Source of the DNA: Prostheceraeus crozeri
Lineage: Eukaryota; Platyhelminthes; Polycladida; Euryleptidae
Length of the DNA: 64,000 nucleotides
Reading direction: 5' to 3'
Assembly: GCA_907163375.1 (NCBI GenBank)
Contig: CAJQUW010011508.1
Location: 622,958-686,957 of the forward strand
The position numbers and the translations under genes were made by a program. A model generated the notes under the pieces. That model worked only from the letters and a program-made list of their open reading frames with translations. It made no database searches and was not told where the DNA came from. Shown here piece after piece: positions 1 through 64,000 of this stretch. Within the stretch, counting starts at the first letter, position 1. Each line of letters starts with the position of its first letter.

Positions 1-3000
1 ACCATCTTCAACCCAATTAATTGATTGGATCAGTTACCAATTATTCCAATTCATTGCAATTATTCACAAGACAAAAGGGATGTTTTGAGAGATTATTATT
101 ATTATAAGCTATACAGTGTAATATGTAGTCATACACAGTCGATAATGTAATATTCTGTATTCCTACTCGCATTTAAAACGGAAAAAGTTTGGTTATCATA
201 GCCTAATGCGAAACTTGGTCTAAATAATCTATGACTTTCATTTAAACTTTAATGTAAAAGTCTCCAGCTGAACATACATGCTTCATATATTCTAATAATC
301 TTATATAAATTCAAATTATGGTAGACCTAGTGAAGCACATGCTATCGTGATGGTCAAAGTGGTAGTGTTTCAGTGTTTGAGCTGGAAAATATTGCTCTCG
401 TAGAACAGAGAAGAATATATGTAATTATAGTATATTAATTATAAGTTATTGTTTAGTTTTGTTATCATTGTATTTACATGGTTTGTTTTGTAAATTGGTT
501 CAACAAACATAGTGATGCAGAAAATGCATGCATATGACACATGTAAATTCTCTTTCTGTAAGTGTTTTTATGCCCCTTCGTAGATCTATGTGCTATAGAA
601 ATGCCTTTCTAAGTATTTATCAATCAAGTGTCAATCATGTAATCATTTTGTGGACAGATCTTCCTAGATTTGGTAATGATAAAAATAATTCCAATTAATT
701 GCAATTGCAACAGTTTCAGAATCATAACAAGCACTCGACAGACTCACACACACAACACTGGCGCAACTCTGCACCAACCAATCGCTCTTCTTAAATGAAT
801 ATCTACTCATTGTAAACTTTCCTGTCCATTCTTCTCTCCCTTGCCCCCTCTGTAAATCGCAACCGGACAGCGCAAAACCTCTCTTTTCTTTCTCACACAT
901 TCACACGACGCTTTCACCTTGAGCCCTGTGGTTTGCGGTGCTAATCCACCAATGGGAGCGGGCGATTGCTCCGCCAAACACCTGAAGGCCCCTGGACACC
1001 TTCAGAACAACAGAGAGGAGTGGGTTGACACAACAACCACCATGAACTGTTTAGGCGCATTTTCATGCTCGTTGCCAATCGTCAGAGGCAACTGTCCACA
1101 GTTGAGTTTATCGATATGCATCATTCTTCATCTCAGCAGTGTTTGATGTTGAACAGTAGCAACATTGCATTGCGAGAAACTTCCCATCTCTCCCCAACCT
1201 CTCGAACAAATATTATCTATGCTTACAAGAACTTCTTCAAGTCCTTCACATTCGGTTCTACTACTGATTGCATTTAAATTCACTTTGATTCGAAAAATAA
1301 ACTGGAATCGATTGTGAAATACTTGAACATTTTTTGTATGTATAGATATTACTTTGCTTGAGAGATTGGGGAGAGATGGGAAGTTTCCAGCTGTATATTG
1401 TTGGTGGAAAGTATCTTTCAGTGAAAATATAGTTGATAAAATCGACATCAAAATTTAAGTCACGATTTAATTTCTTTCCCACAATTATTAAATCAAATTT
1501 TACATTCACCATTTACAAGCATCTTTTGAATGAACTGATTCGCCCATGAGCATGGCTATGACGCTATTCACCGAAATAATTTGAGAAGATAATATTACCA
1601 AATATTTCCATCACTTGTGTTATCTGCAATGTTCAATCTTGGCCTATTCTTAGAATTCTTTCTTATGTATACATTACAGCGTGACCATCTACTTGATATG
1701 TTGTTATTGATATACCTTAAGCAGCAGGGTTTATTCATGAGTCTCTCAAATATGATTGCACACATTCTGCATTTCCAGGATACTCGGAATGATCCTCGTG
1801 TGAGTGTTTTGTTAGATGCAAGTAGTAAAGTCTTCAAAATATTCGATATTGATGAACGAAGAATTTTCTCCGTGTATGTCGACTCTTGACTTTACGTGAT
1901 TAATGCCAAATTATGATTGTGGTATTTATTGGTAGCTGGTGATCCAAAGTGCTTGCTGTGTACTTGCTGTACTTTTTATATCAAGGATTTTGTTGTAACT
2001 GAAAGGCATCGTTCTTACGAGATATCAAGATCAAGAGCACAACGAGATATTTAAGAGTTAATGACCATGGAAACATTACAACTCAGAAGTTTTATTGCAT
2101 AAATGTATCATACAAATTTCTAGAAAAACTCGATAAATTAAGTGAAAATTTCAAGCCATCAAGTTGTCACGTGCTCGCATGACCTAAGTAACAAGTGGAG
2201 ATCCCATGTAGCCTTGGAAAGTACTATGTTAAAATTCTTTTCTTTAGTGATTTTCTGCTCTGACTTTTGAACCTAATGTGCTAGTAAATGCTAGGAATTC
2301 GCGAATTATGGCGTTCATGAAATAGTACCTACTCTTCATAACAATAAATCATGAAGCCTGAGGAGAAATCTAAAAATGCAATTTGAGAAGACAACTCTTG
2401 AAGCCTGAGAAGAATAGAAAGCTGCAACTCGAGAAAATAACTCAATTTATTTTAATTCCAAAATTTGATTTCTGTTTATTTAAATTCTTGTTTAATGTGA
2501 CTTCGGCTATTTTTTCCGAAGATAACGCACATAGATCAAATTCGTAGATTTTAATCAAAGAAATATGCATGCCACATAACTCCTATAAACGTTCTTCACT
2601 AATTGGCGTTTTATTAAGTGTCCAATGCAATCTTTGCATTTACTCCACCGATTGACTTAACAGATCTGGGATATAGCGAATTTAGCGATGTGTCTGTAAA
2701 CTGCCGATGCAGTTGATGCAACTTTTCTGATATGGCTTCTTGTTGCGAGAGTTTCTAATCTTTCTGTGGCATGCTTAAAATCAGCTTCCTGATAAAGGAA
2801 TTTCTGTCGGTGTGGCTGTAACAGAATTCCATACTATAATGCTTCCCACCATACTCGAAGATCTTAGTATTTCTGAATTTATTTAGGCTCTATGTACTTT
2901 TATTTCTTTATTTCGGATTTAACGAATTTTGGCTGCGATGAGCTGTTTTGCAAGGGCTCTTGAAATTCATTATGACCGAAATCAACTGTAGTAAAGTTCT

Positions 3001-5190
3001 GGCATAATTATCTGACTTGAATATTATGATTTAGACATGCGAATATGCTATGTAGCTTGAATCATAAGAGCAAGTCATAAGGACCAACTCCTTCTTTCCG
3101 GACGAATTCTCTGGAAAATGGTCTTCGAATCTCATTGAGAAGTTCGAAGTGATATGATGCAGCTCCTAGTGACGCTATTTGTATAAAATTAATGATTGGT
3201 TCCTACTGATGTCATCTGAAGGATATTTTTCAATTATATAGAGTATGTTGTAATCATTCTTGATACAGCTAAATAATAATCCAACATGCGTCATGCGTTC
3301 GACCGCTGTGACCATTCAATAAGGTGCTCTGTGCATTTTCTCAATATTGCAATGATAATCGGAAAAAATCTATTTAATGATTCTCTCCTCACTTTCAATG
3401 TTGCTAATTCTTCTACGCAAATTCGACCTTCAATAACAATGCTGCTGTACTTAGTGCTACAAACATGTTCAAAACATTTACAGCGCACATTTCCTGTATA
3501 TTTGTACACACAGCAGATCTTTAAAAAAATTCGCCCTGAAACGCTAATCGCCGGTGCAGTATGTATTCTCAATTGTATTATATCTAACTGGAGATTGTAT
3601 GAATGTTTCTAAAATTGCTCGCTATCTTTCACTTTCAGATAGATCGATTGCCTGAGGTATACATACGTGTATTTATTCGATTCGTTTTTACTCCACGTTG
3701 CAGCAATGGTTATTATGCTAATTAACTTGAGTTTGGGAAACTGTCAGAATGTAGACGTGAATGATGTCATTATGTTCCAGATATCATTGATAGCATGAAT
3801 AGAAATGTTTCCGTCCAGTTGCCACTGGATAGTGTATTGTATTTGAACACAGATCCATGAGATGTGAGACATTGAGTCACGTGGCTTTTATGTTTCAATA
3901 TACATGTATAATAGCATAAATATTTACAGTGGTCAATATGACGCAATTGTTGAGTCCCCACCGAGAGAAAGTGACTGATTCTCGACAGGAAGAGCATTTG
4001 GACTAAACGTAGCACACCAATGCATGCATGTTGTTACAAATGCAACTTAGATATAAATAACTGATGAAATGTAAATTCATGGCAGTAATAGAATTCATTA
4101 TTTTGTTGTACCTTCAAATATTAAATTAAATCAAGGCATTTTCTAAAAATGTGCGAGACACTTCTACATAAACGACTTGAGCAAGTGAATTTCACTGTGC
4201 ATTCCAGCTCTTTTCAACCATATACTGTAGAATATTATACTTGGAATAATAGCAGAGAACTGCGGTGTTTCTCAAAAAAATATCAAAGTTAAAATGAAAT
4301 TAAAACATTTTTCGGAAAGAACCATTTGAGATGTAAAATGATTGACTAATATCGTCAATGTTTGCGAAGTGTGCTTACTCTCATTGAAATGTAAATGTAT
4401 TTTCATCGACGTTATGTGTCATGTTACACAGCGTCGAGAGGATGTGATATGGACACCGTTTTCGGAATGCCATTGCATTTGTCACCTTCGACGAGATGTA
4501 TGAAAACAAATTTTGTTTTAATGAGCTAATGATGCCATAAAATATTTCAGTGAAGCGAAGCGACGTTTGCTTCAGACGACTACTTACGCATTCATTTGCT
4601 GAATCAAAGATATATCAAAATTAAAATGTCAATTTTGACAGTTTTCTATCATTTACAGATAATGTAATTTTGTAACACTTATGTTGAACGAGATAAAGGG
4701 TCAAAAAAATTAATTAAAAAAAATACATTTAAGGTGGAAGATGACCCCATCAGCAAGTGATGTCACGGCACAGGAAAACAGCAAATTTTTAAACGCTTTC
4801 AGTGTGCACAGCGTATCATCTTCAGAGAAAGTGAAATTGTCTGACTTGCACATCGAGTTACAAATCAAGTGCATGTGTAAATTTTCGCTACAGGAGGAAG
4901 CAAGCAGCCAAGTTTTTCTTCTCGACATCCTCATTTGTCGGTCAGCCACTGAGCTGTCGTTCATTGTGTATCGCAAGGACACACATCCAAACTCTATTTA
5001 GACAGAACACATTTTCATCCACGTTAGGCATTTATTTCGGTGGTAAGGTCTCTAACACTGAGAGCAAAGCGTGTTTACTCATCCGACTAACTGCTTTCTG
5101 ATAGAGAGCACATGCGGATATCACTAAATCTCAATGGATGCACTGATAAAACACAGTTTTCTGCGTCCGTGTAACTGTATACATTCCCTA
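1..5190. other. Host DNA, no gene recognised
   Basis: Only short open frames without recognisable domains occur here on either strand, and none shows convincing codon structure or motifs. The stretch looks like ordinary intergenic or intronic invertebrate DNA. A distant exon cannot be excluded, because short exons are not detectable by eye. Confidence 0.6.
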
Positions 5191-5196
5191 TATATA

Positions 5197-6046
5197 CAGT
5201 GAACTCTCGTTTTAAGAATCACTCGTTATAAGAATGAACTCGTTATTAGAATCAAATCCATTTTCCCGAAACATTTCTATACAGCGCTGTAAGTTTTCCG
5301 CTCGTTATAGGAATAATTATCATGTCACTTTCGTCATAAGAATCAATGGATAAATAGTCATAAATAGTCATTCAACAATTTCGCATGAAATACTATGTAT
5401 TTTGCACTCGTTACAAGAATAAATAATGACACTTTCGTTATAAGAATCAGTGAATGACACTTGAACTGTTATTGGCCGAAATACTCACCAATGGCGCAAT
5501 CCTACTTTTTATTGATTATATTTGCCAATGGATGTCAGATAAAAGCGTCATGATATCACGATTAACCTTGAGATGAAATCCACTGAAATCCTCGCCAATT
5601 GCGTTATTTTACTATACCCTTCGATTAGAATTGACAATGTGCGTCATCAGAACTCATGACACTAGGTGGAGATGACCGCATCTCATCCCGACCCTTGGGA
5701 AGATGGAAGAAGAAATTCTAAAACGAACCAATGAGAGCCTTCACCCAAGCAAGATATCAGACTTTTTTAGACGAAGTTGAAGGTGAACTGAAAAAGAATG
5801 TTTCTTTTGTCCTCTTGTTTTCTTTAAGTATGTAAGTGTAATTAGGGTAATAGGAACCACAAAGAAACATCCTATTTAATAGTTACGTAAGGATTTATCT
5901 ATACTGATTACTAATATAGATGTATATCATCATTTCTACAAATAAAAAGCATGAGTGCTCATAAAAAAAACTCGTTATAAGAATAATCTCGTTACAAGAA
6001 TCAAAACATAATTTCCCGATGTGATTCTCATATCGAGAGTCCACTG
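5197..6046. mobile_element. Tigger/pogo-type non-autonomous DNA transposon
   Basis: The left end begins CAGTGAACTCTCG and the right end is the inverted repeat of CAGTGGACTCTCG. The element is flanked by TA on both sides (5195-5196 and 6047-6048), the classic Tc1/mariner-pogo target duplication. The interior repeats the phrase CTCGTTATAAGAAT many times near both ends, probably as subterminal transposase-binding repeats. No transposase frame remains. The ends resemble Tigger-group termini as known in other animals. Confidence 0.75.
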
Positions 6047-6752
6047 TAAATAGTTATTCAACAAATTAGTATAAAATACTTTGTATATTGCACTCGCTAT
6101 AAGAATAAATAATGACACTTTCGTTATAAGAATCAGTGAATGGCACTTAAACTGTCATTGGCCGAAATACTCACCAATGGCGTAATCCTACTTTTTATTG
6201 ATTATATTTGCCAATGGACGTCAGATAAAAGCGTCATGATATCACGATTAACCTTGAGAGGATAAAATACACTGACATCCTCACCAATTGCATTATTTTA
6301 CTATACACTTCGATTAGAATTGACAATGTGTGTCATCAGAACACATCATCAGGAATCATGACACGAGGTGGAGATGACTGTATCCCATCCCGGCTCTTAG
6401 GAAGATAGAAGAAGAAATCCTAAAACGAACCATTGAGAGCCTTCACCAAAGCAAGATATCCGAGTTTTTCAGACGAAGGTGAACTGAAAAAGAATGTTTC
6501 TATTGTCTTCTTGTTTTCTTTAAGTGCATGTAAGTCTAATTAGGGTAATAGAAACCACAAAGAAACATCTTATTTAATAGTTACGCAAGCATTTATTTAT
6601 AAGCCTACTGATTACTGATAAGGATGTAAATGTCATCATTACTACAAAGAAAAGGCCTAAGTGCTCAAAAAATAAAAACTCGTTATAAGAATAATCTCGT
6701 TATAAGAATCAAAACATAATTTCCCGATGTGATTTTTATATCGAGTCCACTG
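6047..6752. mobile_element. Second, 5'-truncated copy of the Tigger-type element
   Basis: Sequence from about 6049 repeats the interior of the 5197-6046 copy in the same orientation, from the phrase around 5360 onward. It ends with a Tigger-like terminus at CCACTG followed by TA. The two copies share a boundary, giving a head-to-tail partial dimer. Its 5' terminus is missing, so this arose by tandem duplication or template switching rather than as two complete insertions. Confidence 0.65.
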
Positions 6753-7382
6753 TAACTGTAAACGGTCGAAGAAAATTGTTTTTTTTTTGGATGAATCCCG
6801 ACCGATGGCAACAAAATATCTAATTCAGTATGCACTGACATATCAGGATGACAAATCGCGTTTGGAATGAACCAGGCCCTTCTTCAGCAACTGACGACTC
6901 AGAACGGCGAAGAGTTTCTTTGCCGCATTTCGGTTAAGTGTCAGTGTCATATGCGCTATGACGACAAGGTGTCGTCATTTACCATATTGCCCTATATGTA
7001 ACCTTGAGTTATTCCGGTAGATTGAATTGTGTTATTAATTGCTTTTAGAGCTTGATTTTTAAAACCATACTATGGTTTAGCAATGTAAAACGGCAACAGT
7101 AGAAAATCAAACGTGTTGAAGACAATCACACAGAATTCTGCTGCTGTTATGACGAAGAGTCTGTAAGTGACTTTTGTTTGTCTTTTGCTTGATTATCTGC
7201 AATGCAACTCAGCGGCGACAGTGTGATATCGCACGCACATAGTCGTAAGGCTGAGATTAGGGAAGTGCTAGCTTATTGATTACTGATTGTCGGATCATGG
7301 CGACGCGAATACTGAAGACTGCGCGTGGTGTATTTCGTTGTATACTATAGCTTGTGATAACTCATTTTCATTGATATTTTCA
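6753..7382. other. Spacer upstream of the piggyBac gene
   Basis: No coding region is recognised. A perfect 8-bp-stem hairpin lies at 6958-6978 (ATGACGAC, 5-nt loop, GTCGTCAT). A TTAA at 6933-6936 could be a piggyBac target site, but the sequence after it does not match the candidate 3' terminus. Confidence 0.4.
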
Positions 7383-9088
7383 ATGGCTGCGGTCTTATTG
7401 AGTACAAGGCGTTCAACTCGACGAGTGGAACCAGTTCATCGATATGGGTTTGATATAGTGATGATAGTTCGGACAATGAAAACACGGCCTTCGATCCTCC
7501 CCTTTTAGCAGATGAATCGTCTTCTGATGCTGAGTCTGACAGTCAAGACGAAGTGTCTGAAGAAGAAGGATGGACAATTATTGATCCAACAGAAGGAAGG
7601 GATGTAATAAACTTTTTATTTTTTGGAGAATGTGGTTGGACGGATACGGAGATGGACAGTACCGAGTTTTCTACAAAGGATTATATAAGTCATTTTCTCC
7701 CAGACACTTTGTTTGAAACACCGGCTAAATGGGTAAATGATCGTGTGCATATTGAAAATGTTCGAATGATGGAGGAAGATTACGAAGAAATACACTGGAA
7801 GAATGTATCTATTTCTGAAATGAAGACGTTTGTTGGTCTTACGCTACTTATGGGAATCGTAAAAAAGCCTTCCATAAGATCATATTGGCAAACTGAAGAA
7901 ATGATGAGAACTCCTTTCTTTTTGCAACCAGGAAGCTTGAGTCGTGACAGATATATCGCTATTCTCAAATTCTTGAGATTTTCTGACCCATATACGGTGG
8001 ATCCTACCAAAAAAGAAAGCAGACTCAGTGATTTCTTCTTGATGGTGAATGATATTTGCTCTCAGTACAAACCAGATCAATCTATGAGTTTGGATGAAAG
8101 TCTTGTATTATTCAAGGGAAGACTCTCGATAAAACTGTTTATTCGGACAAAAAGATCCAGGTTTGGTGTGAAGCTATTCATTCTTACTGACAAAACAGGT
8201 TATATGATTTATGCTCAAGTATACGTTGGCAAAGATACCTGTTATGAAACTGGAGAGCCTTGTACTGAAATGCTTTCAAATAGTGAAAAAAAAGTTGTTC
8301 GATTGCTTTCAAAGGCTGGCGTGCTAGATAGGGGATATCTCTTGAATATAGACAATTGGTTTTCAAGTTACCGACTGATAGAATATCTTCTGTCGAGAAA
8401 TACGAGTGTTCGTGGGACGATAAGACCTCAAAGAGGAATTCCAAAAATTCTTACTCAAAGGAAATTGCAACCTGTGTCATCGGCATTTGCTAAAAAGGAC
8501 AGAACAATCGCGGTGAAATTTTGTGACAAAAAGGATGTCTACCTTATGTCTACGTGTGATAGTGCTTCTCTGGTTCGAAAGGAGAGGATTGGTAAGGGCA
8601 ATATTCGATCAGAAATACAGAAACCATCTATTGTTGAGAATTACAATCACGAAATGGGCGGGATAGATATTGTAGACCAAGTGATTCATCAACATAACTG
8701 CCCTCGAAAATCACATGCATGGTACAAAAAAATTGACCTCAATTGTGTTCTTCGGTTACTTTTCAATGCATGGACTGTATATAGAAAAGAGAATGATAAA
8801 CAGATGATCTTTCTAGACTTTCTGAAAGATGCGATGCGACTTATGACTGATTTACAATCCACGCCGAAGGGACCAAGAAAAAGGAGAAGGCCAGCAGAAG
8901 ACCAACGCACGAATACACATGTTCAAGAAAGGATACCCTCTACAGATAGTAAGAGAAATCCAATGAAGCGCTGTCGTGTTTGCTTTAGTGGCGGAATAAG
9001 ACGTGAATCAAGATACTGCTGCAGCTCGTGTCCAGAAAAGCCTGGCCTTTGCTTGGGTGAGTGCTTTACCAAGTTCAATCATAACTAA
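7383..9088 (+). CDS. piggyBac-type transposase (PGBD-like), N-terminal frameshift
   Basis: A DDE_Tnp_1_7-type transposase that would cut and paste DNA at TTAA. The main frame is open from 7454 to the stop at 9088 (545 codons) but has no in-frame ATG before about 7651. The likely N-terminus starts at the ATG at 7383 in another frame (short Arg-rich stretch), so a one-base frameshift lies near 7445-7456. An acidic Ser/Asp/Glu-rich N-terminal segment follows, then the catalytic core. Candidate catalytic aspartates are in SLDES (codon at 8093), NIDNW (8351) and GGIDIVD (8666 or 8675). The C-terminus is Arg-rich and ends in a Cys-rich zinc-binding tail (CRVC, CCSSC, CLGEC), as in piggyBac. The catalytic part is intact. 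It could be a nearly intact transposon or a domesticated copy; the frameshift favours a recently inactivated or misassembled transposon. Confidence 0.9.
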
Positions 9089-9297
9089 TCCCAACATGAG
9101 GGAAGTCACGAATACACTGTGTGTATATGGTGGAGAATATAGAGTATTTTTGAATAATTACAATTGTTTTTGTGAAGTCAGAGTAATATTTGACATATTA
9201 ATCATCACAATTTGTGTTATTTAGTGTCATAACAGCAATTTTTAAGCGAATACACACTAATTAAAAAATCATGAAATTTCGGATTTTTACAAGCACA

Positions 9298-9338
9298 TAG
9301 GGGGAGTCAGGGATGAGAAACAGGATCGAAAGGGTTAA
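9298..9338. repeat. Candidate piggyBac 3' terminus with TTAA
   Basis: About 210 bp after the transposase stop, the sequence GGATCGAAAGGG runs directly into TTAA at 9335-9338. A terminal CCC/GGG next to TTAA is the piggyBac family pattern. No matching inverted terminus was found upstream of 7383, so the 5' end is missing, diverged or displaced. Confidence 0.45.
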
Positions 9339-12300
9339 AAAAAGTTTGGCTAATCCTTTGGTATGGTCTCAGGATTCCATGCAGGAATTGTGGAAAGTTG
9401 GAGTTACGTAGGTGAAGTATCATGTTCTCAGAAGGAGATGAAGAAAGAACATGAAACAGCAACATCTCAATGTGGATCGAGTAAAAATGGCGAGCATCTG
9501 TTCCATCGACAAGGGATCGGTTTGACGAAGGAAGGTCATCAAGGAGGCAAGGTGGTTCAAGCATTTCGGTTTCAGAAACAAAACAATACATGACCTTGGA
9601 GAACTGTGGAACGATCGCATATAACTTTTTTTTGTTCTTTCACCCCAGGTTTTTTCGTAACTTCATAGATTTTTTCGGTTGTTCAACTTCTACTTATCAG
9701 GGGTTTATTGTAGTAGCGTTTTAAATGAATTATGCACCCTTAAATGGCATCTAATGCACCTTCCAATGTTGTATTATCAAGAGTAAGGGTCAACTTCTAT
9801 TATGCTATTTCCGTCCATGATGTTCACTTTCCGATTATTTCGTTTTTCATATTGTCGTCAGTATTATTATTATGAGTATATTTATTTAAATCATGACAAG
9901 CTTCTTAAAGCTGCTTGATTCTCAGACTCACTTCTCAATACCTGGGTCTGGACGCTGTTTAATGCTATGAAGGACAGGTGATATCATTCGTGTTTACAGA
10001 CTGGCAATCACTATAAAGCGCAAATTTATTTACTTCAATGCAAGGAAACAATCTCGTTTTGCTTGCGATAACTCTGGTGGTCACAGTTTGTTTTATAACT
10101 AATTGTATGATTGTGATGGTTGGCTTAAATATTACAATGAAATTGTAAAGAACCTTTGATGGCATCCTCAAGATCATGTGTTACCAAGGTGCTTAAAGCA
10201 CCAAAGAGAGCTTGCTTACTTTCATGGTGTTAGACGAAGCTGAAATTTTGCTCTGCATGCATAGTGAATTCCGCTGTAGGGGGAATGTGCGGCACATATT
10301 TAACCTACATCACAGATGAATGCAAATGTTGCATCCTCAATTGAAAAATGGGAACATGCCTGAATAGCCGCCATTTTATCCAAAAGAATCCGATATTGAA
10401 GTATTACCGCTACACTAACCTAGACGATCATATGTAACTTAGAGTGACATGTGACTAGTCTATTAAAAGCAGTACTTGATGAGTACCCGCCTAAGTTAAC
10501 TTAGTATACTAATTAATCATGACTATTTGGTCATGTATTTCATGGTTCTAGTTAATGAAGTATATTCGCTATCCTTATGTATGCCGTTAATCTAGCCACA
10601 ATGTAAATATTCCATTAACTGAAATATTCCATCTTGACTTGTGGATCAATGGGTCGCAAAGCTCAGCGACGTTTGAAACTGCGTATTTCAAATGTGCGAT
10701 TAATATTTTAGTGTGAAATTCTTTGTTTCACATTATGCGTATTTCAAACGTTGAAGCTGGTGTGTGTTGTGTTTTCATTAAAATATTTATTGCAAAACCT
10801 ACCGATGTAGATATCTCAGAGACCAGCGGCTGATACTGTTCCAATAGACTTGAGCATTAACTTGCTGCATGCAACAATCCATTTTCTGTTAGGATGCGCT
10901 TTATTCATATTTAATCCTAGAATAACCAAATTTGAAAATGCGTATGTTTTCAGCGTCTGCTTTATAAGCTCCTTAAGAAACGTACTTGACATAAATTCAA
11001 TTATTTCGTAAGTATGCATCGTCAGATTTCGTATATCCAACTAATAAGCTAAATATAATTATTGATTTGGTCGCATTTTGTATCTGTCATGTGAAAGGAA
11101 TGTAATTGTGCTTCTTTGACCTGAATGTATGATGGTATCTGATCACCTCCCGGCAACCGCTTTTGGTAGACAGAAATTATACATTTCCTCACACCTGATA
11201 AATATCATGAATACGTAGATTTTGGTTTCTTCGTATATTAAAAACAATAATTTGCGACCAGTCAATGGTTTCCTGTGTCTGTCTATAGAAACACGATGAT
11301 GAATATTCATTTTCCTGTTGCAGCAGTAAGCCTAAAGTAACTAAAACACTTTTCTTGCAGATAAACATCGGGGCTCTGTCAAATTATGTATTTTGTCATA
11401 TTATTCTTGTTAACAACATGAAGACACCGTTTGTTTGGGAATGCTTGATTTTATTGAATTTTCTATCACAGGTTCGCCCAAAACGTTAATTGTAGCCCAT
11501 AAAGTTCGTCATAACAAAGGAAACCGCAAAAGTGTAGACTTTTAAATGTCCTCATAGAGAGACAGTGGCCTTCTTACTCTCAATTGATGTGACGTCATCT
11601 CGCTAATAAGAATGTCATTTGCTACACAACACTGAGGAAATATGTTGATGCTCGCGGGTTTTTGTTTGAAGCAACAAGTGACCGGATGAACTTTATCCTG
11701 AACATGCTGACGATTTATGTTATCAACGGATCGAACTCAAAAGTAGAAGGCTTTAATACGCATGAGAGAGACAGTTCGTCAAAATTAACCATTCATTTTC
11801 GTCACACATATGTGTGCGGATATTTCTTTGAATTTTAGACACGGATGGATTTTGTGATGACATGAATTCTTCATAAGTCCAGCTTGGAATAAATAGTTTT
11901 GCATTCTAAATATGCTTAAATCATTTTTTTTGAATTTGCATTTGTGTTTCGACTCTTGAGGAAGCAGTTGTAAATGTAGGTTTCGTGCTCGTAAAGGCTG
12001 ATATATGTCAGCAGTTGCGCAATTTTAACTGACATGCAGATCTGCTTACTATTAGGGCAGTTTAGCCAATACCATAGCTTATCAAAAATGAGCGAAGCTT
12101 TCCATCTTCACGAATTCTGCCGTTTGCCAATAATGCTTGCAAAAGGAAATTGTCGACTCACAAATGCTATGAATAAATTAATGACTCAATTTCTTCCGCA
12201 TATTTTCGCAGGCAAAAAATCTACCTGATAACAGATGGCCGTGAAGTCAGTATTCTGATGTCAACATTATGTAATCTACTTTTGCCATTGATGAAATCTT

Positions 12301-12929
12301 TACAGAAAAATTGTCATAATCGAAGGAAAGTCCACTCAGAACATACGCTATCTTCTTTTCTAATTAATTTCCTTCGCATATAAAAGAATATCCTCTATGA
12401 TTAAATTGTACTAACTTGTAGAGAGTGAATTGACTTAGTATTTGAACTCATCTGTATTCTGACGTATGAAAGAATTGTTTTTGTATTTGATCTGTCAAAA
12501 ATGTGTTTGCTTCTAGCCTGTCTGGGTTGCTTGTTACGGTGCTACAAGCAAATGATTGCAGCATTTTATTTGTCCGGCATAGCCAGAGCGAGATTTTATC
12601 GGAACATGGCTGAAAAAGAGACTCACAGAATGATGTACACCCTATGGTAATCAGTATGACTGCCGAGTTCTACTCGATTCCTTGAACTTGTCAGACGTAA
12701 ATCAATGAAAATCACACGTAAATCGACGTCAAGTCAAAATGGTCTTGAAAAAGCTGTCCCAGAGAAAACCTCTTAATTTTAATATCAGAAATGTTCTAAG
12801 CATCATTAAAAAACCTATATTAGAATTACGAAAAGAGGGGTTTTTAGGGCTCATCATTTTACGGATTATTTTACATTTGACGCCTAAATTTAAATTATTT
12901 TCTGATTTATTTTCATAATTGAGACGGAA
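9339..12929. other. No gene recognised
   Basis: Only short frames without domains are present. Nothing here supports a gene or a named repeat. Confidence 0.55.
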
Positions 12930-13693
12930 ATGAAGACTGGAAAAGTGTCTTTGAGGGAACAGTACTCAGTAGAAGTGGACAAGATAGAAAACCTGACTTC
13001 CGTGATTCACAAAATTAGTATTTTCATTATTAATACTTTCAAGAAGGAAATAGCCGACTTCATGACAGAGAAGATGGACTATGTGCAAGTGGGAATCAAG
13101 GAGGATCTATCTTATATAATTTCTAAAACGAATAAACAGACCTAATCAATCAGAAGGAATTTACGAACCTATGATCTTAAGGCATTTGATTATCTGAAGG
13201 AAAGGTGTTGTGTTATGAATCACTTCGTAATTTTTCATTGACGTACGAGTATATTCATAAAGCCAGAACTAATGGAATTGAACAAAAAATTCCTAAGAAA
13301 CTAAAAAAAAGTAACTCAGATGACTGAGGTTCGGAATTTTTAAAAATGCTCAGCTTGAAGGAATTAGAGAGTGAAGTTAATCGTTTACGATCAACCGCAG
13401 AAATAAATAAGCGATTCTGTGACGCAATCGATGATGAAGTTGCAAATATATGCATTGAATTTCTTCCGACGTTCGAGGCGCAGCTCCCAATTAGTAGTTT
13501 TGAAGGCGTTAATCCGATGACTAGGAGGAGGCTTAAAGTGAAGAAATTTGGAAATGTAGAGCAAATTTCTTCTCTTCAGATAAAAAACATCTGTTGGCGA
13601 TCACGGCTTTTATATACTAAGAATTTTGAACCTACATTTGTTAGTGCAATCAGAAACAATCAGAATTTTAATTATCGCGATAGACTAGCATAA
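12930..13693 (+). pseudogene. Possible decayed coding region, unknown
   Basis: Two nearby open stretches (12930-13145 and 13346-13693) read as charged, helix-forming protein, the second starting with a heptad-like Leu/Glu segment. The interval between them has stops in all useful frames. This could be the remnant of a transposon ORF1-like coiled-coil protein. No family is recognised and the call is weak. Confidence 0.2.
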
Positions 13694-15059
13694 GAATGCC
13701 TAATTTTATGCAAGAACCCCAAGGTCGCAATGCCAATCTTTCCCGGCCTCATTGATTAATTTTGTCACAAGTTGGTCGAATTTTTGCATCTTGCGAATTC
13801 TTGCGTCTAAATCCATTGGCAGTGATGAAAATTTTGAAATATTAACTTAACCTGATGTGTCCACAATTAGATTGCAAATATTGTCATAAATACCATGGAT
13901 ATCTAGATATTTGTGTAAGTACATAATTAAGAAAGAAAAAACATCTAGTATGCGACGTCCCTGTCGTATTCTGTGATTACTCATGGACTCCTGTATATAT
14001 TGCACCTGGAAAGAAAGCTGAAATTCATTTATACACAAGACGGCTGATTTGACTCTGACAGCAGATGGAGAAAAATATCAGCTATCAAATGAAAGTGAGA
14101 TGTTTAAAGAAAAGGAAGTAAGAGTTTCTGGAAATCAGAAGAACATGGGATTGCAACCAACTCATCATTGCTGACTGAATATGGAATATTGACAATATTA
14201 AATGGAACAATAGCGTTTGACAGTATGATTTATACAACGTACGTACGTAAAATTATGGTCAATGGAGACAGTATCAGCAACGGCAGCTTTAGTCTGTATC
14301 AGTCTGTAATGTGAAACGTCCGATCCCGTCTTGATTTATGCCCCATTCAGGTGTGGAATATTAGTTATCGAGTGAAAGCGAGATGATTTATGAAGAAGTA
14401 GGAGTTTCTGGAAATCAGAAGAATATGGGATTGTAATCAACTGATCATCGTTTTACTCACTAATAAAGGACATTGAAAAACTGATACCTTGAACTATTTC
14501 ATCCATCAGATTTGAGACTCATTTTTTGAGACATTACTTCAAATTGCTATAGGCCTACTGCTGATATTCTATACCACCTTGTGTTTATCAGGAAAATGCC
14601 GCTTCGCTATATCCGTTCAAAGTGGTGTGATAACAATGGTAGAGCAATAAGCTGTCTATAAATATATAGAGTATAGAGCTGTCTATAAAAGTCAAGGAAG
14701 GGTTAAAGCAGACATATTTTGAAAAGCGACAGATAGTCGAAATTGCGTGTCACATAATTCTAGTCATCCTTGACATACATAAAATAATGCACTTTACACG
14801 TACGCAAAGAGAATTGCAGCTATCGTTTCAAATGGAGAAAGAATTTTTTAGATTGAAAGACCTAAACAATAGATTGTAAGAGCTATAGTATCCTTATGCT
14901 TTAATAAATGATGCAATTGCAGAAGCAGAAGCTTTTCAGCTGCTCCAACTACATCAATATGTGATAGCTCAAATAAATGGCAGTCTTTTGGTAGACTTTG
15001 GTGCAAAGAATTTGTACCGCAAACGTGGACCCGTTCTGCCGCAGTAGCTGAGAAGTGTC

Positions 15060-15949
15060 AGAAATGCTGGGTAGAAGAACTGCTGACGTAAAGAGACCCG
15101 GTATAAGGGAAATAGATGCAAATATTAGGCGAAGGGGATAAGCAACACAAGCTTTGGTGGTCTGGTGGACGGAAAGTCGAGGAGTCGTAATTCTTGTAAG
15201 AGATCGGTTAATAAGTAACGTGATTCAAATAGAGAGACCAAGTGCCGCTTTCATGAAGGTGAATAAGGTTTTGGAGGTAAAGTGATTCACATCTATTCAA
15301 TATATGCTCCCAGACAGGGAGATCAGCTGCTGAGAAGGATGATCTCAGGGAAAGTCTGGAAGATTAGATTTCTGCTGTTCCGCTTACTGAACCTTCGTGG
15401 ATTTCGAGGGATCTGAGTGGGATGCTGGTGCGGACATAAGATGATTTGAAGGAGTGATCCTTATGGTTTCAGTGGTAGAAATTCTGAATGTTTATTGCCT
15501 TCTGTCAAAGATACCGAATGATGGCTGTGAATACTAAGTTTCATAAAAACCGTGAAAACCTGATCACATGCATTAGTGAAGATGGTGCGACTAAAATAGA
15601 TTACATGCTGTAGAGACAAGAGAGTCATGTGGCTGTCAAGGAAGTAGAAAGCATTCCATGATAGGTCTGCCTAGCGCGATATCGGCTGTTGGTCATGGAT
15701 GTGTGTATACAGTAAGACGTAAAGACAAAAATGAATGTTCTTATCAGGAAACTGAAAGTGTGGAAATTGAAAAATGAAGAAGCGAGAAGAGAATTTGAGA
15801 ACGTTTGGCAGCCGAAAAATGAAGCTCAATCAGAGATCAGCTGGAACCAGCTTAAAAATAATGTCATGCAGTCAGCAAAACAAGTTCTTGGGGAGACAAG
15901 GGGGCCGACCACGTCAAGTGCAGCGAGAGACTTGGTGATGGGGTTGTGA
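15060..15949 (+). pseudogene. LINE fossil (RTE/CR1-like endonuclease and pre-RT region), copy 1
   Basis: Broken frames read as the apurinic-type endonuclease of a non-LTR retrotransposon. A WWSGGRKSRGV phrase and VILVRDRLIS at about 15150-15220 are followed by fragments resembling the YAPQ, DLSG and INYM/DYML regions up to about 15620. The open stretch 15731-15949 resembles the linker before the reverse transcriptase in such elements. Multiple stops and frameshifts interrupt it and no reverse transcriptase motif follows. It predates the segmental duplication, since both copies share the same lesions. Confidence 0.6.
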
Positions 15950-16917
15950 ACTGCAATTAGTCTTAAAAAACAAGAATTTGGCTTTCAAAAAGTGGCAGAA
16001 GTCAAAAATTTGAAAATGAGTGCACACTGTACGAAGATGCGTCAAAGTTGTCAAAGAAAGCTGTTGCTTAGACCTGAGAAAAATCGTGGTAGACATTGAG
16101 CAAGAACATCAGTAGGACCGAAACACAAAATAAGATGTTCAAGATTGCGCGACAAATGAAAACGGAAAGGAAATTTGTAGTTCAAGGAAACTTCGTGAAA
16201 AGTGAATGAGGAGAGATCTCAGTTGAGGAAGAAGATACTAAAATTCGTTGGAAGGAGTTCCTCCCTTGTGTAGACTGCCACGGATGACATCATCATTGAA
16301 GTGTACCAGTTGTCGGCGGATGGTCCCCGACCACCAGGAAGACTTGACAAGACCGTATCCAAGAAGACCTGGAGTCTCTTGAGGTCGTTCGAAATGGAAA
16401 CGGGTCATCGCAACTTCACCCAGCCCCGTAAGAAGAGACGTAAAATGAAGAAGCAAGATGTAAGAAGAAGGAGTCTTAACATTGATCCTGAAAAAGACTC
16501 AGTATCAGAGACACTGTAAGAATAAAATAGGGATTTTGACATTTATTAGTGCACTACTTTTACTCGAAACAATCCGAATGTCTATAACCTAATAATAAGT
16601 CATACAACTGACAGTCTTAATTTATTGAATACTTTCAAAAATATGAAAATAATGAGATATTTCGTCATAGTAAATCTTTACTTAATAAAATGAAAATGAA
16701 ACATAATGAACCAACTAATGGCATTAGCAAGCGCAGCCATAAATAGTGCAAATGCTGTAAACACTTGATTATTGGTAGCAACATAAGACTCAAAGTCAAT
16801 GGTGCCTACATTTATTGCAACATTGAATTTGATTTCAGTTGCGATTCCAGTAATAACACTGCAACCGATTGACCGTTCGTCGCCAAGAGAATGATGATAG
16901 CCCTATCTTTCTATGTT

Positions 16918-17075
16918 GAATGTCAGTAAACATATCAGTGATTGTTGTTATGATGAAGACACCAAATTGGAAGCTGCGCCTAATTTTCCAATTGTCAGAT
17001 AGAGCTCATAGACTGGAGAGGGAGGAAAAAGGAGACATATTTCAAATTAAACTTCAAACTAACCTTTAATTACCA
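16918..17075 (+). pseudogene. Decayed GIY-YIG retroelement tail, copy 1
   Basis: The nucleotide sequence from AGTAAACATATCAG onward aligns with 45160-45330. That related stretch is still open and reads as the C-terminal end of a GIY-YIG endonuclease (HIRECC, then a charged segment ending KPPL). Here it has several stops. It appears to be an old copy of the same retroelement family. Confidence 0.4.
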
Positions 17076-20000
17076 ATGAGCCCTTTTTGGTTTTTAGTTG
17101 CAGTATTATACTTGTTGTTTTTTATATTAGTTATTTTATATTTCTGTTATTTGCTTTTAATTTTGTCGTTTTCCTCGTGATTGCTTTATTAAAACGAAGC
17201 TTTCGGTAAGTATGGGTTTTTCCTAGGTTTTCTATGACTAAGCGAGAAGTGCTAAACCTGAACCGCAAAATTCATAAACGCATGTTTTCGTGCACCTTTG
17301 TTTATGAAACCAAGCACTCTCTGATTTAGCAAGCCTCCTTATGTCGGCAAACACAACACTTTGGACAAATTTAACCAAAATCTCGCTTTCAGCACCGATC
17401 AGACATAAAATGATTAGGGTTTCATGTATTCCCGAATTTCACCTAAATCCTGTTCCAATTTTCACGAATCGTTTCCTCTACCCATGCTTCGATAGAAGGA
17501 AATAATGAATTAGATTTCGTGGCAAATTACTTGTGGTCGGTGCACCGTAATGTGCGAATTTCGATCAAATTGATATTTCCTTTATGGTTTCAATTATAAT
17601 TCATGTTAATTCATTTTATCTACTATCTTAGTCACAGCAAATTGGAGAGAATATTCTAAGAATGCAGTGAAGTTAATCCAACTAGGAGAGCATTATTCAA
17701 TGCTATTTAATTATGAGCTTCTTTATCATGATAATGAAACCTTTTGAAAATCACAGCTATATCTCCTCTTGCTAAGATATAGGCTAGGCTTCTTAGCATT
17801 CTAGCGGCTATCGATTCGTCCGAAAGATTTTGTTTTGTCATCCGGTAACAGACTGATTGAAACCGCGTTTTCTTGCATATTAATTTGTAGATGGCGGTGA
17901 CATTACATCGGATCTTTCTACATTTCCTGATGTGCTCAGATATTTTGAAAAAATAACTTAACGTTAACTATTATGGTTCTAAAAGAACCAATTGAAAACC
18001 GCCATTAACTTTGTAATTTTAGTCATTGCAACTTTTCATCATTTTATGTTGCATATCTACACAATTGATGCTTTCATCTAGCTTTAAGGAATTCCACTAG
18101 AACTATCATAGAGACAAGCGGGTTCAGCATGACATAAATCACTTGCAAATATTGGCAAAATAAAACTAAAGGATGCTGATGTTTCAAATTCTTAAGCATC
18201 TTTAGAATTTTCCTAGTCCTCTATGACATTTTCATTGAATTCTAGAAAACATCAACACACGACAATCTAGTAGAAGACGAAACAAATTACATCTCGCCTA
18301 TACTTTAATAAGTGCGTCAGTGTAACTTACAAAATTTTTATAGCACCGAAAACACTGAGAATTTTCGATGCGCAGGTTATCATGACCGGTGCGAGCAGGT
18401 ACGGCTGGCGCACAGCCCTATAGATTACTATCTGCAACCTGACTGACATGCCCAGTCATTAATTGCGTAAATATTGAGAGCGTAATTTTCACACAAATTG
18501 CTTTATCAATGATGAATATTATATCGAATGTAAATGAATTTTTCCTTCATAAAGATTATTTGATTAGCACAGAACATACTAATTTAAGAGGAACCTCAAA
18601 AATAATCTGAAGGGGACTCAGAAATCATCGTTTCATAGGCCCAGGTTTATATCTAGCGATCGATTTCTTATCTACAGAGAACACCTGCTGTTGAGAAACA
18701 TTCTATCGAGGTTGGTTCTGTAGTCAGCTATGATTTCTGAGAAAATTGCTGGCTAGAAGACTTTTCTACAGCAGAAGGCGGAATGTGATGCGGCTTGTCT
18801 CTGATCCTACCAACTTCAGATCTGCTTGAAAGAATACTGAGATATACTAGAAGTGTCACATAATTCTCACAATTAGATACTGGTTTTTCCAACCAGGCGA
18901 TAGGAGGCTATGAGCCTGCTGCAGTCTGAAAGCATCTTTGATAGCCGAATGGGACTATTGAGATCTTCTGAACAATCGATCTCACAAGAAAACATATATT
19001 TTTTTCATGTCTTGATCTTGGCTTTGAAGTTTGATTCTGATATAAGACAGTTAGGTACCAGTGCCAAATTAAATCCTAATGATAGCACAGACGTGATTGG
19101 AAATGAGTTGAAGAGATTCCATGCCAATTGTGGCTCTATATTTGCTAGCCCTCGCTTAGTCTGAGAAAAGCACAGAAAATTTCATTTTAACGGAAAGTTT
19201 CACTACTTCTCATTGGATGGATATGCATATGTTTTTTTCTGATCCTGTCTTACAAGAGCAGAGAGCAGGAACTGGGTAGAGTTCGTCAGACGCGAGATTT
19301 GTTATATCCATGCGGTGTACATCATTCTTTTGAGTCTCATTTTTGGTCTCTTTCCCTGCCGAAACTCGTTCTGGCTATGCCGGACTGCATTATTTGGTCG
19401 TCTCATGACGGCCAATCTCAAAACAGCGAACAAAAGTTTGCGGTTAAATGAGGCAGACGTATTTTCTTATGCACAACTCTCAACGCAAATTGACACCTGT
19501 TCGCTATTTTAAGATTCGCTCTTATGACAGACACTGAACATTACAGGTATTGGTTGTAAGAGATGATGTCACACCAAACAATGAGGAAAACGACTGCCTT
19601 TTCTAAACAGCAGCAAAAGAAGAAGTCCGAGGTTACAGTCGTAACTGCATTCACAAACTATGGAGATAGACAAAAATTAACGTGTTGAAGGAACCCTGCC
19701 TTACAGCTATTCAATATAAAACCATGAAGAATTGTTTCAATGATATTTCTTATTTCCTACTTTCGCTCTTAGACTCTTCTTAGATATCCCCCTCTTTTCA
19801 CAGGTACGGGTCGCATCTGACTCATTTCGCTTGGGTCAACACTCAAGACCTGGTTCGATCGGAGCTTCAATTCGTAGCTTTATGGCAAAGCTCAGTGTTA
19901 CCAACACACAGCGTGCGATGGATCGAGAGAGTCTGTTGGGTCAAAACGATGATGATGCCGAGTTAATGGAAATCAAATAAATTCAGAGAAACTTCAAGTG

Positions 20001-21855
20001 AACATGACTTTTTGAAACTTTTCTCGCTGGAATACCTTGTTCCTGCGCGTGTGATTGATTTTCAAGCTGACCGTCCACGTGTCTCACTTAACCCGATATT
20101 TTGGTCCATGTTGAACTTTTTCTTATCGCGACGATCAAGGTGCATATTTTATATTTATTCTTGAAAACGATGACATTTTTCGATAATTTACGCACGCAGC
20201 CAAAAGAGATGCATGGAATAAATGCTCCGACAACTGATGCGCTGCTGACATTTTCCATTACAATGTAAATGATTTTTAAACACTCATGATGACAGTTAAT
20301 AAGTGTCAACACAATATAATTTATTCAATGCAATTGTTTTTCATCGAAAACAGATAGGAAAATTATCAATCTCGCTAGATTATAAATATCAATTAACTCC
20401 TGCATGTCAAGTCTATTGTTTGTGACACTCGGCATTGAGCGAAGCGTCCGCCAATTTAATTTCTATATATTTGATGTGTGACGGAATTATTAGCCTTCTA
20501 TTATCTATAAGCCATATTGCCAAATTTAGGTAGCTTGATGATATGGACTGACTTTGCAGAAGGACCTTAGAAATTCACGCGGGACTGAAAACGTACCGTC
20601 ATCAATTGTTCCTGTACTTCAATCCTGAGCCCGGGAAACACAAATTTAGTGTAGGCCCTAGAGTAGAATTTCCAACATAGGGAATTGATTTGTAATTATA
20701 TAAAGTGGAACGTGTGTAAAGTTAGCCGTACCAATATCCGTACCACATCGAAAATCGCGTGTGCCACTCTCGAAAACAGCATTAACACATAATTTTAGAG
20801 TGTGCCAACTTGTGCCACCAGTAATTTTTCAAAATAATGCGGCAGTTTGCGATAAATCGTCCATCAAAACTTCGAGGTGGTACGGATGTGTAGTTAGCCG
20901 TACCAATTTACAGAAAATATCTTAAATCCCATCTTTATGAATTTTCAACCACATGGACGTCTAAAATAACACGTCTGAAGCATGTGACACCCCGTACTTT
21001 GTCAAAATTCACAATAGTTACTGAGAAAATGGACAAAATGACCTCAAAGTGGTACGGATGTGAAGTTAGCCGTACCACTTGTGACAATCGCGTGTGCCAC
21101 TCGAATCAACCCTCCGAATACACTTATTGGGAGTGTGCCAGCCTGTGCCACCCCTCAGACAGCCCCAACTCTGCGTAGAATCCGATTTTCACAGGTGGTA
21201 CGGATAGGCTGTGGGGGTGGCTGCGGAGGAAAATCCGCATTTATGCGGATTCTGCGCAAAGTTGGGGCTGTCTGAGGGGTGGCACACGCGATTTTCACTG
21301 GTGGTTAGTGATGGAAATTTTCCGGAAAATTATGGAAAATTTTGATTTTTTGATAGGCCTTAGGCCTATAATTTGATCGCTTCCACTGCCGAGGCAGCTA
21401 CGTACCAATAAATTGGGTCTAAAACTCTTAATTTCATCATTATTTCGATTAAAGCGATCGTAGCAATGCGAGTTACGTCCGCGGATTTTTGAACATTCCT
21501 TTGCCACCAGTGGCTTGTGCCGTTTTGTTAGCATTTTTAACTATCACACAGACACCATTTGGGATAACGTGAATCTTGCTTTACAATAGGGGTATAATTT
21601 CATGCAATGTGAAAGATCTGGAGCAAAACTATGTGCTTCATTTCGGAGTTTGCTTATTAGCTTGAAAGTTGAGCTTTATTATGCAGCGTTGATCAGTGAA
21701 AGAAATTCTTCATGTGTTGATGAACAAGTGAAGTATAAGCACACATCCACGCAGCATTCATGAGCGACCATTTTGGATGACATAAAGACTGTAAACTCGT
21801 TAGATATTTGGTCACTAAAGATATCTGTGATGAGTAAAAGAATATCTGATAGCTG

Positions 21856-22154
21856 AAGTGTGTGAGTGATCCGCTGGAGACCAGCTTGGTGGAATGTCGT
21901 CTGATCAATAATCGTAAACCTCGGATGAACAGGCGTCACGAGGCAGTCGCAACACGGCTCCATCTACTGTAGTGCTTCACTTTTATCATATTAGGCCTTG
22001 ATAAAGCGTCAGGACGGGAAACGTCGGCCACCTTGTGTCTTTATTTAAGTCATTATAATTTTCGGCCTAACAACAATCGGGAGAGTTTTGTGCCTACACA
22101 CTCGTAGTGTATATTTTTTGAATAATGGTCCTCCCGCCCAAAGCCATCAATTAT
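21856..22154 (+). repeat. Left pseudo-LTR of the Penelope-like element
   Basis: Direct repeat of 24747-25045 (offset 2891 bp). It begins with coding sequence for the last 35 or so codons of the endonuclease, runs through the 3' untranslated part and ends just after the ATG of the ORF at 22125. The left repeat therefore supplies the ORF start while the right repeat carries its end, as expected for a tandem-derived Penelope copy. Confidence 0.9.
21994..22029 (+). ncRNA. Hammerhead-like motif in left pseudo-LTR
   Basis: A GGCC pair encloses CTTGATAAAGC, a short pairing segment and GGGAAAC before GTC. Penelope-like elements are known to carry hammerhead ribozymes in their pseudo-LTRs, with core CUGANGA and GAAA. 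The first box here deviates from the CUGANGA consensus, so self-cleavage is uncertain. Confidence 0.4.
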
Positions 22155-24863
22155 GTCACTTCCGCTATCCTTGATTGTGATCAGCGAGCTCATGCAAAAT
22201 CTTTCATTAACTTGCAGGTAAGATACGTGCGCGTCATCTGCGATATTTTGTTCCTCCAAGCATGCATTGCGAGTGCAGTTATCCCTTTCTTTGTGAGTAA
22301 CATGTTTACCATACCGGATGAATTTCATAGTGATAAAGTGGTGTGCAGAAAGGTCAGATCTTTGGAGTTGGAGATACTTCGCACAAGTTTGAACAATCTC
22401 CGATCGAAAGAGGAATTTCTTGAGCAACGCCGTGGATATGAGTACCTCACGATTACTAGAAGTGTCCCACTTGATGTTTTGCACCAAATGTTCCAGATTC
22501 TGATTGAGGATCTCCATTTAGAGGAGCTGAAGAAGTTCAAAACTCATTGCAGGATTTGGAGTAATTTGTCTCTCACATCTTTTCCAATTCCGGCTGGACA
22601 TTATAGTGCTGTCGTTGCTCCTAAATTTCCTTTTCATTATGTGGATGTGTTTCTGTGCCAGGATAACAATGTATCGCAAGAGGGTGAGTTGCAACGGTCT
22701 CGTGACGCTTTTTGCAGTAAATACAGTAATGAAACGGACCTATCTTTACCAGACCATTTGACTGATCTGATAAAGAGGGGACCGAACTATCGCATTCCAC
22801 CTAAGCTCACGGATGATGTTATGGATGATGTTGAGCTAGCGCTTGATAGATTAACTTATAATTTACGTTGGAAATATCAGTACAAGGCTACAATAGACAA
22901 TCGTAATTTAATTATTCCTTTTCAAAAGAATACTGTAAAGTTACCAGATAGTATGTCTGAAGCTGAAGAAAAGAACCTTTTCCTTTTCAAAGAAAGCGTA
23001 AAGAGTACAATCCAAAAAGAAATTGACCATGTTAAGAAAAGTAACGTGTACAAACAATTCAACAAGAACGTAAAGGAAAGTCGATCATTTATAAAAAACA
23101 ACGACCTGATGATAGTACCTACTGATAAAAGCAATCGTCTTTGTGTTACTAAAAGTTCGGATATGCGAGCACGCACCAGTATGATATTATCTGATACTGA
23201 TACGTACAGAGCTATCGATAAAAGTCGTAAACTGAATATTGAAAAACAAGCTAACAAGATTGTCAATAATGTTCTCAGTGATAAGTTGAACAAATCTGAC
23301 TTACAACGTATGCATGTTTCTGGATCACAGCCATCTCAATTCTATGGTCTAATCAAAGACCACAAAAACAAAAACGATAGCAATCAATATCCTCTGCGGC
23401 CTATTGCCTCGGTGGTAAACAATCCCACTAACAAAATTGACTGGTTATGTGGAAAGATTTTGAATCAGTTGGTCGGTTTCGTACCCGCCCACCTCTACAG
23501 TTCTCTTCAATTAATCGAAATTTTAGAGAATTTTAACATGTCCAGTACTCATAACATGACTGACCCTGTGTTCATATCTATGGATGTGACTAATTTGTAC
23601 CCCAGTGTGCCTATTGGTGAGGCACTACAAGCTGTTATGGATTTCGCTAAGGATAGATGGGAGCAGATTGATAATTTCGGCATTAGTTTGGATCAATTTT
23701 CCACTATGCTAAGATTCATTTCTTACAACTATGAGATAGAGTATGACAACAATGTATATTTACAAATCAAAGGGGTTCCTATGGGGTCGCACTATGCACC
23801 ACCTTTGGCAATTATCTTTATGAACCATATTGAGAGGAAAGCTATCTCCTTATTGAAGGAGCACGTGGACTTAGAAACGTTGATCTATAAGCGCTATATC
23901 GATGATTCTATAATTGGCCCTCTGCAGTTTGATATGAAATTGTTCGATACAATTTCTAAAATTTTCAATTCTGTCAATGAAAGTATAAATTTCACCCTTG
24001 AAATTCCAGAAAACAACGAAAAACTAAATTTCCTAGATATAAGTGTCTGGGTAAGGAATAAAAAGATTGTTCATGAATTGTTCACTAAAGAATTAGCTTC
24101 TGGTAACTCTTTAAAGAAAGACAGCTGGGTCCCGAACTCGACTAAATCAAACTTCGTCAAACAAAAATTTCACAATTTAGAAGTAAGATGCAGTAATTCT
24201 CTTCCAGAAGAAAGTAAAAGCATGCTCATGGAGAAGTGTAAAAACAACCTGAAGGATAATGGGTATTCAGAAAAGTATATTCAAACTCAGCTGTACAGTA
24301 ATGACAACAAAAGCAGAAATAAAAGCAGAAGTATTAGAGATAACACGAACAAATGTATCTTGAAACTACCTTTCATTAGTGACAGCATGATAAGAAAAAT
24401 AAATTACCACATACGTAAATCCAAATTGGACATCAAGTTTGTCACAACGGGTAACAAAAAACTGCGTAACGTATTGAACATTAAGCCATTCCAAAAACAT
24501 GCAAACTGTGAACTTTGTACGAAGCTACCTGATAAAAACAGATGTGATACTACATGTGTTGTATATGAATTTACATGTATTCACTGCAAATCTACATATA
24601 TCGGTAAGACTTCTCGTCCGTTCTACACTAGATACAAAGAACATAAATACAGTATTAACAAAAATAATAACAGTAGCGCCCTATGCGAGCATATAAAAGA
24701 ATGTCATAGATGTAACAGTATAGATGATTTTAGCATTGCGTTTTTAAAGTGTGTGAGTGATCCGCTGGAGACCAGCTTGGTGGAATGTCGTCTGATCAAT
24801 AATCGTAAACCTCGGATGAACAGGCGTCACGAGGCAGTCGCAACACGGCTCCATCTACTGTAG
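22125..24863 (+). CDS. Penelope-like reverse transcriptase with GIY-YIG endonuclease
   Basis: A 912-residue intact protein that would copy its RNA into DNA at a nick made by its own endonuclease. The N-terminal third is charged and helical. The reverse transcriptase spans roughly residues 320-680, with FYGLIKDHK, a PLRPIAS block, FISMDVTNLYPS (first catalytic Asp), KGVPMGS and the YIDD catalytic pair at residues 591-594. A Cys-rich linker (CELC, then CDTTC) leads into the GIY-YIG nuclease: VVYEFTC, then STYIGKTSRPF near residues 823-833 with a following Arg/Tyr/His helix. The catalytic motifs I can place all look present. The first codons lie in the left pseudo-LTR and the stop in the right one. 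It is a good candidate for a recently active element. Confidence 0.95.
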   Translation: MVLPPKAINYVTSAILDCDQRAHAKSFINLQVRYVRVICDILFLQACIASAVIPFFVSNMFTIPDEFHSDKVVCRKVRSLELEILRTSLNNLRSKEEFLEQRRGYEYLTITRSVPLDVLHQMFQILIEDLHLEELKKFKTHCRIWSNLSLTSFPIPAGHYSAVVAPKFPFHYVDVFLCQDNNVSQEGELQRSRDAFCSKYSNETDLSLPDHLTDLIKRGPNYRIPPKLTDDVMDDVELALDRLTYNLRWKYQYKATIDNRNLIIPFQKNTVKLPDSMSEAEEKNLFLFKESVKSTIQKEIDHVKKSNVYKQFNKNVKESRSFIKNNDLMIVPTDKSNRLCVTKSSDMRARTSMILSDTDTYRAIDKSRKLNIEKQANKIVNNVLSDKLNKSDLQRMHVSGSQPSQFYGLIKDHKNKNDSNQYPLRPIASVVNNPTNKIDWLCGKILNQLVGFVPAHLYSSLQLIEILENFNMSSTHNMTDPVFISMDVTNLYPSVPIGEALQAVMDFAKDRWEQIDNFGISLDQFSTMLRFISYNYEIEYDNNVYLQIKGVPMGSHYAPPLAIIFMNHIERKAISLLKEHVDLETLIYKRYIDDSIIGPLQFDMKLFDTISKIFNSVNESINFTLEIPENNEKLNFLDISVWVRNKKIVHELFTKELASGNSLKKDSWVPNSTKSNFVKQKFHNLEVRCSNSLPEESKSMLMEKCKNNLKDNGYSEKYIQTQLYSNDNKSRNKSRSIRDNTNKCILKLPFISDSMIRKINYHIRKSKLDIKFVTTGNKKLRNVLNIKPFQKHANCELCTKLPDKNRCDTTCVVYEFTCIHCKSTYIGKTSRPFYTRYKEHKYSINKNNNSSALCEHIKECHRCNSIDDFSIAFLKCVSDPLETSLVECRLINNRKPRMNRRHEAVATRLHLL

Positions 24864-25045
24864 TGCTTCACTTTTATCATATTAGGCCTTGATAAAGCGT
24901 CAGGACGGGAAACGTCGGCCACCTTGTGTCTTTATTTAAGTCATTATAATTTTCGGCCTAACAACAATCGGGAGAGTTTTGTGCCTACACACTCGTAGTG
25001 TATATTTTTTGAATAATGGTCCTCCCGCCCAAAGCCATCAATTAT
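24747..25045 (+). repeat. Right pseudo-LTR of the Penelope-like element
   Basis: Matches the left repeat over 299 bp. It includes the ORF stop at 24861-24863, the hammerhead-like motif at 24885-24920 and a second copy of the ORF start region. Confidence 0.9.
24885..24920 (+). ncRNA. Hammerhead-like motif in right pseudo-LTR
   Basis: Second copy of the motif at 21994-22029, lying about 20 bp after the ORF stop, as expected for a 3' untranslated structure of this element class. Confidence 0.4.
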
Positions 25046-25870
25046 ATCTGATAGCCTCTAACTTCTGGCCTATTGTCCGACATCTTCGCTGGGGATACAC
25101 ATCTTCCAGTTCAGATGGTTCAGATAGTTCCAATTCGATTTCAGATCTGAAATAGACATGGAAAGGTGCAGTTGGTTACAAAAGTTGACATACTGGGTTG
25201 ATAGAGAAGTTTTCGGTCTTTAAATATTACATAGTCTTTTCAAACGACTATAATAAGTCTCCAAAACAAGGGCAAAAACGTCAATCACCAAAAAATAAAT
25301 TTCAAAATTTTCTGGAAAATTTTCCATTTGCATCACTACAGGTGGTACGGATGGGCTGTGGGCGTGGCTGCGGAGGAAAATCCTCATTTGTGCGGATTCT
25401 GCGCAGAGTTGGGGCTGTCTGAGGGGTGGCACAGGCTGGCACACTCCCAATAAGTGTATTCGGTGGGTTGATTCGAGTGGCACACGCGATTGTCACAAGT
25501 GGTACGGCTAACTTCACATCCGTACCGCTTTGAGGTCATTTTGTCCATTTTCTCAGTAACTATTGTGAATTTTGACAAAGTACGGGGTGGCACATGCTTT
25601 AGACGTGTTATTTTAGACGTCCATGTGGTTGAAAATTCATAAAGATGGGATTTAAGATATTTTCTGTAAACTGGTACGGCTAACTTCACATCCGTACCAC
25701 CTCGAAGTTTTGATGGACGATTTTTCGCAAACTGCCGCATTATTTTGAAAAACTACTGGTGGCCCAAGCTGGCATACTCTAAAAATTATGTGTTAATGCT
25801 GTTTTCGAGAGTGGCACACGCGATTTTCGATGTGGTACGGATATTGGTACGGCTAACTTCACATACGTTA

Positions 25871-26261
25871 GAGTGGAAGCTTTCCCGAGTCAGATAGAAG
25901 ACTTTTCTTTTCTACCACGAGATCTTTCAGCCTACATCGTAGGCCATTCTCAAGTGACTGCACTGTATTGTTGAATCAACGATTAACACATCTCACATGA
26001 AATCACAGCGATATCAGACGGATTGACATTCCTCCTATTATGTTAGTTAGTATTGTGTTATTCATTAGATGTTAACAGGCTCTTTTGTTTGCTACCATGT
26101 AAGTGTCAATCCGTCTGATATCGCTGTGATTTCATGGGGGATGTGTTAATCGTTGATTCAACAATACAGTGCAGTCGCTTGACAATGGCCTACGATGTAG
26201 GCCGAAAGATCTCGCGGTATAACAGAAAAGTCTTCTATCTGACTTGGGAAAGTTTCCACTC
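25871..26261. mobile_element. 391 bp MITE with long inverted arms, copy 1
   Basis: Left arm from GAGTGGAAGC and right arm ending CCACTC are inverted repeats over about 160 bp, around a spacer of 70-80 bp. It is flanked by TA at 25869-25870 and 26262-26263, suggesting a Tc1/mariner-class target. No coding capacity. It abuts the right end of the foldback element. Confidence 0.7.
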
Positions 26262-26437
26262 TATATAAGTAGAATTTCTAGAACATATGTAAATGATGCC
26301 CAAGACTTTACATGTTATCCCTGCCGTAATGACTATTCAGGCCGAATGCAAAACATTGTTAAATAAGTATATGTATGCAGACTTCTTCTCTTGAGAATTC
26401 AGTCGAGCTCATACTAGATTGATAATGATATAACCGC

Positions 26438-26463
26438 AAAAATGCCTACATGTAGGCATTTTT
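26438..26463. repeat. Perfect 26 bp palindrome, copy 1
   Basis: Two exact 13-base inverted halves without a spacer, centred at 26450/26451 on CATG, with A and T tracts at the outside. It would form a cruciform or hairpin with a U tract. Repeated at 39947-39972 in the other segmental copy. Confidence 0.6.
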
Positions 26464-27631
26464 TTATGTGTTTTTCAATTAGATGTCATTCTTTAACTGA
26501 ATACTTGTAATGCACACAGAGCAGTTCTGAAATGAAAATGCACTGAATTTAACTGAACAAGTAATGTTGAAAATTTCTGAGGGATTGACGGAATATTCTA
26601 GAAAATGTGCCTCTTCAAAATCACACTTTTTGAATTTATTATTATTTTTTATTCAGGCCCGAATAGAGGAAACTGTGGTCGCTGGATAATGATTATCTTT
26701 TGTCCTAATGTGGCAATGAAAGTGCAGTGAACACAGATGACCATGATTTGAATTCAGCTTGTCATAAATACCATGGATATCTAGATATTTGTGTAAGTAC
26801 ATAATTAAGAAAGAAAAAACATCTAGTATCCGACGTCTCTGTCGTATTCTGTGATTACTCATGGACTCCTGTATATATTGCACCTGGAAAGAAAGCCGAA
26901 ATTCATTTATACACAAGACGGCTGATTTGACTCGGACAGCAGATGGAGAAAAATATCAGCTATCAAATGAAAGTGAGATGTTTAAAGAAAAGGAAGTAGG
27001 AGTTTCTGGAAATCAGAAGAACATGGGATTGCAACCAACTCATCATCGCTGACTGAATATGGAATATTGACAATATTAAATGGAACAATAGCGTTTGACA
27101 GTATGATTTATACAACGTACGTACGTAAAATTATGGTCAATGGAGACAGTATCAGCAACGGCAGCTTTAGTCTGTATCAGTCTGTAATGTGAAACGTCCG
27201 ATCCCGTCTTGATTTATGCCCCATTCAGGTGTGGAATATTAGTTAGGGGAGGGTGAGGAGAGTTGGCCACTGTGGAGACTTGGCCACAGTCGAGATCTCA
27301 GAAAGTAATCGTCGGGAAGCTAATCCATTTGGCGTTTCATTATCACCCAACATGCCTTTCTCAAAGACGGTGATTGGATACTGCTGTCGATCAATGGCCT
27401 TGTCTACACAGCGTTAAGTTTATTTCAGGTCGGTTTTTGTCATTTTCCCATCACACTACGGAAGTCACACCGTCGGGTGCACACGGTCGGAATACTCACA
27501 AACGGTCGGAATACTCACAACTCGTAAGTGTTCATTAACTTGTCAATGGCTATCGATATCCAAATAAAGAAATTCCTCAACTTAACGGTAGATCAACATA
27601 ATATTCAGAATTTAATGCTGAGCTATCATGT

Positions 27632-27694
27632 GGAGAGTTGGCCACCTAATTGGCCGAGTCTCCCCATGACGATCTGATGGTGGCCAACTCTCCT
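27632..27694. repeat. Left subterminal repeats of the pogo-type element
   Basis: Contains GGAGAGTTGGCCACC and, facing it, GGTGGCCAACTCTCC, with a related GGCCGAGTCTCC between. These match the terminal phrase and may be additional transposase-binding sites. Confidence 0.55.
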
Positions 27695-27869
27695 CAATTA
27701 TTTTTCTGATGCATGAGCGCATAATTAAGTTACTTAGGCAATTACTAATTATTAGGAACAGCACCATGGGCACGGGAATGCATGCTTGCAAGACATATAC
27801 CGCATATTCCCTCTATCAAGACTTGAGTCTCATTAGCTGTCTAAGGATTCTTCTTTCTTCTTCAGGACT

Positions 27870-30080
27870 ATGACCCGAACGTATAACCGCAAGACAACGA
27901 GAGCGGGCTTTACTGAAGAGACCCTTAGAGATGCGGCAGAGAGAGTCTTGAATGGAGAAAAGTCATTTCGGGTGGCACATGAGGTTGGAATTCCTCGTAC
28001 GACAATTAGGAGGAAAGTGGAACTTCTGCGTAACGATCCTGGTGCATGTGTTGCAACAAATTATAAAAGAGCACAGGTTTTTTACATACCAACAAGAAGA
28101 GCAGCTCTGTGAATACTTAGAACGTTGTTCGTCCATGTTCCACGGGTTAACGACGGTTAAAACAAGAGAGTTGGCTTATCAAACTGCATTGTTCAATGAA
28201 ATCAAATATCCACAGAAGTGGGACAGTGATAAGAAAGCTGGCTTTGAGTGGCTACTGGCTTTCATGCGGCGTCATCCTCGTCTCTCAATACGCAAACCGG
28301 AAGCAACATCAATTGCAAGAGCATCTGTGTTTAACAGAAGGAACATAGATGAATTCTTCGACAAGCTGGAAGAAGTTATCCAGGCATCCCAATTCCGAGG
28401 CAAACAGATCTACAATCTTGACGAAAGCGGATTGACAACTGTCCAGAAGATGCCAGATTTCATTGGAAAGCGGGGAGTGAAGCAGGTGGGGCAGATAGCG
28501 AGCCGAGAGCGTGGAGAACTGATGACCGTCTGCTGCATAGTTTCGGCCATTGGAGAGACTGTTCCTCCTGTCTTAGTCTTTCCGCGAAAGATGTTTCACG
28601 ATCCAATGATGGCCAATGCTGCGGAGGGAAGCATCGGTTTGGTAACTGGAAATGGCTGGATGAATTCCGACACTTTCGTGAAAGTTCTGAAGCACTTCAA
28701 AGCTCATGCTAGGCCGACCCCGGACTATCCCGTGTTGCTGATAATGGACAACCACGAGAGCCATCTGTCACTTCCTGCCCTCTCATTTTCAAAGGAAAGC
28801 AACATTCACATCCTTACTTTGGTGCCGTATACTAGTCACAGGACGCAGCCGCTTGACAAGAGTGTGTTTGGCCCCATGAAGAAATTCTACAACGCAGCAG
28901 CAACTTCGTGGATGATGCAGAATCCTGGACGTTGTATCACGATATACAATGTATCACAATTTGTACGAGAGGCTGTACTGAAAGGTTCAACTCCTGCAAA
29001 CATTCAATCAGGATTCAAGGCAACTGGAATTTGGCCATTCAACAGACACATATTCGATGAAGAGGATTTCGCACCGGCATCGGTTTTTAATGCTCCACAA
29101 ACCTCCGATTCCTCCGAGCCTCCTCTGATGTCATCAGCTGCTCCACATACCTCCAGTTCCTGCGAGCCTCCTCTGACGTCATCTGCTGCTCCACAGACCT
29201 CCAGTTCATCCGAGCCTCCTCTGACGTCATCTGTTAACGCTCCACAAACCTCCAGTTCCTCCGAGCCTCCTTTGATGTCATCAGCTGCTCCACATACCTC
29301 CAGTTCCTGCGAGCCTCCTCTGACGTCATCTGCTGCTCCACAGACCTCCAGTTCATCCGAGCCTCCTCTGACGTCATCTGTTAACGCTCCACAGACCTCC
29401 AGTTCCTCCGAGCCTCCTTTGATGTCATCAGCTGCTCTACAGACCTCCACATCCTCTGATGACTTTGTATCACCATCGGTTTTCAAAGGATATCCGAAGG
29501 TAAGCGCTTGAACATTAGGACAGTAGGTAGAATTGTAAAATATAAATTACCTGGGTAAGCAAAATATTATTACGTGTCGTGCTGTAGTTTTGCACATTAA
29601 TTGAAAAATAGATTTAAACATGCAAAATATGACTCATATAATTCGTGTACTAACTCATGTTGCTGAAGCTAAGCTAAGAATGTTTCTCTTGATATCTTTT
29701 CAGGCGATTCCAGGGACTCCGAAGACCAGACAACGCAGATATCGACCCAAAGCCATGATTGCGACATCAGATTGTGAGATGAAGCGAATTCAAGAAAGGA
29801 AGTCTCCATTGAGGGGTGTCAAGAGATCTATCAGCACAAGCAAGGAAGCGGAGAACCAACGTCTCAAGGAATTGCATCTCAATCCTCAATCAAGACCAAA
29901 GAAAGAGCCGGGCCGAAGAAAACAGCAAAGGCGAGAAGAACTGAGAGCTGTCCCATTTGTAGCAATTCTTATGAGTCCTCTGGACTTGACTGGTTCTTGT
30001 GCAGCTCATGCGAGAAATGGGTGTGTGAGGAGTGCTTTGAGAATTGTTTGTGTCAGGTGTGTTTGTTTAGTTCTTTGTGA
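27870..30080 (+). pseudogene. pogo/Tigger-like transposase, frameshifted, with C-terminal zinc finger
   Basis: A transposase for TA-targeted cut-and-paste. It starts at ATG 27870 with a psq-type helix-turn-helix (residues about 10-55). A frameshift falls in the T6 run at 28078-28083, and the second frame continues to 29511. It covers the CENPB-like second DNA-binding region and a DDE_1 core: YNLDES (first Asp), LIMDNHESH (second Asp) and TQPLDKSVFGP (third Asp). A Ser/Pro-rich tandem-repeat linker follows at about 29085-29460. A GTAAGC donor after CCGAAG (about 29500) and a CAG acceptor at about 29703 suggest an intron. The last exon begins with a basic stretch and, after another frame change, encodes a Cys-rich finger (CPIC, CSSC, CEEC, CLCQVC) ending at the TGA 30078-30080. 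The frame changes make it non-functional as read, unless they are assembly errors. Confidence 0.88.
29085..29460 (+). repeat. Coding minisatellite in the pogo-type transposase
   Basis: A 16-codon unit (APQTSSSSEPPL-type) repeats about eight times. It shows higher-order order: three units plus one extra codon form a 147 bp block, seen from the GTTAACGCTCC phrases at 29233 and 29380. It lies between the DDE core and the splice donor, so length change would alter only a flexible linker. Confidence 0.85.
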
Positions 30081-30775
30081 TTGAATCTCACCGGAGAAAA
30101 TGATGTCGCGATCCAGAACCTAGCCTACATGTAAACATGGTTGATATAACCAATGTTACTTTTAGTTTTGCTGTTTTTAGAAAAAGCATGCAGTGAGAAT
30201 GACATTATAGTATGCAACGAGATGGCACCAGAGACTGATCTTTTCATATTTTTTGTTATTGTTTTATTCTTCCTTAATCACATGAGTAGGTATCGAGGCG
30301 ATGACGCATTATGTAGCGAGATGGCACCATGGTAGATACAGACCTTTTAAAATTTTATTTGTTGTCACGTGAGTATCGAATCACAAGGCGATGTGCTTGT
30401 GACAGAATTTTGCGATTTTTGTTTGTATTTTTTGTATGCAGCATAATCGAGATTCGAGATGATGACCGATTAGGCTAAATATGGTATTTGATACAAAAGG
30501 CTGGTATTTTTCGTGATCTTTTATAATCATAGATCTATAGGCCTATGGTCCAAACAAATAGCGATCAATATTTTATCATGGAAATTAGGATAAGGATTAG
30601 GAATAAGGAAGGATTAGGATAAGGAAATTAGGATGATAGGCCTAATTTGTCAAAAAATATGAAGCTATGAGCTCAAGTCTTCTCTGTATGATATCATGGG
30701 TTATTTAGTGTGTTGATTATATCATGTTATAAGTGCAATTAATGCACATATAACTTTTGTACTAAAATTTATAAG

Positions 30776-30836
30776 TGGCCAAGTCTCCACAGTTGAGTGG
30801 CCAAGTCTCCTCTACCTGTGGCCAAGTCACCCCAAG
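30776..30836. repeat. Right subterminal repeats of the pogo-type element
   Basis: Three direct copies of GTGGCCAAGT(C/T)-type phrases within 60 bp, matching the element terminus. The element also ends with GTGGCCATGTCTCC at about 31008-31021. Confidence 0.55.
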
Positions 30837-31725
30837 TTTGTATGTAATTATAAAACTGAAATTAATCTATCTGGTAGTGATCGTGAGAGGTCGGGCTAAT
30901 TGTCCTTTTTTTTGTAATGCGCTAGTGCATATGTAACAGAAGTTTCAAGTCAATCCATCCATTAGTTTCTGAAAAAACTTTAAAAAAAGCAAAAATCAAA
31001 TCTGGGTGGCCATGTCTCCCCAGTCTCCCCTATCGAGTGAAAGCGAGATGATTTATGAAGAAGTAGGAGTTTCTGGAAATCAGAAGAATATGGGATTGTA
31101 ATCAACTGATCATCGTTTTACTCACTAATAAAGGACATTGAAAAACTGATACCTTGAACTATTTCATCCATCAGATTTGAGACTCATTTTTTGAGACATT
31201 ACTTCAAATTGCTATAGGCCTACTGCTGATATTCTATACCACCTTGTGTTTATCAGGAAAATGCCGCTTCGCTATATCCGTTCAAAGTGGTGTGATAACA
31301 ATGGTAGAGCAATAAGCTGTCTATAAATATATAGAGTATAGAGCTGTCTATAAAAGTCAAGGAAGGGTTAAAGCAGACATATTTTGAAAAGCGACAGATA
31401 GTCGAAATTGCGTGTCACATAATTCTAGTCATCCTTGACATACATAAAATAATGCACTTTACACGTACGCAAAGAGAATTGCAGCTATCGTTTCAAATGG
31501 AGAAAGAATTTTTTTAGATTGAAAGACCTAAACAATAGATTGTAAGAGCTATAGTATCCTTATGCTTTAATAAATGATGCAATTGCAGAAGCAGAAGCTT
31601 TTCAGCTGCTCCAACTACATCAATATGTGATAGCTCAAATAAATGGCAGTCTTTTGGTAGACTTTGGTGCAAAGAATTTGTACCGCAAACGTGGACCCGT
31701 TCTGCCGCAGTAGCTGAGAAGTGTC

Positions 31726-32615
31726 AGAAATGCTGGGTAGAAGAACTGCTGACGTAAAGAGACCCGGTATAAGGGAAATAGATGCAAATATTAGGCGAAG
31801 GGGATAAGCAACACAAGCTTTGGTGGTCTGGTGGACGGAAAGTCGAGGAGTCGTAATTCTTGTAAGAGATCGGTTAATAAGTAACGTGATTCAAATAGAG
31901 AGACCAAGTGCCGCTTTCATGAAGGTGAATAAGGTTTTGGAGGTAAAGTGATTCACATCTATTCAATATATGCTCCCAGACAGGGAGATCAGCTGCTGAG
32001 AAGGATGATCTCAGGGAAAGTCTGGAAGATTAGATTTCTGCTGTTCCGCTTACTGAACCTTCGTGGATTTCGAGGGATCTGAGTGGGATGCTGGTGCGGA
32101 CATAAGATGATTTGAAGGAGTGATCCTCATGGTTTCAGTGGTAGAAATTCTGAATGTTTATTGCCTTCTGTCAAAGATACCGAATGATGGCTGTGAATAC
32201 TAAGTTTCATAAAAACCGTGAAAACCTGATCACATGCATTAGTGAAGATGGTGCGACTAAAATAGATTACATGCTGTAGAGACAAGAGAGTCATGTGGCT
32301 GACAAGGAAGTAGAAAGCATTCCAGGATAGGTCTGCCTAGCGCGATATCGGCTGTTGGTCATGGATGTGTGTATACAGTAAGACGTAAAGACAAAAATGA
32401 ATGTTCTTATCAGGAAACTGAAAGTGTGGAAATTGAAAAATGAAGAAGCGAGAAGAGAATTTGAGAACGTTTGGCAGCCGAAAAATGAAGCTCAATCAGA
32501 GATCAGCTGGAACCAGCTTAAAAATAATGTCATGCAGTCAGCAAAACAAGTTCTTGGGGAGACAAGGGGGCCGACCACGTCAAGTGCAGCGAGAGACTTG
32601 GTGATGGGGTTGTGA
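31726..32615 (+). pseudogene. LINE fossil, copy 2
   Basis: Same degenerate LINE endonuclease/pre-RT sequence as at 15060-15949, displaced by about 16,666 bp, with the same stops and only isolated substitutions. Its open remnant is 32397-32615. Confidence 0.6.
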
Positions 32616-33583
32616 ACTGCAATTAGTCTTAAAAAACAAGAATTTGGCTTTCAAAAAGTGGCAGAAGTCAAAAATTTGAAAATGAGTGCACACTGTACGA
32701 AGATGCGTCAAAGTTGTCAAAGAAAGCTGTTGCTTAGACCTGAGAAAAATCGTGGTAGACATTGAGCAAGAACATCAGTAGGACCGAAACACAAAATAAG
32801 ATGTTCAAGATTGCGCGACAAATGAAAACGGAAAGGAAATTTGTAGTTCAAGGAAACTTCGTGAAAAGTGAATGAGGAGAGATCTCAGTTGAGGAAGAAG
32901 ATACTAAAATTCGTTGGAAGGAGTTCCTCCCTTGTGTAGACTGCCACGGATGACATCATCATTGAAGTGTACCAGTTGTCGGCGGATGGTCCCCGACCAC
33001 CAGGAAGACTTGACAAGAACGTATCCAAGAAGACCTGGAGTCTCTTGAGGTCGTTCGAAATGGAAACGGGTCATCGCAACTTCACCCAGCCCCGTAAGAA
33101 GAGACGTAAAATGAAGAAGCAAGATGTAAGAAGAAGGAGTCTTAACATTGATCCTGAAAAAGACTCAGTATCAGAGACACTGTAAGAATAAAATAGGGAT
33201 TTTGACATTTATTAGTGCACTACTTTTACTCGAAACAATCCGAATGTCTATAACCTAATAATAAGTCATACAACTGACAGTCTTAATTTATTGAATACTT
33301 TCAAAAATATGAAAATAGTGAGATATTTCGTCATAGTAAATCTTTACTTAATAAAATGAAAATGAAACATAATGAACCAACTAATGGCATTAGCAAGCGC
33401 AGCCATAAATAGTGCAAATGCTGTAAACACTTGATTATTGGTAGCAACATAAGACTCAAAGTCAATGGTGCCTACATTTATTGCAACATTGAATTTGATT
33501 TCAGTTGCGATTCCAGTAATAACACTGCAACCGATTGACCGTTCGTCGCCAAGAGAATGATGATAGCCCTATCTTTCTATGTT

Positions 33584-33741
33584 GAATGTCAGTAAACATA
33601 TCAGTGATTGTTGTTATGATGAAGACACCAAATTGGAAGCTGCGCCTAATTTTCCAATTGTCAGATAGAGCTCATAGACTGGAGAGGGAGGAAAAAGGAG
33701 ACATATTTCAAATTAAACTTCAAACTAACCTTTAATTACCA
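33584..33741 (+). pseudogene. Decayed GIY-YIG retroelement tail, copy 2
   Basis: Duplicate of 16918-17075 within segmental copy 2, with the same relation to 45150-45330. Confidence 0.4.
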
Positions 33742-36700
33742 ATGAGCCCTTTTTGGTTTTTAGTTGCAGTATTATACTTGTTGTTTTTTATATTAGTTAT
33801 TTTATATTTCTGTTATTTGCTTTTAATTTTGTCGTTTTCCTCGTGATTGCTTTATTAAAACGAAGCTTTCGGTAAGTATGGGTTTTTCCTAGGTTTTCTA
33901 TGACTAAGCGAGAAGTGCTAAACCTGAACCGCAAAATTCATAAACGCATGTTTTCGTGCACCTTTGTTTATGAAACCAAGCACTCTCTGATTTAGCAAGC
34001 CTCCTTATGTCGGCAAACACAACACTTTGGACAAATTTAACCAAAATCTCGCTTTCAGCACCGATCAGACATAAAATGATTAGGGTTTCATGTATTCCCG
34101 AATTTCACCTAAATCCTGTTCCAATTTTCACGAATCGTTTCCTCTACCCATGCTTCGATAGAAGGAAATAATGAATTAGATTTCGTGGCAAATTACTTGT
34201 GGTCGGTGCACCGTAATGTGCGAATTTCGATCAAATTGATATTTCCTTTATGGTTTCAATTATAATTCATGTTAATTCATTTTATCTACTATCTTAGTCA
34301 CAGCAAATTGGAGAGAATATTCTAAGAATGCAGTGAAGTTAATCCAACTAGGAGAGCATTATTCAATGCTATTTAATTATGAGCTTCTTTATCATGATAA
34401 TGAAACCTTTTGAAAATCACAGCAATATCTCCTCTTGCTAAGATATAGGCTAGGCTTCTTAGCATTCTAGCGGCTATCGATTCGTCCGAAAGATTTTGTT
34501 TTGTCATCCGGTAACAGACTGATTGAAACCGCGTTTTCTTGCATATTAATTTGTAGATGGCGGTGACATTACATCGGATCTTTCTACATTTCCTGATGTG
34601 CTCAGATATTTTGAAAAAATAACTTAACGTTAACTATTATGGTTCTAAAAGAACCAATTGAAAACCGCCATTAACTTTGTAATTTTAGTCATTGCAACTT
34701 TTCATCATTTTATGTTGCATATCTACACAATTGATGCTTTCATCTAGCTTTAAGGAATTCCACTAGAACTATCATAGAGACAAGCGGGTTCAGCATGACA
34801 TAAATCACTTGCAAATATTGGCAAAATAAAACTAAAGGATGCTGATGTTTCAAATTCTTAAGCATCTTTAGAATTTTCCTAGTCCTCTATGACATTTTCA
34901 TTGAATTCTAGAAAACATCAACACACGACAATCTAGTAGAAGACGAAACAAATTACATCTCGCCTATACTTTAATAAGTGCGTCAGTGTAACTTACAAAA
35001 TTTTTATAGCACCGAAAACACTGAGAATTTTCGATGCGCAGGTTATCATGACCGGTGCGAGCAGGTACGGCTGGCGCACAGCCCTATAGATTACTATCTG
35101 CAACCTGACTGACATGCCCAGTCATTAATTGCGTAAATATTGAGAGCGTAATTTTCACACAAATTGCTTTATCAATGATGAATATTATATCGAATGTAAA
35201 TGAATTTTTCCTTCATAAAGATTATTTGATTAGCACAGAACATACTAATTTAAGAGGAACCTCAAAAATAATCTGAAGGGGACTCAGAAATCATCGTTTC
35301 ATAGGCCCAGGTTTATATCTAGCGATCGATTTCTTATCTACAGAGAACACCTGCTGTTGAGAAACATTCTATCGAGGTTGGTTCTGTAGTCAGCTATGAT
35401 TTCTGAGAAAATTGCTGGCTAGAAGACTTTTCTACAGCAGAAGGCGGAATGTGATGCGGCTTGTCTCTGATCCTACCAACTTCAGATCTGCTTGAAAGAA
35501 TACTGAGATATACTAGAAGTGTCACATAATTCTCACAATTAGATACTGGTTTTTCCAACCAGGCGATAGGAGGCTATGAGCCTGCTGCAGTCTGAAAGCA
35601 TCTTTGATAGCCGAATGGGACTATTGAGATCTTCTGAACAATCGATCTCACAAGAAAACATATATTTTTTTCATGTCTTGATCTTGGCTTTGAAGTTTGA
35701 TTCTGATATAAGACAGTTAGGTACCATTGCCAAATTAAATCCTAATGATAGCACAGACGTGATTGGAAATGAGTTGAAGCGATTCCATGCCAATTGTGGC
35801 TCTATATTTGCTAGCCCTCGCTTAGTCTGAGAAAAGCACAGAAAATTTCATTTTAACGGAAAGTTTCACTACTTCTCATTGGATGGATATGCATATGTTT
35901 TTTTCTGATCCTGTCTTACAAGAGCAGAGAGCAGGAACTGGGTAGAGTTCGTCAGACGCGAGATTTGTTATATCCATGCGGTGTACATCATTCTTTTGAG
36001 TCTCATTTTTGGTCTCTTTCCCTGCCGAAACTCGTTCTGGCTATGCCGGACTGCATTATTTGGTCGTCTCATGACGGCGAATCTCAAAACAGCGAACAAA
36101 AGTTTGCGGTTAAATGAGGCAGACGTATTTTCTTATGCACAACTCTCAACGCAAATTGACACCTGTTCGCTATTTTAAGATTCGCTCTTATGACAGACAC
36201 TGAACATTACAGGTATTGGTTGTAAGAGATGATGTCACACCAAACAATGAGGAAAACGACTGCCTTTTCTAAACAGCAGCAAAAGAAGAAGTCCGAGGTT
36301 ACAGTCGTAACTGCATTCACAAACTATGGAGATAGACAAAAATTAACGTGTTGAAGGAACCCTGCCTTACAGCTATTCAATATAAAACCATGAAGAATTG
36401 TTTCAATGATATTTCTTATTTCCTACTTTCGCTCTTAGACTCTTCTTAGATATCCCCCTCTTTTCACAGGTACGGGTCGCATCTGACTCATTTCGCTTGG
36501 GTCAACACTCAAGACCTGGTTCGATCGGAGCTTCAATTCGTAGCTTTATGGCAAAGCTCAGTGTTACCAACACACAGCGTGCGATGGATCGAGAGAGTCT
36601 GTTGGGTCAAAACGATGATGATGCCGAGTTAATGGAAATCAAATAAATTCAGAGAAACTTCAAGTGAACATGACTTTTTGAAACTTTTCTCGCTGGAATA

Positions 36701-37375
36701 CCTTGTTCCTGCGCGTGTGATTGATTTTCAAGCTGACCGTCCACGTGTCTCACTTAACCCGATATTTTGGTCCATGTTGAACTTTTTCTTATCGCGACGA
36801 TCAAGGTGCATATTTTATATTTATTCTTGAAAACGATGACATTTTTCGATAATTTACGCACGCAGCCAAAAGAGATGCATGGAATAAATGCTCCGACAAC
36901 TGATGCGCTGCTGACATTTTCCATTACAATGTAAATGATTTTTAAACACTCATGATGACAGTTAATAAGTGTCAACACAATATAATTTATTCAATGCAAT
37001 TGTTTTTCATCGAAAACAGATAGGAAAATTATCAATCTCGCTAGATTATAAATATCAATTAACTCCTGCATGTCAAGTCTATTGTTTGTGACACTCGGCA
37101 TTGAGCGAAGCGTCCGCCAATTTAATTTCTATATATTTGATGTGTGACGGAATTATTAGCCTTCTATTATCTATAAGCCATATTGCCAAATTTAGGTAGC
37201 TTGATGATATGGACTGACTTTGCAGAAGGACCTTAGAAATTCACGCGGGACTGAAAACGTACCGTCATCAATTGTTCCTGTACTTCAATCCTGAGCCCGG
37301 GAAACACAAATTTAGTGTAGGCCCTAGAGTAGAATTTCCAACATAGGGAATTGATTTGTAATTATATAAAGTGGA

Positions 37376-39377
37376 ACGTGTGTAAAGTTAGCCGTACCAA
37401 TATCCGTACCACATCGAAAATCGCGTGTGCCACTCTCGAAAACAGCATTAACACATAATTTTAGAGTGTGCCAACTTGTGCCACCAGTAGTTTTTCAAAA
37501 TAATGCGGCAGTTTGCGATAAATCGTCCATCAAAACTTCGAGGTGGTACGGATGTGTAGTTAGCCGTACCAATTTACAGAAAATATCTTAAATCCCATCT
37601 TTATGAATTTTCAACCACATATGGACGTCTAAAATAACACGTCTAAAGCATGTGCCACCCCGTACTTTGTCAAAATTCACAATAGTTACTGAGAAAATGG
37701 ACAAAATGACCTCAAAGTGGTACGGATGTGAAGTTAGCCGTACCACTTGTGACAATCGCGTGTGCCACTCGAATCAACCCTCCGAATACACTTATTGGGA
37801 GTGTGCCAGCCTGTGCCACCCCTCAGACAGCCCCAACTCTGCGTAGAATCCGATTTTCACAGGTGGTACGGATAGGCTGTGGGGGTGGCTGCGGAGGAAA
37901 ATCCGCATTTATGCGGATTCTGCGCAAAGTTGGGGCTGTCTGAGGGGTGGCACAAGCTGGCACTCCCAATAAGTGCATTCCGATGGTTGATTCGAGTGGC
38001 ACACGCGATTTTCACAGGTGGTTAGTGATGAAAATTTTCCGGAAAATTATGGAAAATTTTGATTTTTTGATAGGCCTTATAATTTGAGCGCTTCCACTGC
38101 CGAGGCAGCTACGTACCAATAAATTGGGTCTAAAACTCTTAATTTCATCATTATTTCGATTAAAGCGATCGTAGCAATGCGAGTTACGTCCGCGGATTTT
38201 TGAACATTCCTTTGCCACCAGTGGCTTGTGCCGTTTTGTTAGCATTTTTAATTATCACACAGACACCATTTGGGATAACGTGAATCTTGCTTTACAATAG
38301 GGGTATAATTTCATGCAATGTGAAAGATCTGGAGCAAAACTATGTGCTTCATTTCGGAGTTTGCTTATTAGCTTGAAAGTTGAGCTTTATTATGCAGCGT
38401 TGATCAGTGAAAGAAATTCTTCATGTGTTGATGAACAAGTGAAGTATAAGCACACATCCACGCAGCATTCATGAGCGACCATTTTGGAAGACATAAAGAC
38501 TGTAAACTCGTTAGATATTTGGTCACTAAAGATATCTGTGATGAGTAAAAGAATATCTGATAGCCTCTAACTTCTGGCCTATTGTCCGACATCTTCGCTG
38601 GGGATACACATCTTCCAGTTCAGATGGTTCAGATAGTTCCAATTCGATTTCAGATCTGAAATAGACATGGAAAGGTGCAGTTGGTTACAAAAGTTGACAT
38701 ACTGGGTTGATAGAGAAGTTTTCGGTCTTTAAATATTACATAGTCTTTTCAAACGACTATAATAAGTCTCCAAAACAAGGGCAAAAACGTCAATCACCAA
38801 AAAATAAATTTCAAAATTTTCTGGAAAATTTTCCATTTGCATCACTACAGGTGGTACGGATGGGCTGTGGGCGTGGCTGCGGAGGAAAATCCTCATTTGT
38901 GCGGATTCTGCGCAGAGTTGGGGCTGTCTGAGGGGTGGCACAGGCTGGCACACTCCCAATAAGTGTATTCGGTGGGTTGATTCGAGTGGCACACGCGATT
39001 GTCACAAGTGGTACGGCTAACTTCACATCCGTACCGCTTTGAGGTCATTTTGTCCATTTTCTCAGTAACTATTGTGAATTTTGACAAAGTACGGGGTGGC
39101 ACATGCTTTAGACGTGTTATTTTAGACGTCCATGTGGTTGAAAATTCATAAAGATGGGATTTAAGATATTTTCTGTAAATTGGTACGGCTAACTTCACAT
39201 CCGTACCACCTCGAAGTTTTGATGGACGATTTATCGCAAACTGCTGCATTATTTTGAAAAACTACTGGTGGCCCAAGCTGGCATACTCTAAAAATTATGT
39301 GTTAATGCTGTTTTCGAGAGTGGCATACGCGATTTTCGATGTGGTACGGATATTGGTACGGCTAACTTCACACACGT
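37376..39377. mobile_element. Foldback element of nested palindromes, copy 2 (uninterrupted)
   Basis: The uninterrupted version, about 2 kb, with inverted arms at about 37376-38035 and 38845-39377 and a spacer of about 0.8 kb. The left arm keeps the full inner palindrome (37750-38020), whereas copy 1 lost about 56 bp there. Terminal target duplication is unclear because the right end abuts the TA of a neighbouring MITE. Confidence 0.7.
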
Positions 39378-39379
39378 TA

Positions 39380-39770
39380 GAGTGGAAGCTTTCCCGAGTC
39401 AGATAGAAGACTTTTCTGTTCTACCGCGAGATCTTTCAGCCTACATCGTAGGCCATTCTCAAGCGACTGCTCTGTATTGTTGAATCAACGATTAACACAT
39501 CTCACATGAAATCACAGCGATATCGGACGGATTGACATTCCTCCTATTATGTTAGTTAGTATTGTGTTATTCATTAGATGTTAACAGGCTCTTTTGTTTG
39601 CTACCATGTAAGTGTCAATCCGTCTGATATCGCTGTGATTTCATGGGGGATGTGTTAATCGTTGATTCAACAATACAGTGCAGTCGCTTGACAATGGCCT
39701 ACGATGTAGGCCGAAAGATCTCGCGGTATAACAGAAAAGTCTTCTATCTGACTTGGGAAAGTTTCCACTC
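39380..39770. mobile_element. 391 bp MITE with long inverted arms, copy 2
   Basis: Duplicate of 25871-26261 (offset 13,509 bp) in segmental copy 2, with a few substitutions between copies. Confidence 0.7.
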
Positions 39771-39946
39771 TATATAAGTAGAATTTCTAGAACATATGTA
39801 AATGATGCCCAAGACTTTACATGTTATCGCTGCCGTAATGACTATTCAGGCCGAATGCAAAACATTGTTAAATAAGTATATGTATGCAGACTTCTTCTCT
39901 TGAGAATTCAGTCGAGCTCATACTAGATTGATAATGATATAACCGC

Positions 39947-39972
39947 AAAAATGCCTACATGTAGGCATTTTT
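39947..39972. repeat. Perfect 26 bp palindrome, copy 2
   Basis: Same palindrome as 26438-26463, unchanged between the segmental copies. Confidence 0.6.
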
Positions 39973-40248
39973 TTATGTGTTTTTCAATTAGATGTCATTC
40001 TTTAACTGAATACTTGTAATGCACACAGAGCAGTTCTGAAAAGAAAATGCACTGAATTTAACTGAACAAGTAATGTTGAAAATTTCTGAGGGATTGAAGG
40101 AATATTCTAGAAAATGTGCCTCTTCAAAATCACACTTTTTGAATTTATTATTATTTTTTATTCAGGCCCGAATAGAGGAAACTGTGGTCGCTGGATAATG
40201 ATTATCTTTTGTCCTAATGTGGCAATGAAAGTGCAGTGAAAATTGAGT

Positions 40249-43200
40249 CTTTTATAAAAGCAAGATGAAAGTCATCATAAACTGATGACTTGGCACTGAC
40301 TAGCGTACTTGCATGTGATGGATGCGTGTGATGGATCAAAAAGCTGCGCATGTAGCTGATGCCTTCTTGTCAAAATATTATTATAAAAGACAAGACTAGA
40401 GTTTGCATTAGCTTGCATCATGTACAAGCGGTCGCTGATAGTCCTCATGGTCTACATGTAGATTGCTGAGAATCTGGTTCGTTTCAGTTTAAAGACTTCC
40501 ATGCAACGATTGATAAGCAGGCTTTACATAGGTTTAGGCAACATGTTAGAAGATCTTAATTAACAAAACATGAACATAGGAAAATGCGAGATTACCAATG
40601 AACAAAATGAAAGAATTGATCTTTATGCGTTCAAAGTGAAAAGTTTGAAATACCCAGTAATGCAAGTTCATTTGAGAATGTTGTCTGAACTATGCCGGTT
40701 GATGAAGAACAGCAAAACATGACAAGACCAAAAAGTGAATTACATAACAGGCATAAGAGGAACAAATAAGTCTACGGTAGCAAGATTCACGCAAAGTTAT
40801 AGAGATATGTTACTATCGTGAATTTGCTACATATTTCTTCTATATTATGTAATTGCCCTCTACTTCAGGTACATTTATGGGGAATACTCGTGCTGAAACA
40901 TGACTATTTCAATATGAACTCAATAAAAACGATGAAATTCAGCTCAAGCGACTCGCGCATAAGCATTTGCACATGCTAGCATTCCAATAGTAACTTGTTT
41001 GTTCAATAATCAATGACATTGTCTTGTATAAATTAAAGCGAATATACATGTACATGAAAGGGTATGTACACTTCTATAAGTTTTATTTTTCTCCATGCAT
41101 GTTTTAATAAATAAAGCATAACTGTTGCGAAATTCACAATAAGTTCATTAAATATCTTGAAGATGTAGGTGCGACCTAGATGATCTATTATACGTAAGTA
41201 TAGCCTACAGGAAATTTATCTACATGCAGCCTACATCATTCACATAATCCTATATATTCTGTGTCAGAATAATCATCTTTATCTAAAGAATGTCAGAACC
41301 AAAATGCCTAGACCTACATGTGGGGATTTTTTAAATATCCAATTCATTTGATTGACATGTCCTCAACAGACTATTGATGTAAAAAAACAAATAAAAACAT
41401 GCATATAAAGATATATATTAACTTTCTGTCATCACATCGACGCCCTCATATCAGAAACTCGGCTACAGATCTCATAATAGTAATTAGATTATGGCTTAGC
41501 ACACATACTGTATCTTACAAGAACCAAATACAACTACCAGCATGGATGAGATTCTGGCAAGACGACATTTCCGGAAACTTAGACACCTCATTTTTTTACT
41601 ACTTGCTGATATTTGTCGGCCTACTTACAACGATCTGCCATTGGCAGAAATGATATTTGTAAACTAATCAACTACAGAATAGATTTTAATAATGGCTTTC
41701 ACCACCAGACCAAGGAAGATTAAATTACATAAAAACATTTGCATATTGTCCCTGTTTCTCTCGTCGTTAGATCGCTTAGCTTAACAACTGTATAAATGCT
41801 GTTAGTTTTTTACATGTTTTAGAGATATAGAAAAAAAGTAGTCTCAGAAAAACAAACATGTAGCCATAACAGAAAGATGTTAGTATAGGAGATCTTGGGA
41901 TAAGACGCATAACAAATTGTGACAAATGTGGTTAAAATGACGTGGCTTTCGTCAAATATAAGAAGCTTCATAAATGTTCATCGAAACAATTTTCTACGTG
42001 TATAGCTGATGAAGGTATCAGAGACGATAGTGCGGTTATATGTGACGGACAATAACAAAATGTATATTGTAAAGCGGCATGACTTTCGTCAAATATGTGT
42101 GAAATGAGACAAAGAAATTTTGGGAAAATATACTCATTCTACGCATAATAGATTCTGCGCCCATAATTCGAAATTATCGATAACTTAATCACTTGGAAGA
42201 TATTTGACGAAAATCTGAAAATACCATTTGCAACAATGAAAACAACCACAAAATGAAGACTATTCCTCAATTTGGGAACAAAATGATAAGTTTGCACACG
42301 AAATTACAGAGTTTATCACAAACTACTACATGTCGATCACGTAAGGGTTATATGGATCGATGATATAGCTAAAAATAAGATGTAGGTACATCGAAACTGG
42401 CGTGATGCTCGCCGAATATACACACGTGAGAAATGAAATGAGATGTAAAAATTTAGGGAAATTCTAAATTACTTGTTCAAAATATGAACTTCAAACTTCA
42501 ACGCAAGAAGGCATATACTCAAATGGCTCTATGTTTGTATAGCTCTTCAAGTGGCCCATGCTGAAGCTTTGCTGCTTCTTTCTAACATTTCTGTTGTTGA
42601 TTGTATCATTATCTCATTTTCAAATATTCTCTGTAATATGCAGATTGTAAATTTGTAAGCATATATGTAGATATATAACTTTCTAAGTTGAAATAATTAC
42701 TAATAAATATTTATTTAAATATGGCCCTAAATAGGAAAATATGAAAATATCTAAACAACGAAATGATGAGAACTCCTCAGTTTGGTTACTAATTTTTTCG
42801 CACAAAATTGCTGTTTTATCACAGATTAATATGCCATTGATAGTATCACAGTCTTATCAACTATATCACTTAGCAAAATATAGGCAAAGAAAGATGACTG
42901 TTATCTTGAAAAATTTTTGCCTCTCAAAACGTACTCAAAAATTCAACCACTGTATAGAAAATAGAGTTTTTTTATAACGTTTTTGGACGAATCTCGAGAC
43001 CCAATAACATTCATGCCAAATTTCCGGAATTTCGGAGGAATCTCACCCATGACTTCCAGGAGCAAAGGAAATCAATTTTTTTTTCAATCAAAGAATTTTT
43101 TTGAGTGGACAAAAAACGGAACCACTTTTGCTGGATTTCACTATGTATTTCTATTGATGCACTTGCAAATATTTTATAGACTGTATTATTTCTAGATACT

Positions 43201-43480
43201 TTCGGCTAAATAATTCAAGATAATGCATGCATGGAACACTTTTCAATTTGACAATCTTTTCAAGAAATACTTTTATGCAATAAACGGGGTTATATTCTGC
43301 TATTCCTGCACCAAACTCTCAGTCGTCGATTTAGGACTCAAATTGACTGCATGAACAGCTCAATTCAAACTCGATGACTGACTGCTCAAGGCAAGCATAA
43401 GAATTCATCCGTCAAATGCTCAAATCGAGAGACAATAATGATCTCTTAATCTTGATAAGACATAACGAATTTATTAATTC
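40249..43480. other. Single-copy host DNA, no gene recognised
   Basis: AT-rich sequence with only short frames lacking domains. Nothing supports a gene. Confidence 0.55.
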
Positions 43481-43481
43481 T

Positions 43482-43664
43482 ACGTGTGTGAAGTTGGCGG
43501 AACCATCATTTGTTACAGCGAGATTCTATTCGAAACAGCTTCTACTTTATCAATTTTAGCCTCCTGATCACAAATCGGGCTCAGTTTTGGACTCAAATTC
43601 GCAGTCGTGTCTGAGAAATTGAACTTTAAAGAAAAAATGGTTCCGTTGTGAAGTTAGCGGAACC
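43482..43664. repeat. Diverged relative of the foldback-element palindrome
   Basis: ACGTGTGTGAAGTTGGCGG at 43482 matches the terminus of the 37376-39377 element except in the pairing bases. A 26-bp unit at 43639-43664 has the same core TGTGAAGTTAG enclosed by GGTTCCG and CGGAACC instead of GGTACGG and CCGTACC. Both sides changed together, so the inverted pairing is kept. Confidence 0.55.
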
Positions 43665-44097
43665 AACTTCTTGATAGGCGCAGTAAATCAATTTCAGTTT
43701 GTCGCTATACCTGTTCCAATGTGTGGCGCTGATCACAAATATATGCTTGGAGGATAGATGAAAGGAGTCAATATTTTCGAAAGTGTTTTGTTATTGTATT
43801 CTAGGATTGCTATTTCTGCAAGGAGTCATCTTTGACGGTAACCTCTATTCAGAAAAGATTAAGAGGAGATTGCCGATGCAAGAAAAAAATGGAAGAATAC
43901 ACGAAATGAATTACTGTTTTATCATCTCGTGAATTGTGAGATTTCTGTTAAAGTGAAAAGAAACTCTAACAGCTTAGTCACAACAAAGACCTTGAGATAT
44001 AGCTACACCTTACACTCCCTATAATGCTGATAAAACAAAGTGGACTGCTACGAATAGGTGCTGTTTGAAAAAACCCAAAGAATGAAAGTGCCGATAT

Positions 44098-44679
44098 TCA
44101 GTCAACTTTACATTTTTTCAGCAAGCGATTAAAATTGGGAGTGACGGGTTTCAGTTCCGACATAGCAGATGGTTTCTGGCACTCAGGGATGGGACATTGA
44201 CGTTGGGCGGAGATCCATTTCTCCAAACATTTTCCGCAAAAAACATGACGACATGGTAGCTCTAATGGATCACGCATCAACTTCTCACATATATAACAAA
44301 CAACTTCATCCCAAGCTGAGTCATCAAGCATAACTTTCTTGCGCATAAGTCGCATTGCTGGTGACAGTTTATTGCTAGTTATTGCATTTGAATCTGAATA
44401 ATCTTCAAGCAATTTCACATTCACAAATTCCAATCCCTTACGACCTTGAGCTAAGTCTCCTTTTACCCTTCGATTTCTTTGAACATAGCCTTTGCCGTCC
44501 TTTCTTACAGGGTGGTTCAGAACTTCTGTAACGCTCATGAATATGGTACCACGTGAATTGAGATCCACAAAACCGTATCCTCTTTCAATCTTGAAGTTTG
44601 AAACACTTCCGAACAATCCTTTTTCCAAAATTTTCTTTCCGGATGCTGTGACTATCTCCCCAACTTCTGCCATGTTCAT
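44098..44679 (-). CDS. Cold-shock-like domain plus RING finger protein
   Basis: An intact 193-residue single-exon frame. Residues about 22-90 resemble a cold-shock domain: a G-x-V start, GYGFVDLN in place of the usual GYGF(I/V) RNP motif, then a beta-rich segment ending GLEFVNVKLL. Residues about 128-172 form a C3HC4 RING: CYIC, CRHVFCGKC, then CPIPEC, followed by a TPNF-x-L-x-x-L tail as in many E3 ligases. The expected role is an RNA-binding ubiquitin ligase; this is inference. Upstream of the ATG the minus strand reads TTTCGTTACAG, a plausible splice acceptor, so a 5' untranslated exon may exist. No poly(A) tract or target duplication marks it as a retrocopy. It is the most credible host gene in the window. 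Confidence 0.8.
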   Translation of the reverse strand: MNMAEVGEIVTASGKKILEKGLFGSVSNFKIERGYGFVDLNSRGTIFMSVTEVLNHPVRKDGKGYVQRNRRVKGDLAQGRKGLEFVNVKLLEDYSDSNAITSNKLSPAMRLMRKKVMLDDSAWDEVVCYICEKLMRDPLELPCRHVFCGKCLEKWISAQRQCPIPECQKPSAMSELKPVTPNFNRLLKKCKVD

Positions 44680-45149
44680 TTATCTGTAACGAAATGTGAT
44701 CACGATAGAAACGCAATGTATATGAGAGTACTCCTAATTTAGGAATTTTTCTGCATATAAGAAGACTGATGATTTTTGCGTTTCATTCAGCTAGAAAAAT
44801 GCATGACAGGAATCAGAGGACATTTTAAATTTCAAAAGGGTGAATCATGGACATATAAAATCTTACTTTTTTTGCTCTCGACACTTGTGGTCGGTGATAC
44901 ATACGTATCTAGTCTCGGAGACCTAGGTGCATTCGGAGGATATGTACACTTCCGAGAAGCGCTGCTTTCTGCAGCTTGTGAATTACATGGCTTCCTGGTA
45001 GTCTGCGGAGGTAGTTCTTCAACTTTGGAGTTATTGCTCCAAGCGCGCCGATGACAATCGGTACGACTTCAGCTTTCGCTTTCCATAGTCTTTGCACTTC
45101 GATCTTGTCTTGATATTTTTGAATCTTTTCCTTTTCCTACAAGCACTTG

Positions 45150-45316
45150 TTGTATGTTAGCAAGCACATCAGAGAGTGTTGCCGACATCAAGAAATCAAG
45201 TTTGAAGCTGCGCCTATATTTCAATTGTCAGACAGAGCTCATAGAGTAGAAAGGGAGGCAAAAGAGAGATATTTCATATTAAAATTCAAACCCCCCTTAA
45301 CTGCCTATGAGCTCAT
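45150..45316 (+). pseudogene. GIY-YIG retroelement C-terminal fragment
   Basis: An open stretch encodes HIRECC followed by a charged helix and KFKPPL, the pattern at the end of GIY-YIG endonucleases of Penelope-like elements. Reverse transcriptase and nuclease core are absent, so this is a 5'-truncated copy. It aligns with the more decayed 16918-17075. A hammerhead-like sequence follows at 45334-45388. Confidence 0.5.
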
Positions 45317-45333
45317 TTTATTTCATTTATTTG

Positions 45334-45388
45334 CGTCTGATGAAGTGGTAACCAATAAACCACAGAAACCGGTTACGCAAAGACGTGT
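45334..45388 (+). ncRNA. Hammerhead-like motif downstream of a retroelement fragment
   Basis: GCGT precedes CTGATGA, followed by a stem (GTGGT with ACCAC around a short loop), GAAAC, and ACGC closing with the initial GCGT. CUGAUGA plus GAAA is the conserved hammerhead core. The closing helices are short, so activity needs testing. Confidence 0.5.
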
Positions 45389-45486
45389 TTTTGGTTTCAT
45401 CGCCTTTCATTTTTATACATATATATATACCAGTATGTAATCACACCCAGATGTTATAAAGAAAAACTAGGCAAATAAATAAGACA

Positions 45487-45524
45487 GCACGACTGGTTTC
45501 TGCCTGTTGCAGGCTTCTCAAGGG
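45487..45524 (-). ncRNA. Retroelement 3' hairpin motif with CTTGA...GAAAC boxes
   Basis: On the minus strand, CTTGAGAAGCC, a hairpin (GCCTGC with GCAGGC around AA), then AGAAACCAGTCG. It lies about 170 bp downstream of the 45695-46200 GIY-YIG fragment. It shares the box order and spacing of the motif at 21994-22029. Confidence 0.4.
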
Positions 45525-45694
45525 CATAGAATGATTTATTATACAATTCGTATATCATCAAACTGAATTAAAATCATAGCATTCAAAATCTATGTAAGTA
45601 TGATATCGAAATACCAAAGAAAGATAATGATATCTCTATCACCTCTAAGCTGAAAAAGGAAAAATTATAACAAACTAAGTATCCATATTCTTCA

Positions 45695-46200
45695 TCAATC
45701 CTTCTGAAAAAAAATTTCTTTCTTTTCCCTATACAATTTTGTGCAGGTGGGTGGTAATTTTAAAATCGGCATGATATAGAACAATGGGTTGGAGTTGCGT
45801 GCGCAGTTGAGTATATGATTACTAGCATGGAGGGAGCGATAGTTCTCATCCTTTATTTGTTGACGGTGCACTCGAACTCTTGCGCGCAGAGAATCTCCTG
45901 TTTGGCCGATGTAAGTGGCTATACATCCTGCACATTGCAGGGCATAAATTATGTTTCTGGAATTGCAGTTCATATTGGATTTGATTTGAAATTGTCTTTG
46001 TTCTCCATTTTTCTCATAATTGAATATTTTTCCGATCAACAGAGATTTACAGCACTCACATCGTTTATCTTGACATTTCTGCACACCATTTATCTCCATT
46101 CGATTACGTCTTGCTATTAAATTCAATAAAGATCTCGGTTGTAGATGGCAAGGTCTTAATCTGTATTTTTTGAATTTTGAGGTTAGTTTCAAGCTTGAGA
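45695..46200 (-). pseudogene. GIY-YIG endonuclease domain, 5'-truncated Penelope-type fragment
   Basis: About 165 residues with a Cys-rich knuckle (CQDKRCECCKS), then NIIYALQCAGC and ATYIGQTGDSLRARVRVHRQQ, which are the GIY-YIG motif and its following Arg/His helix. The usual HILNC-type segment and a C-terminal charged tail follow. No ATG opens the frame, a stop lies upstream, and no reverse transcriptase is present. This is a truncated insertion, from a different lineage than the element at 21853-25043. Confidence 0.8.
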
Positions 46201-49200
46201 AGGATGGAGCAATATATAATGGAGTTTGTTACATTTACTTAGAGATTTCACATTTACCTACAACATAGCCTATAAACTGTACAGTGTAGGCCTACATGCC
46301 TGGAACACTAAAAATCAATGTCGCATAATAAGTGCATCTGGGGATAAATTGGGCATTTAGTTTGGCAAAGTTAATGTATTGTAAAAGCAGATATTACGCC
46401 TAATATCTGCACATCCTGCCTTCAATGAAATAGACTGTGGTATTAGAAAGCAAACATAAATGATTTTGGAAACTATTTATTACGATTTCCCAAAAAATAT
46501 GATTTTGAAAAATATCAAAGATGTCCGGAGCCGGAGTCTTGCTAGTTTCGAAAGGCTCCGTCGACTTCATGCTGAGTTGGTTATGTGCATTCGGACATAG
46601 CAATGAAGTCCGTTCTAACGTATTTGCGTGGGGTCCTCTATCATGCCATCGATCGTGATACGATATGAAGTTCATTGAACTCCTAGCACTTCTAGTGGAT
46701 GAGCATTATTTGGAATAGGAACTTTTGAGCTGAATTGCGCATCCAATTATCAGGATACCTGTCCGATTGTTACATCCGCGTATGAAGCAAAGAACAGTTT
46801 TGATGAAGGTGCGTTTTATTATGAACATGAAACTACGGTACTTCTATTCTCCCTCCACCCACATTTTCAGTTCACATTCACTTCTTCTCTCGCTACTAAG
46901 TGTAGTCTCATTTCATGACCACCGTCGCAAAAGTGTTGAGTGTGTAAAATTCCTCTGGTTTGGAGAAAATTTACATCACTCGCTTTGTCGTTCACTGTAG
47001 ACAACAATGCCACGAAGTTCATGATCTGAAATTCTATGCCTAAATTCTAACTATGTTTGCAGGGGACCAATCCTTCATGCCAGGGTTTAAGTAAAACTTC
47101 TCAGTGTTGTTTGTGCTTTCCTTCTATGACAGCACAATTTTTCCCCAATGTTACAGGTTCGACGAGTTTTGGTGAAATGTGGCTTTCGTACAGGTATGTG
47201 GGGGGAGTATAGAAGTACCTGATACTATATGTACAGACATGGATGACAAGACATTGAATGACACTCGTATTTGAAATAGAAGGCCACCATACACTCACTG
47301 CGATACATAGAGAAGCACGCAAAAATATGAAAGTCCACCACCAAGTCAAGTTACAAGTCATCAATGGTACTGATATATTTATTTGATGAGGCAAAACGTC
47401 GATGATTTTTCCATGGCCACACTTGTTCTCAGAATGCAATGCGGATTATGTTGCAGGCAATATAACATGGAATGAGCGAAGTTGTTTAATTCGCCATGCC
47501 TAACGGATTCTTTCACACACAGATGATGCAAAAGCTTCTAAAATTATACCTATCACGCAGATTACTGATATAACATGCAGTAGGTAACATGAATTCTCAA
47601 ATCTAGCAAGAGAAAGAAGTTAAGTCATAAAATGAAGTAAGCAGGTAGCGGAGACGAAAGAGAAATACAGAAATCATCCGGGCACATTGTTCCAGGATTC
47701 AACTTGCGAACGGGTACACTTTCGGTGAAAGCAAACTGCAGGATATGCATTGACTTTTTGAAGACCTTGAATCTTTGGTCCCTGTCTACGAATTCATTGC
47801 AGATGCGAAAGACAATGTTGCAGCACTATCAGAAGTTAGTAAAACAAAAGGAGGAACAACTTATGGAGCAAAAGGATCAGAGCAATTCTAATGCCGGCAT
47901 TGTAGGCTAACCCTTATCAATACGATATCATTAGATACAGCACACCCACTAGTCATTGTATGACAATTGATTTAAAAATCGTTCTGCTTAATTTGTATGT
48001 AACTCGAAACATCAACACCTATGCACGCAATAAAAGACAGACCCTGCGTTCCAGATTCAAGGGACTCATTTTGACCAAACCTATTTTCGACCATAAGTGC
48101 TTCATCCTGACTGTTTTAAAATTTTCAGTGCACTGCCCAATACACCGGTGCGACTAGCAAACAGTCCCAGTTTTCGTCGATGTGCTTTTAATTAGAATAT
48201 TTTTAGATGTAATTTTGCACATCTATCAGCGCATATAATGAAGACATTGATGAATGAAGAAGAATCGTGAATAACCTGAGATACGCAGATCATGGTTTTC
48301 AGAACGAACGAGGTTACGCTGTGAACTTCAACTTTCTGGATGCGTTATTGTTGCATGAAGTGAGGTGCGATTGAGTGATATGCGATCACTCAAAAGCGGG
48401 ACGGTCAAAAGTGACGTCTCGGTTAAAGATTTGAGGCTTTGACATTCGTTTGTCTGTCTTTCAGAGAAAAAGTTGCTTCAATCTCAAGTGTCCTCGATTG
48501 TGTATTTTCTGTGAAACATGAATCCTGATTAAGGAAAGTCATCCGATGCTGGATGTGGTGCTGGCGCATGGTGCTAAGCATTGTCTGTAATGCTCAATTG
48601 AGAAGTTAGCTGAAAATGACATCTTACATAAATGGCTTTTAGGATTTTTGAAAACGAGGATAGGCATTGCTTTGCATATAGACCTACTTGCAGTAACTTT
48701 GCACAGTTACAAAGCATAGCAACTTCTAATTAACAGAAATAATGATTTAAATGATGAAACAATGATCAGCATCAGAATCGCTGCTAGACTTCTATTCGAT
48801 TATCAGAAAACGAATGTTTGTGTTCTAGAGAAGATTGGATGGCCATAGCTACAGATCCATTTTGTTGACCAAGACGGATCGGATAGAGAGAACAACGTAT
48901 ACTCTCGATAGGCATGTCACCATTGGTCGCCTTCTGTCTGACGAACCACGACCACGACAACCGGTGTATTGAAGATACTGTCAGAGGATTTTGTCACTAT
49001 TTTGTTTTGCCTAAGTAGGTCACGTTTTAATAACTGGGAGAAAATCTGTATTTAATAAATAAAAAAAGGAAATGCATTTACTGCCAATCTATATATTTTT
49101 CCTTGAATATAAGAATTCCGATATTGTTCTCTGAAATTGAATGCGAAGCAGACAAGATTTGTAACTAAAAAAGCATGAGCTGAAAATGTACCTACTGAGT

Positions 49201-49264
49201 AGATTACATTTTGCAAACGTTTATCATTGGCTGTATTCGTTATATCAATTGCTAGTAATGGGCA
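46201..49264. other. No gene recognised
   Basis: Only short unremarkable frames on either strand. Nothing here supports a gene. Confidence 0.55.
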
Positions 49265-49735
49265 AAAGACCGTTCCAGGACACCATAAAATTCAAAAAAA
49301 TAGTATCTTTAAAAACGACATAAATTCATGAATTTAGACCCTTTTTCAGGTTTTTAAGACCTAAATACATGAATTTAGTCCATTCAAAAAGTACCATTTT
49401 TTCAAAAAAATGGTATCTTTAAAAACGACATAAATTCATGAATTTGAACCCTTTTTCAGGTTTTTAAGACCTAAATTCATAAATTTGGGCGTTTTTAAAA
49501 ATACCCAATTTTTCAAAATTTTCAAAATCTCAAATTTGAGAATTACAATTTTCACCCTTAAAATCATGACCGTTCCAGGACACCGAAAAAAACAGAAAAG
49601 TTAAGAATCTCAAATTTGTGATTATGACATTTTTCATTGCTTAAATCATGACCATTCCAGGACACCGAAAATCATAAAAGTTGAGAATTTCAAATTCATG
49701 AATTTTATCCATCTTTCAGGTTTTTAAAATATATC
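49265..49735. repeat. Complex tandem-repeat tract near the left edge of the viral element
   Basis: Two copies of a 110 bp unit (TATCTTTAAAAACGACATAA phrases at about 49303 and 49413) are followed by a second unit of about 80 bp. The phrase GACCGTTCCAGGACACC or a one-base variant appears at about 49268, 49568 and 49648. Many small ATTCATGAAT palindromes occur. It may be a host satellite or part of a terminal repeat of the adjacent element; the partner end is outside the window. Confidence 0.6.
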
Positions 49736-50055
49736 ATGTGTCTAATAATATTTCTTTAAGAATATAACACAATCTCTCACAATGCTTGTTATTGTTACTG
49801 CTTTGCACTCAGATGATCACTCAATTGTAGAGAACATCTGCTTCTCGCATTTATGAATAAAAGGCATTTCAGTGTAAAGAGCTGTGACCTCCAACTCAAA
49901 CATTTGAAAGGAAACAATGTATGAAAGAACAAACAGCTGCTACACCCACTTAGTCATTTGTAAGACGTGGAATATATTGCAGCATGTAGGAAGTAAGACT
50001 TCATTTACAATTCCATTAATCATAACTAGTGACTGTTTTCTTTCTTCATTGCAAA

Positions 50056-50466
50056 ATGCCAAAACGTACTGCCGCGGAGGCTTTTTCGTTTTACATGCCG
50101 ATTTTACTAAACTTAATTAAAGAAGAGCACAAGGAAACTGCGAATAAATACTTTGAAGAGTGGAAGTTAGAAATTCAATCGAGAAAGAAGAACAAATTGG
50201 ACTCTCAAAAACAAGTGGAGGATATTACAGTAAAAATAGAACAGTATCTTAACACTACTACAATTCCTCAGTTCAATGTTACAAAAGAACATTTCATTAC
50301 CATCGAAGATAGTGCTACTATGATTTCAAAACTGATTGCAAGTGATAAAGTGCACCATGGGTCGTTGCTGAGAAGTGCTGCTTATCAAGGTTATGGATTT
50401 AAAAGAATTCTGGAATTGAGTGACAATAAAAAAAAACAGATTTGTGGCAAACTTGGAACTATTTAG
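50056..50466 (+). CDS. Unknown protein, possibly frameshifted
   Basis: An ATG in AAAATGCC opens 136 residues, Lys/Glu-rich and mostly helical, with no recognised family. It ends shortly after an A9 run at about 50429, and another frame stays open from 50420 to 50665, so a homopolymer frameshift is possible. It sits between the repeat tract and the viral genes and could be the first gene of the element or host sequence. Confidence 0.35.
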   Translation: MPKRTAAEAFSFYMPILLNLIKEEHKETANKYFEEWKLEIQSRKKNKLDSQKQVEDITVKIEQYLNTTTIPQFNVTKEHFITIEDSATMISKLIASDKVHHGSLLRSAAYQGYGFKRILELSDNKKKQICGKLGTI

Positions 50467-50730
50467 AATTTCCTATAACGCAAGTTATTGTTATTTCTTG
50501 ATGAACTTATCAGATCTAATTCTACCATCACACGTATTATTTTTAAATTCATCAATGCCCATTAGTTTTGTTAGAAAACATTTTAAAGAAATCAAAATTT
50601 ATATAGAAAAATTGAATCAACCGACAACTATAGAAGAAATGAGGTTTGGTTCCCAAGATGAATGAACATTAACTGTGTTGTTTCACTTTTTAAGATATGT
50701 GGAATGTACATACATATTTGATGTATTTAT

Positions 50731-50772
50731 GTATATATATATATATATATATATATACAAATATATATATAT
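50731..50772. repeat. TA dinucleotide microsatellite
   Basis: An almost pure run of AT repeats interrupted once by ACAA. Confidence 0.85.
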
Positions 50773-50791
50773 TTATGAAGACTTCTTTATA

Positions 50792-51213
50792 AGTAGTAAC
50801 GCATTTTGGATTATTTTGAAATGTAATTAAATTTTCTTTTGTTCTCCAGCTAATGGTAGTAGACTGCTATTGTATAGATCTATATTTCAGTAGGTAACAT
50901 AATCTTTGGTATTTAAGAATGATTCATGGAACTTAGTAGTAACACATTTTGGATTATTTTGAAATGTAATTCTATTTTCTTTTGTTCTCCAGTCTAATGG
51001 TAGTAGACTGACATTGTACAATTGTATGATAAGATTGATTGTTGTATTATTATATTTGATATTTGAGAATGATTCATGGAACTTAGTAGTAACACATTTT
51101 GGATTATTTTGAAATGTAATTAAATTTTCTTTTGTTCTCCAGTCTAATGGTAGTAGACTGACATAGTACAATTGTATGATAAGATTGATTGTTGTATTAT
51201 TATATTTGATGCA
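50792..51213 (-). repeat. Three tandem copies of a 143-150 bp unit
   Basis: Units begin at the AGTAGTAAC phrases at 50792, 50935 and 51085, each containing TCTTTTGTTCTCCAG. On the minus strand the last two units are open and encode a repeated peptide with PLDWRTKEN and KCVTTKFHESF. The coding appearance suggests amplification of a gene end, but no family is recognised. Confidence 0.75.
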
Positions 51214-51291
51214 AAATACACTGCCGTTGTTTTCATTTTTCTGTACAAGAAGTAGACATTATTACAGTTATTGGAATTTATTTCATTTAAA

Positions 51292-51522
51292 ATGAATGAT
51301 GAAAATCCGACAGTTATACTGAGTAATATAGGTGATATATTACCTCAGGTTAATAACATGACTGAGTTCTTAGAAATATACGGCAAACAAACAACTGCGT
51401 ATTTCTATTTAAATCGAAATTCAGAAGATTGTATTCAAAATATTTATTCAAAATATTTCTTTAAAAATGGAAGAAACAAAAATGGAAGAAACCGCAAGAA
51501 TATATCCTTCGTTATCATATGA
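51292..51522 (+). CDS. Small unknown protein overlapping the membrane-protein gene
   Basis: A 76-residue frame starting at ATG 51292 after TTTAAA. Its 3' end overlaps the start of the next gene (51467) in a different frame. No family recognised. It could be a truncated upstream gene of the viral element. Confidence 0.35.
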   Translation: MNDENPTVILSNIGDILPQVNNMTEFLEIYGKQTTAYFYLNRNSEDCIQNIYSKYFFKNGRNKNGRNRKNISFVII

Positions 51523-52147
51523 ACGTAGTTCTACTTTAATGGACATTGAAAAAATGAATAAAGAAAAACACAAAGATAGAGTACGTTATATGAAAGATAA
51601 GGAATCTCAATTATTATTAAGATTAGAGCATTATAAAAAATTAAGAAAGAGATGGACTAAAGTTAAGAATGTAACACAAGGAATTGGCATATTCTTAACA
51701 ATAAGTTTAGGCGCTCTCACTATTGTTATATCTTCTGGTGTTTTAGTAATTCCAGTAGTTGCTACAGCTTTAACAGGTACGGGTGTTTTTGCAACTTCAC
51801 TTGTTACAATGTTAGATAAATCTTTAATAACTAAGAAACGAAAATCATTAAAAACTAAGCATTTACATATTAAAGAAGTCTATGATAAATTGCATTACTA
51901 CTTTCAAAGAGTATGTGATGATAATGTTATTACGTTAGATGAGATTGAAAAATTTGATCAAATAGCTAATAAAGCTAATAAAACGCCATTTCATTTAAAG
52001 TCCGAAAAAGTTGATGATAAGAATAAACAGGATGGCAAAATTTCTAGTGATGGCAAAATTTCTAATGAAGAAAATGACAAAATTTTTTTAGAAGAGCTAA
52101 AAACTTTAAGCGAAAATTTAAGCAAAACTTTATTAAACAAAACTTAA
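51467..52147 (+). CDS. Two-helix membrane protein of the viral element
   Basis: 226 residues from an ATG in the element's usual A-tract context. A charged N-terminal helical region is followed by a long hydrophobic stretch at residues about 72-116, enough for two membrane passes. A cytosolic-type helical domain and a Lys-rich tail follow. The tail holds a short tandem duplication (DGKIS twice). Architecture matches small hypothetical membrane proteins often seen in metazoan Polinton-like elements; function unknown, possibly virion membrane or assembly. The frame is intact. Confidence 0.65.
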   Translation: MEETKMEETARIYPSLSYERSSTLMDIEKMNKEKHKDRVRYMKDKESQLLLRLEHYKKLRKRWTKVKNVTQGIGIFLTISLGALTIVISSGVLVIPVVATALTGTGVFATSLVTMLDKSLITKKRKSLKTKHLHIKEVYDKLHYYFQRVCDDNVITLDEIEKFDQIANKANKTPFHLKSEKVDDKNKQDGKISSDGKISNEENDKIFLEELKTLSENLSKTLLNKT

Positions 52148-52268
52148 AACGAGAAACCTTTAAACGAAAAGATGTCAGACAACAAAGCAATAAAAAAATA
52201 ATTTGTTCAGTAAAATGTTTTTGTTGTATTCCAATGTTACCACAAAATTCAAATATTATATTTTAAAA

Positions 52269-53093
52269 ATGGATAAAATTAAAGCTGATAATTTTAAAAG
52301 AATAAAACAATTAGAAGAGTTAATAAAACAAAGAAATATTATGAAAGAAAATCATCTTCAACATAGAATGATAAAAGCTGGTATTCAATCTGATATGTTT
52401 GAAAAAATGCAGCAAACCGAGCAAGTAAAAACTGATTTTGAAAAAACTATGAAACCATTTAAAACTCTTGAAAAAGAAAGTACAAATAATGATAAACAAA
52501 TTGATATAACAGATCCAGAGCACAGAACTATATTAGATAACTATGGATTACTAGAATCAAACATTAATAAGAAATTACCAAAATCTATGCAATTTGAACA
52601 TTCTATTTCATTTATAGATGGAAAAACAATACCTAGATTTTATCTCGGACAAAAAGAAATATTTCCACAACCTTTTCGAGGCTTAATTTTTTCACCAGAT
52701 AAATCTCCTTTTAATTTAGATAGAAATTTTGTTGATCTTTTAAGAGGAGCAGATTTAAATAATTATGCTGTAGAAGATCTCATAAAATATAAAGCTATGT
52801 TAGATAGAGTTGGTGCAGTAAAATCTCTTAGACGTTATAAACAATTAGAAAATTTGTTATCAACGGGAGTTAAAGTAGGAAAAGGTTTATCTGAAAAACA
52901 GAAAACAGAAACAACTGTATTTTTACCAGATGATCCACAAGAATTACTAAATAGATTAAATATTTTAATATCTGCAATAAAAGAAGGACATAATTCTAGT
53001 TTCAATGAAATTCATGCTATATTGAAAAGACTGCTGGAAAAGCAGATTCTAAATGAAGAGGATTATAAAAGTATAACGAACCGAATGTTCTAG
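52269..53093 (+). CDS. Unknown virion-type protein of the viral element
   Basis: 274 residues from ATG 52269, chosen over the in-frame ATG at 52215 because it has the TTTTAAAAATG context of the other genes. The N-terminal 70 residues are a charged coiled coil. The middle part has aromatic and Pro-rich phrases (PRFYLGQKEIFPQPFRGLIF) and a helical Leu-rich C-terminus. No family with known function is recognised. The stop codon at 53091-53093 lies inside a double-hairpin element, which provides the last five codons. Confidence 0.65.
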   Translation: MDKIKADNFKRIKQLEELIKQRNIMKENHLQHRMIKAGIQSDMFEKMQQTEQVKTDFEKTMKPFKTLEKESTNNDKQIDITDPEHRTILDNYGLLESNINKKLPKSMQFEHSISFIDGKTIPRFYLGQKEIFPQPFRGLIFSPDKSPFNLDRNFVDLLRGADLNNYAVEDLIKYKAMLDRVGAVKSLRRYKQLENLLSTGVKVGKGLSEKQKTETTVFLPDDPQELLNRLNILISAIKEGHNSSFNEIHAILKRLLEKQILNEEDYKSITNRMF

Positions 53094-53104
53094 GGCTTCG
53101 CCCG
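53079..53104 (-). repeat. Double-hairpin element a, supplies a stop codon
   Basis: Reads on the minus strand as GGGCGAAGCCC, TA, then a one-base variant of GAACCTTCGGTTC. It covers the last codons and the TAG stop of the 52269-53093 gene, and is in a different reading frame and orientation from the copies in the polymerase. Confidence 0.8.
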
Positions 53105-53171
53105 TAGCTGAAATATGTTGTTGTTTTTAATTTTTTTATAAAAAATGTTTATTTAAAATTTTAACTAAAAA

Positions 53172-53960
53172 ATGTGTTCAGCAGATTTAGACAAAATTAA
53201 TAATCATTTAGAAAATCTAACAGAGATTTTGGGTTCATCAAAATTTAGTACGACGTTAAAAATTATAACAACTACTTCATCACACACTTGTAATTTAGAA
53301 CCCATTCTACATTTAGAACAAAATAAAAATTATCAAATTGCATTGACTAGTTTCTCTACATTTAACACTATTCAAGATGTTATAAAAGATGTGAATGATC
53401 AATTTAGATATTCCACTGATAAAGGCAAAACATGGAAAATACAAACTTTTCTTCCTGGTTCTTAAGAAGTTGAATCAATATCAAATGAAATTAAGAGACA
53501 TTTAGGTATACCATTTAAAGATAAGAAACAATTACATTTTGCAGTTGAACCGGCAGTTAATAAATTTTCTCTTACTTTAGACGAAAATCATCAAGTTGAT
53601 TTTAATCATGATAGATCATTGTCAAAGCTATTAGGATTTAATAAACAAACCTATAGTCAAGGTTATCATTTAGGTGAGAATATTCCAAAAATAACTGAAA
53701 TAAATTCAATTGTTGTACATTGTGACATTATTGAAGGAGGATATATAAATGGTAAATTGTCAAATTTAATATTCAGTTTTCCAGCTTTTACTGTACCCAT
53801 TGGTTATAGATTAAATGTAATTCCACAAACATTAATATATTTTCCTATTACAAGAAAAACTATTAACAACATTGGCATTAGAATCACTGATGAGAAAGGA
53901 CAAGAAATAAATTTTGGAGGTGAAGAGATTATGATAGATCTTTTGGTTCGAGAGGTATAA
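53172..53960 (+). pseudogene. Probable minor structural protein, one in-frame stop
   Basis: A single frame runs from ATG 53172 to the TAA at 53958-53960, interrupted once by TAA at 53463-53465 after PGS. Both halves are in the same frame and read as one beta-rich protein of about 262 codons. The C-terminal part has an IPPGY-like segment (VPIGYRLNV) and a final NIGIRITDEKG phrase followed by EEI. I recognise this ending from uncharacterised proteins of metazoan Polinton-like elements, probably fibre or minor capsid proteins, but the function is not established. The stop may be inactivating, an assembly error or read through. Confidence 0.6.
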
Positions 53961-54046
53961 ACTCCCACGCGAAGCTAGAGAAGTTTAATTTTCTTCTTCT
54001 TCTTTAAAAATAAAAATAAAATAAAAATAAATTTTTTTATTAAAAA

Positions 54047-54814
54047 ATGAGTGAAGTACCCCCATTAAATAAAAAGAAACTTAAATTTAATCATCATCCA
54101 AATTTATCTAATAAAGTTTTGTCAGTTATTTGCGGAAGATCAGGTTGTGGAAAAACGTATCTATTATTTAAAATTTTAACGACTCCAAATTTTTTGGATT
54201 ATAACAATCTTATAATTTATACAACAACGGCAGAACAACCCGTCTATCAATTTTTAAAATATGGATTTGAAAATAATCTTAAAAAAACAGCAATTGCTTC
54301 ATTATTCAAAGAATATGAAAAATCTGAAGATGAAGAAGAAATAAGTTCGTGGTGTGAAGAAGCAGCAAAAAATAGTCAGTTAGTAGAATCCAATAAAAAT
54401 AAGCATATAAAGATACAATTAATAGATGATAGTGGTAATATGCAAGATCCTAGTAAACTAGATAAAACAATGAAACATTGTGTAATTTTTGATGATTGTG
54501 TTAATGACAGAAATCAGTCAGTTCAGAGAAATTATTTCACAAGAGGTAGACATAATAACTGTAGTGTATTTTATTTAACACAAAGTATGTATTCATTAGA
54601 TGGAAGTGTTATTAGAAAGAATGCAAATATATTTATACTATATGAAATAAATGCAAGAAACTTAAGTGATTTGTTAAGAGATTTATGTGTAAGAAATAAA
54701 GATGAATTTAAACAATCGTGTAACAATGCTTGGTCAAAAGATTATGGCTTCATTACAATTAATATTGATAAAAAAATTCATGATAGAGTTATCGAACAAT
54801 TGTTCTCTGACTAG
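54047..54814 (+). CDS. A32/FtsK-HerA-type DNA packaging ATPase
   Basis: 255 residues, intact. The protein would drive viral DNA into preformed capsids. Walker A is GRSGCGKT (residues 30-37). Walker B is CVIFDD (145-150). An LTQS sensor-like segment lies near 177-180, and FTRGRHN near 164-170 may provide arginine fingers. Length and motif order fit the packaging ATPases of Polintons, virophages and adintoviruses. The ATG follows TTATTAAAAA. The stop TAG (54812-54814) is followed at once by a double-hairpin element and a long AT hairpin that separate it from the convergent polymerase gene. Confidence 0.9.
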   Translation: MSEVPPLNKKKLKFNHHPNLSNKVLSVICGRSGCGKTYLLFKILTTPNFLDYNNLIIYTTTAEQPVYQFLKYGFENNLKKTAIASLFKEYEKSEDEEEISSWCEEAAKNSQLVESNKNKHIKIQLIDDSGNMQDPSKLDKTMKHCVIFDDCVNDRNQSVQRNYFTRGRHNNCSVFYLTQSMYSLDGSVIRKNANIFILYEINARNLSDLLRDLCVRNKDEFKQSCNNAWSKDYGFITINIDKKIHDRVIEQLFSD

Positions 54815-54826
54815 GCTTCTCCTCGA

Positions 54827-54851
54827 GGGGCTTCGCCCCGACTGAAAGTCG
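54827..54851. repeat. Double-hairpin element b, intergenic
   Basis: GGGGCTTCGCCCC overlaps by one base with CGACTGAAAGTCG. Both stems are perfect with 3-nt loops. The stem sequences differ from element a but the layout is the same. It lies 12 bp after the ATPase stop. Confidence 0.8.
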
Positions 54852-54876
54852 ATAGAACATTTGTTTGCCGAGTGAT

Positions 54877-54917
54877 AAAAATATACAAATATAGTGTTAT
54901 AATATTTGTATATTTTT
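54877..54917. terminator. AT-rich perfect hairpin between convergent genes
   Basis: A perfect 16-bp stem (54877-54892 with 54902-54917) around a 9-nt loop, with A and T tracts outside. It lies between the 3' ends of the ATPase (plus) and polymerase (minus) genes and could end or process transcripts from both sides. Confidence 0.55.
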
Positions 54918-56103
54918 ATTTTATGTATATATCAAATTTGACTATCTTAGAAATTAGAAAATTAAAAAGGTGAAGTAGTTATTCCATCAGTTAAAATTTT
55001 TCTTTTATCATCAAATGGATCTAATGCTAATTTATGTTCTTCTTTTAAATACATGTTATGTTTTTTTGAATTAAGTCTATAATTACATGCTGTTTTTATT
55101 TCATTATTAAATAATACATTTTTATAATCTTGAAATGTTATTTGATTAGCCACTGATGCCTTTGAAATTCCTTTTAATGATTTATGTGTTTTAATATTAT
55201 TAGTTGTATCATAACAATAACATTTAGATTTTAAAAATATAGCTTCTGTTATGAAATCTTCATTTCCTTCTAATTCATCTTTTACTTTACATAAATCAGA
55301 AGGATGAATGATATCTTTTATTCTATTAATTTCTTCATCAAGTGAAGAATTATACGGTATTGTTAATTCTAAGAAAACAGAATCGGTATCTGTAAAGTGT
55401 AATTTATAGTTTTTGCCATAAGCAGGTGCTAAATAATCATATATAAATCTATACATAAATAGTTTAGCTAATTCTAATATAGTGAATCCTATAAAATTAA
55501 ACTTATCATGTTTTACGCTGATTCGACGTAAATGTACAGCACATAGTTCATCACTAAATCTAGTAGTTCTTTTATATGTAGGTTTCCTTGTTAAATTTTG
55601 AAACCTATCTTTATCATAAACTATTTCAATATTTTGTCTATTACGCACATTTTCTAAAGTCTTACCATAAAATGCATTATTCATTAATTTGAAGAACACG
55701 TTTCCAAAATCATCTTTATTTCTTTTAGCTATTTTACGTTTTTCAATATTGAACTCTATATAATTTTTTAACCACCTAGATTTTTGATAAAATAGTTTTC
55801 GATGTATTTTGGTGAGAATCATTCCATGTTCTAAATTCCAATCTAGCATTCTTCCTTCAACAACATACTTTCCTTTATTGCTTTGTGTTAACATAAGTTT
55901 TTTTGTTGGTCTGTATTTCTTAGGAATTAAAGATTTTTGATAATCTGAAAAATCTTCTATATTGGGAATTTTGTTTTCGGGACAGAAAGGAAAATATTTT
56001 GTTTTATCTTTTATTTCATCAGGATATACTAAATCAACTTCATATATATAACCATGATTATATGATTATAATTTCCATCATATGTTTTTTGATAATCAAG
56101 AAC

Positions 56104-56134
56104 GGGCGGAGCCCTAGTAGACATCTCTGATGTC
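56104..56134. repeat. Double-hairpin element c, in polymerase
   Basis: GGGCGGAGCCC (56104-56114) and GACATCTCTGATGTC (56120-56134), stems of 4 and 6 bp with 3-nt loops. On the minus strand it encodes TSEMSTRAPPV, a relative of the RTEGSRA peptide, just downstream of motif A. Confidence 0.8.
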
Positions 56135-56795
56135 GCACGAATATTACACCATGACATTTCACCTGTTGGTAATTCTTATATCATGCAAGAAGAATATAAG
56201 CTATTAAAATCATAATATAACAAATAGTTTTCTCTCATGAATTCATCAATTGCATTTTCACGTTCTACTCCTTCTCGTTTCGTTCGAAAAATTTCTAATA
56301 TTTTTTCTTTTTCTTCTGGAGATAAAGGTTTCATTATTCCATATTCTTGTGGATTTACTTTCTTATTATAACATTTAACATATCTATTACCTAAAACTGA
56401 TGAAACACCACCTCTAATTCCAGATTCAAAAAATAATAATTTATCATATGTATTTTCTTTATAATGTTTAAGTTTAACATTTGTATGTTTTAATTCTGCT
56501 AACCATGTTAAACCTGGTGTAGAATAAGAATAACATGGATCTATTCCGTAATATTCTAAACACATATCACGAAAGTTTTCAAAAAGATCAGCTAGTATTA
56601 ATACATCTATCTGAAGATATTTCATTGTATAATCATACATTGTTTTACAATTTAACTCTCTCCAATTCTTTTCAGCTTCTGCATAGTCTTCTTCAGATAA
56701 TTATGATTGTTTTAATGTTGATTTAAATTTATTTATTGGAGGAAGTTTCTGTTCTTCCATAATTTTATTCACAGAATTAAAATCTCCAGTTATAT

Positions 56796-56821
56796 CAGTC
56801 TTCGACTGTGAGCCGCAGGCT
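56796..56821. repeat. Double-hairpin element d, in polymerase
   Basis: CAGTCTTCGACTG (56796-56808) and AGCCGCAGGCT (56811-56821), perfect stems with 3-nt loops. The sequence is unrelated to the main type while the layout is conserved. It is read in frame between Exo II and Exo III. Confidence 0.75.
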
Positions 56822-57200
56822 ATATACTCATACGGAAATATGCCTTTCAAAGGTTTTAAATTATATTTATTTAATATTTTACATTGTTCAGATTTCAAAG
56901 TTTTTCCCATAACATCTAATGAATAAGGAGTAAAAAATCTAAATGCATCTAAAATTCTAATACAACCTAATTGCATTGAAAAATATTCTTCTTCTGTTTT
57001 ACATAGTACATTTATTTGTTGTTGTTGTAATTTTTCAGATGAAAATAAATCTTTCATTACTAGATGGAAATCATATTTAGAACCATTACAGAAATATAGA
57101 GGAACAAAGTTATATTTAAATTTATTAGCATTAAGATTACAAGAATTATGTGCTGCACCTCTATATAATCCATTTAGATGATCATGATCTTTTACTTTGA

Positions 57201-57211
57201 CGGCAGAGCCG
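57201..57211. repeat. GC-rich single hairpin e, in polymerase
   Basis: CGGCAGAGCCG, a 4-bp stem with 3-nt loop, followed by a weak GC-rich second half. It encodes part of a Lys/Ser/Gly stretch just before the HDHLNG zinc segment and may be a decayed double-hairpin element. Confidence 0.5.
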
Positions 57212-57552
57212 CCGCTTCGCTTATCAAGATATCTACCTCTGCCATTTTTATAATTTTTTGTAAATTCTTTTCCACAGTAATAACATTTTGTTTCATTAAT
57301 AAAATTTAATTTTTCTTTTTCTGTTAATGGCATCATTGGAATATTTGTTTCAAGCAATTGTGAAAAACGTCCTTGTAATTCTTCTACTTTCTTTGTAAAC
57401 ATTTATGAACTATCTTCACCATAGTATTGATAATATTCTGATTTAAATAATTCAGGATAATTTGAATGAATGTACATTCCCCAACATAATGGTTTTTGTT
57501 CAAATAAATATTTTTCTTTACTTTGTTCAGCTGCACTTTTTTCATAATTATA

Positions 57553-57577
57553 AACCGAAGGTTCTAGGGCTTGGCCC
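57553..57577 (-). repeat. Double-hairpin element f, in polymerase
   Basis: Minus-strand GGGCCAAGCCC, TA, then GAACCTTCGGTTT (one pairing mismatch). It is almost the same as element j but lies in the opposite orientation and in another reading frame, encoding GQALEPSVYN. It sits in the linker after Exo I. Confidence 0.8.
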
Positions 57578-57609
57578 GTACCATTTTCAGAATTATAATT
57601 TTCAGAATC

Positions 57610-57635
57610 GGGCGAAGCCCTGGAACTTTCCGTTC
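57610..57635 (+). repeat. Double-hairpin element g, in polymerase
   Basis: GGGCGAAGCCC (57610-57620) followed by a shortened GAAC/GTTC stem (57623-57635). Read in frame on the minus strand as NRTESSRASP, directly after Exo I and only about 30 bp from element f. Confidence 0.8.
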
Positions 57636-59154
57636 GATTTTGTGTCATATTAACATTATATGCTTCGAAATCACAATAAATAGTAAAGGGTACTTTATTT
57701 TTCAAATAATGTCTATTATATATTAAATAATCATCTTTAGGAAAAGTATTTTCAACTGCTTCGTTTTGTTGACAATTCTCCAAATGTCTATTCATTTCTT
57801 CTTTAGTTCTAAAACTTGTCATACATTGAAGACAAGGAAAATTTGTATTATCTGAAGTTTTTGTAAATATAGAAACATCTTTACACAATATAAAATGACC
57901 CTGATAATATAAAATATTCGCTTGTGCTGGTTGTTTTGTTTGTTTTAATTTTTCAAATTTATCTTTATATATTTCATGTGTTTCATCAATTTGTCTTTGT
58001 AAATGTTTTTCAGACTGTTGATAATTTTGATTGAATATTTTCAGCTGTTGTTCATATTCATTATTATATTGTTCTTTATATTGTTGTTGACATTTTTTAA
58101 ACATTCATTTAATTCTTTATTTTCTTCATTATTTAATTCTTTATTGTCTTTATTTAATTCTTGAATCGTTTCTATCTTATTTTGATATTTATGGCCGTAT
58201 TCTTGTCCTAATATTTTTGTTTGTTGTTGATAATCTCTTTTACATTTTTGTAAAATTTCATTTAAATTTTGTAATTTTTGTTGATATTCTAAAGATAAAG
58301 ATAAATAATCGGAATCATAATCATAATTATAATTACGTCCTTTATAGTTATTATGATTAATCATTATTGGTGATAATGTTTTAACAATTTGAAATTTTTC
58401 AGTACATATTATATTTCCTTGATAAAAAAAATTATGATGCATGTAATTTCCTCTATCATTATATACTATTTCTGATTGACATAAATTTTTATTATTCAAA
58501 TAAAATTTTTTTGAATCTGAGTAAAGTGGAGTAATTTTACCAATAGAAACATAATTCACATTTAATTCAAAAACATTTACTTCTATTAAATTTTTATTCT
58601 TTTTATGAAACTTTATTAACCTATTATAATCATATGGAAATTTATGTAAGCCATCAGAGAGATCAAATTCCTTTATGTATTCTTCTTTATTATAATGACT
58701 TAGTCTCTCTTTGTGATATTCTGCAGGATGTAAATGTGCTATAATACTCCACAGAAAACAATAATCATCTTCATTTTTTATGTTGATTATTTGTGGTGAA
58801 CTGAAAGGTAAAGGAACATAACTACCCCCAGTATTATTTTTATATTTATCAATTACTATTTTCTTAGATAGTATTTTAACAAATCTCCAACCAGATTCAC
58901 GTAAATGAGCTTCAATTATACAATTTTCTAATTTAAGTATCATTTGTTCAAATATGGGTTGTATATCATTTACATTATGAATTTCTTGCGAATTTGTAAA
59001 ATGTCCTTGTATTATTTCTTCAGGAATTCCATCAGGTCCATTTTTTGGTATAAAGTACTTCTACATTCATATAACATTTGAAAGATTTCTTAAATATTTT
59101 GAAAAAGTTTTTTAATACATTATAAAAAGTTTCATCGGTTTCATTATGTTCAAC

Positions 59155-59185
59155 GGGCGAAGCCCTGGAAGACATCTTTGATGTC
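59155..59185 (+). repeat. Double-hairpin element h, in polymerase N-terminal region
   Basis: GGGCGAAGCCC (59155-59165) and GACATCTTTGATGTC (59171-59185), the second stem 6 bp. Read in frame as TSKMSSRASPV. The second stem matches that of element c, while the first is the common type. Confidence 0.85.
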
Positions 59186-59227
59186 CCGTGTACCGATTCA
59201 TTAAATAAATATTTTATATCTGTTACT

Positions 59228-59252
59228 GGCGAAGCCCTAGAACCTTCGGTTC
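59228..59252 (+). repeat. Double-hairpin element i, in polymerase N-terminal region
   Basis: GGCGAAGCC with GAACCTTCGGTTC, near-consensus. Read in frame on the minus strand as RTEGSRASPV. Confidence 0.85.
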
Positions 59253-59343
59253 GTTCCGCTTCATCGGTTTTTTTAGTTTCATCAAATTCATCTATTTCGT
59301 TAAATTCATCAGTATCGCTAAGTAAATATCTTCCATCTGGTAC

Positions 59344-59369
59344 GGGCCAAGCCCTAGAACCTTCGGTTT
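59344..59369 (+). repeat. Double-hairpin element j, in polymerase N-terminal region
   Basis: GGGCCAAGCCC with GAACCTTCGGTTT. Read in frame as QTEGSRAWPVP. Third element within 220 bp; elements h, i and j sit in an acidic low-complexity linker. Confidence 0.85.
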
Positions 59370-59794
59370 GTACATGTTCATCTTCACTATTAAAAACTTT
59401 TTTATATTCCGAATGTGAATAATCATCAAACATATTTTTAACTTTTATATCAGTAGGCAATGTTTCTAGATAGTTTTTATAACTATTTAATTTTAATATA
59501 TTTCCTTCATCAACTCGTTCTACATTTTGTAAATGCAATTTACTATTTAAATGAGATTGATAACTTCTTTTTGTTTGCAAATTTTTTTACATAAGTTACA
59601 ATAAAACTTGGTATTTTCCATTTTTTTTATTTTTTAAAGAAAAAAATTGTTTTAATTTTAGATATAAACATTCTAATATCAAGGTCCAGAGAGTTAATAT
59701 ATATTATTATATATTTCACGTTCTTTAGTTATTTTTTTTCTTTATCACATTAAGTTTTAGCATATAATGTTCTATAATATTAAGTTTTATCATA

Positions 59795-61182
59795 TTAAGT
59801 TTTATCATATAACGTTTTATCAAAAGATAATTTAAATTTATTTTCACTAACTATTGATTCTTCATCATCATCATAAATTGATTCTTCAACATCATAAATT
59901 GATTCTTCATCATCATCATAAATTACACTTTTTGGGATTGGATACCATTCTCTTATTGGAATATCTAACTCTAAATTACATCTTTTATCTGATAATAATA
60001 TAATAGAGAAAAATATTGGTCTTTGTTCTGTTTTGGAAAATTTAGTAACACCACCATAATCTGAATCACTTTTAGTTTTTATTAAAGATGATAAAATTTT
60101 AAATTGATTAGATGTAAATCCTAATTTAAATTTTGTAGACCCGACACATAGTTGTCGAACAGTATCTTCAACTATACCATCATTATTATTTTCAATTGTA
60201 AGAAAATGAAATTTAGATAAATTTTGATTATATGTAGTATTAATATCATGTACATCAGTATGAGATATAAATTTTTCTTCACTTAAATTTTTATAATTAC
60301 TAATATTTTTTATAATCTTTCTTACCATTTACACCATTTTCAGATGTTTCAGAATCATCATCTATATTATCATCATCTATATTATTATCATCATTATTAT
60401 CATAAGATTCTTTAACATCGGGCAAAGCCCTAGAACCTTCGGTTCGTTTATTATGATTATGATTATGGACATTGTTAATAGTATAAGGTGTTGTCCACAT
60501 ATAAATTTTTCTTGTTGAGCTAAACCATTTATATAAGATTTTAACAAATTAATATTTAAATTGGAATACAATCCTATATATGTATCATCATCATATCTTT
60601 GCGGCATTTCTAATGTTTCTTGTTTATAAATTGTATCTCTATAATATACTTGACATAATAATTCTTCGTTATGCTTTTTACTCTCGATATGAATATTATA
60701 TTGGTTTTGTTCATCAACAAATAATCTAATTTTTTCTTTTGAAAAGGATTTTAATTTTTTAACTAATTCTTTAATATTAATATAATTGATAATTTTTTTT
60801 CTATCCAATCAGTATTACTAATTGGTAATACTGCTCTAATAAAACCATAAACATTATTATGACCTATTATAACCATATTTTCTTTATTTAATTCTACATA
60901 TGCAACATCATTATATTTGCTTACAATCTCCATAAATTTAATAAATGGATCACCTGGAAATAAACAATAGTTAGTTTCTATAGAAGGTAAACCTTTTGTT
61001 TGTTCCCTAAATATTTCGGCTTGTAATTGAAATAAAATATTAACATCTATACATGGATTTGTAATAGTATTATTATTATTATTATTATCAAAACATTTAT
61101 TTCCAAATCCCGTTGATCTCGTCGAATAAGAAGAACAGGATGATGCGGACGAATATAATTTTTTTAAATTTGCTTCATCCAT
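59795..61182 (-). pseudogene. Unknown companion gene of the polymerase, frameshifted
   Basis: Read from ATG 61182 in an A-tract context, ending near 59795 after an acidic repeat tail (DDDEESIYD). Frame changes fall at the T8 run 60793-60800, near the T5 run 60506-60510, and near 60310-60330; joined, it would be about 450 codons. No family is recognised with confidence. Alternating beta-type segments (VAYVELNKENMVIIG, KIRLFVDEQNQYNIHI, FFSIILLSD) are weakly reminiscent of a sliding clamp, which would suit a gene beside a polymerase, but this is speculation. Element k is embedded in frame. As read it is broken. Confidence 0.5.
60420..60445 (+). repeat. Double-hairpin element k, in the companion gene
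   Basis: GGGCAAAGCCC with GAACCTTCGGTTC. Read in frame on the minus strand as KRTEGSRALPD, the same phase as elements i and j in the polymerase, although the protein is unrelated. Confidence 0.85.
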
Positions 61183-61186
61183 TTTT

Positions 61187-61300
61187 TTATTTTTATTAGA
61201 AAAAAATTTGTTTTTTTATTTTTATTAGAAAAAAATTTATTATTTTATTTTTATTAGAAAAAATTTTATTTTTTTATTTTTATTAGAAAAAATTTCATTT
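61187..61300. promoter_or_regulatory. Divergent promoter region with four 29 bp repeats
   Basis: The whole 133 bp between the divergent starts at 61182 (minus) and 61316 (plus) is A/T tract sequence. ATTAGAAAA recurs at 61195, 61224, 61253 and 61282, an exact 29 bp period. It is the only place where two element genes diverge, so it probably holds both promoters. Confidence 0.55.
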
Positions 61301-61315
61301 TTTTATTGTTAAAAA

Positions 61316-62230
61316 ATGATGTTACCAAATGTTGGTGGAGGTGCATATATCCCGAATAATCGTGAATTAGAAATAGAGATAGAAAATTATATCATGAAAA
61401 CTGGAGATGTTTTATCTGGTCCATTGCATCTTTCTATTCTTCCGCAACAAAATACAGAGTTAACAAATAAACAATATGTTGATACACAAGTCAATGACTC
61501 AAAAGAAAAATATATAAACGATGTTTTGGTTCCACTGATGAATGAATTAAAGTTGCTTAAACTTAATGACAAATCATTAAACGAAAAATTATTAAAACTT
61601 GATAAAAAGGATAGAGAGCTAGAAGCAGATATAGCAAAACTTTTTAAAAAGATTTCTGAACAATCAAAAATTTTAATATTACTTTCTTTAAATTTAAAAT
61701 CTGCTGTAATTAAAAATAAACATCAGATAAAAATGTTAAAAGAACAATTAGAAGATGAAATAGAAAATCTACCTGAAAGAATTAAAAAAAATTTAAAGCA
61801 GTTACAAACTACATTCCAAAAAAGTGTTGATGAATTGAGTTCTAAAATTACTCAACAAATGAAAAAGATGAATAGAATAATAAATGAAGTAAACTCACTT
61901 AATCAAAAAGTTGATAAAATGAAAACTCTTAAAATCAATTTAGAAAATGAATTAAAGAAAAATTTACAAGAAAACTCTAAAGAAAATAAAGAACAGTTAG
62001 ATGCTGTTAAAAGACAATTAGATGTTCTTAAAATTAAGTTAAATGCTCTTAAAACGGCATTGAAGATTAATCAGCAGAAAATGCAAGTTAATAGAAAAGA
62101 AATTAAAGTACATCACACGCTGCTTGACGCAATAGATAAAGTGCAACAATCAATTAATAAAGTTATCTGGAAGTTGTTGTACATTTACAAACGTAAATCT
62201 TGGTCGGACCAAAGGTCCTCAGGTTTCTAA
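61316..62230 (+). CDS. Fibre-like coiled-coil protein with phage tail-fibre motif
   Basis: 304 residues, intact. After a short Gly/Pro N-terminus, residues about 28-60 read MKTGDVLSGPLHL, then TELTNKQYVDTQV. This matches the G-D-x-(L/M)-(S/T)-G-x-L...KxYVD pattern repeated in bacteriophage tail fibres. The remaining 240 residues are an almost unbroken Lys/Glu/Leu coiled coil, as expected for a trimeric shaft. No globular C-terminal head is present; the frame ends in a double-hairpin element that gives the last codons and the stop, so a head may have been lost. Probable role: host attachment spike. Function is inferred from the motif and the capsid-gene neighbours. Confidence 0.65.
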   Translation: MMLPNVGGGAYIPNNRELEIEIENYIMKTGDVLSGPLHLSILPQQNTELTNKQYVDTQVNDSKEKYINDVLVPLMNELKLLKLNDKSLNEKLLKLDKKDRELEADIAKLFKKISEQSKILILLSLNLKSAVIKNKHQIKMLKEQLEDEIENLPERIKKNLKQLQTTFQKSVDELSSKITQQMKKMNRIINEVNSLNQKVDKMKTLKINLENELKKNLQENSKENKEQLDAVKRQLDVLKIKLNALKTALKINQQKMQVNRKEIKVHHTLLDAIDKVQQSINKVIWKLLYIYKRKSWSDQRSSGF

Positions 62231-62233
62231 CCT
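62206..62233 (+). repeat. Double-hairpin element l, supplies the fibre stop codon
   Basis: GGACCAAAGGTCC (62206-62218) and AGGTTTCTAACCT (62221-62233), perfect 5-bp stems with 3-nt loops. The loop of the second hairpin carries the TAA that ends the fibre frame. Confidence 0.8.
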
Positions 62234-62249
62234 ATAGAACCTTGTCCAG

Positions 62250-62261
62250 AGGCTTTAGCCT
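62250..62261 (+). repeat. GC-rich single hairpin m
   Basis: AGGCTTTAGCCT, a 5-bp stem with 2-nt loop, between two complete double-hairpin elements in the gap after the fibre gene. Confidence 0.6.
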
Positions 62262-62264
62262 ATC

Positions 62265-62291
62265 GGACCAAAGATCCTGAGGTTATTACCT
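62265..62291 (+). repeat. Double-hairpin element n, intergenic
   Basis: GGACCAAAGATCC (one mismatch) and AGGTTATTACCT, a diverged tandem sister of element l at a 59 bp spacing. Confidence 0.7.
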
Positions 62292-62365
62292 TATCATAAA
62301 CGTAAATCTTAGCGCAAATATTAACGTAAATATTTTTTCCCAAGAGTCAAATTTAATCCTAAAAA

Positions 62366-62917
62366 ATGCCTATAATTTATAAACACAATCTTAAACATTT
62401 TGCTTCAAATAAAAAAATTGCTCATGAACCACGTATGAATCCTGTTCATCATTATGATAATAGAGAAACAGTTCACACGGAAGGAGCTGGCATCTTCTCT
62501 GGTATTGGAAGTATCGTTAACTTAATTAAAAATAATAAAGATTTGATTACATCTGCTGCAAAAGGAGCAGCTGCTATTGGTAGTACAGCTAGTGCAATAT
62601 CAAATGCTGTCAAGTCTCAAAACGAATTAAAACAACTAGAAGCTATTCGTAGACTTAGGAATGATTCTGAAGAACTAAAAAATTTAAAAAAACTTTCAGA
62701 GGAAACAAAAAATAAAATTGCTAACATAGCTGTTGGGGAAACCTTGAGGAGCGGAGCTCCGTCTGATAGTAAACATAAGAAGAAATCTGGCGTAGCCATA
62801 GAACGTTCAATTGAACCTACGGTTCGTTCAATTGAAGAAATAAGAGGAAATGGCGTGAGTAGCAACCTTCGGTCCAACCAGCAAAGCTGTAGCGGAGCTG
62901 GTCTAGCAAAATTCTAA
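62366..62917 (+). CDS. Small virion-type protein, pVI/pX-like candidate
   Basis: 183 residues, intact, ATG in CCTAAAAAATGCC. A basic N-terminus leads into a Gly/Ala-rich amphipathic and hydrophobic segment at residues about 39-83 (EGAGIFSGIGSIVNLI, then AAKGAAAIGSTASAI). A charged helix and a Lys/Ser/Arg tail follow. A short protein with this profile directly before the capsid gene is reminiscent of adenovirus pVI/pX-type minor proteins found in adintoviruses and Polintons, but there is no decisive motif. The C-terminal third is largely encoded by inserted hairpin elements (62748-62899), so the ancestral protein may have been shorter. Confidence 0.5.
   Translation: MPIIYKHNLKHFASNKKIAHEPRMNPVHHYDNRETVHTEGAGIFSGIGSIVNLIKNNKDLITSAAKGAAAIGSTASAISNAVKSQNELKQLEAIRRLRNDSEELKNLKKLSEETKNKIANIAVGETLRSGAPSDSKHKKKSGVAIERSIEPTVRSIEEIRGNGVSSNLRSNQQSCSGAGLAKF
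62748..62760 (+). repeat. GC-rich hairpin o in the minor virion gene
   Basis: GGAGCGGAGCTCC, a perfect 5-bp stem with 3-nt loop, read in frame as part of RSGAPSD. Confidence 0.65.
62788..62825 (+). repeat. Double-hairpin element p with a nested palindrome
   Basis: TGGCGTAGCCA (62788-62798) and an outer GAAC...GGTTC stem that has been opened by the palindrome GTTCAATTGAAC (62805-62816). GAACCTACGGTTC at 62813-62825 still pairs. It looks like an insertion into, or expansion of, the second hairpin. Read in frame as GVAIERSIEPTVRS. Confidence 0.75.
62879..62899 (+). repeat. Double-hairpin element r near the 3' end of the minor virion gene
   Basis: CAGCAAAGCTG (62879-62889) and AGCGGAGCT (62891-62899), one base apart. 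A weaker ACCTTCGGT stem precedes at 62865-62873. Together they encode most of the last 20 codons. Confidence 0.7.
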
Positions 62918-62928
62918 AATTATGTTTT

Positions 62929-63002
62929 TTAGTAAAATTTTTTTTAAGCAAAATTTTCTTAGCAAAATTTTTTTAGTAAAATTATTTTAGCAGAATTTTT
63001 TC
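62929..63002. promoter_or_regulatory. AT-rich short repeats upstream of the capsid gene
   Basis: Four imperfect copies of a TTTAG(C/T)(A)AAATT unit of 16-20 bp lie between the minor virion gene and the capsid ATG at 63045. It resembles the A/T-tract repeats in the 61.2 kb divergent promoter and may be the capsid-gene promoter. Confidence 0.4.
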
Positions 63003-63044
63003 TGTGTGTGAGAAAAACAAAAAGTCAAATTATTTTTTATAAAA

Positions 63045-64000
63045 ATGTCTTCGCTTATCGAAAATAAATTTAGATTAGACGATCCTCCGTTCGTCAGTTG
63101 CAATCAAAAAAAGAATGACTATATAAGAATTGCTATGAATCCCGGATCTTCCAGTAGAGTAAATACTGGAGGTGATTTAATTTTTGAAGTTGATAATCAG
63201 CAGAGTTATATATATCTACCTGATTCATTTTTACATTGTGAATATTCTTTGTATAGTGATGCCAATTTTACAACACCATTACCAGAAACCGATAATATTG
63301 CACTAGAGAATAATTTCTTTCCAAGATTATTTACACAAATGCGTTTAGATGTTGCAACTCAAAATATAGAAACAATAAGTGATTCTCCAGGTGTAATTGA
63401 TACAATGCTTAGATTTATAACAATTGGTGAAAATAATAAAAAGTATGAAATCGAAGGTTGGTTTCCTGATACTAATGATGGTATAATTGTTGATGATTTA
63501 ACTCACGCTGGAACAGATGCAGCAGGAATTGTGAAAGATGTAGAAAATATTGCAAAACATTTAAATAAAACAAACAATAGTGCATATAAAGAAAGACGTG
63601 AATTTAACAAGAAAAGTAAACAGACAGTTAATTGGTCATTGTCTCCATTATTCGGATATTTAGATTATGACAAAATATCATATCAATTAAAATTTAAATT
63701 AATAATTCATCGTACAGCAAATAATGAATTAATCTTTTTTGGTAAGACTGGAAAAAAAGCATATTTAAAAATTGATAGACTTGAATGGTGGATTAAGCAT
63801 ATTACTCCTAGTTTAGAGATTGAAACAGCTATTGCAAAAAGATTAAATACTAACAAACCAATTCCAGTAAATTTTCTAAAGCGTACTGCTAGTTCAGTAA
63901 CTTTTTCCGAACAAAGATTTAACTGGCATTTTACTAGAACTGCGAATACTCCAAGATATTTATTACTAACATTTCAAAGAAATAATTCTCCAAGTTTTGA
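63045..64000 (+). CDS. Probable double jelly-roll major capsid protein, 3' end outside window
   Basis: Open from ATG 63045 (ATAAAAATG context) through the window edge, 318 codons, no lesion. The sequence is beta-rich and acidic, with few charged helices. A conserved-looking block at residues about 240-262 (KIDRLEWW, then ITPSLEIE) followed by RYLLLTFQRN matches, from memory, the uncharacterised capsid-like proteins accompanying polymerase and ATPase genes in metazoan Polinton-like elements. The position next to a pVI-like gene and a fibre gene, together with the size, favours a major capsid protein, but the fold assignment is inference. Confidence 0.65.
   Translation, partial: MSSLIENKFRLDDPPFVSCNQKKNDYIRIAMNPGSSSRVNTGGDLIFEVDNQQSYIYLPDSFLHCEYSLYSDANFTTPLPETDNIALENNFFPRLFTQMRLDVATQNIETISDSPGVIDTMLRFITIGENNKKYEIEGWFPDTNDGIIVDDLTHAGTDAAGIVKDVENIAKHLNKTNNSAYKERREFNKKSKQTVNWSLSPLFGYLDYDKISYQLKFKLIIHRTANNELIFFGKTGKKAYLKIDRLEWWIKHITPSLEIETAIAKRLNTNKPIPVNFLKRTASSVTFSEQRFNWHFTRTANTPRYLLLTFQRNNSPSF

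Follow-up and report, generated by a model that had tools for sequence, protein, structure and literature searches.

Double-hairpin units on an abundant Polinton: probable micro-scale mobile DNA copied during replication of the element

Results

The carrier, whose right end lies beyond the 64,000-nt window (the whole stretch of DNA analysed here), has the genes of a Polinton/Maverick, namely a DJR capsid and an A32-like packaging ATPase (profile matches PF21738 and PF04665, both above cut-off) and a type-B polymerase, PolB (DNA_pol_B_2, 19 bits, below the cut-off of 25.8). Part of PolB resembles Endonuclease VII (Pfam, 17.8 bits, below the cut-off of 23.6), and a solved relative of this stretch was not found. 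Judging from other copies, element-related DNA appears to start near 49.25 kb, not 51 kb. More than 100 near-identical copies of the Polinton lie on many contigs of the 2.05-Gb genome, in which GGGCTTCGCCC, one of the hairpins of the element, has 13,298 matches on both strands, against 36 for the reversed control. Within a sample of these matches, the Polinton was present at 21 of 23 inspected loci (8/8 first loci and 13/15 isolated matches), in agreement with an earlier note on this DNA, which had tied a double-hairpin family to a Polinton-like element. L069 and L070 are +36-nt variants. Searches of IMG/VR and GTDB contigs that used the ATPase, singly or as an alignment, or an alignment of 62366-62917 confirmed no relative of the element, and the exact unit pattern had no match there; an Rfam search gave no match and an NCBIfam search only weak, chance-level ones. 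The sites studied are listed in Table 1.

Table 1 Hairpin units and insertion sites of the element, with their states in other copies
Position	Strand	Feature	Other copies and remarks
49538..49560	+	Empty insertion site (GAGAATTACAATTTTCACC), non-coding terminal repeat	Elsewhere filled by 28-nt U1, AT both sides
53076..53106	-	U1, 31-nt insert, 3' end of gene 52269-53093	Provides that gene's TAG stop; in protein P0096 the frame continues across the empty junction
53958..53985	.	21-nt hairpin tandem repeat, base state (GTATAAACTCCCGTTCGAGAG), end of gene 53172-53960	Up to 4 additional repeats in other copies (among the first 14 alleles listed)
54819..54853	.	Hairpin pair GGGGC-TTC-GCCCC / CGACT-GAA-AGTCG directly past ATPase stop codon	Also in L001, L079
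56102..56140	+	U2, 39-nt insert in PolB gene	Empty in L001, L006
56796..56821	+	Hairpin pair CAGTC-TTC-GACTG / AGCC-GCA-GGCT in PolB	No other copy of the site found in the comparison of element copies
57201..57220	+	Hairpin pair CGGC-AGA-GCCG / GC-TTC-GC, Endonuclease VII-like stretch of PolB	Also in L006
57552..57581	-	U1, 30-nt insert in PolB	TA/TA flanks if unit is 28 nt; empty in L089, L090; present in 3/3 sampled copies with PolB frame open >1,500 aa
57609..57636	+	U1 in PolB, AT/AT flanks	U2 (+9 nt) instead in L006, L075, L093, L094; no empty site among copies compared
59154..59192	+	U2, 39-nt insert, N-terminal part of PolB	U1 (30 nt) in L002, L005; empty in L083
59226..59253	+	U1 in PolB	Also in L083; no empty site among copies compared
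59343..59370	+	U1, 30-nt insert in PolB	TA duplication, GTAC both sides; empty in L002, L005, L083
60419..60446	+	U1, gene upstream of PolB	No clear ortholog
62189..62310	+	Array of 27-31-nt double-hairpin cassettes between AAACGTAAATCTT repeats	Of 30 copies, 6 are empty; the 24 filled ones show 23 distinct sequences (some 15 layouts, judged by eye)
62735..62764	+	Single-hairpin insert GGAGC-GGA-GCTCC, codes GETLRSGAPS, capsid-type gene, pX-like on inspection	Present in window, P0080, P0083, P0084; missing from e.g. P0081, P0085, P0087
62787..62832	+	U1-like unit TGGC-GTA-GCCA / GAACC-TAC-GGTTC with 21-nt tandem repeat	Comparison of P0093 with P0092 implies a compact 30-nt form; repeats: 0 in L073, 1 in window, 2 in L071/L072
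62853..62902	+	Nested hairpin inserts, C-terminus of capsid-type gene 62366-62917	Successive layers missing in P0083, P0080

The commonest unit, U1 (CGGGCGAAGCCCTAGAACCTTCGGTTCG), is 28 nt long and consists of two 3-nt-loop hairpins linked by TAG or TGG. The earlier note had described stems that differ from unit to unit, but six of the units in the window are near-copies of one 28-nt sequence, with a mean column identity of 79% over the six. Between families the stems do differ while pairing is kept (GGACC/GGTCC, GAACC/GGTTC and GGAGC/GCTCC; GGGC/GCCC, TGGC/GCCA, AGGC/GCCT and CAGC/GCTG), and 12 of 48 stem/loop types account for 221 of 291 hairpin matches in a tally that leaves out L074 and L080. 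Resident copies carry stem-breaking substitutions, such as GAACATTCGGTTC, found at 53079 in 32 of the 38 copies; L084 has a different broken-stem form. The proposal that structure rather than sequence is maintained thus holds for the diversity of paired stems between families, but not for the copied sequence families and the broken resident stems; this diversity would fit a structure needed during copying better than one needed at the resident site. Unit ends have only CG..CG in common, and inserts measure 30 or 39 nt inside genes and 31, 38 or 68 nt at one gene end.

Hairpin density was compared with dinucleotide shuffles of the element (window 51,201-64,000, n = 200) and of host DNA (window 1-50,000, n = 30). 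Under a strict rule (stem of at least 4 with at least 3 G+C, loop of 3; doubles being two hairpins within 5 nt), the element has 21 3-nt-loop hairpins against 1.1 ± 1.0 in shuffles, whereas the 50 kb of host DNA shows no excess (26 against 20.7 ± 4.7). Strict doubles number four in the element (56104, 56796, 59155 and 60420; 0.00 shuffled) and none in the host (0.03 shuffled); with loops of 3-5 nt there are four against 0.01 and none against 0.37, respectively. When stems of at least 3 and loops of 3-5 are allowed, the element has 14 doubles (1.05 shuffled, maximum 4), one of which, at 54450-54481, is AT-rich and probably a chance match, and the host has 43 (33.1 shuffled, maximum 46), a mild excess. 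The GC-rich hairpins listed in the earlier note were recovered, those at 53079, 57553, 57610, 59228 and 59344 by the relaxed rule only, as one stem of each is shortened or broken, and the equal density in host or shuffled DNA that would have spoken against its proposal was not observed. The earlier note had noticed no units in 51 kb of host DNA, and little sign of them is given there by the lack of a strict excess and by the 23-locus sample; the boundary itself appears to lie at the earlier start of the element.

GC islands of the element (20 nt, at least 60% GC) overlap catalogued units in 15 of 21 cases. A C-GNA-G loop rule is followed by 12 of 21 hairpins in the element and by none of 26 in the host, the counted hairpins not being independent of one another; DNA mini-hairpins with a GNA loop are described as exceptionally stable (excerpt of PMC4686876). 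All eight strands tested by DNA folding adopt a double hairpin, but individual units reach modest z-scores (-1.3 to -3.1), which counts against a mobile-unit reading. An orientation with the purine-loop hairpin first was rejected as a signature, being found in 7/10 cases in the element and 7/12 in the host.

Presence and absence of units were compared among the element copies of a single genome rather than among individuals. In the terminal repeat, the insert is an exact 28-nt unit plus a duplicated AT, and at the examined loci 7 repeats are filled and 18 empty in a tally that leaves out one window match in a piggyBac-like frame. Empty alleles, on whose existence in related copies the earlier note had made its proposal depend, were also found at 56104, 57553, 59155, 59344 and 62206. 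The empty 57553 sequence fits only with one neighbouring substitution; a zero-length target duplication, as aligned there, was replaced by TA/TA flanks around a 28-nt unit with this adjacent substitution. The empty 59344 state could reflect deletion between GTAC repeats. An apparent empty 56104 allele in L018 and long mismatched pieces in L004, L005 and L068 were dropped because of matches elsewhere in the element or loose anchors. U1 is flanked by an exact 2-nt repeat (AT or TA) at four of ten sites and not at the other six, an unevenness that counts against mobile units, and its left dinucleotide consists of A/T at all ten (two read by eye).

At 53079, where units stack in tandem and exchange right-hand halves, 38 copies carry U1 (18), U1+U2 (15) or U2 (5). 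On a quick unrooted tree of these copies the alleles require nine changes, at least three of them forced by starred branches per label. Plain tandem-repeat slippage explains some size changes (53961, 62800). Replication slippage and template switching within AT-rich stretches might also create and repair hairpins locally, which would make the units mutational products rather than mobile DNA. Template switching is able to make and fix perfect hairpins (excerpt of PMC8794818), tandem repeats have grown at 53961 and in the 62800 tail, and the hairpins at 54827, 56796 and 57205 are non-homologous. However, a hairpin made on the spot is no copy of a sequence from far away, so the spread of U1 speaks against it: the 28-nt sequence, exact or nearly so, recurs at eight sites in different genes and in the terminal repeat, where the exact 28+2 insertion lies in an unrelated target. 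For U1 itself, the presence of an identical unit at sites that are not linked refutes local creation, and as an account of the units in general we consider it quite improbable.

Because the trees are unrooted, gain as opposed to loss is not proven at any site, which also suits a history in which old inherited units were lost by deletion and spread between sites or copies by gene conversion only. Related copies do share alleles, recombination between the identical halves of tandem U1+U2 can leave either U1 or U2, and the identical position is filled in different terminal-repeat variants. This history nevertheless seems unlikely, given that targets are scar-free at empty sites, that the 28+2 AT insert has only the dinucleotide in common with its target, and that 57553 is not flanked by long repeats that would allow a precise deletion.

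Selection of the hairpins as Polinton signals (transcript ends, packaging, replication or translation control) would agree with the few stem types and stable loops, and with the fact that, by eye, all five plus-strand genes from 52.2 to 62.9 kb have hairpins at their 3' ends (51467-52147 being without one). Yet units are missing from given sites in some copies, stem-breaking substitutions persist in many, and six of the eight U1/U2 units in the window lie inside PolB, two of the six being present in sampled copies with a long open frame; we hold such a function to be very improbable. Translational bypassing elements were dropped as a candidate, as the units between 57205 and 57610 leave the PolB frame unshifted and a literature search found nothing.

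Discussion

Our results indicate that the units are probably micro-scale mobile DNA on one very abundant Polinton, copied during its replication, and they are most likely selfish micro-elements akin to GC clusters. Polinton replication is protein-primed and strand-displacing, and the units may be copied at its single-strand DNA stage. There the hairpins, of which many carry the exceptionally stable C-GNA-G loop, could stall the polymerase or attract a nuclease that recognises structure; the Endonuclease VII-like part of PolB, its match below cut-off, is a possible candidate. Units would then be pasted at A/T dinucleotides elsewhere, where insertions that keep the frame or lie at gene ends would survive and others be lost, and short homology between units might drive tandem growth and half-unit exchange. 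More tentatively, U1 may be a protein-free transposable unit of 28 nt, among the smallest known and parasitic on a virus-like transposon. Its shape as a single strand would be what is recognised, and it would use the Polinton replication enzymes to copy itself, duplicating 2 nt of the target and adding translated peptides to viral genes.

Mobile GC-rich hairpins are an old puzzle of mitochondria and a few bacteria, and we know of no agreed machinery that mobilises them. The nuclear Polinton is a system in which the empty sites are exact, the copies can be dated and the protein-primed PolB is a candidate machinery. The units also suggest a route by which the capsid and polymerase genes of virus-like elements acquire new peptides, and such hairpin repeats can mislead annotation and assembly.

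A narrow search of literature excerpts found no report of double-hairpin units in Polintons, and its part on giant viruses gave none either. Yeast mitochondrial GC clusters (GC42 and relatives) are short GC-rich palindromes in AT-rich DNA with short flanking repeats (AG or ACT), presence or absence between strains, and stand-alone and merged forms at one site through merging and shuffling, one case lying within the var (rps3) gene; GC42 measures 42 nt, and an 18-nt precursor is also described (excerpts of PMC4478555). The present units are likewise short GC-rich palindromes in AT-rich DNA that show presence and absence, merging and shuffling, here between copies in one genome. In contrast to the mitochondrial clusters, they ride on a virus-like transposon in the nuclear genome of an animal, with units inside coding genes, and by eye their sequences differ from GC42 as published (excerpt of PMC4478555). 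Rickettsia palindromic elements are in-frame palindromes in unrelated genes (excerpt of PMC10969869). The units, too, are in frame in unrelated genes (30-/39-nt inserts in PolB; tail of 62366-62917), but they measure 28-39 nt and show tandem accretion, whereas the Rickettsia elements are of about 150 bp, lie in a bacterial chromosome and code a conserved peptide. Mitochondrial double-hairpin elements have the two-hairpin layout, and the likeness to both groups drawn in the earlier note is supported. Double-hairpin elements of Allomyces and other mitochondria are described as mobile and optional, and a Podospora mitochondrial ultra-short element, at 11 bp, is smaller than the present units (both as named in PMC7218506). 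Unlike the units of the nuclear Polinton, the Allomyces-type elements are mitochondrial. Bacterial REP/REPIN are high-copy palindromic repeats of 20-40 bp (excerpt of PMC3733652). They are extragenic and tagged at one end, unlike the units here. REPINs are the paired form of REPs, and both are tied to the RAYT transposase. Submariner MITEs have classical terminal inverted repeats and are larger. In Pandoravirus they are small inverted-repeat elements of a large DNA virus, some of them in genes (excerpt of PMC5799277). The Polinton units depart from MITEs in that only CG..CG is shared by their ends and their flank repeats vary.

GC-rich double hairpins are specific to the Polinton-like element

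The earlier note had described a family of GC-rich double hairpins confined to a Polinton-like element, which occupies the right-hand end of the window, and this family proved to be real and specific, with an excess over shuffled sequence in the element and no like excess in host DNA (window 1-50,000) under a strict rule (stem of at least 4 bp with at least 3 G+C, loop of 3). Against dinucleotide shuffles (200 for the element, 30 for host DNA), the 12.8-kb element held 21 strict hairpins versus 1.1±1.0 and four strict doubles versus 0.00, whereas 50 kb of host DNA held 26 hairpins versus 20.7±4.7 and no doubles versus 0.03. With stems from 3 bp, doubles numbered 14 versus 1.05 in the element and 43 versus 33.1 in host DNA. 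The units overlapped 15 of the 21 GC islands of the element, and the double hairpin was the predicted DNA fold in all eight strands analyzed (six units, two of them on both strands), with modest z-scores of -1.3 to -3.1.

C-GNA-G closed 12 of the 21 element hairpins (either strand) but none of the 26 host hairpins (Fisher p = 6e-6, the family members among them not being independent), and C-RNA-G closed 18/21 and 2/26, respectively. DNA mini-hairpins with a GNA loop and at least two G-C pairs are described, in the accessible part of the source, as extraordinarily stable and nuclease-resistant (PMC4686876). Since such loops are stable in DNA, they suggest that the folded form of the units is DNA rather than RNA, which would fit a single-strand replication intermediate.

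Unit families and their genome-wide distribution

The commonest unit, U1 (28 nt, two 3-nt-loop hairpins), reads CGGGCGAAGCCCTAGAACCTTCGGTTCG and has near-copies at six units, named by window position (53079, 57553, 57610, 59228, 59344 and 60420). The second type, U2 (56104 and 59155), shares the left hairpin of U1 and has GACATC-NNN-GATGTC as its right hairpin, and cassettes of 27-31 nt at 62.2 kb have the same layout with different stems. Among the loci sampled, with two host loci (L074 and L080) left out, 221 of 291 hairpin matches came from 12 of 48 stem/loop types. The proposal that structure rather than sequence is maintained held only in part. Between types, double changes preserve pairing (GGACC/GGTCC, GAACC/GGTTC, GGAGC/GCTCC), but within one site substitutions often break it, as with GAACATTCGGTTC, which 32 of 38 copies carry at 53079. 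The limited set of types and the stems broken within sites indicate that sequence is copied, and the structure does not seem to be guarded where a unit sits.

In the 2.05-Gb assembly, GGGCTTCGCCC occurs 6,782 + 6,516 times, versus 17 + 19 for a reversed control. Among the first 100 matches, the leading eight were all in loci with this Polinton; of 15 further places, picked from the same 100 for seeming isolated, 13 belonged to the Polinton, terminal repeats included, and the other two (L074 position 616, L080 position 630) carried a GGGC-TTC/GAA-GCCC hairpin within larger unrelated host palindromes.

The carrier element

Judged from protein matches, the gene content fits a Polinton-like identity. 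The window copy is decayed, its polymerase gene being split over several frames, and stop codons and frame changes break both this gene and the presumed penton-like gene. Among the matches listed, at least 13 other copies have an uninterrupted polymerase frame of at least 1,500 aa. Three protein searches returned at least 141, 153 and 150 matches, mostly at 86-100% identity; this Polinton is very abundant in the genome. In copy L008 the terminal repeat DNA directly adjoins 51450; in the window copy the two are separated by about 1.7 kb of other sequence, which contains two full copies and one partial copy (by eye) of a repeat of about 150 nt.

Features of the element and of the host DNA
Feature	Position	Strand	Remark
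Piggy­Bac look, host frame	7553-9088		by eye
Penelope-like look, host frame	22125-24863		reverse transcriptase with GIY-YIG; by eye
Pogo/jerky-type look, host frame	27952-29511		by eye
Terminal repeat DNA	49253-49763		
Gene	52269-53093		three tandem copies, period 2,508 bases, in G000 contig C8081, 654220-660057
Gene taken to be penton-like	53172-53960		
21-nt hairpin tandem repeat	53958-53985		GTATAAACTCCCGTTCGAGAG, end of penton-like gene
A32-like packaging ATPase	54047-54814		above Pfam cut-off
16-bp AT-rich palindrome	54877-54917		AAAAATATACAAATAT ... ATATTTGTATATTTTT, between convergent ATPase and polymerase genes (by eye); may mark transcript ends
Polymerase gene	54962-59619		
Type-B polymerase match		minus	below its Pfam cut-off
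Endonuclease VII-like match	in polymerase gene	minus	17.8 bits, cut-off 23.6
29-nt AT-rich tandem repeat	61181-61296		between divergent genes
Gene taken to be pX-like	62366-62917		
Double-jelly-roll capsid protein	63045 on		above Pfam cut-off

Units are optional at fixed sites

Empty sites, for which the earlier note had proposed looking in related copies, were found at several positions. The units are discrete, and at fixed positions they are present in some copies and absent from others; one of these differences, of 28+2 nt, is very clean. At 49538, in the non-coding terminal repeat, the window is empty and reads ACAATTTTC; a unit with AT on both sides is present in seven repeats (six loci) and 18 repeats are empty, counts that omit one further match lying in a piggyBac-like frame. 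Five of these seven units match exactly; the unit in L078 differs by one change, and that in L082 is rearranged. The 30-nt insert at 59344 is absent from all three other copies read, and the 39-nt insert at 56104 from two copies; a third apparent empty match at 56104 was rejected as misplaced. At 59155 the window carries the 39-nt U2, two other copies carry the 30-nt U1 and one copy is empty, and 57553 is empty in L089 and L090, loci selected for a match 30 nt shorter than that of the window (669 versus 699).

At 62206 the spacer is bare in 6 of 30 copies; the 24 filled copies carry 23 different sequences, which by eye fall into about 15 layouts, and some of these sequences differ only by substitutions. 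On a flank tree whose bootstrap is not fully settled, filled and empty states require four changes, at least two of them forced by starred branches. At 53079, the protein P0096, which matches 82% of the product of the neighbouring gene at 97% identity, reads through an empty junction, and 38 copies carry U1 (18), tandem U1+U2 (15) or U2 (5), requiring nine changes, at least three forced for each label, on a quick tree in which 19 of 33 inner branches are weak. Units accrete in tandem and exchange halves. All trees are unrooted and changes were counted without polarity, so gain is not distinguished from loss; the loci sampled were best matches to the window or hairpin carriers, so site frequencies do not represent those of all copies.

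Reading frame and possible mechanism

Within genes, unit inserts at the DNA level measured 30 nt (57553, 59155, 59344) or 39 nt (56104, 59155), and length also varies by 9 nt at 57610, through the U1-to-U2 exchange, and by 21 nt in the tail repeat of the presumed pX-like gene. A gene end and intergenic DNA hold irregular arrays as well as inserts of 31, 38 and 68 nt, and the terminal-repeat insert is 30 nt. Three of the 13 copies whose polymerase frame is long and open were sampled, and all three have the units at both 57553 and 57610. In the presumed pX-like gene the hairpin-coded peptides of the C-terminal tail are successively absent among relatives. Most simply, these patterns would reflect insertion anywhere, followed by filtering for frame. 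The GTATAAACTCCCGTTCGAGAG repeat has 0 to at least four extra units across copies (window, L009-L038).

Polintons replicate by a protein-primed polymerase. A unit would be copied during this replication and enter at A/T dinucleotides, and frame-breaking insertions would be lost. The Endonuclease VII-like stretch is a candidate enzyme only, and a search with it gave no solved relative. Of 10 U1 sites, two of them scored by eye, 4 have exact flank repeats; this does not establish a classical transposase that makes a fixed duplication.

Comparison with known systems

In a limited literature search, with few subscription papers and uninformative adintovirus coverage, no report of such units in Polintons was found in the text available. 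The closest behaviour is that of the GC clusters of yeast mitochondrial DNA, for which the accessible text gives short flanking repeats, optional sites, and stand-alone and merged forms at one site (PMC4478555). As in the Polinton units, in-frame insertion is described in the accessible text for Rickettsia palindromic elements (PMC10969869). The part available of another source names the Allomyces double-hairpin elements as mobile and an 11-bp element in Podospora (PMC7218506), so the small size of the Polinton units is not a record. Carrier, coding-gene location and scale set the Polinton units apart.
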